DNA of 64,000 nucleotides from Rhodococcus pyridinivorans (GTDB taxonomy: Bacteria > Actinomycetota > Actinomycetes > Mycobacteriales > Mycobacteriaceae). Location: contig NZ_FNRX01000002.1 of assembly GCF_900105195.1 (NCBI RefSeq), forward strand, positions 992,001 through 1,056,000. Direction: 5' to 3'. How positions within the stretch are numbered: position 1 is the first letter of the stretch; every line of letters starts with the position of its first letter. A program made the position numbers and the translations under genes. The notes under the pieces were generated by a model. It searched no databases. It was not told the DNA's origin and was given only the letters and a program-made list of their open reading frames with translations. Below are positions 1-64,000 of the stretch, one piece after another.

Positions 1-587
1 CGGGCGTGCAGTCGCTCGAGCAGATCAACGACAACCACTACAAGCTGTCCATCACCGCCGGAGTGGCCTCCATCAAGGGCACCTACGACGGGGAAGTGGT
101 TCTGTCGCAGCAGAATCGCCCCGAATCGTTCGTGATGACGGCATCGGGATCCGGTGCCCCGGGAACGGTCAAGGCCGATGTGACGGTGCGTCTCGAAGAA
201 CGCGACGGCGGCACCGTGCTCACCTACGACGCGGACGCGGTCGTCGGCGGCATGGTCGGTGGTGTCGGACAACGGATGATCACCGGTGTCGCCAAGAAGA
301 TGGCCGGTGTGTTCTTCAACGGCATCGACGGTGTGATCGCCGACGGTCTGCCGGCGGCGCCGAGTGCGGCCGAAGCCGAAGTTGTCGCGGGCATGAACGG
401 AGCCGAGGTGGCCGAGGTCGCCGAGGGTGCGGGTGTGAAGACCACCGCGCTGCCCGTGGCCGCTGCGTCCGCTGCACCGGTACCGGCCGGAACACCTTCG
501 GTAGCAACCGTTCTGCTGTCCGCGGGAGTGGGCGCCGGTATCGCGCTGGCGGGCGTCGCCCTGGGAGCGATCCTCGCCCGACGCTGA
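1..587 (+). CDS. CoxG-like SRPBCC protein, 5' end cut by window edge
   Basis: Open from the window edge to TGA at 585-587. The visible part begins with SLEQINDNHYKLSI and continues with a beta-rich stretch (AGVASIKGTYDGEV) typical of the CoxG/SRPBCC helix-grip fold, whose members are membrane-associated factors of molybdenum hydroxylases or lipid/ligand binders. About 30 N-terminal residues expected for the family lie outside the window, so the GTG at 6 is probably internal. After the fold come an Ala/Val/Pro-rich linker and a C-terminal hydrophobic segment (last ~25 residues, ending ILARR), which fits a tail anchor. The family call is good; the partner enzyme is not visible. A strong hairpin follows the stop codon. 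Confidence 0.75.
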   Translation, partial: GVQSLEQINDNHYKLSITAGVASIKGTYDGEVVLSQQNRPESFVMTASGSGAPGTVKADVTVRLEERDGGTVLTYDADAVVGGMVGGVGQRMITGVAKKMAGVFFNGIDGVIADGLPAAPSAAEAEVVAGMNGAEVAEVAEGAGVKTTALPVAAASAAPVPAGTPSVATVLLSAGVGAGIALAGVALGAILARR

Positions 588-605
588 CCTTCTCGTCGAA
601 TCTCC

Positions 606-642
606 ACGGCACCCCCGGGCCATCACGGCCCGGGGGTGCCGT
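606..642 (+). terminator. Hairpin terminator after the CoxG-like gene
   Basis: A perfect 16-bp inverted repeat (arms 606-621 and 627-642, 5-nt loop) starts 18 nt past the stop. It has no T tract, as is common for actinobacterial intrinsic terminators. It separates the CoxG-like gene from the hydantoinase-type operon. Confidence 0.75.
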
Positions 643-783
643 CGTCTGCAGGTGGCAGGTGCACGAACCCCGAACTCCAGGCGACGAGTTCGGCGAGATG
701 TGACAAAGAAACACCGCCGCTCAGGGGGTGGAATGTCATCAGACGTCAGGTGGGACACCGGCGAGACGAACCCAGGAGGAAAC

Positions 784-2886
784 ATGGGATCCAGGAAGAT
801 TCGGGTCGGTATCGATACCGGCGGAACATTCACGGACGTGGTCGCGGTGGACGACGAGTCCGGCGCCATCGTCACTACGAAGACCCCGTCGACACCGCAG
901 GATCCGGCCATCGGCTTCCTCGCAGGCATCGAGAAGGTCCTCGCGCAGCTCGGCGAGACCGGCGACGCGATCGACGCCGTCAGTCACGGCACCACCGTCG
1001 CGACCAACAAGCTCCTCGAGGGCAAGGTCGGCACCCTCGGATTCATCACCACCGAGGGCTACGAACACGTCCTCGAGATCGCCCGCCAGTCGGTCCCCGA
1101 CGGCTACGGCAACTCCTACTTCTGGGTCAAGCCCGACCGCATCGTGCCGGCCGACCGTGTCCGCACCATCCGCGGTCGTCTCGCCTACAACGGCAGCGAG
1201 ATTCGTCCCCTGAACGAGGACGACGTCCGCGCCGCCGCCCGCTTCTTCAAGGCCCGCGAGATCCGCACCGTAGGCGTGTGCCTCATGCACTCTTACGCCA
1301 ACCCCGAGCACGAGCGCCGCGTCCGCGACATCCTCATGGAGGAGTACCCGGAGGCGACCGTGAGCATCTCCAGCGAGGTGCTGCGCGAGTACCGCGAGTA
1401 CGAGCGGTCCATCACGACCCTCGTCGACGCCGCGGTCAAGCCCAACATCCGCAACTACGTCAACAACATCGCGAACCGGCTCCGCGAGTTCTCCTCCGCC
1501 GAGGGCGAACAGCGCGACATCCCGTTCTACGTGATGAAGTCCAACGGTGGCGTGCTGTCGGCGAAGGAGGTCGTGCACCAGCCGATCACGACCGTGCTCT
1601 CCGGCCCTGCAGCCGGTGCCCTGGGTGCGGCCCTGATTGCCGGCGTCGCCGGTGTCGACCAGGTGCTGACCTGCGACGGTGGCGGCACCTCCACGGACGT
1701 CACCGTGGTCGTCGGCGGCGAGCCGGCACTCACCACGGAAGGTCGCGTGGGTGTCTACCCGTCCAAGATCCCCATGATCGACGTGGTGACCGTCGGCGCC
1801 GGCGGTGGCTCCATCGCGTGGATGACCCCCGAGGGCACCCTGCGCGTCGGCCCGCAGTCGGCGGGCGCCGATCCCGGACCCCTGTGCTACGCCAAGGGTG
1901 GCAACGAGCCGACCATCACCGACGCCCACGTCCTGCTCGGTCGCATCCCTCCCCACCTGCTCGGCGGTGAGATCCCGCTCGACACCGAACTCGCCCGCAA
2001 GGGCGTCGAGGAGCTCGCACACCGTCTCGGCCTCGAATTCGAGGCGTGCGCCACGGGCATTCTCGAAGTGTCGGCCTGGAACCAGGCCAACGCGCTGCGC
2101 CAGATCACCGTCAAGCGTGGTCTCGACGTCCGCGACTTCACCTTGGTGACCTTCGGCGGCTCCGGGTCGCTGCTGGCCTGTCGCCTCATCGACATCCTCG
2201 GTCTCAAGGACGTCCTCGTGCCGCTCGAGCCCGGCAACGTCTCGGCCTTCGGGCTGCTGACCGTCGATGTCCGCAACGACTATGTGCAGACGCACGTCAG
2301 CCGCCACGACCGGTTGGAGATCGAGGAACTACAGGCCGGACTCGACGCCCTCGCGGCCGAGGCCGAACGTGCCCTGGAGGACGAGGGATTCGGGCCCGAT
2401 CAGCGGCAGTACGCCCGCTCGGCGGACCTGCGCTATTTCGGCCAGGCCTTCGAGGTGCGTGTGCCGGTCGGCGACGGCCCCATCACCCAGGAACTGATGG
2501 ACGAGGCGGCCGAACGCTTCCACCAGGCCCATCGCGAGCTCTACGGCTACGACTTCCGCAACGATCCCCACCAGCACGTGGAATGGGTCAACCTCCGCGT
2601 CAGCGGTATCGGCCCCATCAAGCGACCGGAACTCGCCGAGATCGCCCCGGGCACGGGGGCGGACGACGCGCTCACCGGCACCCGTCAGGCGTACTTCGAC
2701 GAGTGGGTCACCACCCGCGTGTACGACCGCGCCCGCCTCGGCGCCGGCGACGAACTCGAAGGTCCCGCCGTGATCGAGGAGTTCAGCTCGACCATCCCGG
2801 TTCATCCCGGATTCCGCGCTCGCATCGACACTTTCGGCAACATCCGCCTCAGCAAGACGTCCGACTCGAACGGAGCCACCCGATGA
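784..2886 (+). CDS. hyuA: Hydantoinase/oxoprolinase A subunit
   Basis: 700 residues. ATG at 784 is preceded by CCAGGAGGAAAC, an excellent ribosome site; in-frame codons further upstream lack one. The N-terminus carries the ASKHA-type phosphate loop DTGGTFTDV (residues 11-19) and SHGTTVATN (68-75), both diagnostic of the HyuA family, which uses ATP to activate cyclic amides or, in the acetone/acetophenone carboxylase branch, ketones. The reading frame overlaps hyuB by 4 nt (ATGA), so the two are translationally coupled and probably form a complex. The neighbours (NmrA-like oxidoreductase, crotonase, acyl-CoA ligase, acyl-CoA dehydrogenase) point to catabolism of a carbonyl or lactam compound rather than glutathione turnover. 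The substrate is not deducible. Confidence 0.9.
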   Translation: MGSRKIRVGIDTGGTFTDVVAVDDESGAIVTTKTPSTPQDPAIGFLAGIEKVLAQLGETGDAIDAVSHGTTVATNKLLEGKVGTLGFITTEGYEHVLEIARQSVPDGYGNSYFWVKPDRIVPADRVRTIRGRLAYNGSEIRPLNEDDVRAAARFFKAREIRTVGVCLMHSYANPEHERRVRDILMEEYPEATVSISSEVLREYREYERSITTLVDAAVKPNIRNYVNNIANRLREFSSAEGEQRDIPFYVMKSNGGVLSAKEVVHQPITTVLSGPAAGALGAALIAGVAGVDQVLTCDGGGTSTDVTVVVGGEPALTTEGRVGVYPSKIPMIDVVTVGAGGGSIAWMTPEGTLRVGPQSAGADPGPLCYAKGGNEPTITDAHVLLGRIPPHLLGGEIPLDTELARKGVEELAHRLGLEFEACATGILEVSAWNQANALRQITVKRGLDVRDFTLVTFGGSGSLLACRLIDILGLKDVLVPLEPGNVSAFGLLTVDVRNDYVQTHVSRHDRLEIEELQAGLDALAAEAERALEDEGFGPDQRQYARSADLRYFGQAFEVRVPVGDGPITQELMDEAAERFHQAHRELYGYDFRNDPHQHVEWVNLRVSGIGPIKRPELAEIAPGTGADDALTGTRQAYFDEWVTTRVYDRARLGAGDELEGPAVIEEFSSTIPVHPGFRARIDTFGNIRLSKTSDSNGATR

Positions 2887-4835
2887 CTGCGACTCTCGAA
2901 CCCGCCGCGGCCACGACCCGCAAGCCCTTCCGGCTGACCGACGCTTCGGGTAGCGCTCCCGATCCGGTGCTGGTCGAGATCGTCGCCGGCTACCTCGCCA
3001 GTGTCGAGATGGAGGTGGAGACCTCCATCTCCCGGACCTCGCGCTCGCCGATGATCCGCGACGCCCACGACTTCCGTGCCGGCATCCACGACCGCAACCT
3101 GCGCAAGCTCACCGGTCGTTCGTACTCGGCGCTCGTGCATCCGGTGGCGCGGGACTTCCCGCTCGAGACGATGAAGCCCGGCGACGTCTTCTTCCACAAC
3201 GACGTCTACCTCTCCGAAGGCGGCATCGGGCACCTGCCCGACCTGTGCGTCACGGTCCCGGTCTTCGCGACCCGCCCCGGCGACACCGAGCCTTCGGTGG
3301 TCGCGTTCGTGCAGGCCTTCGGCCACCACGACGACATCGGCGGTTGCTGCCCGGGCTCCATGCCCTCGGGTGCGACCACCGTGTACGAGGAGGGACTGAT
3401 GGTCCCGCCGATCAAGCTGTGGGACCAGGGCGTTCCCAACGAGGCGGCGCTGCGGATCATGACCCGCAACTCCCGCATGCCCGATTCGCTCGCCGCCGAC
3501 CTCGACGCCGAGTGCTCGGCGTGCCTCATGGGTGCGCGTCGACTGTCGGAACTGTTCGAACGCTACGGTGTCGAGACCGTCGAGGCCTGCTTCGACGCGA
3601 TCCTCGACGCCACCACGGAGACCTACCGCCGCGAGATCCTCAGCAAGATCCCGGTGGGCACGTACACCTGGGAGGACTACGCCGAGCACGACGGTGTGGA
3701 CGAGCCCATGCTGCACGTGCAGCGCATCACCCTCACCAAGACCTCCCCGGAGGACGAGGGCGGCGAGCGCCTGATCCTGGACTTCAACGGCACCGGTCCG
3801 CAGGCGAAGGGCCCGATCAACCACTGCGGTGACTACGCCGACGGCAACTTCCTCATCAAGTGGCTGGCGCCGATCCTCCGCAACCTGGCCGACACCCCGG
3901 ACCGCATGGCGGAACTGGACGTCAACGAAGGTGTCGTGCCGCTGATCGAGATGAGGTTCCCGGAGCCGGGCACGCTCATCACGCCGATCTTCCCCGCTCC
4001 CACCAACGCTCGCACGTTCGTGATCCTGCGTCTGCTCGGTGTGCTCTCCGGTGTGGTCGCCAAGGCGGTCGACGGCAACATGCCCGCCGACCAGGAGACC
4101 ATCCGCTACACCGGTGTGTACGGCGAGGACTTCGACGGCCACTCCTACCTCATGCGTGAGGTGCTCGGCGGCGGCTCCGGCGGCCGGCACTACGCCGACG
4201 GTGAGGACACCATCCACGTGGTGCCCGACTCGCGGAACCTGCCCACGGAGTTCACCGAGAGCCGTTTCCCGTTCATCGTCGAGAAGCTGGGTCTGGCAAT
4301 CGATTCCGGTGGGGCCGGCCGCTACCGCGGTGGTCTCGGCTACGAGAAGCACATCCGCATGCTCAAGGACGCGAACTTCATGTCCATCGCGGACCGTTCG
4401 ATCCTCGCCTGCTGGGGCGTCAAGGGCGGCAAGGCCGGCAAGCCGTTCTCCGTCACCCTCGCTCCCGGCGGCCCGAACGAGCGCGAGTTCGACGCCCTCA
4501 CGGACGCCGAGCCGATCAAGGCCGGCGAGGTCGTGCGCATCCGCACCACCGGTGGCGGTGGCTGGGGCGACCCGCTCGATCGTCCGATCGACGAGGTGGT
4601 CCGGGACGTGCTGTGGCGCAAGGTGTCCGTCGAGGGCGCCCGCGACGACTACGGCGTGATCCTGAAGGACACCTCGGCGGAGGAGCCCGTCGCCGACGTC
4701 GAGGCCACCGAGGCGCTGCGTGCGCAGATGCGCGCCGAGCGCGGCGAGGAAGAGCCCTTCTTCGACCGCGGTCCCGGTTACGCCCGCCTGTCGGGTGGTG
4801 CCGAGTTCGCCGAGTACGACTTCATCGGCAACTGA
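2883..4835 (+). CDS. hyuB: Hydantoinase/oxoprolinase B subunit
   Basis: 650 residues, starting at the ATG that overlaps the hyuA stop. HyuB signatures include LETMKPGDVFFHNDVY, with Asp/His residues that bind metal in relatives, followed by HLPDLCV, and a C-terminal GGGGWGDPLDR, typical of the last domain. It is longer than many HyuB proteins (often 520-600) and has an Ala-rich N-terminal extension of about 20 residues. It should act as the partner that hydrolyses or carboxylates the intermediate activated by HyuA. No third small subunit of the acetone carboxylase type follows, which argues against a classic acetone carboxylase. The next gene starts inside the stop codon region (TGATG). Confidence 0.9.
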   Translation: MTATLEPAAATTRKPFRLTDASGSAPDPVLVEIVAGYLASVEMEVETSISRTSRSPMIRDAHDFRAGIHDRNLRKLTGRSYSALVHPVARDFPLETMKPGDVFFHNDVYLSEGGIGHLPDLCVTVPVFATRPGDTEPSVVAFVQAFGHHDDIGGCCPGSMPSGATTVYEEGLMVPPIKLWDQGVPNEAALRIMTRNSRMPDSLAADLDAECSACLMGARRLSELFERYGVETVEACFDAILDATTETYRREILSKIPVGTYTWEDYAEHDGVDEPMLHVQRITLTKTSPEDEGGERLILDFNGTGPQAKGPINHCGDYADGNFLIKWLAPILRNLADTPDRMAELDVNEGVVPLIEMRFPEPGTLITPIFPAPTNARTFVILRLLGVLSGVVAKAVDGNMPADQETIRYTGVYGEDFDGHSYLMREVLGGGSGGRHYADGEDTIHVVPDSRNLPTEFTESRFPFIVEKLGLAIDSGGAGRYRGGLGYEKHIRMLKDANFMSIADRSILACWGVKGGKAGKPFSVTLAPGGPNEREFDALTDAEPIKAGEVVRIRTTGGGGWGDPLDRPIDEVVRDVLWRKVSVEGARDDYGVILKDTSAEEPVADVEATEALRAQMRAERGEEEPFFDRGPGYARLSGGAEFAEYDFIGN

Positions 4836-5683
4836 TGTCGACGACGGCCACTTTCTCCCGCGGCACCGATCTCGCAGTGATCGGTGCCGCGGGGAAGACC
4901 GGAACGGCTGTCATCGCGGCGCTGGAGACAGCAGACACGACCCCCGTCCGCCGAGTGGTGCACACCGCTCGGCAGGCGGGGGATCGTGCTGTCGACCTCG
5001 AGACCGGTGCCGGGCTCGTCGACGCCCTGTCGGGCTGCCGTGGCGTCTACTTCATCGCCCCGAACATGCACCCCGACGAACCGGCGCTGTTCGAACAGTT
5101 CCTCGCGGCGGTGGCCGAGGCAGGTGTCGATCACGTCGTCTACCACTCCGTCGCCTGGCCGTACACGCCGGCGATGCCGCACCACCTCGACAAGGCGCGT
5201 TGCGAGGACATCCTGCACGCTTCCGGGGTGCGGTGGACCGTTCTGCAGCCCTGCGCGTACACGGAGAACTTCGCATCCGTCCTCGACGGCTCGGTCGATG
5301 CACTCGACGTCCCCTACGACCCCGACGCGCCGTTCTCGTTCGTCGCCCTGTCGGACGTCGCGACGGTGGCGGCCCGTGTCCTCGTCGAGGGTACGGACAT
5401 CCACCACGGCGCCACCTACGAGCTCGGGGGACCGGACTCGGTGAGTGTGCGGCAGCTGTGCGCGGTCGCCGGGCGGTCGGTGGAGATCGAGCAGGTGTCC
5501 GTCCCGGTGTGGATGGAGCGCCACGGCCGCGACCTGCCCGCGGATACCCGGGAGCGTCTGGCGGCGATGTTCGACTTCTACGACGATCACGGCTTCGTCG
5601 CGGGAAGCGCCGTGACGGCGGCGCTGCTCGGTCGGGCGCCCGCCCGCGTCGCGGATCTCGTCTCGTCGATGCCGCGCCGGTAA
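4835..5683 (+). CDS. NmrA-like NAD(P)-binding oxidoreductase
   Basis: 282 residues; ATG at 4835 overlaps the last base of the hyuB stop (TGATG). It contains the Rossmann motif GAAGKTG (residues 17-23) in the position typical of atypical SDR/NmrA-like proteins. The central YHSVAWPYTP region and a C-terminal ALSDVATVAARVL helix also match that group. Such proteins reduce or isomerise small substrates or sense NAD(P)H redox state. Tight coupling to hyuAB suggests it handles a precursor or product of that enzyme. The canonical YxxxK dyad of classical SDRs is not evident, so the chemistry is uncertain. Confidence 0.8.
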   Translation: MSTTATFSRGTDLAVIGAAGKTGTAVIAALETADTTPVRRVVHTARQAGDRAVDLETGAGLVDALSGCRGVYFIAPNMHPDEPALFEQFLAAVAEAGVDHVVYHSVAWPYTPAMPHHLDKARCEDILHASGVRWTVLQPCAYTENFASVLDGSVDALDVPYDPDAPFSFVALSDVATVAARVLVEGTDIHHGATYELGGPDSVSVRQLCAVAGRSVEIEQVSVPVWMERHGRDLPADTRERLAAMFDFYDDHGFVAGSAVTAALLGRAPARVADLVSSMPRR

Positions 5684-5709
5684 CCCGCCGGTGGTGTAGG
5701 AAAGGGAAC

Positions 5710-6525
5710 GTGACGGATCGCTCTGCGGACGGCCCCGACGCCGTCGACACCCTGCCCCCACCCGTGCTCATCGCTGTCGACGAGGCCAGCGGTATCGGGG
5801 TGCTCACCCTCGACCGCCCGGAGCAGCGCAACCCGCTGTCGGTGGAGACGATGCGCGAGGTCATCGCCGGTCTGACGGCGCTCGCGGCCGACACGAAGGT
5901 GATCGTGGTCCGCGCGGAAGGCCCGGTGTTCTCGGCCGGGCACGACCTGCGGCAGATGATCGGACGCACGCTCGACGAGGAACGCGCGATCTTCGAGACG
6001 TGCAACGAGATGATGCGGACCGTGCAGTCGATCCCTCAACCGGTGATCGCATCGGTGCAGGGCACGGCGCTCGCGGCGGGATGCCAGCTCGTCGCTGCGT
6101 GCGATCTCGCCGTCGCTGCCGGCGACGCCCGCTTCGGTACCCCGGGTGTGCGGATCGGGTTGTTCTGCTCGACGCCGATGGTCGCGGTCAGCCGCGCGAT
6201 CGGCCGCAAGCGGGCGCTGCAGATGCTGCTGACCGGCGACACCATCGACGCGCAGACCGCCGCCGACTGGGGCCTGGTGAACTACGTCGTCGAACCGGAG
6301 ACGCTGGAGACCGCGACCACCGAGCTCGCCCTGAAGATCGCCACGTCGTCCCCCGAGACGATGCGGATCGGCAAGGAGGCGTTCTACCGGCAGATCGATC
6401 TGCCGCAAGAGACGGCCTATGCCGCAATGGCGGAGACGATGGCGTCGAACGCGATGATCGACGACGCGCAGGAGGGGATGACGGCCTTCCTCGAGAAGCG
6501 GGCACCGGTCTGGAAGGACCGCTGA
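5710..6525 (+). CDS. Crotonase-fold protein lacking both hydratase glutamates
   Basis: 271 residues; GTG at 5710 with AGGAAAGGGA upstream. The crotonase fold is clear: FSAGHDL (residues 74-80) forms the oxyanion and CoA-binding part, and GTALAAGCQLVAACD aligns with the second oxyanion loop. Where enoyl-CoA hydratase has its two catalytic Glu residues, this protein has Gln126 (GCQL) and Gly146 (FGTPGV). It is therefore unlikely to be a hydratase and resembles the ECHDC3-type subgroup. Its position 26 nt after the NmrA-like gene places it in the hyu operon. Possible roles are isomerase, thioesterase or decarboxylase chemistry, or simple CoA-ester binding. Confidence 0.8.
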   Translation: MTDRSADGPDAVDTLPPPVLIAVDEASGIGVLTLDRPEQRNPLSVETMREVIAGLTALAADTKVIVVRAEGPVFSAGHDLRQMIGRTLDEERAIFETCNEMMRTVQSIPQPVIASVQGTALAAGCQLVAACDLAVAAGDARFGTPGVRIGLFCSTPMVAVSRAIGRKRALQMLLTGDTIDAQTAADWGLVNYVVEPETLETATTELALKIATSSPETMRIGKEAFYRQIDLPQETAYAAMAETMASNAMIDDAQEGMTAFLEKRAPVWKDR

Positions 6526-6544
6526 TCCCGAGCGATCGCTAGGT

Positions 6545-6573
6545 CTGGACTAGTTGGTTGGACGTCCTATAAA
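6545..6573 (+). promoter_or_regulatory. Promoter of the acyl-CoA ligase gene, probably leaderless
   Basis: CTGGAC (6545-6550), a 17-nt spacer and TATAAA (6568-6573) form a sigma70-like promoter. Only 9 nt separate the -10 box from the ATG at 6583 and there is no Shine-Dalgarno sequence, so the transcript probably starts at or next to the ATG. A short GGACGTCC palindrome (6560-6567) lies in the spacer. Confidence 0.55.
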
Positions 6574-6582
6574 GTTCACTGC

Positions 6583-8100
6583 ATGACCCCCGACCCGCGT
6601 CAGAGCACCGTCGACGGCATCCTCCACCGCACCGCCGCGCGCTATCCCGCCCGCGTCGCACTCCGCTTCGGCGACCGGCAGTTCACCTACCGGGAACTCG
6701 ACGACGCCGTCACCCGTGCCGCTGCGCACCTGCTCTCGTTGGGCCTGTCCAAGGGCGACCGCGTGGCCGCCTACGGCACCAACTCCGACGGCTACGCGAT
6801 CGGATATCTCGCCGCTGCCCGCGCCGGCCTGGTGCACGTGCCGATCAACTACGCACTGCGCGGCGAGGAACTGTCGTACCTGCTCGGTCAGTCGGGCGCG
6901 AAAGCCGTGCTCGTCGACCCCGTGTTGCGCGACAATCTCGACGCCGTCCTGGCCGACGTGCCGGCCGAGACCGTCGTCCCGCTCCGCGACGCCGACGACT
7001 CCCTGGTGACGGTCGCGCAGACCGGCGACGTGCCGGCGCTCGACGTCGCCGTGGCCGACACCGACCTCGTCCAGCTCCTCTACACCTCGGGCACGACGTC
7101 GAAGCCCAAGGGCGCCATGATGACCCACCAGGCGCTCACCTTCGAATACATGTCGTCGATCGAGGCGCTCGACCTGTCGGCCGGCGACGACCCGCTCGTG
7201 TGCATGCCGCTCTACCACTCCGCGGCGATGCACGTCTTCCTCATCCCGTACTTCGCGGTCGGTGCGACCGTGCGGCTGCTGCCCGCACCCGACGTCGCCG
7301 AGATCCTGCGGCTGGTGGAGGAGGAGCGCATCGGATCGCTGTTCCTCGCCCCGACGGTGTGGGTGCCGCTGACCAACCATCCCGACCTCGACGAGCGCGA
7401 CCTGTCGTCGCTGCGCAAGGCGCAGTACGGAGCGTCGATCATGCCCGTCACCGTCCTCGAGCGACTCCGCGGCCGCTACCCGGAGCTCGGCTTCTACAAC
7501 TGTTTCGGCCAATCCGAGATCGGTCCGCTCGCCACCGTCCTCCGCCCCGAGGAACACGACGCGCGTCCCGCCTCGTGCGGCCGGGCCGTGCTGTTCGTCG
7601 AAACCCGCGTCGTCGACGCCGACGGCAACGACGTCCCCGACGGTGAACCCGGTGAGATCCTGTACCGCTCACCGCAACTGTGCCTGGGCTATTGGGAGAA
7701 TCCCGCCGCGACGGAGGAGGCCTTTCGCGACGGCTGGTTCCACTCCGGCGACCTCGTCACCCGCGACGCCGAAGGCTTCATCACCGTCGTCGATCGCATC
7801 AAGGACGTCATCAACACCGGTGGCATCCTCGTCGCCTCACGTGAGGTCGAGGACGCGATCTACACGCATTCGGCCGTCGCGGAGGTCGCGGTGATCGGTA
7901 CTCCGGACGAGAAATGGATCGAAGCGGTGACCGCGGTGGTCGTCCTCAAGGACGGTCACGAGCTCGACGAGCCCACCTTGATCGACCACGTCAAGCAGCG
8001 CCTCGCACCGTTCAAGGTGCCCAAGGCCGTTCGCTTCGCCGACGTCCTGCCGCGTAACCAGAGCGGCAAGCTCCTCAAGCGCGAACTGCGCGGATCCTGA
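6583..8100 (+). CDS. Acyl-CoA synthetase (AMP-forming)
   Basis: 505 residues, ANL superfamily. The P-loop is at 167-177 (YTSGTTSKPKG), followed by the adenylate-site loop YNCFGQSEIGP, the hinge region HSGDLVTRDAEGF.TVVDRIKD, and the C-terminal catalytic Lys in NQSGKLLKREL (about K496). Length and layout fit medium/long-chain or aromatic acid:CoA ligases. It would activate a carboxylic acid to its CoA thioester in the cytosol via an acyl-adenylate. The acyl-CoA dehydrogenase gene follows after 40 nt, so the two probably act in sequence. It has its own promoter after the hyu operon. Substrate specificity is unknown. Confidence 0.9.
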   Translation: MTPDPRQSTVDGILHRTAARYPARVALRFGDRQFTYRELDDAVTRAAAHLLSLGLSKGDRVAAYGTNSDGYAIGYLAAARAGLVHVPINYALRGEELSYLLGQSGAKAVLVDPVLRDNLDAVLADVPAETVVPLRDADDSLVTVAQTGDVPALDVAVADTDLVQLLYTSGTTSKPKGAMMTHQALTFEYMSSIEALDLSAGDDPLVCMPLYHSAAMHVFLIPYFAVGATVRLLPAPDVAEILRLVEEERIGSLFLAPTVWVPLTNHPDLDERDLSSLRKAQYGASIMPVTVLERLRGRYPELGFYNCFGQSEIGPLATVLRPEEHDARPASCGRAVLFVETRVVDADGNDVPDGEPGEILYRSPQLCLGYWENPAATEEAFRDGWFHSGDLVTRDAEGFITVVDRIKDVINTGGILVASREVEDAIYTHSAVAEVAVIGTPDEKWIEAVTAVVVLKDGHELDEPTLIDHVKQRLAPFKVPKAVRFADVLPRNQSGKLLKRELRGS

Positions 8101-8140
8101 CCACTCCGACCGAACACTGCGAAAAGGAAATCCGAACCCG

Positions 8141-9292
8141 ATGCCGAAGAAGCACGTCGCCTCCTGGTACGACGACGAGGTCTCTGCCGTCTACGATCTC
8201 GCGCGCGAGTTCTTCGATCGCGAGGTCATGGGCAAGGCCGAGAAGTGGGATTCGCAGCGTCGTATCGATCGTGAGGTGTGGCTCGAGGCCGGCAAACTCG
8301 GTCTGCTGTGCTGCTCGATCCCCGAGGAATACGGGGGTGGCGGCGGTACCTTCGCGCACGACCTCGCGGTGTTCGACGCGCAGGGCTACTCCGGCGATCT
8401 CGCGTTCGGCAACTCCGTGCACAGCGGCATCGTCGCGCACTACATCCTCGAATACGGCAACGAGGAGCAGAAGAAGACGTGGCTGCCGGGCATGGCCACC
8501 GGCGAGATCCTCGGTGCCATCGGCATGACCGAACCCGGCGCGGGTTCGGACCTCAAAGCGATCAAGACCACCGCGGTGCGCGACGGCGACCACTACGTCG
8601 TCAACGGCTCGAAGACCTTCATCACCAACGGTTCTTCGGCCGACGTCATCGTCCTCGCCGTCAAAACCGACCCGAAGGCAGGCGCCAAGGGTGTGTCGCT
8701 GGTCATCGTGGATCTCCGTGACGCCCCGGGCTTCTCGGTGGGCCGTGTGCTCGACAAGGTCGGCCAGCACGCCGCCGACACCTCCGAGCTGTCGTTCGTC
8801 GACGTGCGCGTGCCCGTGACGAACCTGCTCGGCGAATCCGAAGGTCTCGGCTTCGGTCAGCTCATGGCACAGCTCGTGCAGGAACGTCTGATCATCGGCG
8901 CGCAGGCCGCCGGTGCGATGGACCGGGCCGTCGAGGAGACCGTCCGCTACACCAAGGCGCGACAGGCGTTCGGGCACAGCCTGTTCGAGTTCCAGAACAC
9001 GGCCTTCGAACTCGCCGAGTGTCAAACCATCGCCCGCACCTGCCGCATCTTCCTCGACCACTGCATCGAGCAGCACCTGAAGGGCCAACTCGATCCGTCC
9101 GATGCCGCGATGGTCAAGTACTGGCTGACCGACAAGCAGTGCGAGGTCATCGACCGGTGCGTGCAGTTGCACGGCGGCTACGGCTACATGCGCGAATACC
9201 TCATCGCGCGGATGTACGAGGACGCGCGCGTCCAGCGGATCTACGCCGGCGCGAACGAGGTCATGAAGCAGATCATCGCGCGGGCGCTGTAA
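8141..9292 (+). CDS. Acyl-CoA dehydrogenase, LCAD/IVD-like catalytic base
   Basis: 383 residues; ATG at 8141 with AAAAGGAAATCC upstream. FAD-binding signatures [10 protein letters not shown] (128-137) and TFITNG (159-164) are present, with the C-terminal [12 protein letters not shown]. The medium-chain-type base in IYEGT is replaced (IYAGANE, 367-373), while Glu248 sits in QERLIIG, the alternative base position of long-chain and isovaleryl enzymes. It probably performs alpha,beta-dehydrogenation of a branched or long acyl-CoA made by the upstream ligase, passing electrons to ETF. Confidence 0.9.
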
Positions 9293-9322
9293 CCGCCGAG
9301 TCGTATCCGGATGCGGGACGTC

Positions 9323-10162
9323 TCAGCGTGCTGTGGCGGTCAAGAACTCTTCGATCGCCGCCGTGAGCTTCTCGGGCTGGTCTTCGGCCAGCAGGGTGTA
9401 GCTGTCGTCGATTTCGACCAGCCGCGCGTCGGGGAAGGCCTCGGCGAGGCGTCGCCCGTGATCGCGCGGCATCATGCGGTCCTCGGTGGCCCACACGACC
9501 AGCACCGGCCCGGAGAATTGCGCCGCTTTCGCAGCGATCTCGAGCAGCTGTTGCTTGGGCGGGGCCGAGAGTGCGTACTTGGCCAGATCACGCCGGATGT
9601 TCCGGTCGACGGTGGCCGGGCGGAACCAGGCGTCCATGACGGGGCCGGGTACCGGACGTTTGCTCATCCATCCCCAGGTGCCGGGGCCACGCCGGCCGAA
9701 CTTCGTGCCGAGCACCGCCATGAGCAGGCGTACCCCACCCGGAAGCTTGACCAGCGGCAGGAGTCGTTTCACCGGGCCGGGAGGGTAGTTGTCGAATGCC
9801 TCGCACGCGGCGAGCACGAGTCGCGAGACCCGTTCGGGATTCGACACGGCGAAGAAGGCCTGGGCGCCGCCCCAATCGTTCTGGATCAGCGTGACGTCAC
9901 GCAGGTCGAGAGCGTCGAGGAACTCCCCGATGAGATGGCCCATGCCGACGAGGGTGAGGTCTGCCTCCGGGCGCATCGGTATGCGGTGCGAGCCGAGAGG
10001 CCAGGTCGGCGCGATGCAGCGGTAGGTGCCGCGGAGTTGTTCCACGACGTTTCGCCACGCGGTTCCGTCCATCAGTAGACCGTGGATGAACACGAGAACC
10101 GGTCCGTCGCCACCGGTGTCCTCGTACTCGATCGTTCCTGCCGAAAGCTCGATGTCGAACAC
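9323..10162 (-). CDS. Alpha/beta hydrolase with Asp nucleophile
   Basis: 279 residues from a GTG at 10162, chosen because GAAGGGGG lies 5 nt before it; an upstream GTG at 10201 has no good site. It shows HG (27-28) and the nucleophile elbow IQNDWGGA, with Asp96 followed by Trp97, the arrangement of haloalkane dehalogenases and some epoxide hydrolases. A candidate acid is in WATEDRMMP. At the usual catalytic His position the sequence reads DSYTLLAEDQP (Tyr255-Thr256 instead of Gly-His), so the classical triad looks incomplete. It is convergent with the acyl-CoA dehydrogenase gene, 30 nt apart. The hydrolase fold is certain; the reaction is not. Confidence 0.8.
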   Translation of the reverse strand: MFDIELSAGTIEYEDTGGDGPVLVFIHGLLMDGTAWRNVVEQLRGTYRCIAPTWPLGSHRIPMRPEADLTLVGMGHLIGEFLDALDLRDVTLIQNDWGGAQAFFAVSNPERVSRLVLAACEAFDNYPPGPVKRLLPLVKLPGGVRLLMAVLGTKFGRRGPGTWGWMSKRPVPGPVMDAWFRPATVDRNIRRDLAKYALSAPPKQQLLEIAAKAAQFSGPVLVVWATEDRMMPRDHGRRLAEAFPDARLVEIDDSYTLLAEDQPEKLTAAIEEFLTATAR

Positions 10163-10237
10163 GCGATCCCCCTTCGCGTCGAGTCGTCGAGATACTTCCA
10201 CAGTTCGACGCCGATCACCGGGATTTCACTGATTCCC

Positions 10238-10837
10238 TCAGAGGGGCTTGGTCCAGTCCAGCGTGTAGCGGTAGTAGAAGCGTCGATGGATACGGCTTCC
10301 GGGCAGCACCATCGCGGCCGCGCGACGGATATCGGCGAGTGACTCGCGGGGTTGTTCGGTCGTCATGCCGGGGTAGCCGGATTCGCGGTGGATGGTGCTC
10401 GCTACGCGAACGGGAAGAACAAGGGCCCCGGCGACGAGCCGATCGATCACGGTCTTGTTGGCAGACAGCCCCACGATGCACAGGCTCCCTTCCGGGGCCA
10501 GAAGTTCTCGCATGCGTTCGAGCGCGATGATCAGCGGCATGTGATGGAGGGTGGCGACGCACGTGATCAGGTCGAAGCGCCGATCATCGAGTTCCGACGA
10601 GGTGAGGACATCTCCCTCGACGACGTGCGCGTCGGGGGTGTCGGCAAGGCGTGCGCGCGCTCGGGCGACAGCCGAGTGATCCGAATCGATGCCGGTGACC
10701 GATGCAGCTGCCGTGGCGAGTTTCCGAAGGAGAAGTCCGTCGCCGCAGCCCATATCGAGGACGCTGCTGTCACGGTGCGGAACCGCTGCGAGCAACTCCG
10801 AGTGGAAGACCGTGTTGTGATTCCAATACTCGGTCAC
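10238..10837 (-). CDS. Class I SAM-dependent methyltransferase
   Basis: 199 residues from GTG at 10837, preceded by GAAAGGAGCATC; the longer frame to 10999 has no ribosome site and its extra residues do not look like part of the fold. Motif I is VLDMGCGDG, motif II is VTGIDSD and the post-motif is CVATLHHMP. The C-terminal half (HRESGYPGMTTEQPRES, RRFYYRYTLDW) is typical of a small actinobacterial methyltransferase group of unknown substrate. It may be transcribed separately from the hydrolase gene 75 nt downstream. Confidence 0.8.
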   Translation of the reverse strand: MTEYWNHNTVFHSELLAAVPHRDSSVLDMGCGDGLLLRKLATAAASVTGIDSDHSAVARARARLADTPDAHVVEGDVLTSSELDDRRFDLITCVATLHHMPLIIALERMRELLAPEGSLCIVGLSANKTVIDRLVAGALVLPVRVASTIHRESGYPGMTTEQPRESLADIRRAAAMVLPGSRIHRRFYYRYTLDWTKPL

Positions 10838-11050
10838 GATGCTCCTTTCTCGTCGTCGGGAACGTGTCAGGGTGCATGAGGTCGGGTCCGCGGAATCGCC
10901 GACGGTATCGAGCGTGAACTCTACGCATCGGGCTGGGGCACCTGCCACATCGTCGGGAACTCCCTCCGTGGACAGGTCGGGTTCGAACTCGAACGCCATG
11001 GCCGTGCACGTTCGCCGGCTGCTGTCAGTCCGAGTCGCGGTCGGAAACGT

Positions 11051-11335
11051 TTGTCATGGAGGGAGTTCCGTATCGGCTTGTCGTTCATTGCGCAGTTTCC
11101 GTTGGCGGCAGCGGCGCGGGTGCTCGGTGAGCGGGCCTGGGCACGGCTCCAACGACCGATCCTCCGGAACGCGAGCCGGCGACTCGACGCCATACCACCC
11201 GAGGATGCTGCGAATGTCGTCCGCGCAGTGTCCCACTGCCCGATCTACCTCACGAGGCTGCTCGCCGGCCTTCGCGACGGGCCGTTGACGGACCTTCACC
11301 GGGTGAAGGCACCTACCACGGCCGGCTCGTGGTGA
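11051..11335 (+). CDS. Doubtful small ORF in the 10.84-11.31 kb gap
   Basis: The 475-nt gap between the methyltransferase and thioesterase genes contains no clear gene. The best candidate is this + strand frame (TTG start, 94 codons), whose third positions are mostly G/C and whose product begins with an amphipathic/hydrophobic stretch (GLSFIAQFPLAAAARVL). There is no convincing ribosome site and no recognised domain, and the end overlaps the thioesterase gene tail to tail. It may be a decayed gene fragment or non-coding. Confidence 0.2.
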   Translation: MSWREFRIGLSFIAQFPLAAAARVLGERAWARLQRPILRNASRRLDAIPPEDAANVVRAVSHCPIYLTRLLAGLRDGPLTDLHRVKAPTTAGSW

Positions 11336-11852
11336 GATACTTCGCCATCTCCTGACTCTGCGCGCGGTGCATGCGGCGGTGCTCCGCCCGCTCGTCACCG
11401 GACTCGTTCAGCTTGCGTTCCTCGTCGGATTCGGGTAGCACCGGTGGGACCTGCATGGTTCGACCGCCGTCGTCGACGGCGACGAAGGTGAGGAAGGCGG
11501 TGGCGGCGATGCGCCGCTCCCCGCTGCGCAGATCTTCGGCGGTGACCTTGACGAAGACCTCCATCGAGCTACGTCCGGTCCACGTCACGAACGACTCGAG
11601 GCACACCGAATCGGACGGACGGACGGGTTCGAGGAAGGCCATGGAATCGGTCGACGCCGTCACAACCGAGGCACGACTGTGACGGGTCGCCGAGATCGAC
11701 GCGGTCATGTCGATGTCGCTCATCAGCTTCCCGCCGAACAACGTGTTGTGGTCGTTGACGTCGTTGGGAAACACCCTGCTGGTCTTGACGACTCGCGATT
11801 CTCGGCAAGGTTTGGCCTGCACGCCGATGGTCCTTTCGTAGATCGTGCTCAC
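11313..11852 (-). CDS. Acyl-CoA thioesterase, hotdog fold
   Basis: 179 residues from GTG at 11852; an in-frame GTG at 11822 behind GAAAGGACC is an alternative start. The NDVNDHNTLFGGKLM segment, with Asn-Asp followed by G-G-x-L-M, is the hallmark of the BACH/YkhA-type thioesterases, which hydrolyse acyl-CoA to free acid and CoA. A Lys/Arg-rich helical tail (SDEERKLNESGDERAEHRR) follows the single hotdog domain. The gene lies 33 nt downstream of the MarR gene and is probably co-transcribed with it. Confidence 0.85.
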   Translation of the reverse strand: MSTIYERTIGVQAKPCRESRVVKTSRVFPNDVNDHNTLFGGKLMSDIDMTASISATRHSRASVVTASTDSMAFLEPVRPSDSVCLESFVTWTGRSSMEVFVKVTAEDLRSGERRIAATAFLTFVAVDDGGRTMQVPPVLPESDEERKLNESGDERAEHRRMHRAQSQEMAKYLTTSRPW

Positions 11853-11885
11853 GGCTGGATCTCCGCCGGATGCACCTCTACAAGC

Positions 11886-12365
11886 CTACGACTGCTGCGC
11901 GGAAATCGGCGCAGGCCTGGTGTGATACTCGACAATCCTGGTCAGCATGGCGGTGAGCTGTGCGCGTTCGGCCGCGTCGAGGGGAGCGAACGCCTCGTCC
12001 TGCGCCGAGGTGAGCATCCGGTCGAGATCGAACAGTCGCCGGCGCCCGCGCTGGGGGAGGGTGATGATGTTGCGTCGCCGATCGGTCGGGTCGGGTGCTC
12101 GTTCGACGAAACGCCGGTCGACGAGTGCGTCGACGGCGGCGGCGACGTCGCTGCGATCGAGTCCGCAGCGACGGGCGAGGTCGATCTGACTGGACGGACC
12201 GTGTACCTCGAGGGCGGCCAGGATCCGGTAGTGGTGACCTCGGGCATCGGCGGAATCGAGGCGGTCGAACACGACGCGATGCACGTGTCGCGCCGCCAGG
12301 GTCATCAGATAGCTCGGGAGGTGTCCGAGCCGATCGGGGCCGGCCGCGTCGTGGGTGGCGGACAT
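11886..12365 (-). CDS. MarR-family transcriptional regulator
   Basis: 159 residues from ATG at 12365 (MSATHDAAGP). Winged-helix features include SSQIDLARRCGLDRSDVAAAVDAL (recognition helix region) and a wing DPTDRRRNIITLPQRGR, typical of MarR repressors that respond to phenolic or lipid ligands. The start was chosen because a -10 hexamer ends 7 nt upstream, implying a leaderless mRNA, and because upstream residues are not conserved-looking. It sits between the AlkA-like and thioesterase genes on the same strand. Its target genes are unknown. Confidence 0.85.
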   Translation of the reverse strand: MSATHDAAGPDRLGHLPSYLMTLAARHVHRVVFDRLDSADARGHHYRILAALEVHGPSSQIDLARRCGLDRSDVAAAVDALVDRRFVERAPDPTDRRRNIITLPQRGRRRLFDLDRMLTSAQDEAFAPLDAAERAQLTAMLTRIVEYHTRPAPISAQQS

Positions 12366-12372
12366 GTGACCG

Positions 12373-12378
12373 AGTCTA
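12373..12378 (-). promoter_or_regulatory. -10 box of the MarR gene, leaderless arrangement
   Basis: On the minus strand TAGACT is followed by 7 nt and then ATG at 12365, with no Shine-Dalgarno sequence. This geometry is typical of leaderless actinobacterial transcripts. The -35 region is weak. Confidence 0.45.
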
Positions 12379-12408
12379 CGATTACGGGCCCTGTGGATCG
12401 AGACCCCG

Positions 12409-13371
12409 TCACCGCCGACGGTGGTCGGTGATGGGGGTGCGAGGGCCGCGTTTCGGAACCTGCGCGTACCCACCGGACTCCACGATCAGTCGAACCGCCC
12501 GATAGCGTTGCGGGCGCAGGGGTTCGAGGTATTCGATCATGCCGGGATCGTCGAGGGGCTTACCGAGCAGCGCCCATCCGACGACCTTCGCGAGGTGATA
12601 GTCGCCGACGGAAAGCGCATCGGTGTCGCCGAACGCGCGCTGGGCGACCTCCGCGGCCGTCCACACGCCCACCCCCGGCACGACCCGCAACTTCCGTCGG
12701 GCGTCGGCGGCCGGTTCATGCACGAGGCGCTCGAGGGAGTCGGCGACCTGCGCGCACCGCACCACAGTGCGTGCGCGGCCGGGGTCGACGTTCGCCCGAT
12801 GGAACTCCCAGGACGGCACGGTCCGCCAGGTCGCCGCGGAGGGCGGCACGCGCATGCCCTCCGGGGCCGGACCGGGCGCCGGATCGCCGAACCACGTGAC
12901 GAGACGACGCCAGGACGCGAACGCCGCCACCCCGTGCACCCGCTGTTCCAGGATGGCCGGCACCAGGGATTCGAGCACCCGGCCCGTGCGGGTGATGCGC
13001 AGGGCAGGCATGCGTCGGTGCGCCTCGACGAGCAGGGGATGCTCGGGTACGAAGCCGGACGGGTCGTCGTCGGCGCCGAGCAGCGCCGGAAGCCGATCGA
13101 CCAACTCGGATGCGCCCGGACCCCACGCCAGACACCGCGCGCCGTGCGGACCGTCCTGGGTGAGTCGGTACGTCACGGCACCGGTGTTCATCCGGGAGGT
13201 ACGCCAGACGGCGCCGGCGACGACGCGATGACACGGATCCCACGGCCCGCGCTGCAGCGGGCGCAGGGTGCGCACCACGTCGACCGGCCACGGCACGCGC
13301 ACGCGGGTGTCGAGGGGTGCTTCGTCCGCCACGCTCGCGATGCGACGGCCTCGCTCGTCGGACACGGTCAC
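12409..13371 (-). CDS. AlkA-like DNA glycosylase (HhH-GPD)
   Basis: 320 residues, GTG start at 13371. The helix-hairpin-helix VVPGVGVWTAAEVAQ and, 13 residues later, the catalytic Asp in LSVGDYHL are the HhH-GPD signature of 3-methyladenine DNA glycosylase II-type enzymes, which excise alkylated bases. The N-terminal ~110 residues form a beta-rich domain as in AlkA. No Cys cluster for an iron-sulfur site is present, which separates it from MutY/Nth. It reads away from rnhA, with a tandem repeat in the divergent intergenic region. Confidence 0.85.
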   Translation of the reverse strand: MTVSDERGRRIASVADEAPLDTRVRVPWPVDVVRTLRPLQRGPWDPCHRVVAGAVWRTSRMNTGAVTYRLTQDGPHGARCLAWGPGASELVDRLPALLGADDDPSGFVPEHPLLVEAHRRMPALRITRTGRVLESLVPAILEQRVHGVAAFASWRRLVTWFGDPAPGPAPEGMRVPPSAATWRTVPSWEFHRANVDPGRARTVVRCAQVADSLERLVHEPAADARRKLRVVPGVGVWTAAEVAQRAFGDTDALSVGDYHLAKVVGWALLGKPLDDPGMIEYLEPLRPQRYRAVRLIVESGGYAQVPKRGPRTPITDHRRR

Positions 13372-13382
13372 CGTCCTACCGT

Positions 13383-13466
13383 ACTCTGTGCGCTGGAGCC
13401 GACTTTCGCGACTCTGTGCGCTGGAGCCGACTTTCGCGACTCTGTGCGCTCGAGCCGACTTTCGTG
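13383..13466. repeat. Three tandem copies of a 28-bp repeat
   Basis: Units at 13383-13410, 13411-13438 and 13439-13466. The first two are identical; the third differs at two positions (a G to C and a C to T). Each begins ACTCTGTGCGC and ends CCGACTTTCG plus two bases. There are no spacers. They fill the divergent interval between the AlkA-like gene and rnhA and must overlap both promoter regions. Confidence 0.95.
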
Positions 13467-13484
13467 GTGTCGGAGGGTGCGGCT

Positions 13485-14015
13485 ATGGTCGGGCGCATGA
13501 TCATCGTGAGCACCGACGGATCCTGCCTTCGCAATCCCGGTGGCGCCATCGGGTGGGCGTGGGTCAATCACGAGGGGCCCAGCGCGTCGGGCGGTGAGCG
13601 TTCGGGCACGAATCAGATCGCCGAGCTCCGGGCGGTGCTCGAGGCACTGCGCGCGCATCCCGGCGCCGAGCCGATGATCATCGAATCCGATTCGCAGTAC
13701 GCGATCAAGTGCGCCTCCGAATGGCTGCCCGGATGGAAGCGCAAGGGTTGGAAGACGGCCACCGGCGCGCCGGTGAAGAACCTCGAACTCGTGCGCGCCA
13801 TCGACCGCGAGCTCACCGACCGCACCGGTCCGGTGCGGTTCCGCTGGGTGCGCGGCCACGTCGGCAACCACTTCAACGAGATGGCCGACACGCTCGCCGG
13901 CCAGGCCGCCCGCGAGATCGCGGCGCAGCCCGGACCGATCGAGGTGCCGAGCACGCCCGTGGTCGCGCACAAGCCGCCGAAGTGCGCCGACGACGCCGAA
14001 TTGACCTTGTTCTGA
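13485..14015 (+). CDS. rnhA: Ribonuclease HI
   Basis: 176 residues. ATG at 13485 lies 7 nt after GGAGGG; the ATG at 13497 is an alternative with poorer spacing. All four catalytic acids are visible: Asp in VSTDGSC, Glu in IAELRAVLEAL, Asp in ESDSQYA and Asp in NEMADTLAG. The GWKTATGAPVKN segment is the substrate-handle region of bacterial RNase HI. A C-terminal extension of about 35 residues (IAAQPGPIEVPSTP.., ending DAELTLF) is rich in Pro and not part of the fold. It cleaves RNA in RNA:DNA hybrids during replication and repair. Confidence 0.93.
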   Translation: MVGRMIIVSTDGSCLRNPGGAIGWAWVNHEGPSASGGERSGTNQIAELRAVLEALRAHPGAEPMIIESDSQYAIKCASEWLPGWKRKGWKTATGAPVKNLELVRAIDRELTDRTGPVRFRWVRGHVGNHFNEMADTLAGQAAREIAAQPGPIEVPSTPVVAHKPPKCADDAELTLF

Positions 14016-14027
14016 GCGAAGTTCCGC

Positions 14028-14786
14028 TCAGCGCGCGTAGACCGCGGTGGGTTGCCCGTTGATCGCGTGGACGGTCACGGGGGTATCGAACACGTCGGTG
14101 AGGATCTCGTCCCGCATGATCTCGTCGGACGTGCCGCTGGTGACGATCAGGCCGTCGCGCAACGCGATGATGTGATCGGAGTACGCGGCGGCGATGTTCA
14201 CGTCGTGGATGACGAGCACGATCGTCTTGCCCAGTTCGTCCGCTGCCCGCCGCAGCTGACGCATCATCAGCACGGCGTGCTTCATGTCGAGGTTGTTGAG
14301 CGGCTCGTCGAGCAGCACGTACTTGGTGTCCTGTGCCAGCACCATCGCCACGAAGGTGCGCTGCCGCTGACCGCCGGAGAGCTGGTCGAGGAAGCGGTCT
14401 GCGAGGTCGGTGAGGTTGAGGAATTCCATCGCCTCGTCGACGTGCCGCACGTCTTCCGCGGTGAGTCTGCCCTGGCAGTGCGGGAATCGACCGAAGCCGA
14501 CCAGTTCGCGGACCGTCAGGCGCGCGGTGATGTGGTTCTCCTGCCGCAGGATCGACAGATGCTTGGCCAGCTCCCGGGTCTTCGTGGAATGCACGTCGAG
14601 TCCGCCCACGGTGACGGTGCCGCTGGTGGGTTGCAGCAGTCGGCCGATGATCGTCATGAGCGTCGACTTGCCGGCACCGTTCGGTCCGATCAGGGAGGTG
14701 ATGCCGCCCTCGCGGATCGTGCCGGAGACGGGTCCGAGGACCCGCTTGTCCTGGTACGACATCGAGACGTCGTGGAACTCGATCAC
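14028..14786 (-). CDS. Siderophore ABC importer, ATPase subunit
   Basis: 252 residues from GTG at 14786, with AAAGGGA upstream; the start overlaps the permease stop (GTGA). Walker A is GPNGAGKST, the signature is LSGGQRQR, Walker B is YVLLDEP and the switch His is in VIHDVN. It matches the FepC/FhuC type that powers uptake of ferric siderophores. It is the last gene of the leftward iron operon and ends 12 nt from rnhA, tail to tail. Confidence 0.92.
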   Translation of the reverse strand: MIEFHDVSMSYQDKRVLGPVSGTIREGGITSLIGPNGAGKSTLMTIIGRLLQPTSGTVTVGGLDVHSTKTRELAKHLSILRQENHITARLTVRELVGFGRFPHCQGRLTAEDVRHVDEAMEFLNLTDLADRFLDQLSGGQRQRTFVAMVLAQDTKYVLLDEPLNNLDMKHAVLMMRQLRRAADELGKTIVLVIHDVNIAAAYSDHIIALRDGLIVTSGTSDEIMRDEILTDVFDTPVTVHAINGQPTAVYAR

Positions 14787-15793
14787 AGCGTTCCCTTTCT
14801 CAGGAGCATGAACAGGAACAGGATGCCGCCGACGAACTCGATGATCACCGTCAGGAACCCGCCCGCGTAGAAGACGTGCTGCATGAAGAACTGGCCGAAG
14901 GCGAGGGTGATCACGCCGAGCAGGAACGCCATGGGCATGACGTACTGGTGCTTGTACGAACCGGCGATCTGGTAGGCGAGGGTGGCGACGAGGAAGCCGA
15001 AGAAGGTCATGGGCCCGGCCAATGCGGTCGCGAACGCCACGAGCAGCGCGATGAGGACGAGCATCAGCGTCAACTCGCGCTTGTAGGCGACACCGATGTT
15101 GGTTGCGGTGTCGCGGCCGAGCAGCAGCGCATCGAGACGGTGGCGACGGCGCCACAGGATCACCCCCACGACGATGCAGATGCCGAATGCGAGGGGCAGA
15201 TAGTCGCCGGGTACGGACGACAGGCGACCCATCAGCTCGACCGAGAGCATGTCGTACTCGGTGGGGGAGAGCACCCGCTGGATGAACGTCGAGAGACTGT
15301 CGAACGCCATTCCGAGTACGACGCCGACGAGCAGCATCAGGAACAGGCTGCCGAAACGGCCGGAGAACAACCAGCGATAGAGCAGCGTCGCCAGTGCCAC
15401 CATGAGCCCGGTCTGGAGGACGAGCTTCGGGATGCCTTCGGAGGTCGCGATCGCGGTGGCTCCGAAGAAGAAGACCGTCAGCGTCTGCATCAGCGTGTAC
15501 AGGGAATCGAACCCGATGATGGACGGCGTGAGGATGCGGTTGTCGGTGACCGTGTGGAACACGACGGTCCCCATGCCGTGCGCGAACGCCGCGACCACCA
15601 TGGCTCCCAGGACGGTGAGCCGGCGAGGGAAGGTGAAGTCGAACGAGCCGCGGATGAACAGGAACAGATAGCAGGCGACCGCTACGGCGGCGATCGCGGC
15701 GACGATGGCCAGGCGCACTCCCGGCGACAGGCGACGGCGCTCACCCTTGCCGGTCGGGACGGCCCGGGCGCGTACGGAATCAAGCACTGACAT
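14783..15793 (-). CDS. Siderophore ABC importer, permease 2 (FecCD family)
   Basis: 336 residues with about nine hydrophobic segments and a basic N-terminal cytoplasmic stretch. The GLGRD/LGRDTATNIGV motif before the last transmembrane block (LLLGRDTATNIGVAY) is the coupling-helix signature of FecCD permeases. It overlaps the preceding permease by 14 nt and the following ATPase by 4 nt, so the three are translationally coupled. It forms a heterodimeric channel with the 15780-16748 product. Confidence 0.92.
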   Translation of the reverse strand: MSVLDSVRARAVPTGKGERRRLSPGVRLAIVAAIAAVAVACYLFLFIRGSFDFTFPRRLTVLGAMVVAAFAHGMGTVVFHTVTDNRILTPSIIGFDSLYTLMQTLTVFFFGATAIATSEGIPKLVLQTGLMVALATLLYRWLFSGRFGSLFLMLLVGVVLGMAFDSLSTFIQRVLSPTEYDMLSVELMGRLSSVPGDYLPLAFGICIVVGVILWRRRHRLDALLLGRDTATNIGVAYKRELTLMLVLIALLVAFATALAGPMTFFGFLVATLAYQIAGSYKHQYVMPMAFLLGVITLAFGQFFMQHVFYAGGFLTVIIEFVGGILFLFMLLRKGTL

Positions 15794-16748
15794 GACGACG
15801 CTGCCTCAGAACGAGAGTGATGAAGACGACGGCGCCGACGACGCCGAGGACGACGGACGCGGGAATCTCCATGGGGGCGACGATCGTGCGGCCGACGAGA
15901 TCGCACGCGAGAAGTAGTCCGGCGCCGATGACGGCGACCCAGGGCAGGTTCTTGTGCATGTCGTCGCCGAGCATCATCGACACGAGATTCGGGACGATCA
16001 GGCCGAGGAACGGGATGAAGCCCACCACCACGGTAGTGACGCCGGTGGCGATCGCGACGAGCATGACGCCGAGGAAGACGACCTGCTCGTACTTCAGCCC
16101 CACGTTGGTGGCGAGGTCTCTACCGAGACCGGCGATGGTGAACCGGTCGGCGAGGAGATAGGCGAGGACGGCGACGGCGAGCACCGCCCACAGCGGTTCG
16201 TAGAAGCCGCGAACCACGCTGCTGAAGCCACCCGAACGCCACGCCGACATCGACTGCAGCAGGTCGAAGTTGCCGGCGAGGAAAGTGGTGATCGAGCCGA
16301 CCACGGCACCGAGCATGATGCCGACGAGCGGCACGATGATCGACGACTTCAGCGCGATCCGGCGCAGGACGACGATGAACACCATCGTTCCCGCGAACGC
16401 GAAGATCACCGAGATCACCATCTTGACCATCGGCGACGCGTCGGGAACGACGATCAATGTGGCCAGCAGGCCGAGACCGGCCCACTGCGCGGTGCCCGCG
16501 GTGGTCGGTTCGACGAACTTGTTCTGGGTGATCAACTGCATGATCACGCCCGAGATGCTCATCGCGACGGCCGCGAAGATCAGGGCGAGGGTTCGCGGCA
16601 CGCGGGAGATGAAGAACATCTCGCGGGCCGCCGGGTCGTGGATCAGCGATTCGAGGGTGATGTCGTAGCCGCCGACCATCAGGGACGCCACGGTCAGTGC
16701 CAGAACGACCACCGAGATCACCGGCAGCAGCACTTTGTTCTTCGTCAT
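15780..16748 (-). CDS. Siderophore ABC importer, permease 1 (FecCD family)
   Basis: 322 residues, highly hydrophobic from residue 8 on. RVPRTLALIFAAVAMSISGVIMQ near the N-terminus and LGRDLATNVGLKYE, GLIVPNLVSMMLG near the C-terminus are FecCD landmarks. It starts 100 nt after the binding-protein gene, and a stable hairpin lies in that gap, which may lower permease expression relative to the binding protein. The whole operon is controlled from the iron box at 17914. Confidence 0.92.
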   Translation of the reverse strand: MTKNKVLLPVISVVVLALTVASLMVGGYDITLESLIHDPAAREMFFISRVPRTLALIFAAVAMSISGVIMQLITQNKFVEPTTAGTAQWAGLGLLATLIVVPDASPMVKMVISVIFAFAGTMVFIVVLRRIALKSSIIVPLVGIMLGAVVGSITTFLAGNFDLLQSMSAWRSGGFSSVVRGFYEPLWAVLAVAVLAYLLADRFTIAGLGRDLATNVGLKYEQVVFLGVMLVAIATGVTTVVVGFIPFLGLIVPNLVSMMLGDDMHKNLPWVAVIGAGLLLACDLVGRTIVAPMEIPASVVLGVVGAVVFITLVLRQRRHVSA

Positions 16749-16784
16749 GGGGGCTCGGATCCGGAGAAGGTGCGCTCACACACG

Positions 16785-16823
16785 CAGCCTGCCCCGGCCC
16801 GTGATTCGGGTCGGGGCAGGCTG
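16785..16823 (-). terminator. Intercistronic hairpin after the iron-siderophore binding protein gene
   Basis: A 17-bp stem with one G-U pair (arms 16785-16801 and 16807-16823, 5-nt loop) follows the binding-protein stop by 25 nt. It lacks a T tract and lies upstream of the permease genes, so it is better read as a partial terminator or mRNA stabiliser than as the operon end. Confidence 0.65.
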
Positions 16824-16848
16824 CTGTGGAGCGTCGAACAACAGGGAC

Positions 16849-17832
16849 TTACTGTGCCGACTGGTTCGCAGCTTCGAACGCGTCGGTGATCTGCTGGAAC
16901 GCTTCGGTGTAGGACTCGATGCCCTCACGCTTGTAGAAGTCGCCGTCCAGGTAGATGATCTGGTCCTTCGTGGCGAAGGTGGTGTTGGCGAACGCTTCCT
17001 GCGCGTCGATCACCGCGGCGGCCGGCTGCGGGGCTTCCTCGCCCGGCACGGCGGTGGCGGAGTCGCGGTCCAGGACGATCATCCAGTCGGGGTTCGCCTG
17101 CGCGATGGTCTCGGGAGCGAGACCGGAATCGCCGTGGACATCACCGGCGTCGCCGGCGAAGACGTCCTTCAGGTTCACGCCCTCGAGGAGGCGACCGATA
17201 CGGCCTGCACCGTTGTCGATCTTGCCGCCCGCGACGACCGCGAGGAAGACGCTCTCACCGTTCGTGGCGTCCTGGGCAGCTTCGGTGGCAGCCTCGAGCT
17301 CGGCGACGATCTCCTCGGCCTCGGCTTCCTTCTCGAAGATCTGCCCGAGCGCGAGGGCCTGATCCTTCAGTCCCTGGATGTAGCCGCCCTCGGAATCGTC
17401 CAGCGCGGAGACGTCGACGACCGGCGCGATCTTCGACAGTTCTCCGGTGAACTCGGTGAAGCGCGAACCACCGATGATCAGATCCGGCTCGGCCTCGCTG
17501 ACCAGTTCGAGCTTCGGCTCGCGGTGCGTGCCGACATCGAGGATGGAGTCGTCCTCACGCCACTCGTCGAAGCCCGTGTTGGGGAGGAGGGTCTTCGGCA
17601 GGGCGACGGGCGTGATGCCCCAATCGCGCAGCATCTCGAACGACTTGTTGTCGAGGGCCACCACACGCTCGGGGTCCGTAGGAACTTCCATCTCACCGTT
17701 GTTGGTCTCGATGGTGACGGTCGCGCCGTTCTCGGCGTCGGCGCTGTCGATACCGCTGTCACCGCAGGCGGTCAGGACGAGCGCCCCGGCGAGGGCCGGT
17801 GCGAGGAGCAGGCGCTTGAGATTCAGTTTCAC
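16849..17832 (-). CDS. Iron-siderophore binding lipoprotein
   Basis: 327 residues from GTG at 17832, with CTCGGAG 8-9 nt upstream. A lipoprotein signal peptide with lipobox LTAC puts the lipidated Cys at residue 23. The mature protein starts with an acidic stretch and contains PERVVALDNKSFEMLRDWG and PDLIIGG, characteristic of FhuD/FepB-like periplasmic-binding folds (class III, two lobes joined by a helix). It would capture a ferric siderophore outside the membrane and pass it to the two FecCD permeases. Expression should be iron-repressed. Confidence 0.9.
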   Translation of the reverse strand: MKLNLKRLLLAPALAGALVLTACGDSGIDSADAENGATVTIETNNGEMEVPTDPERVVALDNKSFEMLRDWGITPVALPKTLLPNTGFDEWREDDSILDVGTHREPKLELVSEAEPDLIIGGSRFTEFTGELSKIAPVVDVSALDDSEGGYIQGLKDQALALGQIFEKEAEAEEIVAELEAATEAAQDATNGESVFLAVVAGGKIDNGAGRIGRLLEGVNLKDVFAGDAGDVHGDSGLAPETIAQANPDWMIVLDRDSATAVPGEEAPQPAAAVIDAQEAFANTTFATKDQIIYLDGDFYKREGIESYTEAFQQITDAFEAANQSAQ

Positions 17833-17908
17833 GGGTGACTCCGAGGAAGGGTCGGACGGCGTGCTGACATGTGCCAAGACGCTCGCGGATCGGTAATTCA
17901 AGTTTCAC

Positions 17909-17932
17909 ATAGTATTGGTAAGGCAAACCTTT
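17909..17932 (-). promoter_or_regulatory. Iron-regulated promoter with IdeR/DtxR box
   Basis: The 19-bp element at 17914-17932 contains GGTAAGGCAAACC and matches the DtxR/IdeR consensus at 13 of 19 positions by my count. On the minus strand the -10 hexamer TACTAT is at 17914-17909, so the box covers the spacer and -35 area. Binding of iron-loaded IdeR would block transcription of the siderophore importer. Confidence 0.85.
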
Positions 17933-18023
17933 GTCCTGCTGGGGGTATGTGACAACGATCTCCCGGAGCGAATATCAACTACTCACGTCACCCCTGCTGA
18001 GGGTCGCCGGATAGGGTCGCGGC

Positions 18024-18902
18024 ATGAACGAAGTCGAGTCGGTCGCACGCTTTCGGAGCACCCACGGTCTCGATCACCTGATCGACGTCCACACGCACTT
18101 CATGCCCCGCCAGGTCATGGACAAGGTCTGGGCGTACTTCGACTCCGCAGGCCCGCTCGTCGGACGGCCCTGGCCGATCACCTACCGGCACGACGAGGAG
18201 GAACGCGTCGCGCGTCTCCGCGACTTCGGGGTACGCCGGTTCACCGCCATGCTGTACCCGCACAAGCCGGAGATGGCGGCGTGGCTCAACTCGTGGGCGG
18301 CTGACTTCGCGGCCCGGACCCCCGACTGTCTCCACACCGCCACCTTCTACCCGGAGGCCGAGGCGAAGGAGTACGTCGCGTCGGCGATCGAGGCGGGCGC
18401 GCGCGTGTTCAAATCCCACATCCAGGTCGGCGATTACTCGCCGCTCGATCCGCTCCTCGACGACGTGTGGGGCCTGCTCGAGGACTCGGGCGTGCCCATC
18501 GTCGTGCACTGCGGGTCGGGCCCGGCGCCCGGCACGTACACCGGTCCGGCTCCGATGCAGGAACTCATGCGCCGGTACCCGCAGCTGACGGTGATCGTCG
18601 CGCACATGGGTCTGCCCGAGTACCGCGAGTTCCTCGACCTCGCGGAACAGTACGAGCGGGTGTATCTCGACACGACGATGGCGTTCACCGATTTCGTCGA
18701 GGAGGACACACCCTTCCCGAGGGATCAGCTGCCGCGTCTCGACGCGCTGCGTCGGAAGATCCTGCTCGGCACGGATTTTCCGAACATTCCGTACGACTAT
18801 CTGCACCAGCTCGAGGTGCTCGAGCGCGTCGCGCCCGACAGCGAGTGGATCCGCGCGGTGTGCCGCGACAACGCCACGTCGCTGTTCGGGCTCGGCGAGT
18901 GA
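18024..18902 (+). CDS. Amidohydrolase-2 family metal-dependent hydrolase
   Basis: 292 residues. The TIM-barrel metal ligands are visible: His23 and His25 in DVHTHF, His in VVHCGSG, His in VAHMGLPEY, and Asp in GTDFPNIPY. This is the ACMSD/gamma-resorcylate decarboxylase-like branch, whose members hydrolyse or decarboxylate small ring compounds. It starts about 90 nt from the iron box, on the other strand, and converges with an acyl-CoA ligase 16 nt away. The substrate is unknown; an aromatic acid or lactone is plausible from the neighbourhood. Confidence 0.85.
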   Translation: MNEVESVARFRSTHGLDHLIDVHTHFMPRQVMDKVWAYFDSAGPLVGRPWPITYRHDEEERVARLRDFGVRRFTAMLYPHKPEMAAWLNSWAADFAARTPDCLHTATFYPEAEAKEYVASAIEAGARVFKSHIQVGDYSPLDPLLDDVWGLLEDSGVPIVVHCGSGPAPGTYTGPAPMQELMRRYPQLTVIVAHMGLPEYREFLDLAEQYERVYLDTTMAFTDFVEEDTPFPRDQLPRLDALRRKILLGTDFPNIPYDYLHQLEVLERVAPDSEWIRAVCRDNATSLFGLGE

Positions 18903-18918
18903 TCGACGGGTTCGCCGG

Positions 18919-20583
18919 TCAGACGGTGATCGAGCGTCGGACGATCTTGCCGGTCGCGTTGCGGGGGAGCAGATCCTGCGTGATCCGCCAGACGGTAGGG
19001 ACCTTGTAGTAGGCCAGTCGCTCGGCGCAGAAGGCTCGCAACTCGTCCTCGGTGATCGTGCTGCCGGGTCGCAGCACGACGACGGCGGCGATCTCCTGTC
19101 CCAGATCCTCGTGGTCCACGCCGATCACGGCGCTCTCGACGACGCCGGGGTGCTCGTCGAGGCACTGTTCGATCTCCGTGGGATAGACGTTCTCGCCGCC
19201 GCGCAGGATGAGATCGGACCGTCGGCCCGTGAGCCGCAGACGTCCGTTCTCGATCGCGCCGTAGTCGCCGGTACGCAACCATCCCTCCGGGGTGATGGCC
19301 GCGTCCGTTGCGGCCGGATCCTCCCAGTAGCCGAGCATTACGTAGGGACTGCGGACGCAGATCTCACCCTCGGTGCCGTCGGGCACCCGTTCGCCGAACG
19401 GATCGCGGATCTCCATGCTCACCGTGATGATGGGGGAGCCGAGGGTTCCGGGGAAGGCCTCGATTTCCGGGGCCGTCGCCATGGCGATCGCGGTGCTGCA
19501 CTCGGTCAGCCCATAGCTGTCCACCAGAGCCTGTCGCGCGAAGGGGAACTTCGCCTGCAGGCGTTGCTTGAACTCGGGGGAGGACGGAGCAGAAGCCAGC
19601 GCGAACGCAGTGAGCGAGCCGAGGTCGTACTTGTCGGTGTTCTCGTGCTCGAGCATGCGCGAAGCCATCGTCGGCACCGCACCCCAGTTGGTCACCCTCT
19701 CGCGCTCGATGAGCGTGAAGACCTTGTCGACGTCGAACCCGCCTTCCGTCATGACAGCGGCGCTTCCCGTTGCGAGTCGCGGCACCGCAAGGTTGTGCAG
19801 GCTCGCGATGTGGAACAACGGTGAGGTCAGGAGATACCGGTTGTCGTTGGGCACCGAGTCGTCATAGGGGCGCTGCTGCATCGCGGCAACCAGCGCGTCG
19901 GAGTATCGGTGATAGTCGACGACGGCGAGCACGTTGCGGTGGGAGTGCAGTGCCCCCTTGGGACGCCCACTGGTACCGCTCGTGAACAGGATGACCGCGG
20001 GATCGTCCTCCTCCACGTCCGCCGACGGCAGTTCGGCGCCGGACGCCGCGGCCACGATCCGGGGCACGTCCTGCTCGGTGGTGAGCAGATCGAACCCGGA
20101 GACCCCCGCTCTCCCCAGCAACGCGGCGCGTTTGGCGTCGGCGACGATCACCTTGGGCCGCACCAGGTTCACGCCGTACGCGATCTCGGGCGGCGTCCAC
20201 CAGGAGTTCAGGCCCACTGCAATTGCACCCAGGCACTGAGCGGCCCAGAAGGTGATGATCCATTCGGGGGAGTTGGCCGCGAGAAGCGCGACGCGGTCGC
20301 CCTTCTTCACGCCGTGCTCGTCGCGCAGGACGGTCGCCAGGGCGGCGACGGCGTCGGCGTGCGCGCTGAACGAGAGGCGGCGATCGGCCGTCACGAGGTA
20401 GTCGCGGTCGCCCCATTGCCGGGACGCGGCGACGAGGTCACCGATGCGGCGGTCGCGGTTGCGCATGACCTGCATCCGGTTGCCGCGCACGTCCTCTTCG
20501 ACGATTTCGAATCGGCCACCGGGGCCGGTGAGCTGGGAAACGACCATCTGCAACATCTGCTGCAGATCTGCTTGTGCTGTCAA
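18919..20583 (-). CDS. Acyl-CoA synthetase (AMP-forming)
   Basis: 554 residues from a TTG at 20583, chosen because GAGAAAGG lies just upstream; the ATG 90 nt earlier overlaps the promoter. ANL motifs: [11 protein letters not shown] (P-loop), [32 protein letters not shown] and the catalytic Lys in [23 protein letters not shown] in the N-terminal lobe is common in the FadD17/FadD19-like long-chain or steroid-side-chain ligases. It is divergent from the ABC importer at 20834, suggesting that the imported acid is its substrate. Confidence 0.88.
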
Positions 20584-20833
20584 GGATTCGCCTTTCTCGG
20601 TCCCGCACGGTTTCGTCGCGCAGTAGGGCGTACACAGGGGGATCGGAGAACTGTTTCGGGTGATGTAGTGCATCGAACCCTAGGCGCTGTGTTCACTGTC
20701 ACAGATTTGTCCCGGTGAGTGAGAGTGGCCCAGGTCTCACTCTGTGGGGTGGCTACCTTCGCGACACCCGGCCTACCGTCCGACGCCCCGGAATTGCGCT
20801 TCAGCCCAGACCGAGACCAAGGAGTCCATCGTC
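20584..20833. promoter_or_regulatory. Divergent promoter region with an 8-bp inverted repeat
   Basis: This interval serves the leftward acyl-CoA ligase and the rightward ABC importer. An inverted repeat GAGTGAGA / TCTCACTC (20717-20724 and 20735-20742) lies about 12 nt before a TACCTT -10-like element at 20754-20759 for the importer. It is a reasonable operator candidate, but no regulator gene is adjacent. Confidence 0.4.
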
Positions 20834-22255
20834 GTGAAACTCAGCGCTGCCTCGAAATCGATGGCGGGTCTGTTCGCCGTCGTAGTGGCGACGTCCGCTT
20901 GTGCGTCGGACCGCGGCGCCGACCCGTCGGCGGGCGCCCTCGCTCCGGCGGCAGCCGCCGCAGCGGCGGCCCCCACGGCCGAGGAATCGTTCGGAACCCT
21001 CGTGTCTCCGTGCGGGCCGGGGGATGCGGCAGGAAGCACCGACCAGGGAGTGTCGGATACCGAGATCCGCATCGGATACGGCGACGACCGGGGCTACTCG
21101 AAAAGTCCCGGACTCAACAAAGAGATCGGTGACGCCGTCTCCGCGATGATCGACTGGTGCAATGCCCAGGGTGGCATCAACGGTCGCACGATCGTCGGTA
21201 CCCACTACGACGCTGCGATGACGCAGGCCAACGCCGTGATGCAGAACGCGTGTGCGAGCGAGTTCATGATGGTCGGTCACGGCTTCGCCATGGACCAGAC
21301 GTCCGAGCAGACTCGGGTCGCGTGCAATCTCGCCGCTGTCCCCGCCTTCACCGTGTCCCCCGACGCGGCCAACGGTCCAATGACCTACCAGGGCGTCCCG
21401 TTCCCGGTCGACTACGCGAACGGCTCGCAGTGGTTCCAGATCGCCGAGATGTACCCGGACCTGGTCGGCGAGTTCGACGTCATCGACAGCACGATGCCCA
21501 CGATCATCTCGGCGAGCACCAAGATCCGGTCCATCGCCGAGGCCGCCGGCTTCACGCTGAAGAACTGCGGTGTCACGCTCAACTACGAGGGCGAGTCGAG
21601 TTACGCGCCCTTCGCCGAGAAGTTCAAGCAGTGCGACGTCAAGGGCCTGTGGACGTCCCGTTCTCCGGTGCCGGCCGAGTTCAACTTCGTGAAGGCACTC
21701 GACCAGGTCGGCATCGACCCGATCCTGCTCGGTGAGGCCACCTGGTACGGCAACGCCGCCCAGGCGTGGAACGGGGAGAGCGGTCTGCTCGACAACCTCC
21801 ACGCCGGCATGACCTTCCAGATGATCGAGAACGCTGATGCCGTACCGGCCGTGAAGAAGTACGTCGAGCTGGTCACCGAGCAGGACGGCAAGACCGCGCT
21901 GCTCGGCATGCAGGCCACCTCTTCGTTCCTGTTGTGGGCGACCGCTGCGGACGCCTGCGGATCGGACCTGTCCCGTCAGTGCGTCATCGACGAACTGTCC
22001 CGAATCGACGAGTGGGACGGAGGCGGGCTGCACGCCGTCACCGATCCCGGGAACAACATGCCGGCAACCTGCGGGCTCGTCGTGAGGCTCACCGGCGCCG
22101 AATACACCCAGGCGTTCCCCACGGAGGCCGGCACCTTCAAGTGCGACGACCGCTACCGCGTCGCAACCGATCCGAGCACGTGGGGCACCGAACTCGGACC
22201 CGACCGCGTCGCGACGAAATACCTGAACCCGAACATCATCAGACCGACCGTCTGA
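20834..22255 (+). CDS. Substrate-binding lipoprotein of a branched-chain-amino-acid-type ABC importer
   Basis: 473 residues from GTG at 20834, with AAGGAG upstream. A lipoprotein signal ends VVATSAC (Cys23), followed by an Ala-rich linker containing an eight-Ala run. The mature part has the two-lobe Peripla_BP_6 (LivK) layout: IRIGYGDDRG, NAQGGINGRTI, and FTVSPDAANG. It is longer than LivK (about 370) and has several Cys residues in the C-terminal third (DACGSDLSRQC, ATCG, FKC), possibly disulphides. Ligands of such actinobacterial relatives are often aromatic or fatty acids rather than amino acids; the divergent CoA ligase supports this. Confidence 0.88.
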   Translation: MKLSAASKSMAGLFAVVVATSACASDRGADPSAGALAPAAAAAAAAPTAEESFGTLVSPCGPGDAAGSTDQGVSDTEIRIGYGDDRGYSKSPGLNKEIGDAVSAMIDWCNAQGGINGRTIVGTHYDAAMTQANAVMQNACASEFMMVGHGFAMDQTSEQTRVACNLAAVPAFTVSPDAANGPMTYQGVPFPVDYANGSQWFQIAEMYPDLVGEFDVIDSTMPTIISASTKIRSIAEAAGFTLKNCGVTLNYEGESSYAPFAEKFKQCDVKGLWTSRSPVPAEFNFVKALDQVGIDPILLGEATWYGNAAQAWNGESGLLDNLHAGMTFQMIENADAVPAVKKYVELVTEQDGKTALLGMQATSSFLLWATAADACGSDLSRQCVIDELSRIDEWDGGGLHAVTDPGNNMPATCGLVVRLTGAEYTQAFPTEAGTFKCDDRYRVATDPSTWGTELGPDRVATKYLNPNIIRPTV

Positions 22256-22266
22256 TCCGAGCGCCC

Positions 22267-22302
22267 GGTGCCGGCGAGGCCTGACACGCACTCGCCGGCA
22301 CC
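22267..22302 (+). terminator. Intercistronic hairpin after the binding-protein gene
   Basis: A perfect 12-bp stem (22267-22278 with 22291-22302, 12-nt loop) starts 11 nt after the binding-protein stop and ends 18 nt before the permease ATG. As in the iron operon, it could attenuate or protect the mRNA so that the binding protein is made in excess. Confidence 0.6.
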
Positions 22303-22320
22303 CCGACCAGAGGTACTCGT

Positions 22321-24591
22321 ATGGACACCTTTCTGACCTTCACGATCGTGGGGTTGGTGCTCGGATCGGTTTACGCGATCGCTGCATCGGGCCTCGTTCT
22401 CACCTACAACACGTCCGGCATCTTCAACTTCGCGCACGGCGCACAGGCGATGCTCGGTGCGTTCGCCTACTGGCAACTGCGCTACGGCTGGGGGCTGCCC
22501 ACACCCGTCGCGTTGCTTCTCGTCCTCGGCGTCCTCGGCCCGATGACGGGCCTGTTGCTCTACGTCGTGATCATGCGCGGCATGCGTGACACCGCCGAGG
22601 TCACCAAAATCGTCGTCACCGTGTCGATCCTGCTCGGCATGGTCTCGGTGTCGCACTGGTTCTGGCATCCGGAGACCGCACGCACCATGACGATGTTCTT
22701 CGGCGACCAGGCAAGGATCGACCTCTTCGGCGTCACCATTCGCTACCACGAATTGATCTGTCTCGCCGCCGCGGTGCTCATCGCCGTGGGACTGCGAATC
22801 ATGTTCGTGCGCACCCGCGTCGGAGTGGCGATGCGAGGTGTGGTCGATGATCCCGATCTGCTGCGCCTGAACGGGCACGACCCCGACCGGCTCGCCGCGC
22901 TGTCCTGGATGATGGGTTCGACCCTCGCGGTGCTGGCAGGTGTCCTCGTGACACCGATCAACGGTGGCACCCTCGAAGCGAACATGCTGACCCTGCTCGT
23001 CATCGACGCGTTCGCGGCGGCGATGTTCGGCCGGCTGCGCAGCATTCCGCGCACCTTCGCCGGTGCGCTGTTCCTCGGCCTGGCAGCCACATACGTGCTC
23101 GCCTACTTCCCGACCGCGTGGACGTGGACGTCGAATCTGCGGGTGTCCCTGCCGATGATCGCGCTGTTCGTGGTTCTCGTCGTACTGCCGCAGGATCGGT
23201 TGCGCGGTGCCGTCACCCGTACCCGGGAGCGCTACCACGTGCCGTCGGTGCGCAAGGCGATCGCCTGGGCGGTCGCGCTCGTCGTCATCGTCTATGCCAT
23301 CCGCCTGCTCATGGTGACGTCGGCGGTCACGACCCTCACGATCGGCATGGCCTTCGCGATCATCGCGTTGTCGCTGACCCTGCAGACCGGATACGCGGGC
23401 GAGATGAACCTCGCGCCGGTATCTTTCGGTGCCATCGCGACGATCGTGGCGTTCCACTTCGGTATCTCCGGGAGCGGACTGGCTGCCCACCTGAACCTGT
23501 GGGGCGTGGCGCTCGGCGTCGCCGTCACGGCCGTGATCGGCGGGCTCATTGCGCTTCCGGCCCTGCGGTTGCGCGGCCTCTATCTCGCCCTGGCCACGAT
23601 GGCGTTCGGTGTGTTCCTGTCGAACATGGTGCTGCGCGACACCACCCAGCACGAGCTGTTCGGCATCAGGTTCTCGCTGTTCACCGACGGCAACATCGCG
23701 ATCCCGCCGTTGAAGGTCGGCCCACTCGACCTGCGGAACGAGACGGCCTTCCTCATGACGGTGACGGTGATCTTCGCCGTTCTCGGCGTGGGCCTCATCG
23801 CCCTGCGCAACAGCGGCTACGGCCGCCGGCTCGCAGCGATGAAGGACAGCCCCGCCGCGGCGGCGATGCTCGGCCAGAGCCTGGTGCGTCTGAAGCTCGG
23901 AGTCTTCACCCTGTCGGCGGGCATCGCCGGACTGGGAGGGCTGTTCATGTCGAGTGCGATGGGCTCGGTGTCGAACGAAAGCTTCTCGATCATGGTGAGC
24001 TTGTCGCTGCTGATGCTCACCGTCGTGGCCGGTATCGGTTACGTCTCCGGTGCGCTGTTCGGTGGTCTGATGTCGGGTATCGGCTTCGCCGTCATCATGG
24101 TTTCGTTCTCCGATCTCGCTGCGGGACAGCCGGAACTGGCCGGAATGTGGACCTTCCTCGGTCACGTCGCCGCAGTGAGCCCCGCGCTCATCGGTATCGG
24201 CGTCGCGGCCAACCCGAGCGGCAGCGTCCACCAGATGGTGGAGGGCTACCGTCACCTGAAGAACGCGGAGCCCGTGCTGGTCGGGGGTGCCGCGGTGGTG
24301 CTCGTGTCCTACCTGCTCGCGCTCGTCGGCGCGCTCGACAACTGGTGGTTCGCGTCGATCACCATCGCGACGGTGTTCATGCTTCCGGTCGTGGGACAGT
24401 GGCTGATGCCCGAAGCTGTGCTCGGCGCAGAGGAAGCGCAACGTCGCGCGCCGCTGGTTCCCGAACGGATCGGAATCGACGAGCCCTACAACGAGCAGGC
24501 ACGGGACGAGATCGACCGTGAACTCGGCATCGACGAACTTCTGGCCGCACGTGCCACCGGGTCGGAGAAGGAACTGATTCCTCATGGCTGA
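22321..24591 (+). CDS. Fused LivH-LivM-type ABC permease
   Basis: 756 residues. The N-terminal half (1-300) is LivH-like: VLGSVYAIAASGLVLTYNTSGIFNFAHGAQ, and a coupling stretch GVAMRGVVDDPDLLRLNG. The C-terminal half (315-690) is LivM-like: TIGMAFAIIALSLTLQTGYAGEMNLAPV and RLAAMKDSPAAAAMLG. Two permeases are thus fused, giving around 18 membrane segments. A soluble acidic tail of about 70 residues follows (ERIGIDEPYNEQ..IDRELGIDELL). It overlaps the first ATPase gene by 8 nt. Confidence 0.9.
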   Translation: MDTFLTFTIVGLVLGSVYAIAASGLVLTYNTSGIFNFAHGAQAMLGAFAYWQLRYGWGLPTPVALLLVLGVLGPMTGLLLYVVIMRGMRDTAEVTKIVVTVSILLGMVSVSHWFWHPETARTMTMFFGDQARIDLFGVTIRYHELICLAAAVLIAVGLRIMFVRTRVGVAMRGVVDDPDLLRLNGHDPDRLAALSWMMGSTLAVLAGVLVTPINGGTLEANMLTLLVIDAFAAAMFGRLRSIPRTFAGALFLGLAATYVLAYFPTAWTWTSNLRVSLPMIALFVVLVVLPQDRLRGAVTRTRERYHVPSVRKAIAWAVALVVIVYAIRLLMVTSAVTTLTIGMAFAIIALSLTLQTGYAGEMNLAPVSFGAIATIVAFHFGISGSGLAAHLNLWGVALGVAVTAVIGGLIALPALRLRGLYLALATMAFGVFLSNMVLRDTTQHELFGIRFSLFTDGNIAIPPLKVGPLDLRNETAFLMTVTVIFAVLGVGLIALRNSGYGRRLAAMKDSPAAAAMLGQSLVRLKLGVFTLSAGIAGLGGLFMSSAMGSVSNESFSIMVSLSLLMLTVVAGIGYVSGALFGGLMSGIGFAVIMVSFSDLAAGQPELAGMWTFLGHVAAVSPALIGIGVAANPSGSVHQMVEGYRHLKNAEPVLVGGAAVVLVSYLLALVGALDNWWFASITIATVFMLPVVGQWLMPEAVLGAEEAQRRAPLVPERIGIDEPYNEQARDEIDRELGIDELLAARATGSEKELIPHG

Positions 24592-25327
24592 GACACCCAT
24601 TCTGGAAACACGCGGAATCACAGTCCGATTCGGCGGACACGTCGCGGTCAAGGACGTGAGCCTCGGAATCGAACCGGGAACGGTGACGGGCCTGATCGGA
24701 CCCAACGGGGCCGGGAAGACGACCCTGTTCAACACGATCACCGGCCTGCAACGGCCGACGGTAGGCAAGGTCTTCCTCGATGGTCGTGACATCACGTCGC
24801 TACCGCCCTACAAGCGGGCCCGCATGGGTATGGCCCGCACGTTCCAGCGTCTCGAGTTGTTCGTGTCGCTGTCCGTGCGCGACAACCTCCGAGTGGCCGG
24901 GGACATCCACAATGCCAACGGACGCAACAAGATCGATCTGGACGAGGAAGTCGACCGGCTCCTCGAGCTGACCGGCCTGGCCGATATCGCGAGCACCGAC
25001 GTCTCGGACGTACCCACCGGCCGCGCCCGCGTCGTGGAGGTCGCCCGCGCGTTGATGACCTCGCCGCGGGTGCTGCTGCTCGACGAACCCGCCTCCGGGC
25101 AGACGGAACAGGAAACGGAGGCGTTCGCCGCCCTGCTCCGCGATCTGGCCGATTCGGATCTCGCGATCTGCCTCGTCGAGCACGACATTCCGCTCGTGAT
25201 GAAGATCTGCTCCCGGATTCACGTGCTCGACTACGGCGCGGTGCTGGCCAGTGGCGTCCCGGACGAGATCAAGAACGATCCGGCAGTGATCAACGCCTAC
25301 ATCGGCACCGAGGAGGAAGCGGTATGA
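24584..25327 (+). CDS. livG: ABC importer ATPase, LivG type
   Basis: 247 residues. Walker A GPNGAGKTT and Walker B VLLLDEP are intact, and the switch His is in VEHDIPLVM. The ABC signature position reads DVPTGRARVVEVARAL instead of LSGGQ..., an unusual variant (VPTGRAR) that may weaken or alter ATP sandwich formation. NGRNKIDLDEEVDRLLELTG is the LivG insertion. It is translationally coupled on both sides (8- and 4-nt overlaps). Confidence 0.9.
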   Translation: MAETPILETRGITVRFGGHVAVKDVSLGIEPGTVTGLIGPNGAGKTTLFNTITGLQRPTVGKVFLDGRDITSLPPYKRARMGMARTFQRLELFVSLSVRDNLRVAGDIHNANGRNKIDLDEEVDRLLELTGLADIASTDVSDVPTGRARVVEVARALMTSPRVLLLDEPASGQTEQETEAFAALLRDLADSDLAICLVEHDIPLVMKICSRIHVLDYGAVLASGVPDEIKNDPAVINAYIGTEEEAV

Positions 25328-26028
25328 GCGTCGAACCGTTGCTCGAACTGTCGGGTGTCCGGGCCGGATACGGTGCGATCGAGGTGCTGCACAGCGTGGA
25401 TCTCATACTCGAACCGGGCGCGGTGGTCGCCCTGCTCGGGCCCAACGGCGGAGGTAAGACGACGACCCTGCGCGTGTGCTCGGGTATCCATCCGGTCTCG
25501 TCGGGTGAGTTCCGGCTGGCCGGCCGTGTCGTCAACGGTGTGTCCGCAGCGGAATTCGCACGTCTGGGGGTGTGCTCGATTCCCGAGGGACGCGGCATCT
25601 TCCCCAACCTCACCGTCCGCGAGAACCTGTGGATCGGAACCGGCACCGGTGTTCCTCTCGCAGACCTCGAAGAGGTGGCGTACACGCGATTCCCCGTTCT
25701 CGGTGAGCGCCGATCACAGCTGGCCGGTTCGATGTCCGGCGGCGAACAGCAGATGCTTGCGCTGTCGCGGGCGCTCGGTACCCATCCCACGGTGCTGTTG
25801 CTCGACGAACTGTCGATGGGTCTGGCGCCGCGCATCGTCTCCCGGATCTACGACATCGTCGGCGAACTCGCCGCCGAGGGGGTGTCGATTCTCGTAGCCG
25901 AACAGTTCGCGCGAGCGGTGCTCCCGATCGCCACCAGTGCCGCGCTGATGTTGCAGGGCCGGGTGGTGCGCACGGGCGATCCGGCGGAGATCGAAGAAGA
26001 ACTTTCCACCACCTATCTAGGAGGATGA
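25324..26028 (+). CDS. livF: ABC importer ATPase, LivF type
   Basis: 234 residues. Walker A is GPNGGGKTT, the signature is MSGGEQQML, Walker B is VLLLDELSMG (Glu retained) and the switch position is AEQFAR (Gln-type, usual for LivF). It pairs with the LivG-type subunit to drive the fused permease. The start overlaps livG by 4 nt, and the last codons contain the AGGAGG that serves the next gene. Confidence 0.9.
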   Translation: MSVEPLLELSGVRAGYGAIEVLHSVDLILEPGAVVALLGPNGGGKTTTLRVCSGIHPVSSGEFRLAGRVVNGVSAAEFARLGVCSIPEGRGIFPNLTVRENLWIGTGTGVPLADLEEVAYTRFPVLGERRSQLAGSMSGGEQQMLALSRALGTHPTVLLLDELSMGLAPRIVSRIYDIVGELAAEGVSILVAEQFARAVLPIATSAALMLQGRVVRTGDPAEIEEELSTTYLGG

Positions 26029-26030
26029 CC

Positions 26031-26390
26031 ATGACCGCACTCGCCGACGAGCGACGTGAACAGTTCAAGAAGGACGTTGCAGCGCTGGGTCTCGACGCTC
26101 CCCGTCCGGATTCGGGAGGAAAGGCCCGCATCGTCGGCCTGGCCCTGATGGTGATCGGCGCCATCGCGATCTTCGTCGTCTACATTGCGTCGCTGACCCT
26201 CTCCGATACCCGTGACCTGCTGTCCTACCAGTTGCTCGCTCTCGGCTTCGTGGCTGTCACTCTGATCGGTGTGGCGGTCCATCTCGCCGCCGCAGTCACT
26301 CGTGTCCTGCGTCTGTGGCTGGTCAGGCAGTTGCTCGAGAGCAGCACGCAGGCCGAGCGGATCGCGCAGGCGCTCGCACGCAACGACTGA
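26031..26390 (+). CDS. Small two-helix membrane protein of the importer operon
   Basis: 119 residues. AGGAGG at 26019-26024 is 6 nt before ATG at 26031, which fixes this start over the ATG at 26025. A charged N-terminal helix (ADERREQFKKDVAALGL) is followed by two hydrophobic segments (about 33-55 and 66-92) and a C-terminal amphipathic helix (LVRQLLESSTQAERIAQALA). No known domain was recognised. Its position, 2 nt after livF and before the terminator, suggests an accessory subunit of the transporter. Confidence 0.75.
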   Translation: MTALADERREQFKKDVAALGLDAPRPDSGGKARIVGLALMVIGAIAIFVVYIASLTLSDTRDLLSYQLLALGFVAVTLIGVAVHLAAAVTRVLRLWLVRQLLESSTQAERIAQALARND

Positions 26391-26408
26391 GCGCACATAC
26401 GCCGAACG

Positions 26409-26444
26409 CGGCGACGGCCCACCCCGAGGGATGGGCCGTCGCCG
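26409..26444 (+). terminator. Terminator of the Liv-type operon
   Basis: A 13-bp perfect stem (26409-26421 with 26432-26444) around a 10-nt loop, 18 nt after the last stop. It lies between convergent genes and may serve metY as well. Confidence 0.75.
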
Positions 26445-26461
26445 TTGTCGATGTGCCGGAA

Positions 26462-27775
26462 TCAGCTGCCGGCAGCCTCGAGACCGGTGGTGATGTCGGC
26501 AAGGATGTCGTCGATGTTCTCGATGCCCACGGCGAGTCGCACGAGACCCGGGGTGACACCCGCGGCGATCTGCTCCTCGCCGGTGAGCTGCGAGTGGGTG
26601 GTCGACGCGGGGTGGATGACCAGCGAACGGACGTCGCCGATGTTCGCGACGTGGCTGTGCAGGGTCAGCGCGTTGACGAAGCGCTTGCCGGCGTCGATGC
26701 CGCCGGAGAGCTCGAACACCACGATCGCACCGGCGCCGCGCGGGGTGAGCTGCTGGGCGCGGTCGTACCACGGCGAGGACTTCAGGCCGGCGTAGGCGAC
26801 GGAGGTGACCTCCGGGCGTCCCTCGAGGAACTCGGCGACCTTCTGTGCGTTCTCCACGTGCCGCTCGATGCGCAGACTCAGCGTCTCGATGCCCTGCGAG
26901 ATGAGGAAGGCGTTGAACGGGGAGACCGCCGCGCCCATGTCGCGCAGCAGTTGCACGCGCGCCTTGAGTGCGTAGGCCGGAGCGCCGAGGTCGGCGAAGA
27001 CGACACCGTGGTAGCTCGGGTCGGGGGTCGTGAAACCGACGTGGCGGCCCTGCGTCCAGTCGAACGTGCCGCCGTCGACGATGACACCGGCGATGGCCGT
27101 GCCGTGGCCGCCGAGGTACTTGGTGGCCGAGTGCACGACGATGTCGGCACCGTGCTCGAGCGGGCGGAGCAGGTAGGGGGTCGCGACCGTGTTGTCGACG
27201 ATCAGCGGTAGCCCGTTCTCGTGGGCGACACCCGAGATGCCGGGCAGGTCGAGGATGTGGTTCTTCGGGTTGGCGATCGTCTCGCCGAAGAACGCGCGGG
27301 TGTTGTCGCGGACGGCCTCGCGCCACTGGTCGAGGTTGTCGGGATCCTGGACGAAGGTGACCTCGATGCCGAGCTTGGGCAGCGTGTAGTGGAACAGGTT
27401 GTACGTGCCGCCGTAGAGATACGGGCTCGACACGACGTGATCGCCGGCCTGCGCCAGGTTGAGGATCGCGAAGGTCTCGGCGGCCTGTCCGGACGCGAGG
27501 AGGAGGGCGGCGACGCCACCTTCGAGGGCAGCGATGCGCTGCTCGACCGCGTCCTGCGTCGGGTTCATGATGCGGGTGTAGATGTTGCCCGGTTCGGCGA
27601 GACCGAACAGCGCCGCGGCGTGATCGGTGTTGTCGAAGGTGTAGCTGGTGGTCTGGTAGATGGGCAGGGCCCGGGCCTTCGTGTCGCCGCCGGCAGGCTG
27701 TCCCACGTGGATCTGCTTGGTCTCGAAGCTCCAGTTCGCGCTGGGATCGGTTGCTTCAGGGGTGGTGTCGCTCAT
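26462..27775 (-). CDS. metY: O-acetylhomoserine sulfhydrylase
   Basis: 437 residues from ATG at 27775, with CCGGAGCAGAGCC before it. This is a Cys/Met-metabolism PLP enzyme: [11 protein letters not shown] near the N-terminus, SRPYT-equivalent YTRIMNPT, and the PLP Lys219 in [11 protein letters not shown]. Length and the [20 protein letters not shown] block fit MetY rather than MetB/MetZ. It makes homocysteine from O-acetylhomoserine and sulfide. The metX partner usually found beside it is absent here. A leader of roughly 200 nt precedes it. Confidence 0.92.
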
Positions 27776-27990
27776 GGCTCTGCTCCGGATTCGGGATGTG
27801 TTCTGATCGTCGACATGCTGACCTTCGGGCCCCGCACACGACATCACCGTACGGCGGTGTGGAGAGGGCAGGAACGGGTGCGGCGGTCAGCGGGCCAGGC
27901 ACCCGCGGATACACGAGAGTTGGGCACGACGGTGCGGCGACCGGCTCGCGCGCTCGTACGTCTTGCTCACGGTCCCGACAATAACCTGTC
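27776..27990 (-). promoter_or_regulatory. Long 5' leader of metY
   Basis: No gene lies between metY and the IclR gene (27776-28152). On the minus strand a TATTGT-like -10 near 27970 would give a ~190-nt GC-rich leader. It contains CCCAACTCTC and CCGCGGGTGCC, which loosely recall the core of SAM-IV riboswitches that control metY in other actinobacteria. The expected 5' half of that riboswitch was not recognised, so only a structured leader is claimed. Confidence 0.25.
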
Positions 27991-28095
27991 CGCACGATTC
28001 CGACCAGACTCGTAGGAATTCGCTCTCGCCAGGAAACTGACTCCGGAGTACCTACAGTCTGTGTGTACCCCTTCCGGTGTGACCTCTGTTACTGC

Positions 28096-28118
28096 TAACG
28101 TTCTGGAACAGATTCCAG
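28096..28118 (+). promoter_or_regulatory. IclR gene promoter with operator palindrome
   Basis: An extended -10 (TGCTAACGT, hexamer 28096-28101) is followed at once by CTGGAA-CAGA-TTCCAG (28103-28118). This 16-bp palindrome is close to the classical IclR operator TGGAAAT-N-ATTTCCA and would straddle the transcription start, as expected for autorepression. Confidence 0.6.
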
Positions 28119-28152
28119 TTTCATGAGGCGCGCAGGGTCGTGGCCAGGACTT

Positions 28153-28992
28153 ATGGAGGTGCAGTTGACCGCCGTCGACTCCGCGCTCGAGCCCGTCGGA
28201 ACCTCGTCGAAACGAGAACTTCCACCATCGATGGTCGATCGGATGACCCTCATCCTGGAGGCCTTCGACAGCCGCGGCGCACTCACTCTCGAAGAGGTCA
28301 CCTGTCGCTCCGGGTTGCCCCGTTCGACGGTGCACCGCATCCTCGATCACCTCGTGCGTCGCGACTGGATCGAGCACGCATCCTTCGGCTACTGCCTCGG
28401 CCCGCGTGCCCTCGGTCTCGGTGGCAGCGACACAGGCCACCGCCGCATCCGGGAGGCCGCTGCGCCGCATCTCCACGACCTGGCGATGCAGACCGGCGCC
28501 GTCGTCCACTTGACGGTCCTCGAGGGCAACGAGGTGCTCTACCTCGACAAGGTTGGTGGACAGTTCGCGTCGAGCGTGCCGTCACGGGTGGGCGGTCGGT
28601 TCCCCGCCTACGCCACCGCGGCCGGCAAGTCCATCCTCGCGTGGCTCGAGCCCGAACGCATCGACGCGCTGTACGGCAAGACTCTCGTGCCGTGCACCGA
28701 GCGCACCATCCGCGATCACGTCGCACTGCACCAGGAGCTCAACCGCATTCGCAAGCGTCGTGGCGTCGCGTTCGAACGTGAGGAAGCTGCGCGGGGCATC
28801 GGATGCGTGGGCGTCGCGCTCCGCGGCGTCGACGGCCCGGTCGCCGCCCTGTCGCTGGCAGCGGACGCGCGTTCGACTCGCCTGGAGTGGGTGGCGCCGA
28901 TCGTCGCCGATACCGCTCGAAAGATCACGCGCACGCTGTTCCCGGAGCAGGAGCGCGACGACAGCCTGCGGGCCACCGAGAAGGTGGGCTGA
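28153..28992 (+). CDS. IclR-family transcriptional regulator
   Basis: About 279 residues from ATG at 28153; a TTG at 28165 placed 5 nt after GGAGG is an equally good start. N-terminal helix-turn-helix: LTLEEVTCRSGLPRSTVHRILDHL. The C-terminal effector domain contains GRFPAYATAAGKSILAWL, the usual IclR ligand-pocket signature, and RGIGCVGVALRG. Such proteins sense aromatic or carboxylic acids. It may regulate itself and the convergent or nearby genes; the AurF-type oxygenase lies convergent beyond a large inverted repeat. Confidence 0.9.
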   Translation: MEVQLTAVDSALEPVGTSSKRELPPSMVDRMTLILEAFDSRGALTLEEVTCRSGLPRSTVHRILDHLVRRDWIEHASFGYCLGPRALGLGGSDTGHRRIREAAAPHLHDLAMQTGAVVHLTVLEGNEVLYLDKVGGQFASSVPSRVGGRFPAYATAAGKSILAWLEPERIDALYGKTLVPCTERTIRDHVALHQELNRIRKRRGVAFEREEAARGIGCVGVALRGVDGPVAALSLAADARSTRLEWVAPIVADTARKITRTLFPEQERDDSLRATEKVG

Positions 28993-29010
28993 CGCCTTTC
29001 GGTTTTCGCC

Positions 29011-29079
29011 ACGAAGGACTGTGCGCAGTTCTCGTCGGAAATCCCTCGAGGAGATCGACGAGAACTGCGCACAGTTCGT
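29011..29079. repeat. Long imperfect inverted repeat between convergent genes
   Basis: Left arm 29011-29037 and right arm 29056-29079 share a perfect 19-bp core (CTGTGCGCAGTTCTCGTCG and its complement) plus a further 5-bp pairing across a 3-nt bulge. The 18-nt loop itself contains CTCGAG. It lies between the IclR gene and the diiron oxygenase gene. It could end transcription from both sides, but its size and lack of T tracts also fit a dispersed REP-like element. Confidence 0.85.
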
Positions 29080-29098
29080 TGTATGGCCGTAGGCCGTG

Positions 29099-30031
29099 TC
29101 AGAGCAGGTGGACCTTCTTGTAGAGGATCTTCGACGGTCCGCCGATGAGGCCGACGTTGTCGAGGAAGGTCATCAGCTTCGCGCCGGACTTGCGCACGCG
29201 ATCGTGATAGTGCTTGTTGCCCTTCGCCTCTTGCAGAGCGCGCTCGCGATCGAGGCCCGCATTGGCGTAAACGTCGGGGTGGATCATGCTCTTGACGACG
29301 AAGAACACCACGAGCGCGGTGTTGAACCGCTCGAACGCGAGTCGCGTGCGGCTCGCACCGGCGAGTCGGCGTGCGACCTCCTCGCGGGCGAAGCGGATGT
29401 GGCGCGCTTCCTCGAGGACGTGGATCTTCGACACCGCGCGGGTGACGGGCTGCACCCGCTCGTCGCGCATGAAGTCGCGCTGCATCATGTCGAGGATCTC
29501 CTCGGCAGCCATGACCGATGCATAGGCGTTGGCGCCCTTGAAGAAATGGCCCCACAGGCGACCGAGCTGGTGGATGTAGCGGGCCGGACCGTAGCCCGGC
29601 ATGTTCAGCCGTTCGCCGGCGCGCGCGAACATCACCGAGTGGCGGCACTCGTCGGCGACCTCGGTGAGGGCGAACTGGACGTGACGCGAATGCTTGTCGC
29701 GGTCGTAGACGTCGCGCAGGAGCATCTGCATGAGCAGGATCTCGAACCACAGGCCGACGCTCGAAACGCTCGCGGCCTCATGCTTGGTCAGCTCGATGCG
29801 CTGTTCGTCGGTGAGCTCGTCCCACAGTGCGGTGCCGTAGAGCGTGCTCCATTCGGGGGTCATTCCGAACTTGTCGTCGGGGACGGGGGCTTCCCAGTCC
29901 ACCTCGACGACCGGGTCGTACGACTTACGTGCGGACGAGGCGAGCAGTCGTCCGGCGGTTTCTTCGCGATCGGACAGTGCGACGCCGGGGATGAAGCCCT
30001 TGCTGGTCTCGCGGGTGAGCGATGCGGTCAT
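29099..30031 (-). CDS. AurF-type diiron oxygenase (ferritin-like)
   Basis: 310 residues; ATG at 30031 with AGGTGGAGG upstream. Diiron ligands: Glu128-x-x-His131 (ADECRHSVMF) and Glu208-x-x-His211 (EEARHIRF), with Glu176/177 in MAAEEIL bridging. This pattern and length match the AurF/p-aminobenzoate N-oxygenase-like family, widespread in mycobacteria and rhodococci, where the substrate is mostly unknown. An AT-rich upstream stretch (TAGATAAC on the minus strand near 30072) may hold the promoter. Confidence 0.88.
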   Translation of the reverse strand: MTASLTRETSKGFIPGVALSDREETAGRLLASSARKSYDPVVEVDWEAPVPDDKFGMTPEWSTLYGTALWDELTDEQRIELTKHEAASVSSVGLWFEILLMQMLLRDVYDRDKHSRHVQFALTEVADECRHSVMFARAGERLNMPGYGPARYIHQLGRLWGHFFKGANAYASVMAAEEILDMMQRDFMRDERVQPVTRAVSKIHVLEEARHIRFAREEVARRLAGASRTRLAFERFNTALVVFFVVKSMIHPDVYANAGLDRERALQEAKGNKHYHDRVRKSGAKLMTFLDNVGLIGGPSKILYKKVHLL

Positions 30032-30099
30032 GCCTCCACCTTTTTAGTGTGACGACTAGTAACTGTTATCTAGGTTAGCGTGATCACGCGCACAGCACA

Positions 30100-30125
30100 A
30101 TGCCCGCGACCTGCGTCGCGGGCAT
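30100..30125 (-). terminator. Hairpin terminator downstream of the efflux-pump remnant
   Basis: A perfect 11-bp stem (30100-30110 with 30115-30125) with a 4-nt loop. Read on the minus strand, it is followed by TTGTG. It apparently survived from the intact efflux gene. Confidence 0.6.
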
Positions 30126-30149
30126 CGAGAAAGAAAAGAGAGGGGAGGG

Positions 30150-30530
30150 TTACGAGCGCCGGGGTGGCCAGAAGGCGGAGATCAACGCTCCGACCAGCAA
30201 GATCGCGGCGACTGCCCACGATGCCTGCTTCAAGCCGTCGAGGAAGGCGTTCTGTGCGAGTTCGGCGAGTTGCTCGCCCTGCGGACCCGCATGCTCGGCG
30301 ACCTGTATCGCGGCGGCGAGCGAATCCTGCACGGCGGCCCGGGCCGGCTCGGGGATCATCGGCGCCACCGGATCGATGCCGTGCCCGTAGGCTGCGGCCA
30401 GGACGCTGCCCGTGATCGCAACACCGATCGCCGCACCGATCTCGCGGGTCGCGTCGTCGACCGCCGCATGGGGGCGGTACTTCGTGGTCTCCTCGAGGGC
30501 GAAGGAGGTCGGAAGAAGTATCAGTGGGTA
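30150..30530 (-). pseudogene. C-terminal remnant of a 14-TM drug-efflux MFS protein
   Basis: The last ~115-125 codons resemble the end of EmrB/QacA-type (DHA2) exporters: a degraded PRHxAxVxDxTREIG-like segment (YRPHAAVDDATREIGAAIG), GVAITGSVLAAAYGHGID, a soluble loop, and a final membrane helix with basic end (ILLVGALISAFWPPRRS). No start codon with a ribosome site and no upstream 12 helices exist: the sequence runs directly into the adenylate cyclase gene. The reading frame is still open and its terminator is intact, so decay is by 5' deletion. Confidence 0.7.
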
Positions 30531-30574
30531 TGAGGGAGTATCGGGCTTCTCGTCGACTGTTGTCAGCCTGCCGG

Positions 30575-31702
30575 TCACAGACCCATGTCCTCGTCGTGCA
30601 GACCCTCCACGCCCACCGCCGCCTTCTTCTCCTCGCGCGGACGACGCAGGACGTACAGCCGCGAATGCTGGAAGTCCCGCAGCCGCAGCGTGCGCACCGT
30701 CTGGAAGCGGAACTCCTCGCAGTCGGAGAGGGCGTCGGCGAGGTTCTCGTCGACGAGGATCGTGCCCGGCCGCGCCGCGCCGGTGAGACGGGCCGCGATG
30801 TTGACGACCGAACCGAACAGGTCGCCGAAGCGCGGCAACGCCTGGCCCCACGCCAGTCCGATCCGCAGGTCCGGATAGTCCTTCTGGGACCTGAACGAAT
30901 CCTGCAGTTCGAGGGCGATCCGTGCGGCGTCGACCGGACGTTCGGCCGCGAACATCACCTCGTCGCCGACGGTTTTGATCACCCAGCCGTTGTGCCGGGC
31001 GATGACGTCGGAGACCTCCGATTCGAAGTAGTCGAGCAGCTCGCTCAGCGCGGCCGCATCGATCTGCCGGGTCAACCGTGTGTAGCCGACCATGTCGGCG
31101 AAACCGACGACCAACTCGTGGAGCTCCCCGGAATCCTGCGGGCGCGCGGCGGCCCGGGCGGTCGTGGCCACCAGGTGCCGACGCCACATGTGGCTCTGGA
31201 GGCTCAGCGCGAGCTCGGTCGTGCGATCGACGATGTGGTCGATCAGCGCGCGGATCTCCTCTTCCTGCGGGGGAGTCTCCGTTTTCGCGTAGGCGGAGGC
31301 CAACTGGGTGAAGACGTGGGTGTTGAGCAGATTCAGTTGCCACTCGGTCAGCCGCGACATCGACTGTCCGATCGACCGGGCCGCGGGCACCTCGAGGCTT
31401 TCGTCGATCGCGCCGCTCGCGATGATGGCCGCCGTCGCACGCAGGGCCTCGACGTCGCCGTCGGTGAACATCACGACGTCGGGATCGGGATCGACGGTCA
31501 GACCGAGTGCCTGCCACAGCCGGCGCACCCGCGCAGGTGCGAGCCCGCACAACTCGGCCACCTCGTTCAGGGTGTAACGAAGAGGACCACCGAGCAGCGC
31601 GTTCTCCAGCTGTGACTGGATCACGGACAGCACGTCGGTTCCTGAGGCAGGTGCCGGATCGGACGGGGTCACTCCTCCATCCTTACCGTGCCCCGGGCCC
31701 AT
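30575..31702 (-). CDS. Class III adenylate cyclase with N-terminal regulatory domain
   Basis: 375 residues from ATG at 31702; GTG at 31672 touches a GGAGGA and is less likely. The catalytic domain (about 195-350) keeps all six key residues: metal Asp203 (GFADMVGY) and Asp247, substrate Lys243 (IKTVGDE) and Asp294 (FGDLFG), Asn301 and Arg305 (VNIAARL). It should therefore be an active cAMP-forming homodimer. The N-terminal ~180 residues form an all-helical domain like the pH-sensing domain of mycobacterial Rv1264, preceded by a MerR/HTH-like stretch (YTLNEVAELCGLAPARVRRLW). Confidence 0.9.
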   Translation of the reverse strand: MGPGHGKDGGVTPSDPAPASGTDVLSVIQSQLENALLGGPLRYTLNEVAELCGLAPARVRRLWQALGLTVDPDPDVVMFTDGDVEALRATAAIIASGAIDESLEVPAARSIGQSMSRLTEWQLNLLNTHVFTQLASAYAKTETPPQEEEIRALIDHIVDRTTELALSLQSHMWRRHLVATTARAAARPQDSGELHELVVGFADMVGYTRLTRQIDAAALSELLDYFESEVSDVIARHNGWVIKTVGDEVMFAAERPVDAARIALELQDSFRSQKDYPDLRIGLAWGQALPRFGDLFGSVVNIAARLTGAARPGTILVDENLADALSDCEEFRFQTVRTLRLRDFQHSRLYVLRRPREEKKAAVGVEGLHDEDMGL

Positions 31703-31812
31703 GCGCGCGGCAGGTCGTATCGAACAGGTGTACAGGCGTGTCGTACGGATGTGCGACAGTGACCGACATCGAAGCCCTGCCGACCCTTCGGCGAACCGAG
31801 AAAGGACGTCGC

Positions 31813-32649
31813 ATGTCGCCCCGCAGACGCGCGGACCACCTGACGGAGGAACAACTCGGAGAGCTCGGTGCCGCTCTCGCCGAGGGGCGCCGCGCGACCG
31901 TCTACCTCGTCGAGGGCATTCCGAGTCTCGGCATCGACCCGGGGACGTCGGCGCGGGTGGTATCGATCAGCGGCAGCACCGTGATGGTGCGGCCGAAGGG
32001 CGTCGACGACGAGTTGCCGTTCGAGACCGACGAACTGCGCGCCACCCGCGAGCCGGCCGGAACGAAGCGCGCACCGACGAAGACCGCGCGCACGTCCGGT
32101 GGTGCGAAGCCCGCTCCGGCGAAGGCAGCTCCCGCGAAGGTGCCACCTGTGCAACCCGCGACCCCACGGGCTACCGCATCCAGGCCTGCTGCACCGAAGC
32201 CTGCTCCCCAGAAATCCGAGAGCCCAGCAGTCGCTGCGGTTCCCCGCGCCCAGGAGAAGAAGCCCGTGACCCAGACGACCCCCGCTTCGTCCGACACTCC
32301 CGCCTCCCGGCCGCCGGCACCGGCGAAGCCGAAGGCCCCGGCCCGCAAAGCGAAGAAGGCGCCGTCGATCACGATCACCGTCACGATCGACCCGGAGAAC
32401 GAGTGGACGGTGGGGGTCGCGCACGGCACCCGCAAGGTCGGTAAGCCCGCAACGGTCGCACCCGACGCCGTCGAACGTGCGGTGAAGGAACTCGGCGATC
32501 CCACGGCCACCGAGGCCGTCCAGTCGGTGATCGAGGAGGCGCGTCGCGCGGCCGAGGAGCGGGTCGCGCAGCTCAGCCGCGAGCTCGAGGAGGCCCGTCA
32601 AGCTCTGGAAAGCTTGGGCGCAACCCGGAAATCCGGCGGAAACCTCTAG
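31813..32649 (+). CDS. Conserved actinobacterial protein with Pro/Ala/Lys-rich linker
   Basis: 278 residues; ATG at 31813 after GAAAGGACGTCGC. An N-terminal ~75-residue globular part (HLTEEQLGELGAALAEG, IPSLGIDPGTSARVV, VRPKGVDDELPFETDEL) is followed by a ~110-residue low-complexity linker rich in Ala, Pro, Lys and Ser. A C-terminal module starts with APSITITVTIDPENEWTV and ends in a long charged coiled coil (VIEEARRAAEERVAQLSRELEEARQ). From memory it resembles the DUF6319 group; no function is known. The architecture suggests a DNA- or envelope-associated tether. Confidence 0.75.
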   Translation: MSPRRRADHLTEEQLGELGAALAEGRRATVYLVEGIPSLGIDPGTSARVVSISGSTVMVRPKGVDDELPFETDELRATREPAGTKRAPTKTARTSGGAKPAPAKAAPAKVPPVQPATPRATASRPAAPKPAPQKSESPAVAAVPRAQEKKPVTQTTPASSDTPASRPPAPAKPKAPARKAKKAPSITITVTIDPENEWTVGVAHGTRKVGKPATVAPDAVERAVKELGDPTATEAVQSVIEEARRAAEERVAQLSRELEEARQALESLGATRKSGGNL

Positions 32650-32697
32650 TACGCTCAGCCCGACGGCTGCCGGACGGCGCAGCGCAGGAGGGCCTCC

Positions 32698-33360
32698 ATG
32701 TTCAGAAAACTGGTTGTTGCAATCGCGAGCGCGGTCGCGCTGGTCGGCGCGGGTTCCGGGGTGGCCGTCGCGGCTCCTCCGGTCACCCTCGGTGGCGGTT
32801 CGGGCATCACTCTCGGAGACAACGGGCAGGACATCTTCGACTGCACGCTCACCACGATCGGCAACGACGCCGCCGGACGCCTCGTGGGTCTCACTGCCGC
32901 GCACTGCGGCTCTCCCGGCATGACGGTGAAAGCCGAATACGACCTCGCTGCCGGCTCGGTGGGCCGCATCGTGTCGACCAACGAACGGCTCGACTACGCC
33001 GTGATCGAGTTCGACCGGAGCAAGGTCGTTCCGGTCAACCGCGTCGGCAACGTGACGATCACCGGCCTCGGTGCCCCCGCGGGCTTCCCGAACATCGCCT
33101 GCAAGGAAGGCCGCACCACGGGCAACACCTGCGGCATCGTCTGGGGCGACGTGTTCGGCTCGCAGGAGACCTGGACGCAGGTGTGCGTCATCGAAGGCGA
33201 CTCGGGCGCACCGCTCGTGGTGGGCACGACGCTCGTCGCGATGGTCAACGCCTACCTGCTCGCGCCGTGCGCCGGCCCCGAGGTCGGAACGAACATCGAC
33301 GTGATCATGGCCGACATCAACGGTCGGGGCGGGCCGGGCGCAGGTTTCCGTCCGATCTAG
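32698..33360 (+). CDS. Secreted trypsin-like serine protease
   Basis: 220 residues; ATG at 32698 after AGGAGGGCCTCC. A Sec signal peptide ends AVAAP (cleavage near residue 25-26). The catalytic triad is His69 (LTAAHC), Asp99 (LDYAV) and Ser169 (EGDSGAP). Cys pairs around 49/70, 135/145 and 163/191 fit disulphides. At about 195 mature residues it is a compact S1-fold protease exported to the envelope or medium. It is one of a common rhodococcal/mycobacterial group with unknown targets and is convergent with ilvD. Confidence 0.88.
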   Translation: MFRKLVVAIASAVALVGAGSGVAVAAPPVTLGGGSGITLGDNGQDIFDCTLTTIGNDAAGRLVGLTAAHCGSPGMTVKAEYDLAAGSVGRIVSTNERLDYAVIEFDRSKVVPVNRVGNVTITGLGAPAGFPNIACKEGRTTGNTCGIVWGDVFGSQETWTQVCVIEGDSGAPLVVGTTLVAMVNAYLLAPCAGPEVGTNIDVIMADINGRGGPGAGFRPI

Positions 33361-33394
33361 CAGCACCCCCGGAGCGGGAGGGTTCACCCGACCC

Positions 33395-35092
33395 TCATCC
33401 GCACACCGCACCGTTCGATGCGGAACCGACCAGCTTCGTGTACTTCGCCAGTACACCCCGGGTGTAGCGCGGCGGCAGTGGCTCCCAGCCCTGTCGCCGC
33501 GTTTCCATTTCCTTCTCGTCGACCAGCACGTCGAGCAGGCCGTTCGAGACGTCGAGACGGATCCGGTCGCCGTCGCGGACGAAGGCGATGGGGCCGCCGT
33601 CGACGGCCTCCGGGGCGACGTGCCCGACGCACAACCCGGTGGTACCACCGGAGAATCGTCCGTCGGTGAGCAGCAGGACGTCCTTGCCTAGCCCGGCGCC
33701 CTTGATGGCGCCCGTGATCGCGAGCATCTCGCGCATACCCGGGCCACCCTTGGGGCCCTCGTAGCGGATGACCACCACGTCGCCGGCGGTGATGGTGCCG
33801 TCCTCGAGCGCATCCATCGCGGCCCGTTCTCGTTCGAAGACCCGCGCCGTTCCCTCGAAGACCGACTCGTCGAAGCCCGCGGACTTCACCACCGCTCCGC
33901 CGGGAGCGAGGCTGCCGCGAAGGATCGTGATGCCGCCGGTGGGATGGATCGGGTCGCTCAGGGCGCGCAGCACCTTGCCGTCGGGGTCCGGGGGCGCGAT
34001 GCCGGAGAGGTTCTCCGCGACGGTCTTCCCGGTGACGGTGAGGCAGTCGCCGTGTAGCAGACCTGCGTCGAGCAACGCCTTCATGATGACCGGGACACCG
34101 CCGATGTGGTCGACGTCCTTCATCACGTGCCGGCCGAACGGTTTGACGTCGGCGAGGTGCGGCACCCGCGCGCCCACGCGGACGAAGTCGTCGAGGCTCA
34201 GATCCACCTGCGCCTCGTGCGCGATCGCGAGCAGGTGGAGCACGGCGTTCGTGGATCCCCCGAAGGCCATGACCACCGCGATGGCGTTCTCGAACGCCTC
34301 CTTGGTGAGGATGTCGGACGCGGTGATGCCGCGCTTCAGCATCTCGACCACCGCCTGACCGCTGCGCCGGGCGAAACCGTCACGGCGACGATCCGTCGCG
34401 GGCGGTGACGCGCTCCCCGGCAGCGACATGCCGAGCGCCTCGGCCGAGGCGGCCATCGTGTTCGCGGTGTACATGCCGCCGCAGGCACCTTCGCCAGGGC
34501 AGATGGCGCGTTCGATCGCGTCGAGGTCGGTCTCGGACATCAGGCCCCGCGCGCACGCCCCGACCGCTTCGAAGGCGTCGATGATCGTCACGTCGCGTTC
34601 GGTACCGTCGGACAGTTTCGCGATGCCCGGCAGGATCGACCCGGCGTACAGGAAGACGGCGGCGAGATCGAGGCGGGCCGCGGCCATGAGCATCCCGGGC
34701 AAGGACTTGTCGCATCCCGCGAGCAGCACCGAGCCGTCGAGCCGCTCGGCCTGCATCACCGTCTCGACGCTATCGGCGATGACCTCGCGGGACACCAGGG
34801 AGAAGTGCATGCCCTCATGCCCCATCGAGATCCCGTCGGACACGGAGATGGTGCCGAATTCGAGCGGATAACCGCCCGCGGCGTGCACGCCCTCCTTCAC
34901 CGATCGCGCGAGGCGTTCGAGCGGGAGGTTGCAGGGGGTGATCTCGTTCCACGACGACGCCACACCGATCTGCGGCTTGCCCCAGTCCTCGTCTCCCATC
35001 CCCACCGCACGGAGCATGCCGCGCGAGGCGGCCTTCTCCATGCCGTCGGTGACGTCGCGGCTGCGGGGCTTGATATCGGGTCGGTCCGTCAT
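33395..35092 (-). CDS. ilvD: Dihydroxy-acid dehydratase
   Basis: 565 residues from ATG at 35092, with CAGGAAGGCGTC before it. Iron-sulfur ligands: Cys54 (TPCNLPL), Cys127 (AGCDKSLPG) and Cys204 ([12 protein letters not shown]). [12 protein letters not shown] and [19 protein letters not shown] are family signatures. It converts dihydroxy-isovalerate and dihydroxy-methylvalerate to the 2-oxo acids of valine and isoleucine synthesis. It overlaps the upstream DinB-like gene by 4 nt, an unusual partner for ilvD. Confidence 0.95.
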
Positions 35093-35655
35093 GACGCCTT
35101 CCTGGGGTCGCGGCCGGTGAGGGCGATGAGCCGGTCCTGCGGGGACGCGTCGTCGGGGACCGGGACGGGATCGGCGAACAGACCGCTCGAGGCGAGCATG
35201 TCCTTCTGCGGTTCGATGTCGGCGAGCACGGCGTCGACGAGGTCGGCGTCGAGCATTTCGTCGGCACCGATGGCCCGGGCGAGATCCCAGGTGTGCACGG
35301 TGATGTCCGCGACCTGCTGTTTCATGTAGTCGAGGCACGGGACGGTGCCGTAGGACAGGTGGACCTCCTGGGACGGTGACGTCATCGCCCACGCGGCGGT
35401 CGCCTGCTCGGCGAAGCGTGCCCATTCGGCGGCGAGATCGTCCCCGATCGGTTCGAGTACGGCCTTCGCGTCGTCGAGGGAACGGCCGGAGAGCAGCGGC
35501 TGGATCCAGCGCTGCTCGTCGACCATGTGCCACACCAGGTCGGTGACGTCCCACTCGGTGTCCGGGGTGGGTGCGTGCCAGTCGCGGATCTGCGCGACAC
35601 GGTCGTCGAACTCGCGACGCGCGGTTCGTTGCAGGGAAAGCCAGTCGGTCACCAT
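35089..35655 (-). CDS. DinB-like mycothiol-dependent/TIGR03086-type protein
   Basis: 188 residues. The four-helix DinB/MDMPI fold shows metal-site histidines in [16 protein letters not shown] and [13 protein letters not shown], the latter being the TIGR03086 signature. Relatives include mycothiol-dependent maleylpyruvate isomerase; most are uncharacterised. It is transcribed just ahead of ilvD with overlapping stop and start. The likely promoter leaves no 5' UTR. Confidence 0.8.
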
Positions 35656-35662
35656 GGATCTC

Positions 35663-35668
35663 AGCCTA
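35663..35668 (-). promoter_or_regulatory. -10 box of the DinB-like/ilvD operon, leaderless arrangement
   Basis: TAGGCT on the minus strand (35668-35663) is followed by 7 nt and the ATG at 35655, with no Shine-Dalgarno sequence. The geometry is identical to that of the MarR gene. Confidence 0.4.
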
Positions 35669-35769
35669 GGGCGCGGGCTGCTCGGATCACGGCGATTTCA
35701 ACTCCTGCGATCATGCGCGGGATGCGGGACGATCGGGAGTCGCACCGTGTCGTCGTCGAGGAGAAGTAC

Positions 35770-36774
35770 ATGCCTGTCCCCACCGTCCAGCTCGCGCCCG
35801 GTCTCGTCGTCAGCGCCCAGGGTTACGGCGCGATGTCCGTCGCCCCCGCATACGGCGAGGTGAATCTCGACGAGGCACTCGCGACCCTGCACCACGCCGT
35901 GGATCTGGGCATCACCTTCATCGACACCGCCGACGTCTACGGCGACGGCACCAGCGAGAAGGTGGTCGGCACGCTGCTCGCCGACCGGCGGGACGAGGTC
36001 CAGCTGGCGACGAAGTTCGGTCTCGTCGGCGCGGTCGGCGGCACGGGCACCGCCAACCGTCGCATCAACGGCCGTCCCGAATACGCGAAGCAGGCCATCG
36101 ACGAGTCGCTCGGGCGTCTCGGCGTCGACCACGTCGACCTGTACTACCTGCACCGCGTCGATCCGGAGGTGCCGGTCGAGGACACGGTCGGTGCCCTCGC
36201 CGAACTCGTGCAGGCCGGCAAGGTGCAGCACATCGGACTGTCGGAGGCCACGGGTGACGAGCTGCGCCGCGCGCACGCCGTCCATCCGATCGCCGCGATC
36301 CAGTCGGAGTGGAGCATCGTCTCGCGCGACGTCGAACGGCACGTGGTGCCCACCGCCGCCGAACTCGGCATCGGCTTCGTGCCGTACTCGCCGGTGAGCC
36401 GGGGACTGCTCACCGACGCCTTCGATCCCGGACAGGTTGCCGAGAACGACCTGCGCAAGCGCTTCCCGCGCTTCGACGCCGAGTCCCTGCCGACCAACCT
36501 CGCGGTCCGTGAAGAGGTGCGGGCGGTTGCGAAGGAAGCGGACGCGACCATCGCGCAGATCGCCCTGGCATGGCTGGATGCGAAGGGTCACGAGTTCGGG
36601 TTGCCCTCGGTGTCGATCCCCGGCACGCGCTACGCGAATCGCGTCACCGAGAACGCCGGTGCGCTCGACGTGACGCTCACCGACGAGCAGGTCGCGCGGC
36701 TGGACCGTCTCGCCGACAAGGTCGCCGGTCCGCGTGCGGCCGACCCGACGTGGGTGTCGCTCGGTCGTGAGTAA
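35770..36774 (+). CDS. Aldo/keto reductase
   Basis: 334 residues; ATG at 35770, with GAGGAGAAGTAC upstream. Catalytic tetrad: Asp and Tyr in FIDTADVYGDG, Lys in ATKFG, His in YYLHRVD. NADPH-binding SIPGTRYANRVTEN is at the C-terminal side. It belongs to the AKR13/YajO-like branch that reduces aldehydes and ketones. It stands alone between the ilvD operon (divergent) and an MFS gene. Confidence 0.9.
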   Translation: MPVPTVQLAPGLVVSAQGYGAMSVAPAYGEVNLDEALATLHHAVDLGITFIDTADVYGDGTSEKVVGTLLADRRDEVQLATKFGLVGAVGGTGTANRRINGRPEYAKQAIDESLGRLGVDHVDLYYLHRVDPEVPVEDTVGALAELVQAGKVQHIGLSEATGDELRRAHAVHPIAAIQSEWSIVSRDVERHVVPTAAELGIGFVPYSPVSRGLLTDAFDPGQVAENDLRKRFPRFDAESLPTNLAVREEVRAVAKEADATIAQIALAWLDAKGHEFGLPSVSIPGTRYANRVTENAGALDVTLTDEQVARLDRLADKVAGPRAADPTWVSLGRE

Positions 36775-36799
36775 TTAGCACCGTTAACAGACCGCCGCG

Positions 36800-36805
36800 T
36801 ATCGT
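36800..36805 (+). promoter_or_regulatory. -10 box of the MFS gene, leaderless arrangement
   Basis: TATCGT is separated by 9 nt from ATG at 36815. No ribosome site is present, so translation probably begins at the transcript end. Confidence 0.4.
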
Positions 36806-36814
36806 CCTTGTGAC

Positions 36815-38089
36815 ATGAGGGCATGGCTGGTCTGGGGTATCGGAGTCTTCGCCTACATCGTCGCCGTCCTCCATCGGACGGCGTTCGGTGTCTCCGGACT
36901 CGCCGCCACCGAACGCTTCGAGATCTCGCCGTCGGTGCTGTCCGGCTTCGTCGTCCTGCAGCTCATCGTCTACGCGGGGATGCAGATCCCGGCCGGTGTG
37001 CTGCTCGACAGGTTCGGTTCGCGAAGGATGATCGCGACCGGCGCCGTGATCCTCGCGGTCGGTCAGGCGATCCTCGCCGTCACCGAGTCGTTGCCGGTCG
37101 CATATCTGGCCCGGGTACTGGTCGGTGTCGGTGACGCCCTGACGTTCATCTCGGTGCTGCGGCTCGTGCCGGTGTGGTTCGCTCCGCGCCGGGTGCCCGT
37201 CGTCTCGCAGCTGACGGGCATCTTCGGCCAGCTCGGCCAGGTGCTGTCGGCGGTGCCGTTCGTCCTGCTGCTCACCGGCACCGGATGGACGGCCGCCTAC
37301 GGCAGTGCCGCGGCGCTCGGCCTGCTCGCGTGCGTCCTGGTGTTCGCGATCGTGCGTGACACCCCGCCGGGAGAGGCGCGGGAGGCCACGGCGTCCGGGC
37401 TGCGGGAGGTGATCGGCGGACTCGGCACGGTGTGGCGGCGTCCCGGCACCAAACTCGGCTTCTTCACCCACATGGGCACGCAGTTCTCGGTGACGACCTT
37501 CGCGCTCATGTGGGGCGTGCCGTATCTGGTCTCCGCGCAGGGTCTGTCACCCGCGGCGGCCGGTTCGATGCTCACGGTCTCGGTGGTCACGGCCATCTCC
37601 GCCGGACCCATCCTGGGGGTGCTGTCGGGACGTTTCCCTACCAGACGCTCGTGGCTCGTCCTCATGATCATCCTGGCCAGCGCCGTGACGTGGTCGGCGG
37701 TGCTCGCCCTGCCCGGACCCGCACCGCTGTGGCTGCTCGTGGTGCTCGTCGTCGTCATCTCGGTGGGCGGGCCGGGGTCGATGATCGGCTTCGACTACGC
37801 CCGCACCTTCAATCCCGGGACCGCGCTGGGCACGGCCAACGGCATCGTCAACATCGGTGGCTTCCTCGCGACGCTGCTGGTCGTGCAGACGATGGGCATC
37901 GTGCTCGACCGGCTCGGTGGTTACACCTTCGACGCCTTCCGCGTCGCGTGGTTCGCGCAGTACCCGATCTGGGTGATCGCGCTCGTCGGCGTGCTCGTGA
38001 CCCGAGGACGCGCCCGCCGCGAGGCCGGCATCGAAGCCCGTTCGTTGCGGGCGGTCGTGGTCGACCGGTTCGGTCGCGGCAAACGCTGA
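36815..38089 (+). CDS. MFS transporter
   Basis: 424 residues with about 12 hydrophobic segments. The loop 2-3 motif GVLLDRFGSRRMIATG and the charged central loop (RDTPPGEAREATASGLRE) are typical MFS features. Segments such as GIFGQLGQVLSAVPFVLLL and GGPGSMIGFDYARTFNP recall the nitrate/oxalate-type (NNP-like) carriers, but the diagnostic nitrate-signature glycines are not clear. It converges with an enoyl-CoA hydratase gene. The substrate is unknown; import of a small organic acid is possible. Confidence 0.85.
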   Translation: MRAWLVWGIGVFAYIVAVLHRTAFGVSGLAATERFEISPSVLSGFVVLQLIVYAGMQIPAGVLLDRFGSRRMIATGAVILAVGQAILAVTESLPVAYLARVLVGVGDALTFISVLRLVPVWFAPRRVPVVSQLTGIFGQLGQVLSAVPFVLLLTGTGWTAAYGSAAALGLLACVLVFAIVRDTPPGEAREATASGLREVIGGLGTVWRRPGTKLGFFTHMGTQFSVTTFALMWGVPYLVSAQGLSPAAAGSMLTVSVVTAISAGPILGVLSGRFPTRRSWLVLMIILASAVTWSAVLALPGPAPLWLLVVLVVVISVGGPGSMIGFDYARTFNPGTALGTANGIVNIGGFLATLLVVQTMGIVLDRLGGYTFDAFRVAWFAQYPIWVIALVGVLVTRGRARREAGIEARSLRAVVVDRFGRGKR

Positions 38090-38104
38090 TCCTCGGGGAA
38101 CTCG

Positions 38105-38905
38105 TCAGCGACCCTTCCAGACGGGCTGACGCTTCTCGGCGAACGCGCGCGGTCCTTCCATCGCGTCCTCGCTCGTGAACACGACCTTCAACGCATTGCG
38201 GTTGGCGTCCCACGCTGCGTCCTCCCAGTCGGGACTGTTGGCGGTCCGGTGGATCATCGCCTTCGATTCGCGGACGGCCACAGGGGCGTTCGCCGCAATG
38301 ATCTCGGCCAGTTCGAGGGCGACCTCCAAAGCGGTGCCGGCAGGGGCAACCCGGTTCACCAGGCCCAGCTCCTTGCCCTGCGCGGCGGTGATGGGTTCAC
38401 CGGTCAGTGCGAGTTCGAGAGCGACCTTGCGGGGGATCTGCTGCTGCATCCGGATCACACCGCCGGCGGCCGCGAACAGTCCGCGCTTGACTTCGGGCAG
38501 GCCCAACTTCGCCTCCTCGTCGACGACCGCGAGATCGCTGGCGAGCACGAGTTCGGTACCGCCACCGAGCGCGAATCCGTTGACGGCGGCAATGGTGGGC
38601 TTGGCGCTCCAGTGCTGGGCGTACCCCGCGAAGCCCCATTCCGGATGACCCTCGGCAGATGTGTCCTCACCGGCAGCCAGTGCTTTGAGGTCGGCACCTG
38701 CGCAGAACGCGCGACCGGCACCGGTGATCACCACGACTCGCACCTCGTCGTCGGTGTTCGCCTGCTCGAGATGGTTGCCGACCGCGGTGGCCAGAGCGCC
38801 GTTCACCGCATTGAGGGCGCGCGGACGGTTGAGGGTGATGAGTGCGACGTTGCCGCGTCGCTCGTACAGCGCGGCGGGTTCGGGGGTGGTCGTCTCGTCG
38901 GACAT
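38105..38905 (-). CDS. Enoyl-CoA hydratase with both catalytic glutamates
   Basis: 266 residues from ATG at 38905. FCAGADLKAL forms the first oxyanion part, GFALGGGTELVLASD carries Glu118 and LGLPEVKRGL carries Glu138, the two catalytic residues. It should hydrate trans-2-enoyl-CoA, unlike the other two crotonases of this window. It is divergent from the thiolase-like gene across an operator-rich region, placing it at the left end of the catabolic island. Confidence 0.92.
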   Translation of the reverse strand: MSDETTTPEPAALYERRGNVALITLNRPRALNAVNGALATAVGNHLEQANTDDEVRVVVITGAGRAFCAGADLKALAAGEDTSAEGHPEWGFAGYAQHWSAKPTIAAVNGFALGGGTELVLASDLAVVDEEAKLGLPEVKRGLFAAAGGVIRMQQQIPRKVALELALTGEPITAAQGKELGLVNRVAPAGTALEVALELAEIIAANAPVAVRESKAMIHRTANSPDWEDAAWDANRNALKVVFTSEDAMEGPRAFAEKRQPVWKGR

Positions 38906-38923
38906 GTCTCGCCTCTCGATCAC

Positions 38924-38953
38924 ACGATACGGTCTATTTAACGATCGCTAAAT
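38924..38953 (-). promoter_or_regulatory. Promoter and palindromic operator of the enoyl-CoA hydratase gene
   Basis: On the minus strand TTTAGC (38952-38947), a 17-nt spacer and TATCGT (38929-38924) form a promoter. An 18-bp near-perfect palindrome, ATTTA-ACGATCGC-TAAAT (38936-38953), covers the -35 box and spacer, as expected for a TetR-family operator. Confidence 0.6.
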
Positions 38954-39007
38954 GCCTATCACGGGGAGTGGGGTCGGTCAATCGCCCCTCTCGGCGCACT
39001 CTCGGGC

Positions 39008-39039
39008 TTGAGCCATTAATCTAATGCCATTAGCCTAAT
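39008..39039 (+). promoter_or_regulatory. Promoter and operator of the thiolase-like gene
   Basis: TTGAGC (39008-39013), a 17-nt spacer and TAGCCT (39031-39036) form the promoter. A 25-bp palindrome (39015-39039; arms ATTA..CTAATG and CATTAG..TAAT) covers spacer and -10. Its core ATCTAATGCC recurs at the same promoter position at 40583, so the same repressor probably binds both. Confidence 0.7.
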
Positions 39040-39086
39040 CGCGGACGGCAGGCAGCGCGAGAGCGCATACCGAAAGTGGTGCAACG

Positions 39087-40568
39087 GTGACACTCGATCC
39101 GAGAACCCCCATCCTGGTCGGCGGCGGCCAGATCAACGAGCGCGACGGAGGGGTCGAGCCCGTCGACCTCATGGTGCGTGCGGCCCGCGCCGCCGCGGAA
39201 CAGGCCGGCTCGACGCGCCTGCTCGAACTCGTCGACTCGGTCCGCGTGGTGGGTCTGCTCTCGTGGCGCTACCGCGACCCGGGTGCCTTGGTCGGGGAGC
39301 GGATCGGCGCGAACGTCCGCCACACCGGCTACTCCGGCAACGGCGGCAGCACCCCGCAGGTGATGGTCAACGCCGCCGCCGAGGACATCGCCGCCGGTCG
39401 TGCAGACGTCGTGCTCATCGGCGGGGCCGAGTCGTGGCGCACCCGCACCCGGCTCCGCAAGCAGAAACTGCGCCCGGAGTGGACCGTGCAGGACGAGACG
39501 GTGCCCGCCGCGGAGATCCTGGTGACCGACGTGCCGATGGAGGCCGAGAGTGAACGCCGCATCGGCCTGGACCGACCTTCGTTCGTCTATCCGCTGTTCG
39601 AGCAGGCTCTGCGTATCACCGCGGGTCGCTCGCCGCAGGAACATCAGCGGTTCATCGGTGAGCTGTGGTCGCAGTTCAGCGCGGCCGCGGCCGGTAATCC
39701 GCACGCCTGGGTGCAGCGCGAGTGCGGCGCCGACGAGATCGCCCTGCCCTCGTCCGACAACCGGATGATCTCCACGCCGTACACCAAGCTGCTCAACTCC
39801 AACAACATGGTCGACCAGAGTGCGGCCGTCCTGGTGTGCTCGGTCGAGACTGCAACCCGTCTCGGAATCCCCAGGGAGAACTGGGTCTTCCCGCAGTCCG
39901 GTACCGAATCGCACGATACCTACGCGATCGCCGAACGGGCCGCCCTCGACCGCTCGCCGGCGATCCGCATCGCCGGGGCGCGGGCACTCGAACTCGCCGG
40001 CATCGACCTCGACGACGTCGAGCACGTCGACGTGTACTCGTGCTTCCCGTCGGCGGTGCAGGTCGCGGCGAACGAATTCGGGCTGCCGCTGGACGATCCG
40101 TCGCGGCCGCTGACGATCACCGGTGGTCTGACCTTCGGGGGCGGGCCGTGGAACAACTACGTCAGCCATTCGATCGCCGCGATGCTGACCAGGCTTCGCG
40201 AGAACCCGGGCTCCTACGGTCTGGTGACGGCCAACAGCGGCTACCTGACCAAGCATGCGATGGGCGTCTACCGGACCGAACCACCCGCCGGCGGCTTCCG
40301 GCGCCTGGACGTGCAGGCCGAGGTGGACGCGGAACCGACGACCCCGGCTCTGGTCTCGTACGAGGGTGTCGCGACAGCGGAGTCGTGGACCGTGGTGTAC
40401 GGACGCGACGGTGAACCGGAGCGGGCGTTCCTCGCCGCGCGCACGCCCACGGGGGAACGCATTCTCGGGGCCGGTACGGATGCCGCAGATCTCGCTCGTC
40501 TCGCGACGGAGGACGTCGCAGGTGAGAAGGTCGCGGTGACCTCGGACGGCGTTTTCCGCCTCGCGTGA
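39087..40568 (+). CDS. Thiolase-fold acyl-CoA enzyme without nucleophilic cysteine
   Basis: 493 residues, GTG start at 39087. It is like the ~490-residue SCP-x thiolase-type proteins of actinobacteria. The two thiolase halves are visible: DVVLIGGAESW and, in the C-terminal half, DDVEHVDVYSCFPSAVQVAANEFG, ITGGLTFGGGPWNNY and NSGYLTKHAMGVY. The loop that carries the acyl-accepting Cys in true thiolases reads GYSGNGGSTP (81-90) here, with no Cys. It is therefore probably not a conventional thiolase. A ~75-residue C-terminal extension resembles an OB-like tail (TPALVSYEGVATAESWTVVYG). It is a single gene under its own operator. Confidence 0.8.
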   Translation: MTLDPRTPILVGGGQINERDGGVEPVDLMVRAARAAAEQAGSTRLLELVDSVRVVGLLSWRYRDPGALVGERIGANVRHTGYSGNGGSTPQVMVNAAAEDIAAGRADVVLIGGAESWRTRTRLRKQKLRPEWTVQDETVPAAEILVTDVPMEAESERRIGLDRPSFVYPLFEQALRITAGRSPQEHQRFIGELWSQFSAAAAGNPHAWVQRECGADEIALPSSDNRMISTPYTKLLNSNNMVDQSAAVLVCSVETATRLGIPRENWVFPQSGTESHDTYAIAERAALDRSPAIRIAGARALELAGIDLDDVEHVDVYSCFPSAVQVAANEFGLPLDDPSRPLTITGGLTFGGGPWNNYVSHSIAAMLTRLRENPGSYGLVTANSGYLTKHAMGVYRTEPPAGGFRRLDVQAEVDAEPTTPALVSYEGVATAESWTVVYGRDGEPERAFLAARTPTGERILGAGTDAADLARLATEDVAGEKVAVTSDGVFRLA

Positions 40569-40570
40569 CG

Positions 40571-40605
40571 TTGACGACATTTATCTAATGCCTTAAGTTA
40601 AATGT
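40571..40605 (+). promoter_or_regulatory. Promoter and operator of the NTF2/DUF35/thiolase operon
   Basis: TTGACG (40571-40576), a 17-nt spacer and TAAGTT (40594-40599). A 29-bp imperfect palindrome (40577-40605; arms ACATTTA and TAAATGT) lies over the spacer and -10. It shares ATCTAATGCC with the operator at 39015, at the same distance from the -35 box. Confidence 0.75.
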
Positions 40606-40651
40606 GTCAGTCGGACGCACCGTGAGTGCGTCCTCGATTCGAGGAGTTCCC

Positions 40652-40969
40652 GTGTCTGTCGAAGACTTTCGTTCTCTGTACGAACGGCATGTGGGCCATA
40701 TCGTCAGCGGAAACATGAAGGCCGCGCTCGCCGACATGGTGCCCGAGAACCTCCCCCAGGTCTTCGATGGTGTCGACACCCCCCGTGCGGAGGTGAGGTC
40801 CCACCGCATCGCGGACGTCCGCGCCGAAGGCGACCTGATGATCGGCGAGGCCGTCTACGAGCTCGACGACCGGACCATCGGGCTGCGCTCGTACTGGGAG
40901 CAGCGCGACGGGCGTTGGCTCGCCGGAAGACTCGAGAATTTCGATGTGGAGAAGGACGTCCGGGCATGA
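40652..40969 (+). CDS. SnoaL/NTF2-like small protein
   Basis: 105 residues from GTG at 40652, behind GAGGAG. The alpha+beta cone fold is suggested by FRSLYERHVGHIVSGNMKAALADM followed by alternating strands (GDLMIGEAVYELDDRTIGLRSYWEQRDGRWLAGRL). Such proteins act as isomerases, cyclases or hydratases on ring compounds, or as small partners in side-chain degradation. It overlaps the DUF35 gene by 4 nt (ATGA), so they are translationally coupled. Confidence 0.7.
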   Translation: MSVEDFRSLYERHVGHIVSGNMKAALADMVPENLPQVFDGVDTPRAEVRSHRIADVRAEGDLMIGEAVYELDDRTIGLRSYWEQRDGRWLAGRLENFDVEKDVRA

Positions 40970-41421
40970 CTGCGATCGAACCTGCAACCGAGCCGTGGGG
41001 ACCCACCCCCGACGGACTGGACCTCCCGCACTGGGAGCGACTCGTCGAGGGTGAACTCCGGCTGCAGCGCTGCAGCGACTGCCGCACCTGGATCTGGGGA
41101 CCGCAGGCGATCTGCGGTTCCTGCCACGGATTCGACATCGGCTGGGAGAAGGTCGAACCCGCTGGCACGGTCTACAGCTGGCATCGCAGCTGGTATCCCT
41201 ACATGGACGAATACGCCGGTCGGCTGCCCTACGTCACCGTCCTGGTCGAGCTACCGGGCGCCGACGGTCGCCGCGTGCTGGGCCTGCTCGTCGACGGCAT
41301 CGACGAGGATCCGCGGATCGGCGACGAGGTGGTGGGCGCGATCGAACTCGACGAGGGTGCCCGGTGGCCGCTGGTGCGCTGGCGTCGTGTCCGCGCCGGC
41401 TCGGAAGGAGAAACCCGATGA
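40966..41421 (+). CDS. DUF35 zinc-ribbon/OB-fold protein
   Basis: 151 residues. The N-terminal rubredoxin-like zinc ribbon has Cys pairs CSDC and CGSC (C-x2-C, 15-residue gap), followed by an OB fold (GTVYSWHRSWYPYMDEYAGRLPYVTVLVEL). This is the ChsH2/DUF35 type that binds acyl-CoA and partners a thiolase-like protein. In cholesterol side-chain breakdown the equivalent pair (Ltp2-ChsH2) is a retro-aldolase. Overlap with the genes on both sides (4 nt each) supports a complex with the next product. Confidence 0.88.
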   Translation: MTAIEPATEPWGPTPDGLDLPHWERLVEGELRLQRCSDCRTWIWGPQAICGSCHGFDIGWEKVEPAGTVYSWHRSWYPYMDEYAGRLPYVTVLVELPGADGRRVLGLLVDGIDEDPRIGDEVVGAIELDEGARWPLVRWRRVRAGSEGETR

Positions 41422-42611
41422 GCGGACGGGGAATGCGCGGCGCGGCCGCGGTCGTCGGCGTCGCCGAACAGCACTACCGTCGCGGTGAGGCGCCGCACGG
41501 CGAGAAGCGGATGACCCTCGAGGCGATCCTCGCGGCATGCGCCGACGCCGGTATCGATCCCCGGCAGATCGACGGATTCGTCTCCTACGCCGGAGGTTCC
41601 AACGACGGCGCGATCATCGGCGGCGCGTTGATGATCGACGAACTGCGCTGGTCCAACATGATGTGGGGTGGGGGTGGTGGCAGCGTCGCCGCGGCCATCA
41701 CCAACGCCGCGGCCGCCATCGCGACCGGCCAGGCCGAGTGCGTCGCCGTCTACCGCGCGATGTCCCAGGCCGACACCGGTCGACTCGGATACGCCAAGTA
41801 CCACTACGGAAGTCATTTCCTCGCCCATGGCGTCGGCTCTCCGGCGCAGATCTGCGCCATGCGTACCCAGCGCATGCTCGAACACGGGGGAGTACCGCGG
41901 GAAGCGATGCGGTCACTCGTGCTCGCCGCCTACCATCACGCCCAGAACAACCCCCCCGCACAAGGTTACGGGCGCCCGCTCGACGTGGAGACCTACGAGA
42001 ACTCCCGTCTGATCGCCGAGCCGTTCCACCTGTTCGACTGCTCGCGCGAGAGCGACGGTGCGGTGGCCCTGATCCTCGTGTCCGCCGAGCGAGCCCGCGA
42101 TCTGCGGCAGGATCCGGTCTACCTCCTCGCCGGCGCCCAGGGTGCGCCCGGCGGGTTCTCCGAACTGATCGACAACGACCTCGGCGAGCAGTACATGACG
42201 GCCGGCTTCGGTCCGGCCAACAACGGGAAACCCGGTGTCGCCGAGCATTTGTGGGCCGCAGCCGGACTCGGCCCGGACGACGTCGACGTCGTGCAGGTCT
42301 ACGAGAACTTCAGTGGCCCGGCCGTTGCGGCGCTGATCGACCACGGCCTGTGCCCGCCCGGCGAGGCGGCCGGCGGGTTCATGACGGTCGAGAACCTCAC
42401 CGCGCCGGGCGGAAAGCTGCCCGTCAACACCAGCGGTGGCAATCTCGCCGACTCGTTCGTCAACGGCCTCAATCTCGCCGTCGAAGCAGTCCGCCAGATC
42501 CGCCGCACCTCCCCGAACCAAGTCGCCGGAGCGGAGACCTCGCTGTTCATCGGTGGCCCCATGGCCCCGTTGGTGAGCTCGGTGCTGTTCGGCAACGAAG
42601 ACACTCTCTGA
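41418..42611 (+). CDS. Ltp2-like thiolase-fold protein, candidate acyl-CoA aldolase
   Basis: 397 residues; ATG at 41418 after GGAAGGAGAAACCCG. Length and partner gene match lipid-transfer/thiolase proteins of the Ltp2/DitF type. At the position of the thiolase nucleophile there is MMWGGGGGSV (81-90), lacking Cys. Conserved C-terminal pieces are DVDVVQVYENFSGPAVAALIDHG, LPVNTSGGNLADSF and GGPMAPLVSSVLFG. Together with the DUF35 protein it may cleave a 3-hydroxyacyl-CoA by a retro-aldol reaction. The aldehyde dehydrogenase gene directly downstream could oxidise the released aldehyde. Confidence 0.82.
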   Translation: MSGRGMRGAAAVVGVAEQHYRRGEAPHGEKRMTLEAILAACADAGIDPRQIDGFVSYAGGSNDGAIIGGALMIDELRWSNMMWGGGGGSVAAAITNAAAAIATGQAECVAVYRAMSQADTGRLGYAKYHYGSHFLAHGVGSPAQICAMRTQRMLEHGGVPREAMRSLVLAAYHHAQNNPPAQGYGRPLDVETYENSRLIAEPFHLFDCSRESDGAVALILVSAERARDLRQDPVYLLAGAQGAPGGFSELIDNDLGEQYMTAGFGPANNGKPGVAEHLWAAAGLGPDDVDVVQVYENFSGPAVAALIDHGLCPPGEAAGGFMTVENLTAPGGKLPVNTSGGNLADSFVNGLNLAVEAVRQIRRTSPNQVAGAETSLFIGGPMAPLVSSVLFGNEDTL

Positions 42612-42634
42612 CACGGCATCCGAAAGGGTACGAG

Positions 42635-44095
42635 ATGACCACTGCGCACGCTGAGATCGCAGACCGGGACGAGTTGTTCGTCGGCGGCCGCTGGGTGACA
42701 CCGGTGTCCGGTGGTTCCTTCGACGTGATCGAGGCGGCCACCGAGAAGGCGCTCGCCCGCACGGCACTCGCCTCGAACGCCGACGTCGATGCCGCGGTCG
42801 CGGCGGCCCGCGCCGCACTGGCCGGACCGTGGGGTTCGATGAACGGTGCCGAGCGGGCCGATCTGCTGGATCGGTTCGCCGTCGCGCTGAAGAGCCGTGG
42901 CCGCGACACGGCCCGGCTGGTCAGCCGGGAGAACGGCATGCCGATCTCGTTGTCCAACGGTGTCAACGGGATCGGCGCGGCAGCGATGTTCTCGTATTAT
43001 GCGCGTCTCGTCCGCGACGACTCCGGCGAGGAGGTGCGCCCCGGTGTGTTCGGGGGGCGCACCGTGGTCCGGCGCGAACCGGTCGGCGTGGTCGCGGCGA
43101 TCACGCCGTGGAACTACCCTCAACCGCTCGCCGCGATGAAGCTGGCTCCGGCCCTGGCCGCGGGGTGCACGGTGGTGCTCAAGCCCGCACCCGAGACCGC
43201 CCTGGATGCCTTCGCCTTCGCCGACGCCGCTGTCGAGGCGGGGCTTCCGGTAGGCGTCGTCAACGTGCTGCCCGCCGGCCGCGAGACGAGCGCCTATCTG
43301 GTGGAGCATCCCGGTGTCGACAAGGTCGCCTTCACCGGTTCCACCGCGGCGGGCCGGGCGATCGGCGAGGTCTGCGGCCGGTTGCTGCGCCCGGTCACCC
43401 TCGAACTCGGCGGCAAGTCCGCGGCGATCGTGACCGAGCAGGCCGATCTCGACGTGTTCGCCGGCAAGTTGCTCGAGGTCTCGCTGGTCAACAACGGCCA
43501 GACCTGCCACGCGAGCACCCGCATCCTCGCTCCCCGCGCGCGCTACGACGAGGTCGTCGAGGCCGTGACCGAGACGGTGCGAGCCCTGACGGTGGGCGAT
43601 CCCCTGGATCCGGCCACGCAGATCGGCCCGCTGGTGTCCGCCGCGCAGCGCGAGCGGGTGCTCGGCTACATCGAGACCGGCCGCGCCGACGGCTACCGCG
43701 TCACCACCGGTGGGGGACGGCCGGCCTCGCAGGCGGTGGGCTGGTTCGTCGAGCCGACGGTCTTCGCCGATGTCGGCAACTCCGCGCGCATTGCGCAGGA
43801 GGAGATCTTCGGCCCGGTGCTGACGATCACCCCTTACACGGACGAGGACGAGGCGGTCGCGATCGCCAACAATTCGGATTACGGCCTCGGCGGCACGGTG
43901 TGGACCACCGACGAGCAGCACGGCCTCGAGTTGGCCGCCCGCATCCACACCGGCACCGTCGGCGTGAACCATTACGCACTCGACCTCGCGGCGCCCTTCG
44001 GCGGTGTCAAGGCCTCGGGTCTCGGTCGCGAACTGGGACCGGAAGGTCTGCAGCCCTACTACGCCGCGAAGTCGGTGTACTTCGGCACCCGCTGA
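42635..44095 (+). CDS. Aldehyde dehydrogenase
   Basis: 486 residues; ATG at 42635 with CGAAAGGGTACGAG. NAD-binding PWNYPQPLAAMKLAPALAAG and FTGSTAAGR are present; the general base is Glu257 (LELGGKS) and the nucleophile Cys291 (NGQTCHA). It oxidises an aldehyde to the acid with NAD(P). The gene is 23 nt after the Ltp2-like gene and followed by the CoA-transferase gene, giving the order aldolase - aldehyde oxidation - CoA transfer. Confidence 0.93.
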   Translation: MTTAHAEIADRDELFVGGRWVTPVSGGSFDVIEAATEKALARTALASNADVDAAVAAARAALAGPWGSMNGAERADLLDRFAVALKSRGRDTARLVSRENGMPISLSNGVNGIGAAAMFSYYARLVRDDSGEEVRPGVFGGRTVVRREPVGVVAAITPWNYPQPLAAMKLAPALAAGCTVVLKPAPETALDAFAFADAAVEAGLPVGVVNVLPAGRETSAYLVEHPGVDKVAFTGSTAAGRAIGEVCGRLLRPVTLELGGKSAAIVTEQADLDVFAGKLLEVSLVNNGQTCHASTRILAPRARYDEVVEAVTETVRALTVGDPLDPATQIGPLVSAAQRERVLGYIETGRADGYRVTTGGGRPASQAVGWFVEPTVFADVGNSARIAQEEIFGPVLTITPYTDEDEAVAIANNSDYGLGGTVWTTDEQHGLELAARIHTGTVGVNHYALDLAAPFGGVKASGLGRELGPEGLQPYYAAKSVYFGTR

Positions 44096-44138
44096 CCCCG
44101 GCAGCCGTCGTCACGAGCACAGGAGTTTGGAGCACAGG

Positions 44139-46562
44139 ATGGCACTTCCTCTGCAGGGCGTCCGGGTACTGGACCTGACCGACGGATTCGGCGACACCGC
44201 CTGCCGTTTCCTCGCCGATCTCGGCGCGGAGGTCGTCCTCGTCGAGCGGCCCGGCGGATCGGCGTCCCGCTCGGCCCCGCCGATCCGGAACGGGGTGAGC
44301 ATCCCGTTCGCGTTGCGGAACGCCAACAAGCTGGGTGTCGTCGTCGATCTGGACGACGAGGCCGGACGGGACCGGCTCCGCAGCCTCGCCGTGTCGTCCG
44401 ACATCCTCATCGAATCGCTGCCCCCGGGCCATCTCGCCGCCCGCGGTGTCGGCTCCGCCGACCTACGCGCGGTGAACCCCGCACTGGTTGCGGTGTCGGT
44501 GACCCCGTTCGGACAGGATGGCCCGTATCGGGACTGGGCTGCGACCGAACAGGTGCTGTACGCGCTGAGCGGGGTGCTGTCGCGGTCGGGTGAACCCGGC
44601 GAACCGCCGCTCCTCCCGCCGAACGGGCTCGTCGCCGAGACCGTGGGTGCGCACACGGCGTGGTCGGCGCTGCTGGCCTACTACGACCGCCTGCACACCG
44701 GGCAGGGACAGAGCGTGGACATCTCGGCCTACGAGGTCGTCGTGCACGGATTCGACCCCGGTTTCGGCGTGCAGGGGTCGGCTGCGGCGGGCCGCTCCGA
44801 GGACTTCCCCCGGGGCCGCCCGGACGCCGCGAACTTCTATCCCGTCTACCGGTGCGCCGACGGGCAGGTACGGATCTGCCTCCTCGCCAAGCGGCAGTGG
44901 CGGGCGATGTTCGAATGGCTCGGGGAACCTGCGGAGTTCGCAGACCCGAAGTACGACACGATCCCGGCTCGGTTCGCGGCGGCCGACCGGCTCAATCCAC
45001 TGATCGAGACCCTGTTCGCGCAGTACACCCGCGACCAGCTGGTAGCGGAGGGTGCGGCCCGGGGTATCCCCATCGGAGGGCTGAACGTGGTGTCCGAGGT
45101 GCTGATCACCGAACACTTCGAGGCTTCGGGAACGTTCGTCGACGCCGTGATCGCCCCGGGTCTCGAGGCACGGATCCCGTCCGGTTACGCCAAGATCGAC
45201 GGTGCACGTGCGGGCTTCCGTTTCCGTGCTCCCGAACTCGGTGAGCACGACGAACTCGTCTTCGACTCCAGGCGGGACGAACCGTGCACCTCGATCCCTG
45301 CGCCTCGGCGGCCTGTCGGCTCGCGCCCGTTCGAAGGCCTACGCGTCCTCGACATGGGGGTCGTGGTGTTCGGCGCCGAACTCGGCCGCCAGTTCGCCGA
45401 TCACGGCGCCGACGTGATCAAGATCGAGAACTCCGACTTCCCGGACGGATTACGGCAGTCCAAGCGCAAGGGCGCCCTCGCGGCGTCTGTGGCCTGGGGG
45501 CACCGCAACCGGCGCAGCCTGGGGTTGAACCTTCGTACGCCGGAAGGTGTGCGGGTCTTCAGGAAGCTTGCTGCCGAGGCCGACATCGTGCTGGCCAACT
45601 TCAAACCGGGCACCCTGGCATCGATGGGGTTGTCCTACGAGGAACTCGCGGCGATCAATCCGCGCATCATCGTCTCGGAGAGCAGTGCGTTCGGCAGCGT
45701 CGGACCGTGGAACACACGCCTGGGTTACGGTCCGCTCGTGCGGGCCGCGTGTGGGGTGTCGGCGCTGTGGCGGTACTCCGACAGTTCGGACGGACTGTGC
45801 GACGGCTCGACGGTCTATCCGGACCACATCGGCGGCCAGATCGCCGCAACCGCGGTGCTCGCCACTTTGATCGACCGGTTGCGGACCGGACGAGGCGCCG
45901 TAATCGAGATCGCTCAGGCAGACGTGGCGATCGTGGCGCTGGGAAATCAACTCGTCGCGGAGCACCTCCGGTCCGGATCGATCAGCGCTCCCGGCAATGC
46001 CGATCCGTATGCGGCACCGGCCGGCCTCTTTTCGGCGGCGGGGGACGACGAATGGTGTGTCGTGACCGTTCGCGACGATGCCGACTGGCGAGGTCTGTGC
46101 AGCGTGCTGAACCGACCCGAGCTGGTAGAGGATCCGCGTTTCGCGACTTCTGCGGCGCGCCTCGGATATCGGGACGACGCCGACCGCATCGTCGCCGAAT
46201 GGGTTGCCGGTCGCGGCCCGACCGAGGCCATGCAGGCCCTCCAGGCAGGTGGTGTCCCGGCCGGCGTCATGCACCGCCTGCCCGAGTTGCTCACGGACCC
46301 CCAGCTCGTCGCCCGAGGCGCCTATACGGAACTCGAACACGACCGGCTGCCTGCGGCGCTGCCCACCGCTCGGCAGGTGGCCCACTTCGAGACCCTGCCG
46401 GTGTGGCCCCTGCGTCCGGCGCCGCTGCCCGGACAACAGACACGGGAGATTTGCGAGACAGTGCTCGGTATGAGTCCCGACGAGATCGACGGACTCGTCC
46501 GGGACGGTGTTCTGCAGCCGCCCGTCGACGATCCTGCCCAGCAGCTTCCGTCCCCCGCCTGA
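44139..46562 (+). CDS. Fused double-domain CaiB/BaiF (family III) CoA-transferase
   Basis: 807 residues; ATG at 44139, with TTGGAGCACAGG upstream. Two complete CaiB-type domains are fused: residues 1-390 (LQGVRVLDLTDGFGD..ADLGAEVVLVE) and 405-790 (FEGLRVLDMGVVVFGAELGRQFADHGADVIKIE). The catalytic Asp of the family is present only in the second domain (Asp562, VYPDHIGG). The first domain has Glu167 there (LVAETVG). It would move CoA between acids without ATP, or act as an acyl-CoA racemase/lyase-like enzyme. It is the last gene before a strong terminator. Confidence 0.9.
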   Translation: MALPLQGVRVLDLTDGFGDTACRFLADLGAEVVLVERPGGSASRSAPPIRNGVSIPFALRNANKLGVVVDLDDEAGRDRLRSLAVSSDILIESLPPGHLAARGVGSADLRAVNPALVAVSVTPFGQDGPYRDWAATEQVLYALSGVLSRSGEPGEPPLLPPNGLVAETVGAHTAWSALLAYYDRLHTGQGQSVDISAYEVVVHGFDPGFGVQGSAAAGRSEDFPRGRPDAANFYPVYRCADGQVRICLLAKRQWRAMFEWLGEPAEFADPKYDTIPARFAAADRLNPLIETLFAQYTRDQLVAEGAARGIPIGGLNVVSEVLITEHFEASGTFVDAVIAPGLEARIPSGYAKIDGARAGFRFRAPELGEHDELVFDSRRDEPCTSIPAPRRPVGSRPFEGLRVLDMGVVVFGAELGRQFADHGADVIKIENSDFPDGLRQSKRKGALAASVAWGHRNRRSLGLNLRTPEGVRVFRKLAAEADIVLANFKPGTLASMGLSYEELAAINPRIIVSESSAFGSVGPWNTRLGYGPLVRAACGVSALWRYSDSSDGLCDGSTVYPDHIGGQIAATAVLATLIDRLRTGRGAVIEIAQADVAIVALGNQLVAEHLRSGSISAPGNADPYAAPAGLFSAAGDDEWCVVTVRDDADWRGLCSVLNRPELVEDPRFATSAARLGYRDDADRIVAEWVAGRGPTEAMQALQAGGVPAGVMHRLPELLTDPQLVARGAYTELEHDRLPAALPTARQVAHFETLPVWPLRPAPLPGQQTREICETVLGMSPDEIDGLVRDGVLQPPVDDPAQQLPSPA

Positions 46563-46617
46563 TCGGCGGAGTCGACGTTCACGGAATCCTCTGCGGGGAC
46601 AGAACTACCGGCATCGG

Positions 46618-46658
46618 CAGCCCTCCTGCCCATCTTCGGATGGGTAGGAGGGCTGTTT
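46618..46658 (+). terminator. Strong intrinsic terminator
   Basis: A 17-bp stem with one G-U pair (46618-46634 with 46639-46655), TTCG tetraloop and a following TTT. It ends the 40.65-46.56 kb operon. Confidence 0.9.
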
Positions 46659-46685
46659 CGTCGGAGTCCATATTTCTTCCTTCTT

Positions 46686-46729
46686 TTTACAAAAATCGAT
46701 TGACGTATCACGACTCATGTCTGTAACCT
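46686..46729 (+). promoter_or_regulatory. Island promoter A (shared TTTAC-N7-GATTGACGT element)
   Basis: TTTAC (46686-46690), seven bases, GATTGACG (46698-46705) containing the -35 TTGACG (46700-46705), an 18-nt spacer and -10 TAACCT (46724-46729). The same element occurs at 56736 and 60304. It drives the SDR gene at 46868. Confidence 0.75.
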
Positions 46730-46734
46730 CGATC

Positions 46735-46867
46735 ACAGCAACGTCGAGCGGACGCATTCTCGGAGTGCGGGGTTCCCCTCCCCGCAAGTCTCGTCGAACA
46801 ACGTTGTCTTTCAAACCTTCCCACTGCACAGGTATCTCCCTGGAACACATCGAGCGAAGGAGCTCCC
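46735..46867 (+). other. 130-nt leader of the SDR gene
   Basis: The 305-nt gap 46563-46867 holds the terminator, promoter A and this untranslated leader. The leader has a 7-bp GC hairpin (TGCGGGG 46766-46772 with CCCCGCA 46780-46786) and an ACAACGTTGT palindrome. No short ORF with a ribosome site was seen. The leader ends with CGAAGGAGCTCCC before the ATG. Confidence 0.45.
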
Positions 46868-47737
46868 ATGAAACTCGAAGGCAAGGTCGCGCTCATCACC
46901 GGCGCCGGCTCCGGCCTGGGCCGCGAGGCTTCCCAGCTGTTCGCGTCCGAGGGCGCGAAGATCGCGGTCGTCGACATCGACCCGGAGCGCGCCAAGGGCA
47001 CGGTCGAACTCGTCGAGCAGCAGGGCGGTAACGCCGTCGCGATCACCGCCGACGTGCGCAGCGAACAGCAGGTGAACGACGCCGTTGCTGCAACCGTCGA
47101 CGCATTCGGCAAGCTCGACATCGCCTGGGCCAACGCCGGAATCGTCTCGCGTGGCGGTGTTCCGTCCGTTGCGGGCGGTGAGCAGGTCGACTTCCAGGAC
47201 CTCACCGACGCCGACTGGCAGGACGTCGTCGGCGTCAACCTGTCCGGCGTGTTCTACACGGCCAAGGCCGCCGTGCCCCACCTGCGTGCCAACGGCGGTG
47301 GCGTCATCCTCGCGACCTCGTCGGCCGCATCGTTCGCTGCGTACCACAGCATCGCGATGTACTCCGCCACGAAGGCCGGCGTCAACGGCATGGTTCGTGG
47401 CCTCAGCCTCGACCTCGGCAAGTACGGAATCCGTGTCAACGCCGTCGCGCCCACCCACGGCATGTCACCGAACTTCCTGGCGCCCGCCGGAACTCCGGTG
47501 GTCGGGCAGTCGTACGAAGAGGTCGCCGGTCCGTGGGACCCGGGCATCTCGCCGATCCCGCTCAAGCTGAACCGCCCACCCTCACTGGGTGACAACGCGC
47601 GTGCTGCGCTGTTCCTGGTGTCCGACGACGCCGCGTACATCACGGGTCTCACACTGCCCGCCACCGACGGCGGTACCCTGTCCCGCGTCGCGATGATGTT
47701 CCCCGAGGACGAGCTGAAGCCGACGCTCGAGTCCTGA
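46868..47737 (+). CDS. Short-chain dehydrogenase/reductase (mycofactocin-type length)
   Basis: 289 residues. The NAD-binding TGAGSGLG (residues 11-18), NAG in WANAGIVS, catalytic Ser in ATSSAASF and YSATKAG give a complete classical SDR. An insertion of about 30 residues between strand beta-6 and the C-terminus (PNFLAPAGTPVVGQSYEEVAGPWD) is longer than in standard 250-residue SDRs and may bind a bulky substrate. It is probably an alcohol dehydrogenase for the hydroxylated product of the island's oxygenases. Confidence 0.9.
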   Translation: MKLEGKVALITGAGSGLGREASQLFASEGAKIAVVDIDPERAKGTVELVEQQGGNAVAITADVRSEQQVNDAVAATVDAFGKLDIAWANAGIVSRGGVPSVAGGEQVDFQDLTDADWQDVVGVNLSGVFYTAKAAVPHLRANGGGVILATSSAASFAAYHSIAMYSATKAGVNGMVRGLSLDLGKYGIRVNAVAPTHGMSPNFLAPAGTPVVGQSYEEVAGPWDPGISPIPLKLNRPPSLGDNARAALFLVSDDAAYITGLTLPATDGGTLSRVAMMFPEDELKPTLES

Positions 47738-47745
47738 GCCGAAAG

Positions 47746-47779
47746 GAGAAGGGGACCCGGATCACCGGGTCCCCTTCTC
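47746..47779. terminator. Bidirectional terminator between SDR and acyl-CoA dehydrogenase genes
   Basis: A perfect 15-bp stem (47746-47760 with 47765-47779), loop ATCA. It lies between convergent stops, so it can serve both strands. Confidence 0.85.
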
Positions 47780-47791
47780 GTCTTCCCTATC

Positions 47792-48943
47792 TCAGGACTT
47801 CATGAGATCGCGATGGATGATCTCCTTCATGATCTCGTTGGTGCCGCCGTAGATGCGCTGGATGCGTGCATCGATGAACGCCTTGGCGACCGGGTACTCC
47901 ATCATGTATCCGTAGCCGCCGTGGAACTGGACGCCGGCGTCGATGACGCGGCCCTGTAGTTCGGTCGCCCACAACTTCGCCTTCGATGCATCGACGGCGC
48001 TGAGTGTTCCCTTGTTGTATTCGCGGACGCACCGATCGATGTAGGTGCGTGAAACCTCCACCGCCGTCTGTAGTTCGGCGAGGGTGAAACCCATGCCCTG
48101 GAACTCACCGATCCGTTTTCCGAAGGCCGTACGTTCCTTCACGTAGTCGAGGGTCCATCGAATGACGGCCTCGGCGGACACCTGCGCTGCAATGCCGATG
48201 CCGAGGCGTTCGAGGGGCAGGCTCTGCATCAGGTAACCGAAGCCGGCCCCGAGTTCGCCCAGGAGATTCTCCTTCGGTACCCGTACGTCCTCGAAGAACA
48301 GTTCGGCGGTGTCCTGGGCGTGCAGCCCCACCTTGTCGAGTTTGCGTCCCCGCGAGAATCCGGACATGCCCTCTTCGACCACGAAGAGGCTGAAACCACG
48401 TGAACCCGCACTCGGATCCGTTCGAGCGAACACGATCACCAGGTCGGCGAGGATGCCGCTGGTGATGAAGGTCTTGGAACCGTTGAGCACCCAATGATCG
48501 CCGTCGCGCACCGCGGAGGTGGTGATGCCCCGCAGATCACTGCCGGCTGCCGGTTCGGTCATCGCGATCGCACCGATCGTCTCACCCGTGACGAAGCCTG
48601 GGAGCCAACGGCGTTTCTGTTCGTCGTTCGCGTGCCGGAGCAGATAGTTCAGGACGATGTCGTCATTGGTCGAGAAGCCCGACTGCAGCGCGGATGCGCC
48701 GACGCGTGCGATCTCCGACTGGATCACCACCCGGAAACGGTAATCCGTCTCCCCGGCTCCGCCGTATTCCTCCGGCACGGCGAGGCCGAGCAGTCCCTGT
48801 CGTCCGGCCGCGGTCCAGGTCTCGCGGTCGATCAGCCGGTCGGTGTCCCACTTCTCCACGTTGGGGACGACATATTTGTCCACGAATGCCCGGACGGAAT
48901 TCCGGAACAGCTCGTGGTCCTGCTCGAAGAGATCGCTCTCCAC
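47792..48943 (-). CDS. Acyl-CoA dehydrogenase of the Rieske operon
   Basis: 383 residues from GTG at 48943, 5 nt after AGGAGG. FAD motifs are AMTEPAAGSD and TFITSG; the C-terminus is FHGGYGYMMEYPVAKAF. The MCAD-type base is missing (IYGGTNE), and Glu245 in PLERLGI is the alternative base of long/branched-chain enzymes. It resembles the 8141 gene in layout but is clearly a different paralogue. It is expressed with the Rieske oxygenase 50 nt upstream. Confidence 0.92.
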   Translation of the reverse strand: MESDLFEQDHELFRNSVRAFVDKYVVPNVEKWDTDRLIDRETWTAAGRQGLLGLAVPEEYGGAGETDYRFRVVIQSEIARVGASALQSGFSTNDDIVLNYLLRHANDEQKRRWLPGFVTGETIGAIAMTEPAAGSDLRGITTSAVRDGDHWVLNGSKTFITSGILADLVIVFARTDPSAGSRGFSLFVVEEGMSGFSRGRKLDKVGLHAQDTAELFFEDVRVPKENLLGELGAGFGYLMQSLPLERLGIGIAAQVSAEAVIRWTLDYVKERTAFGKRIGEFQGMGFTLAELQTAVEVSRTYIDRCVREYNKGTLSAVDASKAKLWATELQGRVIDAGVQFHGGYGYMMEYPVAKAFIDARIQRIYGGTNEIMKEIIHRDLMKS

Positions 48944-48993
48944 AAATGCCTCCTGAGGCGGGCGCCCGTAGGCACCCGCCATGGTGTCGGTGG

Positions 48994-50163
48994 TCAGTCC
49001 TGGCCGACCAGTTTCTGGATTTCGCGTCGGAAGACCTGGTTGGCGACCTCGTTGCGGCCGAGGACCATGTTTCCGGCGTTGGCGCTGGTCATCGCGCGCT
49101 GCGAGTCGCGCAGAATCGGGAAGTCCTCGTTGTGCAGCACGGCGACGAGGATCTCGACGTTCTTGTCCCAGAGTCGGTTGTAGCGTTCCTCGGCCATCCC
49201 GCTGTTCTCGACCGTCGGGCAGATCAGACGGATCTCCATCCGGCACTGCTGCGGATCGGTCGGATGCGGGCGGAAGGTGAGCAGCTGGAAGTGATCCGGC
49301 TGCCGGAGCAGAGTGCTGTTGGGGCCTACGAAGTGGGTTTCGGTGGTGTGCTCGGCGAGGCTGCGGTCGCCGGGATCCTCTTCGATCCAGCGGTCGATCG
49401 TCTTGCGCAGGTTCATGAACCGGCAATGGTGACCGAAGTCCTCGAAGGACATGACGTTGGTGTGGATGTGCTTGGCCGCGGTGTTCGGATGCGCGTACTG
49501 GATGTGATAGCCGTCCAGGAAGGCGTCCTGCATGAGCTTCCAGTTGACGGGCTCCTCGAAGACCTGGACGCGCGTGGTCACGAGCGATCCGAGATCGTGC
49601 GAGGCCAGGATGGCGTCCATCTCGGGGCCGAGCCAGTCGGCGACGTCGATGGTCGCCTCGGCGTCGTCCACCACCCAGATGAACCCGTGTCGCTCCTCGG
49701 TGGGCAACTGCACGAGATTGCGCTTGTCACGGTCGGCCTCACCGAAGGTGTTGTCGCGGGTGATCGTGCGCAACGTGCCGTCGGTGTCGTACGACCAACG
49801 GTGGTACGGGCACGAGAACAGCCGGCAACGGCCCTTTTCCTCCTTCTCGACCATGGCGCCGCGGTGACGGCACTGGTTGACGAGGGTCTTGACGCTGCCG
49901 TCGCGCTGGCGGACGACGATGACGTTGTTCCGCGGCATCTGCAGGGTGAAGAAGTCGCCCGGCTTCGGGATCTCGGATCCGTGGGCGACGATCGTCGGAA
50001 GGCGGCCGAAGACGCGGTCCCGCTCGAGTTTCGCGACTGCCGGATCGACGAACTCGTTCGGTTCGAACCAGGTGAGGTGCTCGTACTCGTCGGTGGTGTC
50101 GTTGCGCAGATGATCGAGTGCGCGGCGAATGCGTTCCTCGGTGGGAATCCCGACCTCTGTCAT
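48994..50163 (-). CDS. Rieske non-heme iron oxygenase, alpha subunit
   Basis: 389 residues from ATG at 50163 after TGGAGGACAGCCC; further upstream in-frame codons cover the promoter. The Rieske [2Fe-2S] ligands are Cys98-x-His100 (NQCRHRG) and Cys118-x2-His121 (CPYHRW). The catalytic iron site has Asp217, His220 and His225 (LDGYHIQYAH). No beta subunit gene is present, so it is an alpha-only oxygenase. The PDR-type reductase at 55731 is the likeliest electron donor in the window. It probably hydroxylates or demethylates a ring or branched substrate. Confidence 0.92.
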   Translation of the reverse strand: MTEVGIPTEERIRRALDHLRNDTTDEYEHLTWFEPNEFVDPAVAKLERDRVFGRLPTIVAHGSEIPKPGDFFTLQMPRNNVIVVRQRDGSVKTLVNQCRHRGAMVEKEEKGRCRLFSCPYHRWSYDTDGTLRTITRDNTFGEADRDKRNLVQLPTEERHGFIWVVDDAEATIDVADWLGPEMDAILASHDLGSLVTTRVQVFEEPVNWKLMQDAFLDGYHIQYAHPNTAAKHIHTNVMSFEDFGHHCRFMNLRKTIDRWIEEDPGDRSLAEHTTETHFVGPNSTLLRQPDHFQLLTFRPHPTDPQQCRMEIRLICPTVENSGMAEERYNRLWDKNVEILVAVLHNEDFPILRDSQRAMTSANAGNMVLGRNEVANQVFRREIQKLVGQD

Positions 50164-50236
50164 GGGGCTGTCCTCCAGAGTCGTGCTGAAGCGTCGCCGG
50201 GTGGCCACGTCTTCGGCTGTCGTTCGGATCGTCGGC

Positions 50237-50268
50237 CTAAATCTAACTGATGTAGGTTTTAGTGTAAA
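50237..50268 (-). promoter_or_regulatory. Promoter and operator of the Rieske operon
   Basis: On the minus strand -35 TTTACA (50268-50263) and a -10 TTAGAT/TAGATT (50246-50240). A 26-bp imperfect palindrome (50237-50262; arms CTAAA and TTTAG, inner AC/GT) fills the spacer and the -10 box. Confidence 0.55.
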
Positions 50269-50317
50269 CCCTCGAATGCTTCCGGGAAGACCGTTCGAGG
50301 ATTGCTCGAAATATCGA

Positions 50318-50339
50318 TGACCATTAGATTCAGTGGTCA
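50318..50339. promoter_or_regulatory. TGACCA-N10-TGGTCA palindrome before the acetyltransferase gene
   Basis: Perfect 6-bp arms at 50318-50323 and 50334-50339, 28 nt before the ATG at 50367. This may be an operator for the rightward gene. It differs from the Rieske operator 56 nt away. Confidence 0.45.
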
Positions 50340-50366
50340 CAGTCCGGTGTGTGAGGAGCGAACGGA

Positions 50367-51359
50367 ATGATCTCGTATCAATGGTGTTCGGAGCTGGAAC
50401 CGGAAGATCGGGACGAAGTCCTCGGCCTCGTCGCGGCGGCCGCTGACTTCGACGAGGAGGCAGGCTTCTCGAAGATTCACCCGGCCGACGTCACCGCCAC
50501 GTCCGACGGGAGTGGGACGATCTTCCACCTCCCGGTCCAGGCGCGGCGCGACCTGAGCGCACGCGAGGACGCCCCGCTGGTTACCGTGGCCTATCTGCAC
50601 CTGAAGGTCGACGCCGAGGGCTACGGCACCGTGCAATTCGTCGTGCACCCCGACTACCGCTCCCGCGGTGTGGCCACCACGCTCGTGGAGGAGATGGGCC
50701 TGGACGCCGCCGTCGAGGGTGGCTGGCAGGGGACCGGGGCGCACGCCCTCCGCTGCTGGGCGTACAGCACCCACCCTGCCGCCGACCGCCTCACCCGGCG
50801 GTTCGACATCCGGGCTGCCGGACGGTTATGGACGATCTTCCGGCACCTGTCCGGACCGTTCGCCCATTCGCTGGAGCCCGTCACGGAGTTCGACGACGCC
50901 ACGATCGGCACCCCTCTCGCACTCGGGGACGCCGCGGCGCGCGAGGCGATCGATCACGTGCTCGACGCGTCCTCGCTCCCGGCGGTGCAACGCGAACGGC
51001 TCCTCGACGAGATCCGGCTCGGGAACGGGCATGTCGTCGTCGCCGAGGACGCGTCCGGCAAGCCCGCGGGATTCGTCTGGTACGACCCTGCGCTGTCGAT
51101 GCATCTCGAACTGCGGGCCGCGTGGATCCGCGCGCTCGTCCTCGCCGACGCCGTCCGCGGATCAGGCCTCGGTGCCGGCCTGCTCACCTCGGCGCTCGGG
51201 GCGCTGCGGGGCGCCGGCGCTCAGGTCGGCCTCATGCGGATCGATCCGGACAACGCTGCGGCAGTGCGGATGTGCCGGCTCATGTGGTTCGAGCAGGAAG
51301 AGGAGCACTCCTGCTTCCAGGTGGGGGATTGGGTCGGCATTCCAGGCTTCCGGCGCTGA
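50367..51359 (+). CDS. Tandem GNAT acetyltransferase, MshD-like
   Basis: 330 residues; ATG at 50367 after GAGGAGCGAACGGA. Two GNAT domains: the first has the acetyl-CoA loop VVHPDYRSRGVATTL, the second has ALVLADAVRGSGLGAGLL and IDPDNAAAVRMC. The tandem layout and length recall mycothiol synthase MshD (about 300 residues), but core MshD residues were not verified and its placement in a catabolic island is atypical. It may acetylate a small amine or a detoxification substrate. Confidence 0.7.
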   Translation: MISYQWCSELEPEDRDEVLGLVAAAADFDEEAGFSKIHPADVTATSDGSGTIFHLPVQARRDLSAREDAPLVTVAYLHLKVDAEGYGTVQFVVHPDYRSRGVATTLVEEMGLDAAVEGGWQGTGAHALRCWAYSTHPAADRLTRRFDIRAAGRLWTIFRHLSGPFAHSLEPVTEFDDATIGTPLALGDAAAREAIDHVLDASSLPAVQRERLLDEIRLGNGHVVVAEDASGKPAGFVWYDPALSMHLELRAAWIRALVLADAVRGSGLGAGLLTSALGALRGAGAQVGLMRIDPDNAAAVRMCRLMWFEQEEEHSCFQVGDWVGIPGFRR

Positions 51360-51390
51360 CTGCTTTACGAAAAACGCTTTCTGTCAGGTG

Positions 51391-51419
51391 TTGACCTAAA
51401 GCTTGTAGGCGGATATCTT
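51391..51419 (+). promoter_or_regulatory. Strong sigma70-like promoter of the second ALDH gene
   Basis: TTGACC (51391-51396), 17-nt spacer and TATCTT (51414-51419). A TTTACGAAAAACG stretch just upstream (51364-51376) is reminiscent of the TTTAC part of the island promoters. Confidence 0.7.
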
Positions 51420-51424
51420 TGTGT

Positions 51425-51633
51425 TGCGGCTCACACACGCGGGTGGCCGGTCCGCACCGTTCCGGTGCGTTGTCTTCTCGGTCGCTCCGTACGTCGGAGC
51501 ATGAGATCTCGTCGCGGAGAGGGCCCTCCACGGGTCTACTCGAAGGACGCCTCGCGCCCGCGTTACGTCACGGGAGTCCCCTTCCCTGTCGACGCCGGCT
51601 ACAACATCCGCTGAACCGAAGGAGCTTTCGCAC
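51425..51633 (+). other. ~210-nt structured leader of the second ALDH gene
   Basis: No coding sequence was recognised. Hairpins include CGCACCG-TTC-CGGTGCG (about 51457-51473) and GCTCCG-TACGT-CGGAGC (about 51483-51499). The end carries CGAAGGAGC before the ATG. Confidence 0.45.
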
Positions 51634-53121
51634 ATGACCACTACCGAAGCGGCGACCCCCACGGTCCCGACGTTCGCAGACCGCGACAAGGTCTTCATCG
51701 GCGGCCGCTGGGTCGAGTCGACCGGCAGCGAGTGGGTCGACGTCGTCGACTCGTTCAGTGAGCAGCGTGTCGCCCGCGTCCGCACGGCCACCGCGGAGGA
51801 CGTCACCCGCGCTGTCGTGGCTGCCCGCGAATCCTTCGACAAGGGCGAATGGGCGTCGAAGACCATGGAGGAGCGCGCCGCCGTCGTCGACGCGATCGCC
51901 GACGGCCTCCAGGCGCGGTTCGAGGAACTGACCGCCATCGGTGTCGCCGAGGTCGGCGTCCCGGTCGGCGTCAGCCATCAGACCCAGCAGATGATCGGCG
52001 GTCTCTTCCGCGCGGTCGCCGAGGTCGCCCGCAACTTCTCGACGTTCGAGGAACGCCCCCGGATGGGCGGTGGCGTCTCCCGCATCGTGAAGGAACCCAC
52101 CGGGGTGGTCGCGGCGATCATCCCCTGGAACGGCCCGATCGGGAACATCGCGTTCAAGCTGGCCCCGGCTCTCGCCGCCGGCTGCTCGGTCGTGCTCAAG
52201 ACGGCTCCGGACGCCCCGCTGTCGCCGTGCATCTTCGCCGACGTCATCGCCGAACTCGTCGAGCAGGGACGCATCCCCGAGGGCGTCGTAAGCGTGGTGT
52301 GCGCGGATCGCGAGGTGTCGGAGACACTCGTCACCAACCCCGATGTCGACCACGTCACCTTCACCGGCAGCACCGCCGCAGGACGCCGCATCATGGCACT
52401 GGCGAGCGAACGCATCGCCCGCGTGTCGCTCGAACTCGGCGGCAAGTCCGCGGCGATCATCCTCGACGACGCCGACATCGACCACGTCCTGCAGACCCTG
52501 CCCATGGGCGGGTGTCTGCAGACCGGCCAGGCATGTATCGCGCTCACCCGGGTCCTCGTGTCGAGGACGCGGCACGACGAGGTGCTCGAGGCTCTGAAGG
52601 CCGCTTACGGCGCTCTGCCGCTGGGTAATCCGTGGGAGCCCACGAACTTCCTCGGCCCCCTCGCCACCGAGCACCACCAGCAGCGGGTGCTCGGCTACAT
52701 CGACATCGCGAAGGAGGACGGCGCGAAGGTCGTGCTCGGCGGTGGCGTCCCCGAGGGCCTCGAGAAGGGCTTCTTCGTCGCGCCGACCCTGCTCGACGGT
52801 GTCGCCCCCGACTCGCGGATCGCACAGGAGGAGGTCTTCGGCCCGGTGATCTCGGTGATCACCTACGAGGACGAGGAGGACGCGATCGCGATCGCGAACA
52901 ACTCGATCTACGGCCTCTCCGGCGCCGTCTACACCGAGGACATCGACCGCGGTTACGAGATCGCGCGCCGCATCCGCACCGGCACGATCAGCGTCAACAC
53001 CTCGGCCATGGACTTCTCGTTGCCGTTCGGCGGCTACAAGCAGTCCGGCATCGGCCGTGAGGGTGGCCCCGAGGGACTCGAGGAGTTCTTCGAGATCAAG
53101 ACCGTGCACATGCCCGCCTAG
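51634..53121 (+). CDS. Aldehyde dehydrogenase
   Basis: 495 residues. NAD-binding PWNGPIGNIAFKLAPALAAG and FTGSTAAGR; general base Glu267 (LELGGKS) and nucleophile Cys301 (TGQACIA). It differs enough from the 42635 gene (substrate-channel sequences, MGGGVSRIVKEP) to have another substrate. It is monocistronic with a strong promoter and terminator. Confidence 0.93.
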   Translation: MTTTEAATPTVPTFADRDKVFIGGRWVESTGSEWVDVVDSFSEQRVARVRTATAEDVTRAVVAARESFDKGEWASKTMEERAAVVDAIADGLQARFEELTAIGVAEVGVPVGVSHQTQQMIGGLFRAVAEVARNFSTFEERPRMGGGVSRIVKEPTGVVAAIIPWNGPIGNIAFKLAPALAAGCSVVLKTAPDAPLSPCIFADVIAELVEQGRIPEGVVSVVCADREVSETLVTNPDVDHVTFTGSTAAGRRIMALASERIARVSLELGGKSAAIILDDADIDHVLQTLPMGGCLQTGQACIALTRVLVSRTRHDEVLEALKAAYGALPLGNPWEPTNFLGPLATEHHQQRVLGYIDIAKEDGAKVVLGGGVPEGLEKGFFVAPTLLDGVAPDSRIAQEEVFGPVISVITYEDEEDAIAIANNSIYGLSGAVYTEDIDRGYEIARRIRTGTISVNTSAMDFSLPFGGYKQSGIGREGGPEGLEEFFEIKTVHMPA

Positions 53122-53143
53122 GGACTCCACTGGGGTGGAAGAG

Positions 53144-53176
53144 CAACGGGGCCTCGCGATTCGCGAGGCCCCGTTG
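53144..53176 (+). terminator. Terminator of the second ALDH gene
   Basis: A perfect 15-bp stem (53144-53158 with 53162-53176) and a 3-nt loop, followed by a G/T stretch. It lies between convergent genes. Confidence 0.8.
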
Positions 53177-53208
53177 TGCATGCGGGAAACGAATACGCAG
53201 CGCCGTCC

Positions 53209-53844
53209 TCAGGATTGCTCGGCGTCGTCCTCGTTGCGCATCACGCCGTACAGGAAGCTGCGGATCATCTCCTCGAACAGTTGCTTCGAGGTCATCGCGT
53301 TCTCAGCGAGGGCTCGCGCGAGCATCGGCCGGGACTCGGGATCGACGTTCGGGAAGATGGTCGACTTCGTGCTCGGGGGGCGCATCGCCTCGGTCAGCAC
53401 CGCGCCGAGCGTCAGACGCTCCATGCCGTCCAGGATCTGCACGTGCAACCGGGCGGGTACCCCCGAGGCCTCCAGGAAGGCCGCGGTCTCCTCATAGGTG
53501 CCGATGAGCACGTCGCGCGGCAGGTACTGCAGCAGGATCGGGGCCGCGTTGCGGTGCTTGAGGATCGATCGGCGCAGGTTGAGACTGAGCGTCACGAAGT
53601 ACTCGGGCCAGTCCGGGCCGGGCTTGCGGCGGGGCATCGGGCCCGCGCCGGCGATCTGTCGTGCAACCGCGGAGAGGATCTCCGACTTGTCGGAGAAGTG
53701 GTGGTAGAGCGAGGGCGCGCGCACCCCGAGATGCTTCGCGAGACGCGGGAGACTGAAGGCTTCGAGTCCTTCGGAGTCGATGATCTCGATGGACGCGGCC
53801 ACCGCGGCCGCGCGACTGATGAGCGGTTTCGACGGTCGGGCCAT
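53209..53844 (-). CDS. TetR-family regulator
   Basis: 211 residues from ATG at 53844. The helix-turn-helix is LEAFSLPRLAKHLGVRAPSLYHHFSDKSEIL. The C-terminal part (YFVTLSLNLRRSILKHRNAAPILLQYLPRD) fits the TetR_C ligand domain of regulators with hydrophobic effectors. It is the third gene of a leftward operon with an SDR and an alpha/beta hydrolase. It is a candidate for the palindromes at the SDR/reductase divergent promoter. Confidence 0.9.
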   Translation of the reverse strand: MARPSKPLISRAAAVAASIEIIDSEGLEAFSLPRLAKHLGVRAPSLYHHFSDKSEILSAVARQIAGAGPMPRRKPGPDWPEYFVTLSLNLRRSILKHRNAAPILLQYLPRDVLIGTYEETAAFLEASGVPARLHVQILDGMERLTLGAVLTEAMRPPSTKSTIFPNVDPESRPMLARALAENAMTSKQLFEEMIRSFLYGVMRNEDDAEQS

Positions 53845-53921
53845 GTCTCGCTTTCGGCTGGTACGTCGGGCATCGATGCCCGGTGGCTGCCTGGAATGGT
53901 ATCGGCTCTCGTCGGCAGGCC

Positions 53922-54797
53922 TCACGACGTGAGGACGGACCCCTCGAGGAACTCGATCAGGCCCGTGCTCAGCACGTCGTTGTCGTCGCCACTCACCATG
54001 TGCCCGGCTCCGCTCACGTCGATGTGCCGGGCCCCCGGGATCAGGTCGAGCAGTTCGTTCGCACCCTCGTCGCTGACGACGTCGGACTGGGCACCGCGGA
54101 TCAGGAGAGTGGGGACGGTGACGGCGCGGGCGGCGGCCCGGGCGCGTTCCTCCCGGGCGATCTCCGCCGCGATCAGCTTCTCGCGGTCGGAGAGCAGCCG
54201 CGGATCCCAGTGCCAGTACCACCGGCCGCCCCGGTGGCGCAGGTTCTTGCGCAGCCCGTCCTTGCGGGGCGGACGCCGACGGTTCGGGTTGTACGCAATG
54301 ACCGCCTCGAGCGCGTCGTCGAGGCTGTCGAAGCCGTCGAGACCGGCACGCATGAACTCGGTGATCCGGGAGATGCCCTCGAGTTCGGCCCTGGGGGTGA
54401 TGTCCACCAGGACCAGGGCGCGGACGAGCCCGGGATCTTCCCCCGCCGTGACGAGCGAGGCCAGCCCACCCATGGACGCACCCACCAGGACGGGACTCTC
54501 ACCGAGGGAGTCGGCGACCGCCCGGATGTCGCGGGCGTGGGCGTCGGGGGAATAGTCGCCGTCGGCGGCCCACTCGCTGTCCCCGTGACCGCGCGCGTCG
54601 ATCGTGTAGGCCCGCCAGCCGTGCTCGGCGAGCCGACGGCCGGTGCGTTGCCACGAGTGCCGGGTCTGGCCACCGCCGTGCAGGAGCAGCACGGCCCCCT
54701 TGTTGCCGTGGTTCCCGGAGGCGTCGGGTCGCCACAGATCGGCGCTCAGACGCAGTCCGTCGCCCCGCAGGTCCATGGTCTCGGTGGAGATGGTCAC
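53922..54797 (-). CDS. Alpha/beta hydrolase (Ser nucleophile)
   Basis: 291 residues, GTG start at 54797. Oxyanion LLLHGGGQTRHSW (39-49), nucleophile Ser108 in VGASMGG, and His in SGAGHMVSGD complete the triad, with Asp likely in RGAQSDVVSDEG. The cap domain around 150-225 is rich in Arg and Trp. It probably is an esterase, lactonase or C-C hydrolase. It lies 31 nt after the SDR gene and is co-transcribed with it. Confidence 0.9.
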   Translation of the reverse strand: MTISTETMDLRGDGLRLSADLWRPDASGNHGNKGAVLLLHGGGQTRHSWQRTGRRLAEHGWRAYTIDARGHGDSEWAADGDYSPDAHARDIRAVADSLGESPVLVGASMGGLASLVTAGEDPGLVRALVLVDITPRAELEGISRITEFMRAGLDGFDSLDDALEAVIAYNPNRRRPPRKDGLRKNLRHRGGRWYWHWDPRLLSDREKLIAAEIAREERARAAARAVTVPTLLIRGAQSDVVSDEGANELLDLIPGARHIDVSGAGHMVSGDDNDVLSTGLIEFLEGSVLTS

Positions 54798-54828
54798 GAG
54801 TCGAGCCCCCTTCGTCGGCGCGGGCAGG

Positions 54829-55620
54829 TCAATGTCCGGACGTTCCGCCGTCCACCGCGAGCGTCGAGCCCGTGACGTACCCGGAGGCAGGACTCGCCAG
54901 GAAGATCACGGCGGCGTCGATCTCGCGCTGAGTGGCGGTGCGGCCCAGCGAACTACCACGCAGGAACTCTGCGAGCGTATCCGACGACATCTCGGAGATG
55001 AGGTCCGTCTCGACGAAGCCGGGTGCGACGGCATTGACCCGTATGCCCTTGCGTTGCGCCCACTGGTGTGAGAGGTCGCGGGTCAGTCCGATCAGTCCCG
55101 CTTTGCTCGCGGCGTACGCGGCCTGGGGGAGAACCGACTTGATCAATCCGAGCATGCTCGCGACGTTGACGATGCTCGAACCGGGTTCCATTACTCGTGC
55201 ACACGACTGGGCGGCCCAGTAGCTGCCCATGAGATTGACGTCGAGCACCGAGCGGAAATCTTCGGGCCGTTCATGTGTGGCCGGTGCGGCATGGGTGACA
55301 CCGGCATTGTTGACGAGAATGTCGAGTCGGCCGAACTCCTCGATCGTGGTGCGCGCGACCATCTCGCACTGTTCCGGGTCGGTGACGTCGGTGGGAACGA
55401 CGAGGCAACGACGACCGGCGTCCTCGACGGTCTCGGCGACAGCTTCGAGCCGATCACGTCGTCGTGCTGCGACGACCACGTCGGCGCCCGCCTCGGCGAG
55501 TGCCCGCGCGAAGCCGGCTCCCAGCCCGCTGCCGGCTCCCGTGACGACGGCGACACGGCTGTCGAGCCGGAAGAGATCGAGTACCGAACCCGTCTCGGGG
55601 GCGATGTCTGTCGAGGTCAT
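54829..55620 (-). CDS. Short-chain dehydrogenase/reductase
   Basis: 263 residues, ATG at 55620. TGAGSGLG (28-35), NNAG (VNNAGVTH), Ser in NVASMLG, YAASKAG, and PGFVETDL make a complete classical SDR. It probably oxidises a hydroxyl group or reduces a ketone of a ring compound. It is the first gene of the leftward operon, divergent from the oxygenase reductase. Confidence 0.92.
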   Translation of the reverse strand: MTSTDIAPETGSVLDLFRLDSRVAVVTGAGSGLGAGFARALAEAGADVVVAARRRDRLEAVAETVEDAGRRCLVVPTDVTDPEQCEMVARTTIEEFGRLDILVNNAGVTHAAPATHERPEDFRSVLDVNLMGSYWAAQSCARVMEPGSSIVNVASMLGLIKSVLPQAAYAASKAGLIGLTRDLSHQWAQRKGIRVNAVAPGFVETDLISEMSSDTLAEFLRGSSLGRTATQREIDAAVIFLASPASGYVTGSTLAVDGGTSGH

Positions 55621-55664
55621 GGGCGTCTCCCTGGGCTGTTGCGGAACGGACTCCCGGCGGACTG

Positions 55665-55700
55665 TTGCGTCCCATAAAACTAATTACATAAGATTATATG
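55665..55700. promoter_or_regulatory. Divergent AT-rich promoter/operator between SDR and reductase
   Basis: For the rightward gene TTGCGT (55665-55670), an 18-nt spacer and TAAGAT (55689-55694). An imperfect 28-bp palindrome (55673-55700; arms CATA-x-AA and TT-x-TATG) overlaps it and also offers TATAAT for the leftward operon. Confidence 0.5.
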
Positions 55701-55730
55701 GCACGTGAAGTCCAGGGAAGCGAGACGCCG

Positions 55731-56693
55731 ATGACTGCAGACCCCGCTACCGGCAACCGCAAGTTGCAGGTGATCGGCAAGGACGTGCTCGCGGACGGTG
55801 TCGTCGCCGTGCGACTTGCCGATCCGGACGGCAATCCTGTCCCCGCGTGGGATCCCGGTTCGCATATAGACCTCGTCATCGACGAATCGACCGTGCGGCA
55901 GTACTCGTTGTGCGGTGACGTCGAGGATCGCACGTGTCTGACGGTCGCCGTGCTCCGCGAGGAGAACGGCCGAGGAGGGTCGCGCTGGGTGCACGATTCG
56001 TTGCAGATGGGCGACCTCGTCGGCATCGGTGGGCCGCGCAACAACTTCCGGTTCGACACCACCTCCGACTGTCTCTTCGTCGCAGGCGGAATCGGCATCA
56101 CGCCGTTGCTCCCGATGCTCCGCGCCGCCGACGCGGCGGGAGTGAACTGGCGGTTGTTGTACGGCGGACGAACCCGCAGCAGCATGGCCTTCGCCGACGG
56201 TCTCGCCACCGGTCATCCGGATCGCGTGGAGATCAGGCCGCAGGACGAGTTCGGGCTCCTCGATCTCGCCGGCACGCTCGACGCACTGCCGGAAGGCTCC
56301 TCGGTCTACTGCTGTGGGCCGGAACCGCTCCTGCAAGCGATCGAGGACGCATGTCGTGCCCGGATCGGAATCACCCTTCATGTCGAACGTTTCGCAGCCA
56401 AGGAACGATCCGCCGACGCGGTCGACGGCACCTTCGAGGTCGAACTCGCGCGATCCGGCGTCGGCATCACGGTCGGGACCGACGAGTCCCTGCTCGATGC
56501 TGTGTTGCGGTCCGGGGTCGACGTGCCGTTCTCGTGCCGGGAGGGGACATGTGGCACGTGCGAGGTTACGGTGATGCACGGAGAGCCCGATCATCGGGAT
56601 TCGGTCCTGACCGAGGGCGAGCAGGCCGCGAACGACTGCATGATGATCTGCGTGTCCCGGAGTCGGACACCGAAACTCGTCCTGGAGTTGTAG
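55731..56693 (+). CDS. Phthalate-dioxygenase-type oxygenase reductase (FMN, NAD, 2Fe-2S)
   Basis: 320 residues from ATG at 55731 behind AGGGAAGCGAG; the ATG at 55698 lies at or before the predicted transcript start. Domain order: flavin-binding RQYSLC (56-61), NAD-binding GGIGITP (119-125) and CCGPEP, and a C-terminal plant-type [2Fe-2S] site with Cys269, 274, 277 and 307. This is class IA (VanB/PDR). It passes electrons from NADH to a Rieske oxygenase; the alpha subunit at 48994 is the only such enzyme visible. Confidence 0.93.
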   Translation: MTADPATGNRKLQVIGKDVLADGVVAVRLADPDGNPVPAWDPGSHIDLVIDESTVRQYSLCGDVEDRTCLTVAVLREENGRGGSRWVHDSLQMGDLVGIGGPRNNFRFDTTSDCLFVAGGIGITPLLPMLRAADAAGVNWRLLYGGRTRSSMAFADGLATGHPDRVEIRPQDEFGLLDLAGTLDALPEGSSVYCCGPEPLLQAIEDACRARIGITLHVERFAAKERSADAVDGTFEVELARSGVGITVGTDESLLDAVLRSGVDVPFSCREGTCGTCEVTVMHGEPDHRDSVLTEGEQAANDCMMICVSRSRTPKLVLEL

Positions 56694-56735
56694 ACATATA
56701 ACACGTCCGACGATGATCCGTGCGGATTATTTCAG

Positions 56736-56778
56736 TTTACAAAATATGATTGACGTCTCATGTAATACCGGATAGCGT
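56736..56778 (+). promoter_or_regulatory. Island promoter B (shared TTTAC-N7-GATTGACGT element)
   Basis: TTTAC (56736-56740), seven bases, GATTGACG (56748-56755), with -35 TTGACG (56750-56755), a 17-nt spacer and -10 TAGCGT (56773-56778). TTACA and TGTAA also form distant inverted arms here. Confidence 0.78.
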
Positions 56779-56784
56779 GTGCGT

Positions 56785-56941
56785 CACGGAGTCGGGGGCG
56801 GCCGCCGCTTCGGTGCATCCCCTCGAAGTTCTTGCCGAACAACTTTGTTCGGCAGAACTTGTGTACCGATTCCGAGACGCCGCCCCCGCCCGCATCAGCA
56901 TTGCGCCGACATACCGGTGCGACTCACGAAAGGGAACCAGC
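56785..56941 (+). other. ~155-nt highly structured leader of the CoA-ligase gene
   Basis: A 14-bp hairpin with a bulged T (56826-56840 with 56847-56860) sits inside a long-range 10-bp GC stem (CGGGGGCGGC 56793-56802 with GCCGCCCCCG 56879-56888). No ORF with a ribosome site was found. The ribosome site GAAAGGGAACC lies beyond the closing stem. Confidence 0.55.
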
Positions 56942-58459
56942 ATGGCTTCCACCGTCGGTTCGGCCCTGCATTGGTGGGCGAAGACCAAGGGAGAGCAGAA
57001 CGCGATCGTCGTTGCGGACGAAGCACTCACCTACCGAGAACTCCAGGATTGGTCCAGCCGTGTCGCGCGCACCATCGTCGACCGGGGCGTCGAAGCCGGA
57101 CAACGTGTCGGCGTACTCGGCCCGAACTCGTTGACGTGGCCCGTCGTCGCGCTGGGTGTGCTCAAGGCCGGCGCGGTGCTCGTACCGCTCAACCCGCGCT
57201 ACAAGCCGGCCGAACTCCGCAAGGTCGCAGACGATTCGGGCCTGACCCTGGTGGTCACCCCGAGCGAGTTCACGACGGTCGTCGACGATGCCCGCGCTCT
57301 CGGCGATACCTTCGACATCCTCGAATTCTCCGACATCGTTCCCCTGCGCGAGGGTGGGCAGGACGACTTCCGCATCGACGTCGGGCCCGACGAACCGACG
57401 GCCGTGTTGTTCACCAGCGGCTCCACGGGTATGTCGAAGGGGGTCATCTGCACCAACCGGACATTGCTCAACATCGTCTTCGAAGCGACCCTCACCGAGG
57501 AGGGTTTCCGTCCCGGCTCGACCTCGCTCCTGGTCCTCCCGCTGGTCTTCACGCCGGGCCTTGTCTGGGGCCTGGTCATGACCACCGTGCTCGGCGGCAC
57601 CCTCGTCGTGGAGAAGGAACTCGATCCGAACCGCGCCGCGAGGCTCCTCGGTGAGCACAACGTCCAGGCGATCTTCGGTGTACCGCTCATCTTCGACGCG
57701 ATCTCGCGGTCTCCCGAGTTCGAGAAGGCAGACCTGTCGTCGTTGCGGACCGCCATCGTCGGGGGTGCCGCCGTCGCGCCGGTACTGCTGAAGCGATGGG
57801 CGGACAAGGGCGTTGCGCTGCGCCAGATCTACGGCATGACCGAGGCCGGTGGCGTCGCCACCGCCACTCTCGTGGCCGAAGCGTTCGATCATCCGGATTC
57901 GTGCGGCTCGGGCTCGATCTTCACCGAACTCAAGGTTGTGCGCGACGACGGCACCGAAGCGGCACCGGGGGAGGAGGGCGAGATTCTCCTGCGTGGTCCG
58001 GGCGTGACTCCCGGCTACTGGAACGACCCCGATTCCACCGCGACCGCTCTGCGTGACGGATGGCTGCACAGCGGTGACCTGGGTACCCGCGACGCGGAGG
58101 GCCGCGTCAAGTTCGTGGACCGGCTCAAGGACCTCATCATCACCGGCGGAATCAACGTCTCGCCCGTGGAGATCGAACGCGTCATCGGCGAGCTCCCGGG
58201 TGTCCAGGAAGTCGCTGTGATCGCTGCGTCCGACGAGCGTTTCGGCGAGACTCCCGCGGCCATCGTCACCGTCGAGAACGGTGTCGACGAAGCGACGATC
58301 ATCGAACACTGCGACCGGCTCATGGCGGACTACAAGGTTCCGCGCTACGTCGTGATCCGCGACGAGCCCCTGCCGCGGCTCCCCAGTGGCAAGCTGTCGA
58401 AGACGGCGATCCGATCCGAGTACAAGGACGTCGCCGATCGATTCGACAAGGTCCGCTGA
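56942..58459 (+). CDS. Acyl-CoA synthetase (AMP-forming)
   Basis: 505 residues from ATG at 56942. ANL motifs: FTSGSTGMSKG (P-loop), QIYGMTEAGG, LHSGDLGTRDAEGRVKFVDRLKD, and catalytic Lys in LPSGKLSKTAIR. The compact N-terminus and PLNPRYKPAELRKVADDSG are typical of cyclohexane/aromatic-acid and short-chain ligases. It activates an acid produced by the island's ALDHs or the exogenous substrate. The crotonase gene follows after 34 nt. Confidence 0.92.
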   Translation: MASTVGSALHWWAKTKGEQNAIVVADEALTYRELQDWSSRVARTIVDRGVEAGQRVGVLGPNSLTWPVVALGVLKAGAVLVPLNPRYKPAELRKVADDSGLTLVVTPSEFTTVVDDARALGDTFDILEFSDIVPLREGGQDDFRIDVGPDEPTAVLFTSGSTGMSKGVICTNRTLLNIVFEATLTEEGFRPGSTSLLVLPLVFTPGLVWGLVMTTVLGGTLVVEKELDPNRAARLLGEHNVQAIFGVPLIFDAISRSPEFEKADLSSLRTAIVGGAAVAPVLLKRWADKGVALRQIYGMTEAGGVATATLVAEAFDHPDSCGSGSIFTELKVVRDDGTEAAPGEEGEILLRGPGVTPGYWNDPDSTATALRDGWLHSGDLGTRDAEGRVKFVDRLKDLIITGGINVSPVEIERVIGELPGVQEVAVIAASDERFGETPAAIVTVENGVDEATIIEHCDRLMADYKVPRYVVIRDEPLPRLPSGKLSKTAIRSEYKDVADRFDKVR

Positions 58460-58493
58460 GCCTTCGCTCGGAGGACCCGGGAAAGGAGCCACC

Positions 58494-59339
58494 GTGTCCG
58501 AGACCGGTACCGAGAACTCGGTAGTTCTCGAACGTCACGGCGAGATTGCCGTGATACGACTGAACCGCCCCGATCGCCTCAACGCGTTCACCGACGAGAT
58601 GGGTGAACGGCTCATCGCACTGTTCGACGAGACGGATGCCGACGACGACGTGCGCGCCGTCGTCGTCACCGGAACGGGGCGGGGGTTCTGCGCCGGTGCC
58701 GATCTCGCGGCCGGGGGAGACACGTTCGTCCTCGGCGACGACCCCGAGACGGGTGGGGCACCGCCGGATCTGGGCGGACGTGTCACTCTGCGGATCTACC
58801 GGTCGCTCAAGCCCGTGATCGCGGCGATCAACGGCCCGGCCGCAGGCGTGGGGGTGACGATGACGCTTCCGGCCGACGTCCGCATCGCCGCGGATACGGC
58901 GAAGTTCGGGTTCGTCTTCACCCGTCGAGGCCTGGTTCCGGAGGCATGCTCGACGTGGTTCCTGCCGCGGGCCGTCGGGATCTCGACCGCGGTCGAATGG
59001 ACTGTGGGCGGAAAGATGGTGCCGGTCACCGAGGCTCTCGAGCGGGGCCTCGTCCGCGAAGTGCTGCCGGTCGGACAGCTCCTCGACCGAGCCATCGCGA
59101 TCGCGCGGGAGATGGTGTCCGGTACGGCACCGGTCTCGGTAGCGCTGACCAGGCAGTTGATGTGGCGGATGCTCGGGGCGGCCGGCCCCGAGGTCGCACA
59201 CCGCGCCGAGTCGATCGGTATTCACGTGCGAGGCACGTCCGACGACGTCAGGGAGGGTGTCGAGGCATTCCTCGACAAGCGCGAACCGAAATTCCCGAAC
59301 CGCGTCTCGGACGGTCTGCCGGAGCTGTTCGATCTGTAA
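58494..59339 (+). CDS. Crotonase-fold enoyl-CoA isomerase-like protein
   Basis: 281 residues from GTG at 58494 behind GAAAGGAGCC. FCAGADLAAG is normal. At the first hydratase Glu there is Thr122 (GPAAGVGVTMTLPAD) and at the second Phe (FGFVFTRRG), while RRGLVPEACSTWFLPR keeps the Glu150 typical of the Delta3-Delta2-enoyl-CoA isomerase subgroup. An isomerase is therefore more likely than a hydratase. It is co-transcribed with the CoA ligase. Confidence 0.88.
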   Translation: MSETGTENSVVLERHGEIAVIRLNRPDRLNAFTDEMGERLIALFDETDADDDVRAVVVTGTGRGFCAGADLAAGGDTFVLGDDPETGGAPPDLGGRVTLRIYRSLKPVIAAINGPAAGVGVTMTLPADVRIAADTAKFGFVFTRRGLVPEACSTWFLPRAVGISTAVEWTVGGKMVPVTEALERGLVREVLPVGQLLDRAIAIAREMVSGTAPVSVALTRQLMWRMLGAAGPEVAHRAESIGIHVRGTSDDVREGVEAFLDKREPKFPNRVSDGLPELFDL

Positions 59340-59373
59340 CGACGGCCGGCTCGGCCGGTCGATGGATCCGCTC

Positions 59374-59409
59374 ACTCGGCCCTCTCCCGGACTCGGGAGA
59401 GGGCCGAGT
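59374..59409 (+). terminator. Terminator after the ligase-crotonase operon
   Basis: A perfect 16-bp stem (59374-59389 with 59394-59409) with loop GACT, 34 nt after the stop. Confidence 0.85.
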
Positions 59410-59464
59410 CGTGTCCGAGGCGGTTACCATGGGCGCAGCGAGCACTCGGTGACAACTGACGAAT

Positions 59465-59499
59465 CTTGTAACATCTGCCGTGTACACGGCAACGACAAG
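59465..59499 (+). promoter_or_regulatory. TetR gene promoter with GCCGTGT/ACACGGC palindrome
   Basis: TAACAT (59469-59474) is a -10 candidate. A perfect 14-bp palindrome (59477-59490) lies where transcription should start, flanked by outer arms CTTGT (59465-59469) and ACAAG (59495-59499). It is probably an autoregulatory operator. Confidence 0.55.
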
Positions 59500-59513
59500 G
59501 CAGGAGCTGCGGC

Positions 59514-60170
59514 ATGGCGCGACGGCGGTCGAGTGTCCTCGGCGACGACGCGGAAACAGCGCGCGGCAAGATCCTGAAGGCCGCCGAGGCGATGTTCCTG
59601 CGTTACGGGGTCGTGAAGACGACCATGGACGACATCGCGAAGGAAGCCGGAGTCTCGCGACCGACGGTGTACCGCTATTTCGGAGATCGCGACTCGCTGA
59701 TCATCGCGTTGATCGAGACGAGATCGCGCCGGCTCTTCGACAAGGCTCGCGACTATCTGCGCGAACGGTCGACGTTCGCCGAGCAGATCGTGGACGGTCT
59801 GATCTTCCTCGTCGACCGCGGACGCCAGGATCCCATCGTTCGGCTGATCGTCAGTCCCGAGCACATGGACATGGCCACTGCGCTGGTGGGCAGCAGTGGG
59901 CTCGCGGCGCGGTTGACCTACGAGATGTGGGCTCCTCTGCTGGAAGAGGCCCGTGCCCGCGGTGAGATCCGTGACGGACTCACCGACGAAGAGATCTGCC
60001 AGTGGATCGCTCTGGTGCAGCTCATCCTGGTGGGGCGCATGGACTTCAACTCCGACGACGATCCCGACAACCGTCGGATGCTCACCAATTTCCTGTTGCC
60101 GTGCATCGTCGACGATGCGCCGCCGGCGCGGCGTCCTCGTGCAGCGGCCGCCCGTCGCTCGCGCGGGTAG
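59514..60170 (+). CDS. TetR-family regulator, paralogue 1
   Basis: 218 residues, ATG at 59514. N-terminal HTH: VKTTMDDIAKEAGVSRPTVYRYFGDRDSL. The C-terminal domain shares long identical blocks with the regulator at 62217 (SPEH.D, RLT.EMWAPLLE.AR.RGEIRDG.TD.EIC.WI.LV.LILVGRMDF), so they are recent paralogues. A basic tail (RPRAAAARRSRG) is unique to this copy. It is a likely controller of the P450 operon and perhaps of the shared island promoters. Confidence 0.92.
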   Translation: MARRRSSVLGDDAETARGKILKAAEAMFLRYGVVKTTMDDIAKEAGVSRPTVYRYFGDRDSLIIALIETRSRRLFDKARDYLRERSTFAEQIVDGLIFLVDRGRQDPIVRLIVSPEHMDMATALVGSSGLAARLTYEMWAPLLEEARARGEIRDGLTDEEICQWIALVQLILVGRMDFNSDDDPDNRRMLTNFLLPCIVDDAPPARRPRAAAARRSRG

Positions 60171-60303
60171 TTCACAAGTCCGACGCAGTCTTTCACGCGT
60201 CGACCCTTCGACCGGGTGCGTCCACCGCGCCCGGTCCTCCGCGTTTTCGCCGACTCTTTAGGGCTTGTCCGACAAGACGCGTCGCCACGACAGGGCGAAT
60301 CAA

Positions 60304-60347
60304 TTTACAAATTTCGATTGACGTAACATGGAACATGTGGGTAATCT
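60304..60347 (+). promoter_or_regulatory. Island promoter C (shared TTTAC-N7-GATTGACGT element)
   Basis: TTTAC (60304-60308), seven bases, GATTGACG (60316-60323), with -35 TTGACG (60318-60323), an 18-nt spacer and -10 TAATCT (60342-60347). The spacer length and a downstream TCAC match promoter A. Confidence 0.78.
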
Positions 60348-60353
60348 GGGTCA

Positions 60354-60634
60354 CATAGATCGGACGCCGACCGATCGAGTTCTCGAAAGGTCGGTAACGG
60401 TCGAACTGTGCCGAAGGATCACCCTGTCCGGCGGCACATCCCGATTCTCGCGTTTCATCCACCGGGCATAGGAGCCCGGCCGGAACCGGGTGTGCATCGG
60501 CACTGTCCGCCGAGGCGGCGCAAGTGATTTCGGTGCCGCTGCGTGCATCCGCTACTTTCCCGTGATCGTCTGTCGGGGAAGAGACTTCGGCCGGATTGCT
60601 AGGCAGGCAACGTTCGAAAGGACTGGACAGAACT
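60354..60634 (+). other. ~280-nt untranslated leader of the ferredoxin-P450 operon
   Basis: The 464-nt gap 60171-60634 holds the 3' region of the TetR gene, promoter C and this leader. The leader is GC-rich, with local inverted repeats (e.g. CCCGG/CCGGG near 60475-60492). No convincing small gene was found. It ends CGAAAGGACTGGACAGAACT before ATG 60635, a long spacing. Confidence 0.45.
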
Positions 60635-60853
60635 ATGTCCGATCTTCGTCAGCAGGTGCAGCGACTCGTGGTGGATATGTCGGTCTGTGCCGGGCACGGG
60701 CTGTGCTACTCCACCTCTCCGCAACTGATCGACTGTGACGACCAGGGTTACCCGGTTGTCCTGCACGACCTTTCGTCGGACGACGACGTGCGCGCAGCAG
60801 AAGCCGCCGTCATCGTCTGTCCCGAACGAGCACTCACCATCGAACCCCGCTGA
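60635..60853 (+). CDS. 3Fe-4S ferredoxin for the P450
   Basis: 72 residues. The cluster motif is Cys18-x2-His21-x2-Cys24 ... Cys62-Pro63; the His in the second position leaves three Cys ligands, as in P450-partner [3Fe-4S] ferredoxins. An extra Cys34 is not part of the motif. It is 23 nt upstream of the P450 gene and clearly serves it. No ferredoxin reductase for it is in the window. Confidence 0.93.
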   Translation: MSDLRQQVQRLVVDMSVCAGHGLCYSTSPQLIDCDDQGYPVVLHDLSSDDDVRAAEAAVIVCPERALTIEPR

Positions 60854-60876
60854 GGGGCCGACCCAGAGGAAGATTC

Positions 60877-62112
60877 ATGACAACTACAGAGAAGGCAGTA
60901 CCCGAACACCTGGTGGTCGATTTCGACATCTACGACCAGTCCCTCGCGCAGCCGGTCGACAACGTTCAGCAGCGAGTTGCGGAGCTGTCAGCCAAGGGAC
61001 CCGTCGTGTACTCCACGGCTCACGGCGGTCACTGGATTGTCACCCGCTACAAAGAGATCCACGAGGTCCTGCGCGACCCCGACACATTCTCCAGCTACCC
61101 CAACAACCTCGTCACGGGTCCGGCCGGCATGGGCAAGCTCGTTCCCATCGAGCTCGACCCGCCGGAGCACACGGGTTACCGGCTCGCTCTGCAACCGCTG
61201 TTCAGCCCCAACCGGATGAAGGCTCTGACGGATCAGATCCGCGATCTGGTCAACGAGCTGATCGACGGTTTCGCCGGAAAGGGTGAGGCCGAATTCATCT
61301 CGGAGTTCGCTCACGAGCTTCCGGCCCGGGTCTTCCTCGCTCTCATGGACTGGCCTCTCGAGGACGCTCCGCTCTTCACCGAGGCCACCGACATCATCCT
61401 CATGGGCAAGCCGGGTCTGAACGAGGAAGAGAATCAGCAGGCGCGCGCCACCGCCGGATTCGAGATGTTCGGCTACTTCCACAAGATGGTGCAGGAACGT
61501 CGCGAGAACCCGGGCGACGACGTCACGTCGACCCTCATACACACCGAGGTGGAACTCGAGGACGGCAAGCGGCTGCTCACCGACGAAGAGCTCTACCGCA
61601 TGCTCTTCCTGCTGCTGATCGCCGGACTGCACACTGTGCAGGGCTCGCTCGCGTGGGCGATCATCCATCTCGTGAACAATCCCGAACAGCGTCGCGCGCT
61701 GATCGAGGACGAGTCGCTGATCCCGACGGCGGTGGAGGAGATTCTGCGTATCGAGGCAGCCGTGATCCCGGGACGCCGCGCGACCCGCGACGTCGAACTC
61801 GGCGGCGTACGGATCAAGGAGGGCGACCAGCTCATCCTTACGCTGTGCTCCGCGAACCGTGACTCGGACGAGTTCGACGATCCTGCCGAGCTGCAGCTCG
61901 ATCGGCACCCCAACCGTCACCTCTCCTTCGGTGGTGGTCCGCATCGTTGCATCGGCTCGCACCTCGCACGCATCGAGTTGTCGCTGGCTCTCGAGGAACT
62001 TCATCGCCGGATTCCGGATTATCAGCTGGTCGAGAACGATCCGCCGATCCTGCACGCCAGCCAGGTCCGCGGGTGCATGCGCCTGCCGATCACGTTCACT
62101 CCGACGGCATGA
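60877..62112 (+). CDS. Cytochrome P450 with atypical I-helix
   Basis: 411 residues; ATG at 60877 after AGAGGAAGATTC. Heme loop FGGGPHRCIG with Cys358, the ExxR pair Glu288/Arg291 (EEILRIE), and the Arg in PGRRATRDVELGG are normal. The I-helix oxygen-activation motif reads AGLHTV (249-254): His252 replaces the conserved acid that precedes Thr253. It is soluble, without a membrane anchor. It probably hydroxylates a hydrophobic substrate. The CYP family cannot be assigned by eye. Confidence 0.93.
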   Translation: MTTTEKAVPEHLVVDFDIYDQSLAQPVDNVQQRVAELSAKGPVVYSTAHGGHWIVTRYKEIHEVLRDPDTFSSYPNNLVTGPAGMGKLVPIELDPPEHTGYRLALQPLFSPNRMKALTDQIRDLVNELIDGFAGKGEAEFISEFAHELPARVFLALMDWPLEDAPLFTEATDIILMGKPGLNEEENQQARATAGFEMFGYFHKMVQERRENPGDDVTSTLIHTEVELEDGKRLLTDEELYRMLFLLLIAGLHTVQGSLAWAIIHLVNNPEQRRALIEDESLIPTAVEEILRIEAAVIPGRRATRDVELGGVRIKEGDQLILTLCSANRDSDEFDDPAELQLDRHPNRHLSFGGGPHRCIGSHLARIELSLALEELHRRIPDYQLVENDPPILHASQVRGCMRLPITFTPTA

Positions 62113-62172
62113 TCCGTCGCTCACGCGCCGGTGCCGAAAGGGTGCCGGCGGGTGGGTAGAACGTCCCTCCAC

Positions 62173-62195
62173 TACAATCGTCAATCAAAGGTAAA
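62173..62195 (+). promoter_or_regulatory. TetR-2 promoter with inverted copy of the island element
   Basis: -10 TACAAT (62173-62178) is followed directly by CGTCAATC (62179-62186), the complement of GATTGACG, and GTAAA (62191-62195), the complement of TTTAC. The spacing is 4 instead of 7. This may be a binding site of the island regulator placed at the transcription start. Confidence 0.5.
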
Positions 62196-62216
62196 GGTTT
62201 CGGTGAGGGAGGGTGC

Positions 62217-62837
62217 ATGGCGCGACGTCAGAGCGTCCTCAGCGACAATGCCGAGACCGCTCGTGCCCAGATCCTCGCCGCCGCCGACAGCGCGGTCGAG
62301 CGTTTCGGGGTCGCCAAGACCACGATCGACGACGTGGCCCGCGAAACCGGTGTCTCCCGACCGACGATCTACCGTTACTTCCGAGACCGCGACACCCTCA
62401 TCACCTCGCTGATCGAAACCCGTGCGCGTCGGCTCTTCGAGGATGCGCAGGCCTACGTCGCCGACCGCGAGTCCTTCGCCGACCAGGTGGTCGACGGCCT
62501 GCTCTACCTGGTCGACCGCGGCCGACGCGACCCGGCGATCCGTCTGATCGTCAGCCCCGAACATGTCGATCGCGGCACCGCCCTGGAAGGAAGTTCCGAA
62601 CTCGCGGCGCGTCTCACTTTCGAGATGTGGGCGCCGCTGCTCGAGACGGCGCGCGAGCGTGGTGAGATCCGCGACGGAATCACCGATGCGGAGATCTGCA
62701 AGTGGATCACTCTGGTGGAGTTGATCCTCGTAGGTCGCATGGATTTCGACGATCCCGTCGGTGAGGCCAACCGGAGCCTGTTGACCAACCTGCTGCTGCC
62801 GGGCATCACCACCGGCGCCGCAAGCATCGTTTCGTAA
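62217..62837 (+). CDS. TetR-family regulator, paralogue 2
   Basis: 206 residues; ATG at 62217 behind GAGGGAGGGTGC. HTH: AKTTIDDVARETGVSRPTIYRYFRDRDTL. The protein is a close paralogue of the one at 59514 (similar over nearly the whole length) but lacks its basic tail. The pair flanks the ferredoxin-P450 operon on the same strand. The two could compete for the same DNA sites or respond to substrate and product. Confidence 0.92.
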   Translation: MARRQSVLSDNAETARAQILAAADSAVERFGVAKTTIDDVARETGVSRPTIYRYFRDRDTLITSLIETRARRLFEDAQAYVADRESFADQVVDGLLYLVDRGRRDPAIRLIVSPEHVDRGTALEGSSELAARLTFEMWAPLLETARERGEIRDGITDAEICKWITLVELILVGRMDFDDPVGEANRSLLTNLLLPGITTGAASIVS

Positions 62838-63032
62838 TACGACTGCAGTGCCGATCGGCCGCGACTCCTGCATCCGGCCGTTCGTGACGCATCGCGAGAA
62901 CTCGCCGCACGCCGCGTAGTTCCGCACCTTCTCCTGCCGTTACGCGCATCTGCGCGAACGAAACCCTTTCCCCCGTAACAACGCAACCGATCGTGCGCGG
63001 GAGGAAATCGTCGTTCCGAAAGGTGAGCTGTC

Positions 63033-64000
63033 ATGTCCGTGGATCCACCTTCACTCGTCGTCACGCTCGGAGCCGCCGTAGGGGCACTCGTCCTCGGTGT
63101 CGATCCCCAGATCGGAGCCGAGCAGGCCGCAGCCGTATCGCATGCCGTCGAACAGGGTGCGAGCCAGGTGATGGACGGGATAACCGCAGCAGTCGACGCC
63201 CTGCCGGAAGACGCCCGTGTACCGGCAGAGCAGATCGTCGCCGAGACCACCGAGCGGTTGCGGACCGATCTCGAAGCGCTGCTACCGGACGAGAGACGAT
63301 CCGACCCCGGTGACACTCCGGAACCGGACGAACCAGTCGAAAACCACGAAACCATACAGCAATTCGCAGCCGGAGCCGCCGTATCGGCCACTCCCGTCGG
63401 GCCGGCAGTCCTCGTCCCGCCGTCGACCTTTCCGCTCGCGTCGAGCGCCGCCACCGCACCGATCGGTGCCATAGCCGTGTTCGCTCCGTGGCTGAAGAAG
63501 GCGGGTGCCATCTGTGACGGCATCACCGCGCCTGTGCTTGCCGCGCTGTACTCCGTCGAGAACGGTTTCCGATACGGTTCCACCGCGCCCGTCTCGCCTG
63601 CCGGCGCACTCGGACCGGGACAGTTCATGCCCGGTACCTGGGCGGTCTACGGCAAGGATGCGGACGGCGACGGCAAGGCCGACGTACGCGGGGTCGCCGA
63701 CCCGGTCATGGCATCCGGTCGCCTGCTGTGCGACAACTGGAACAGGATCGAACAGTGGAAGAAGGACGGCCGGGTCGTCGGCGACACGCTGTCGCTGACA
63801 CTTGCCGCCTACAACGCCGGCGTCGGAGCCGTACTGAGATCCGGGGGGATGCCCAGCGGTCTGCCCGATTACGAGAACCAGACCAAGCCGTACGTGGCGA
63901 AGATCCTGGCGGCGCGACCGGCTTTCGAACGCATGCTCTCACCGTTCCTGGCCCTCGAACTCCCGGCAGGCGACGACCTCGGCCGGCAGGTGCTCGAGCA
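63033..64000 (+). CDS. Lytic transglycosylase-like (SLT) protein, 3' end beyond window
   Basis: ATG at 63033 after CGAAAGGTGAGC; the frame stays open to the window end (322 codons). The SLT/goose-lysozyme-like domain shows the catalytic Glu in LYSVENGF, then SPAGALGPGQFMPGTW and LAAYNAGVGAV. A DADGDGKAD loop resembles an EF-hand calcium site. The N-terminal ~150 residues are Ala/acid/Pro-rich. There is no basic n-region, so a standard signal peptide is doubtful although a hydrophobic stretch (VVTLGAAVGALVLGV) is present. It should cleave peptidoglycan. Confidence 0.85.
   Translation, partial: MSVDPPSLVVTLGAAVGALVLGVDPQIGAEQAAAVSHAVEQGASQVMDGITAAVDALPEDARVPAEQIVAETTERLRTDLEALLPDERRSDPGDTPEPDEPVENHETIQQFAAGAAVSATPVGPAVLVPPSTFPLASSAATAPIGAIAVFAPWLKKAGAICDGITAPVLAALYSVENGFRYGSTAPVSPAGALGPGQFMPGTWAVYGKDADGDGKADVRGVADPVMASGRLLCDNWNRIEQWKKDGRVVGDTLSLTLAAYNAGVGAVLRSGGMPSGLPDYENQTKPYVAKILAARPAFERMLSPFLALELPAGDDLGRQVLE

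What the first reader, a model, noticed from the sequence alone, without database searches (positions are those of the whole stretch)
46686..60347. Three transcription units share a near-identical promoter element
At 46686, 56736 and 60304 the sequence TTTAC-N7-GATTGACGT-NN-CA recurs with the same geometry: the -35 TTGACG lies inside the element and a -10 box follows 17-18 nt later. The N7 parts are A/T-rich in all three. These units encode an SDR, a CoA ligase plus crotonase, and ferredoxin plus P450. Such long identity in non-coding DNA implies one regulator or sigma factor binding all three.
Basis: seen in the sequence. Interest (0 to 1): 0.72.

Follow-up and report, generated by a model that had tools for sequence, protein, structure and literature searches.

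The report
TetR-controlled promoters of a catabolic gene set
Three promoters in this Rhodococcus gene island carry the same control element, which recurs in related soil bacteria and resembles a site at a neighbouring repressor gene, so that repressor probably switches a degradation pathway on and off.

Summary
The element occurs without mismatch at the three stated places and nowhere else in the 5.26 Mb genome; the next matches have 3 mismatches, the chance level. Each copy holds a -35 TTGACG with a -10 TAnnnT 17-18 nt later. That layout is kept in 34 of 36 non-redundant copies from this and related genomes.

Best reading: a TetR operator laid over a sigma-70-type promoter. The likely reader is the TetR protein at 59514-60170 (TetR1), possibly with its 67% identical paralogue TetR2. 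In 401 family genomes, the 31 with a genuine element all have a TetR1 orthologue (>=58% identity). Four more TetR1 genomes had no hit in that scan; three of these carry it in a slightly different form. TetR1's own promoter often carries a related palindrome. A matrix from TetR1 promoters alone has its best hit on the element in 50 of 52 target promoters, far above permuted matrices, though the exact register varies.

In 5 Gordonia genomes the element also precedes an aldehyde dehydrogenase-mce operon. No special sigma factor is needed. DNA binding, repression, inducer and substrate are not shown. It is a new example of a known kind of regulon.

The parts
46687..46715 (+). operator-like element 1 (29-nt form), upstream of the SDR unit; contains -35
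   Evidence: found upstream of SDR1 orthologues
46700..46729 (+). promoter 1: -35 TTGACG 46700-46705, -10 TAACCT 46724-46729, spacing 18
   Evidence: geometry kept in 34 of 36 copies
46722..46737 (+). CRP/GlxR-like site TGTAACCTCGATCACA (1 mismatch to TGTGA-N6-TCACA), overlapping the -10
46868..47737 (+). SDR oxidoreductase (best NCBIfam hit is the mycofactocin-coupled subfamily, below its cut-off)
55698..56693 (+). ferredoxin reductase-like protein (Fer2 + NAD_binding_1), just upstream of element 2
56737..56765 (+). operator-like element 2, upstream of the CoA ligase unit; contains -35
56750..56778 (+). promoter 2: -35 TTGACG 56750-56755, -10 TAGCGT 56773-56778, spacing 17
56942..58459 (+). 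acyl/aryl-CoA ligase (AMP-binding)
58386..59339 (+). crotonase / enoyl-CoA hydratase (longest ORF; true start probably inside it)
   Evidence: (NF006109 above cut-off)
59375..59408 (+). strong G+C hairpin between crotonase and TetR1
   Evidence: z -5.1
59450..59474 (+). palindromic element in the TetR1 promoter (TKACAA-N10-TTGTAAC form), presumed autoregulatory operator
   Evidence: only 0-mismatch match to that form in the genome
59514..60170 (+). TetR1, proposed reader of the element
60305..60333 (+). operator-like element 3, upstream of ferredoxin-P450; contains -35
   Evidence: also 2 mismatches to the TetR1-promoter pattern
60318..60347 (+). promoter 3: -35 TTGACG 60318-60323, -10 TAATCT 60342-60347, spacing 18
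60340..60355 (+). CRP/GlxR-like site GGTAATCTGGGTCACA, overlapping the -10
   Evidence: read from the sequence; class of site
60635..60853 (+). small ferredoxin
   Evidence: Fer4_15 and Fer4_13; sequence; orthologues next to P450
60877..62112 (+). cytochrome P450
62217..62837 (+). TetR2, paralogue of TetR1 (67% identity)

Best explanation
The element is the operator of the TetR-family protein TetR1 (59514-60170), laid over three ordinary sigma-70/sigma-A promoters so that it covers the -35 box and part of the spacer. Without inducer, TetR1 (perhaps also TetR2) sits there and blocks RNA polymerase. When a substrate-derived ligand binds TetR1 it lets go, and the SDR, CoA ligase-crotonase and ferredoxin-P450 units are switched on together. 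TetR1 also limits itself through a related palindrome in its own promoter. Shown by computation: the element, its promoter geometry, its restriction to this island, its conservation, its co-occurrence with TetR1 and the related sequence at TetR1. Inferred: physical binding, repression rather than activation, induction by a pathway compound, and a hydrophobic cyclic (alicyclic, terpenoid or similar) substrate.
For: (1) Only three copies in the genome, all within 13.6 kb and all at promoters. (2) In 401 family genomes at <=1 mismatch: 37 genomes and 57 places, against 6 reversed-control places. After setting aside 6 genomes whose only hits are mraZ-type coding hits (3) or a flavin-monooxygenase promoter (3), the 31 left all have TetR1 >=58% identical; TetR1 occurs in 35 of 401. 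Within the genus: 7 of 7 with the element have TetR1, 0 of 11 without it do. (3) Matrices trained on Gordonia sites and tested elsewhere, and the reverse: match at p<0.01 upstream of 39 of 42 valid SDR1 rows. Many of those loci were fetched because of the element; in loci fetched by P450 or TetR1 homology it is 14 of 17. (4) 26 of 40 TetR1 promoters carry an anchored element with a dyad that 0 of 300 column shuffles equal. A matrix from these alone has its best hit on the element, at offset 0 or +-7, in 50 of 52 target promoters. With redundancy removed, the mean best score is 15.1, against at most 4.9 for 400 column-permuted matrices. (5) TetR HTH domain and TetR-like fold.
Against: No binding or expression data. 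Co-occurrence is partly what a shared cluster would give, and one search scored only 7 candidates per genome. The element itself is not a clean palindrome: dyad centres 18.5 (10 of 400 shuffles as good) and 15.0 (18 of 400) and a 14-nt direct repeat (2 of 300) compete. The register of the TetR1-promoter matrix is not fixed: offset 0 on the same strand in 29 of 52, but offset -7 in 24 of 35 after redundancy removal with a shifted matrix. 14 of 40 TetR1 promoters lack the anchored element, and 8 of these score below 5. With the target matrix only 5 of 45 TetR1 upstream regions reach p<0.01 (30 of 45 p<0.05), and GNAT genes also give 5 of 11 at p<0.05, so that looser line is lenient. G309 has TetR1 but no element at <=3 mismatches in the 20 kb fetched. 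In the window the TetR1 palindrome matches the three elements at only 14, 14 and 17 of 25 bases (>=14 at 42 places among about 128,000).
Confidence: 0.75

Rival explanations
1. TetR2 (62217-62837), or TetR1 and TetR2 together, reads the element; the paralogues share operators and sense different ligands.
For: 67% identity with nearly the same HTH; TetR2 sits directly behind the P450 driven by element 3.
Against: Hits best assigned to TetR2 were seen only in genomes of the window's genus, whereas the element also occurs in Gordonia, Nocardia and Williamsia (some Gordonia loci, and genus g22, do have a second TetR1-like copy at 42-72%). 0 of 6 TetR2 upstream regions hold the element at p<0.01.
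Confidence: 0.3
2. TetR1 acts as an activator, or another regulator (a CRP/GlxR-type protein, or one encoded elsewhere) is the main controller, and the TetR1 link is secondary.
For: A CRP-like site lies near the start in 30 of 36 copies (shuffle mean 4, max 9). Part of the element lies upstream of the -35, where activators can sit. In Gordonia the mce operon with the element has its own double-TetR gene beside it (one locus scanned).
Against: The CRP-like site shifts position between promoter groups while the element does not, so it looks like a separate input; the element tracks TetR1.
Confidence: 0.15
3. The element is an extended promoter for a special sigma factor or an UP-element promoter, with no dedicated regulator.
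For: It contains -35 TTGACG and A/T-rich sequence upstream.
Against: Only 3 copies in the genome; conserved bases lie outside the hexamers; ordinary -35/-10 spacing; related sequence in TetR1 promoters without TTGACG.
Confidence: 0.05
4. The likeness is a relic of promoter duplication, not of shared control.
For: In several relatives SDR1 and ferredoxin-P450 stand behind one element, here behind two, so one copy may have arisen by rearrangement; 46686 and 60304 also share 27 of 60 downstream bases.
Against: Upstream flanks are unrelated, and the element is kept across genera whose flanks have diverged.
Confidence: 0.04

Closest known systems
TetR-family catabolic repressors of Mycobacteriales such as KstR, KstR2 and AlkX (recalled; an AlkX paper was seen only as a search listing; an AlkX structure is among the fold hits)
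   Same: A TetR-type regulator in or beside an oxidative catabolic cluster, several promoters sharing one operator, presumed autoregulation, operator at the promoter
   Different: KstR/KstR2 motifs are recalled and were not compared by tool; TetR1 has no close solved relative by sequence (best PDB E 5.7e-11, N-terminal part); different gene content
TetR proteins that bind long operators as pairs of dimers, e.g. QacR (binding mode recalled; QacR is among the fold hits)
   Same: Matches to the element at offsets of 7 nt would fit two overlapping dyads
   Different: Stoichiometry untested; the symmetry signal in the element is weak
Mce-transporter regulons such as Mce4/KstR and Mce3R (recalled; Mce3R is a weak N-terminal hit)
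   Same: In 5 Gordonia genomes the element precedes an aldehyde dehydrogenase-MlaE/MlaD (yrbE/mce) operon
   Different: In the window's genome only three copies of the element exist, none before an mce operon; TetR1 is a single TetR, while a double TetR protein sits beside the Gordonia operon

Membership tests
TetR/AcrR transcriptional regulators (TetR1) | N-terminal TetR HTH domain above Pfam's gathering score | tested here: met
   PF00440 57.7 bits against 24.0
TetR/AcrR transcriptional regulators (TetR1) | All-helical TetR fold with a C-terminal ligand/dimer domain | tested here: met
   AlphaFold2 single chain, mean pLDDT 81.5, pTM 0.72; the Foldseek hits listed are TetR-type proteins, best E 8.4e-6, query TM 0.35-0.62 in the 50 rows shown
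TetR/AcrR transcriptional regulators (TetR1) | Palindromic operator in its own promoter (common, not universal) | tested here: inconclusive
   Anchored element in 26 of 40 promoters, best dyad centre equalled by 0 of 300 column shuffles; 8 of the other 14 score below 5
TetR/AcrR transcriptional regulators (TetR1) | Sequence-specific binding relieved by a ligand | not testable with these tools
   needs protein and DNA
Sigma-70-type promoter | -35 TTGACn and -10 TAnnnT at 16-19 nt | tested here: met
   3 of 3 in the window; 34 of 36 copies at 17-18 nt, shuffle mean 2.0, max 8
Promoter of an alternative sigma factor | Promoter hexamers distinct from the housekeeping type | tested here: not met
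   hexamers and spacing are of housekeeping type
KstR / KstR2 regulon | KstR or KstR2 operator motif at the promoters | not tested
   motifs only recalled; sequence similarity to solved KstR2 is weak (E 3.7e-6, N-terminal part)

The most novel reading that the evidence does not exclude
TetR1 and its operator define an unrecognised regulon of Rhodococcus, Gordonia, Nocardia and Williamsia that couples Mce-type uptake (in some Gordonia), P450-Rieske-SDR oxidation and CoA-thioester breakdown of one class of hydrophobic, perhaps terpenoid or alicyclic, compound, with a CRP-type site as a second gate. This would give an orphan Mce transporter a pathway and hence a guessable substrate.
Probability: 0.38. 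Interest if true: 0.6.

Novelty: new member of a known kind. Interest (0 to 1): 0.45.

Why it matters
It turns a sequence likeness into a named regulator, an operator and a target list that one gel shift could test. It suggests which of many clustered genes belong to one pathway, and it links an mce operon of unknown cargo to a P450-initiated pathway. Operator and repressor would also make a small sensor pair once the inducer is known.

Tried and rejected
Chance occurrence: rejected. Special sigma factor: rejected on promoter geometry and rarity. Promoter duplication: rejected on upstream flanks. Riboswitch or other known RNA in 41000-64000, considered because element 3 lies almost 300 nt ahead of the ferredoxin: no Rfam match at gathering threshold. 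Feruloyl-CoA/vanillin pathway: the CoA ligase's top two PDB hits, nearly equal in score, are a fatty-acyl-CoA synthase entry and a feruloyl-CoA synthetase, but P450, SDR and Rieske genes do not fit that pathway simply, so no substrate is claimed.

Hits dropped before counting: four mraZ-type hits (L067, L084, L086, L088; MraZ confirmed by Pfam for three, L067 judged by its like sequence), three before a flavin monooxygenase (L109-L111; one scanned), and one L071 site at 7588. The G258 place at C1:6014892 was not fetched. In one search, rows placed beyond 250 nt are an indexing error; one search recounts without them: SDR1 39 of 42, ACS 8 of 38, ALDH2 5 of 29, mce aldehyde dehydrogenase 4 of 18, TetR1 5 of 45 and Fdx 1 of 8 at p<0.01; P450 0 of 45, crotonase 0 of 21, CoA transferase 0 of 13, TetR2 0 of 6, ALDH1 0 of 13, FdR 0 of 16, SDR2 0 of 16, GNAT 0 of 11. 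Most of these loci were fetched because they hold the element. The 58% identity line for TetR1 was set after seeing the gap between 58% and 52%.

Literature (search listings with abstract starts only; no paper was opened). None of the titles listed is on this element or this TetR. One search searched six short strings of the element; its 17 papers look unrelated by title. The lists were capped, and subscription journals are not held.
Full report
OBSERVATION. The whole 5.26 Mb genome has three exact copies, these; the next matches have 3 mismatches and are about as common as for the reversed pattern (3 against 2; 12 against 34). Each copy holds -35 TTGACG, and a -10 TAnnnT follows after 18, 17 and 18 nt. 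The elements share 20-22 of 25 bases pairwise; upstream flanks share only 12-18 of 60, downstream flanks 17, 18 and 27 of 60.

GENES. Downstream are an SDR (46868), a CoA ligase (56942) with a crotonase, and a ferredoxin (60635) with a P450 (60877). Between and around them lie aldehyde dehydrogenases, a class III CoA transferase, a second SDR, a ferredoxin reductase-like protein, an acyl-CoA dehydrogenase, a Rieske oxygenase, and the two TetR genes TetR1 (59514) and TetR2 (62217), which are 67% identical. A strong hairpin (59375-59408) separates the crotonase from TetR1, so TetR1 probably has its own promoter here.

CONSERVATION. Among 18 genomes of the genus, 6 have the element at <=1 mismatch (13 places; no control hits). 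Among 401 genomes drawn from the family, a slightly wider pattern hits 37 genomes at 57 places, against 6 places for the control. I fetched regions around these and annotated them with the window's proteins. Genuine copies lie before SDR1-ferredoxin-P450 units, before CoA-ligase units or, in five Gordonia genomes, before an operon of aldehyde dehydrogenase, MlaE-type permease and MlaD/Mce proteins (domains scanned in one of the five). Seven fetched hits are something else (four mraZ-type, three before a flavin monooxygenase) and were dropped; one place (G258, C1:6014892) was not fetched.

WHO READS IT. TetR1 orthologues (>=58% identity) are in 35 of 401 genomes (7 candidates scored per genome). 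The 31 genomes with a genuine element are all among them; the 6 genomes with only spurious hits are not. Of the 4 TetR1 genomes without a hit, three carry the element at 1-2 mismatches to a form allowing A or C at one place, and one (G309) showed none in the 20 kb fetched. Eight genomes with a more distant TetR (48-52%) have no element hit. In named relatives of that kind (R. koreensis L033, R. jostii L035) only the right part survives, and in Aldersonia (L034) hardly that.

This association is partly expected from cluster linkage, so I looked for independent links. First, orthologues of the mce-linked aldehyde dehydrogenase (65% identity or more) are in 15 of 52 Gordonia genomes, all 15 among the 18 with TetR1. 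Five of the 15 have the element in front of it; in the other 10 none was found in the 250 nt upstream, and a double TetR protein beside the operon is a rival controller there. Second, 26 of 40 TetR1 promoters carry an anchored element with a dyad, for example GTTACAAG-N8-CTTGTAAC in one Gordonia locus (L068). In the window it is at 59450-59474, the only exact match to that form in the genome. A matrix made from those TetR1 promoters alone has its best hit on the target element, at offset 0 or +-7 on either strand, in 50 of 52 target promoters, 29 of them at offset 0 on the same strand; the other 2 (L026, L027) have it 42 nt upstream. With redundancy removed (15 TetR1 sites, 35 targets) the mean best score is 15.1, while 400 column-permuted matrices have a mean of -0.8 and a maximum of 4.9; there the commonest offset is -7 (24 of 35), so which dyad corresponds to which is not settled. 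The target matrix run on TetR1 upstream regions is weaker: 5 of 45 at p<0.01 and 30 of 45 at p<0.05, and GNAT genes give 5 of 11 at p<0.05, so the looser line is lenient.

SYMMETRY. The target element alone is only weakly symmetric: centre 18.5 (10 of 400 column shuffles as good), centre 15.0 (18 of 400), or a 14-nt direct repeat (2 of 300). TetR1 promoters favour centre 18.5 (0 of 300). With the 7-nt offsets, I read it as two overlapping imperfect dyads of the form TKACA-N12-YGTMA, which would suit two TetR dimers. This is an inference of moderate weight.

MECHANISM. The element spans the -35 and part of the spacer, so a bound TetR protein would shut out RNA polymerase. Across 36 non-redundant copies, 34 keep TAnnnT 17-18 nt after TTGACG (shuffle mean 2.0, max 8), so polymerase use and operator are conserved together. 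A second input is likely: 30 of 36 copies have a CRP-like TGTGA-N6-TCACA site at <=3 mismatches (shuffle mean 4, max 9; the CRP consensus is recalled). It starts 2 nt before the -10 in most Rhodococcus copies and in some Nocardia copies, 8-10 nt after the -10 start in other Nocardia copies, and 14-16 nt after it in Gordonia. That it moves while being kept argues that it is a separate site.

KNOWN RELATIVES. TetR1 is a TetR protein by domain and fold without a close solved relative. The regulon would work like other TetR catabolic regulons; I found no paper on this operator or regulator in the library available (listings only). It is a new member of a known kind. The substrate is open: SDR1's best PDB hits include cyclohexanol and carveol dehydrogenases, the P450's include an ancestral CYP125 and CYP101-type enzymes, and the CoA ligase's top two are a fatty-acyl-CoA synthase entry and a feruloyl-CoA synthetase. 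These point to hydrophobic cyclic compounds but do not decide.

Noticed in passing
46722-46737, 60340-60355; 36 non-redundant promoters in related loci: Conserved CRP/GlxR-like site near the start site in 30 of 36 copies, at a group-specific position.
   Followed up: partly
L069, L070, L072, L075, L085 about 10 kb into each locus: In five Gordonia genomes the same element precedes an aldehyde dehydrogenase-MlaE/MlaD (mce) operon; in L085 a 437-aa protein with two TetR domains and a divergent crotonase lie beside it.
   Followed up: partly
46868 and 60635-62112: SDR1 and ferredoxin-P450 are split here, each with its own element, while several relatives have one SDR1-ferredoxin-P450 unit behind a single element.
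   Followed up: partly
L099:1492-1784: In one relative (G008) the ferredoxin-P450 unit between the two TetR genes is reduced to fragments while both TetR genes remain.
   Followed up: no
L175, L176, L178-L181, L073, L082 upstream of the mce-linked aldehyde dehydrogenase: Other Gordonia copies of the mce operon carry a different conserved stretch, roughly GTGATTGACRTCACGTMTGA, instead of the element.
   Followed up: no
L026, L027: A TetR1-promoter-like match 42 nt upstream of the element scores better than the element itself.
   Followed up: no
L109, L110, L111: A flavin-monooxygenase-led unit (one of three scanned) in genomes G223, G172 and G215, which have no TetR1 hit, has a promoter one mismatch from the element.
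   Followed up: partly
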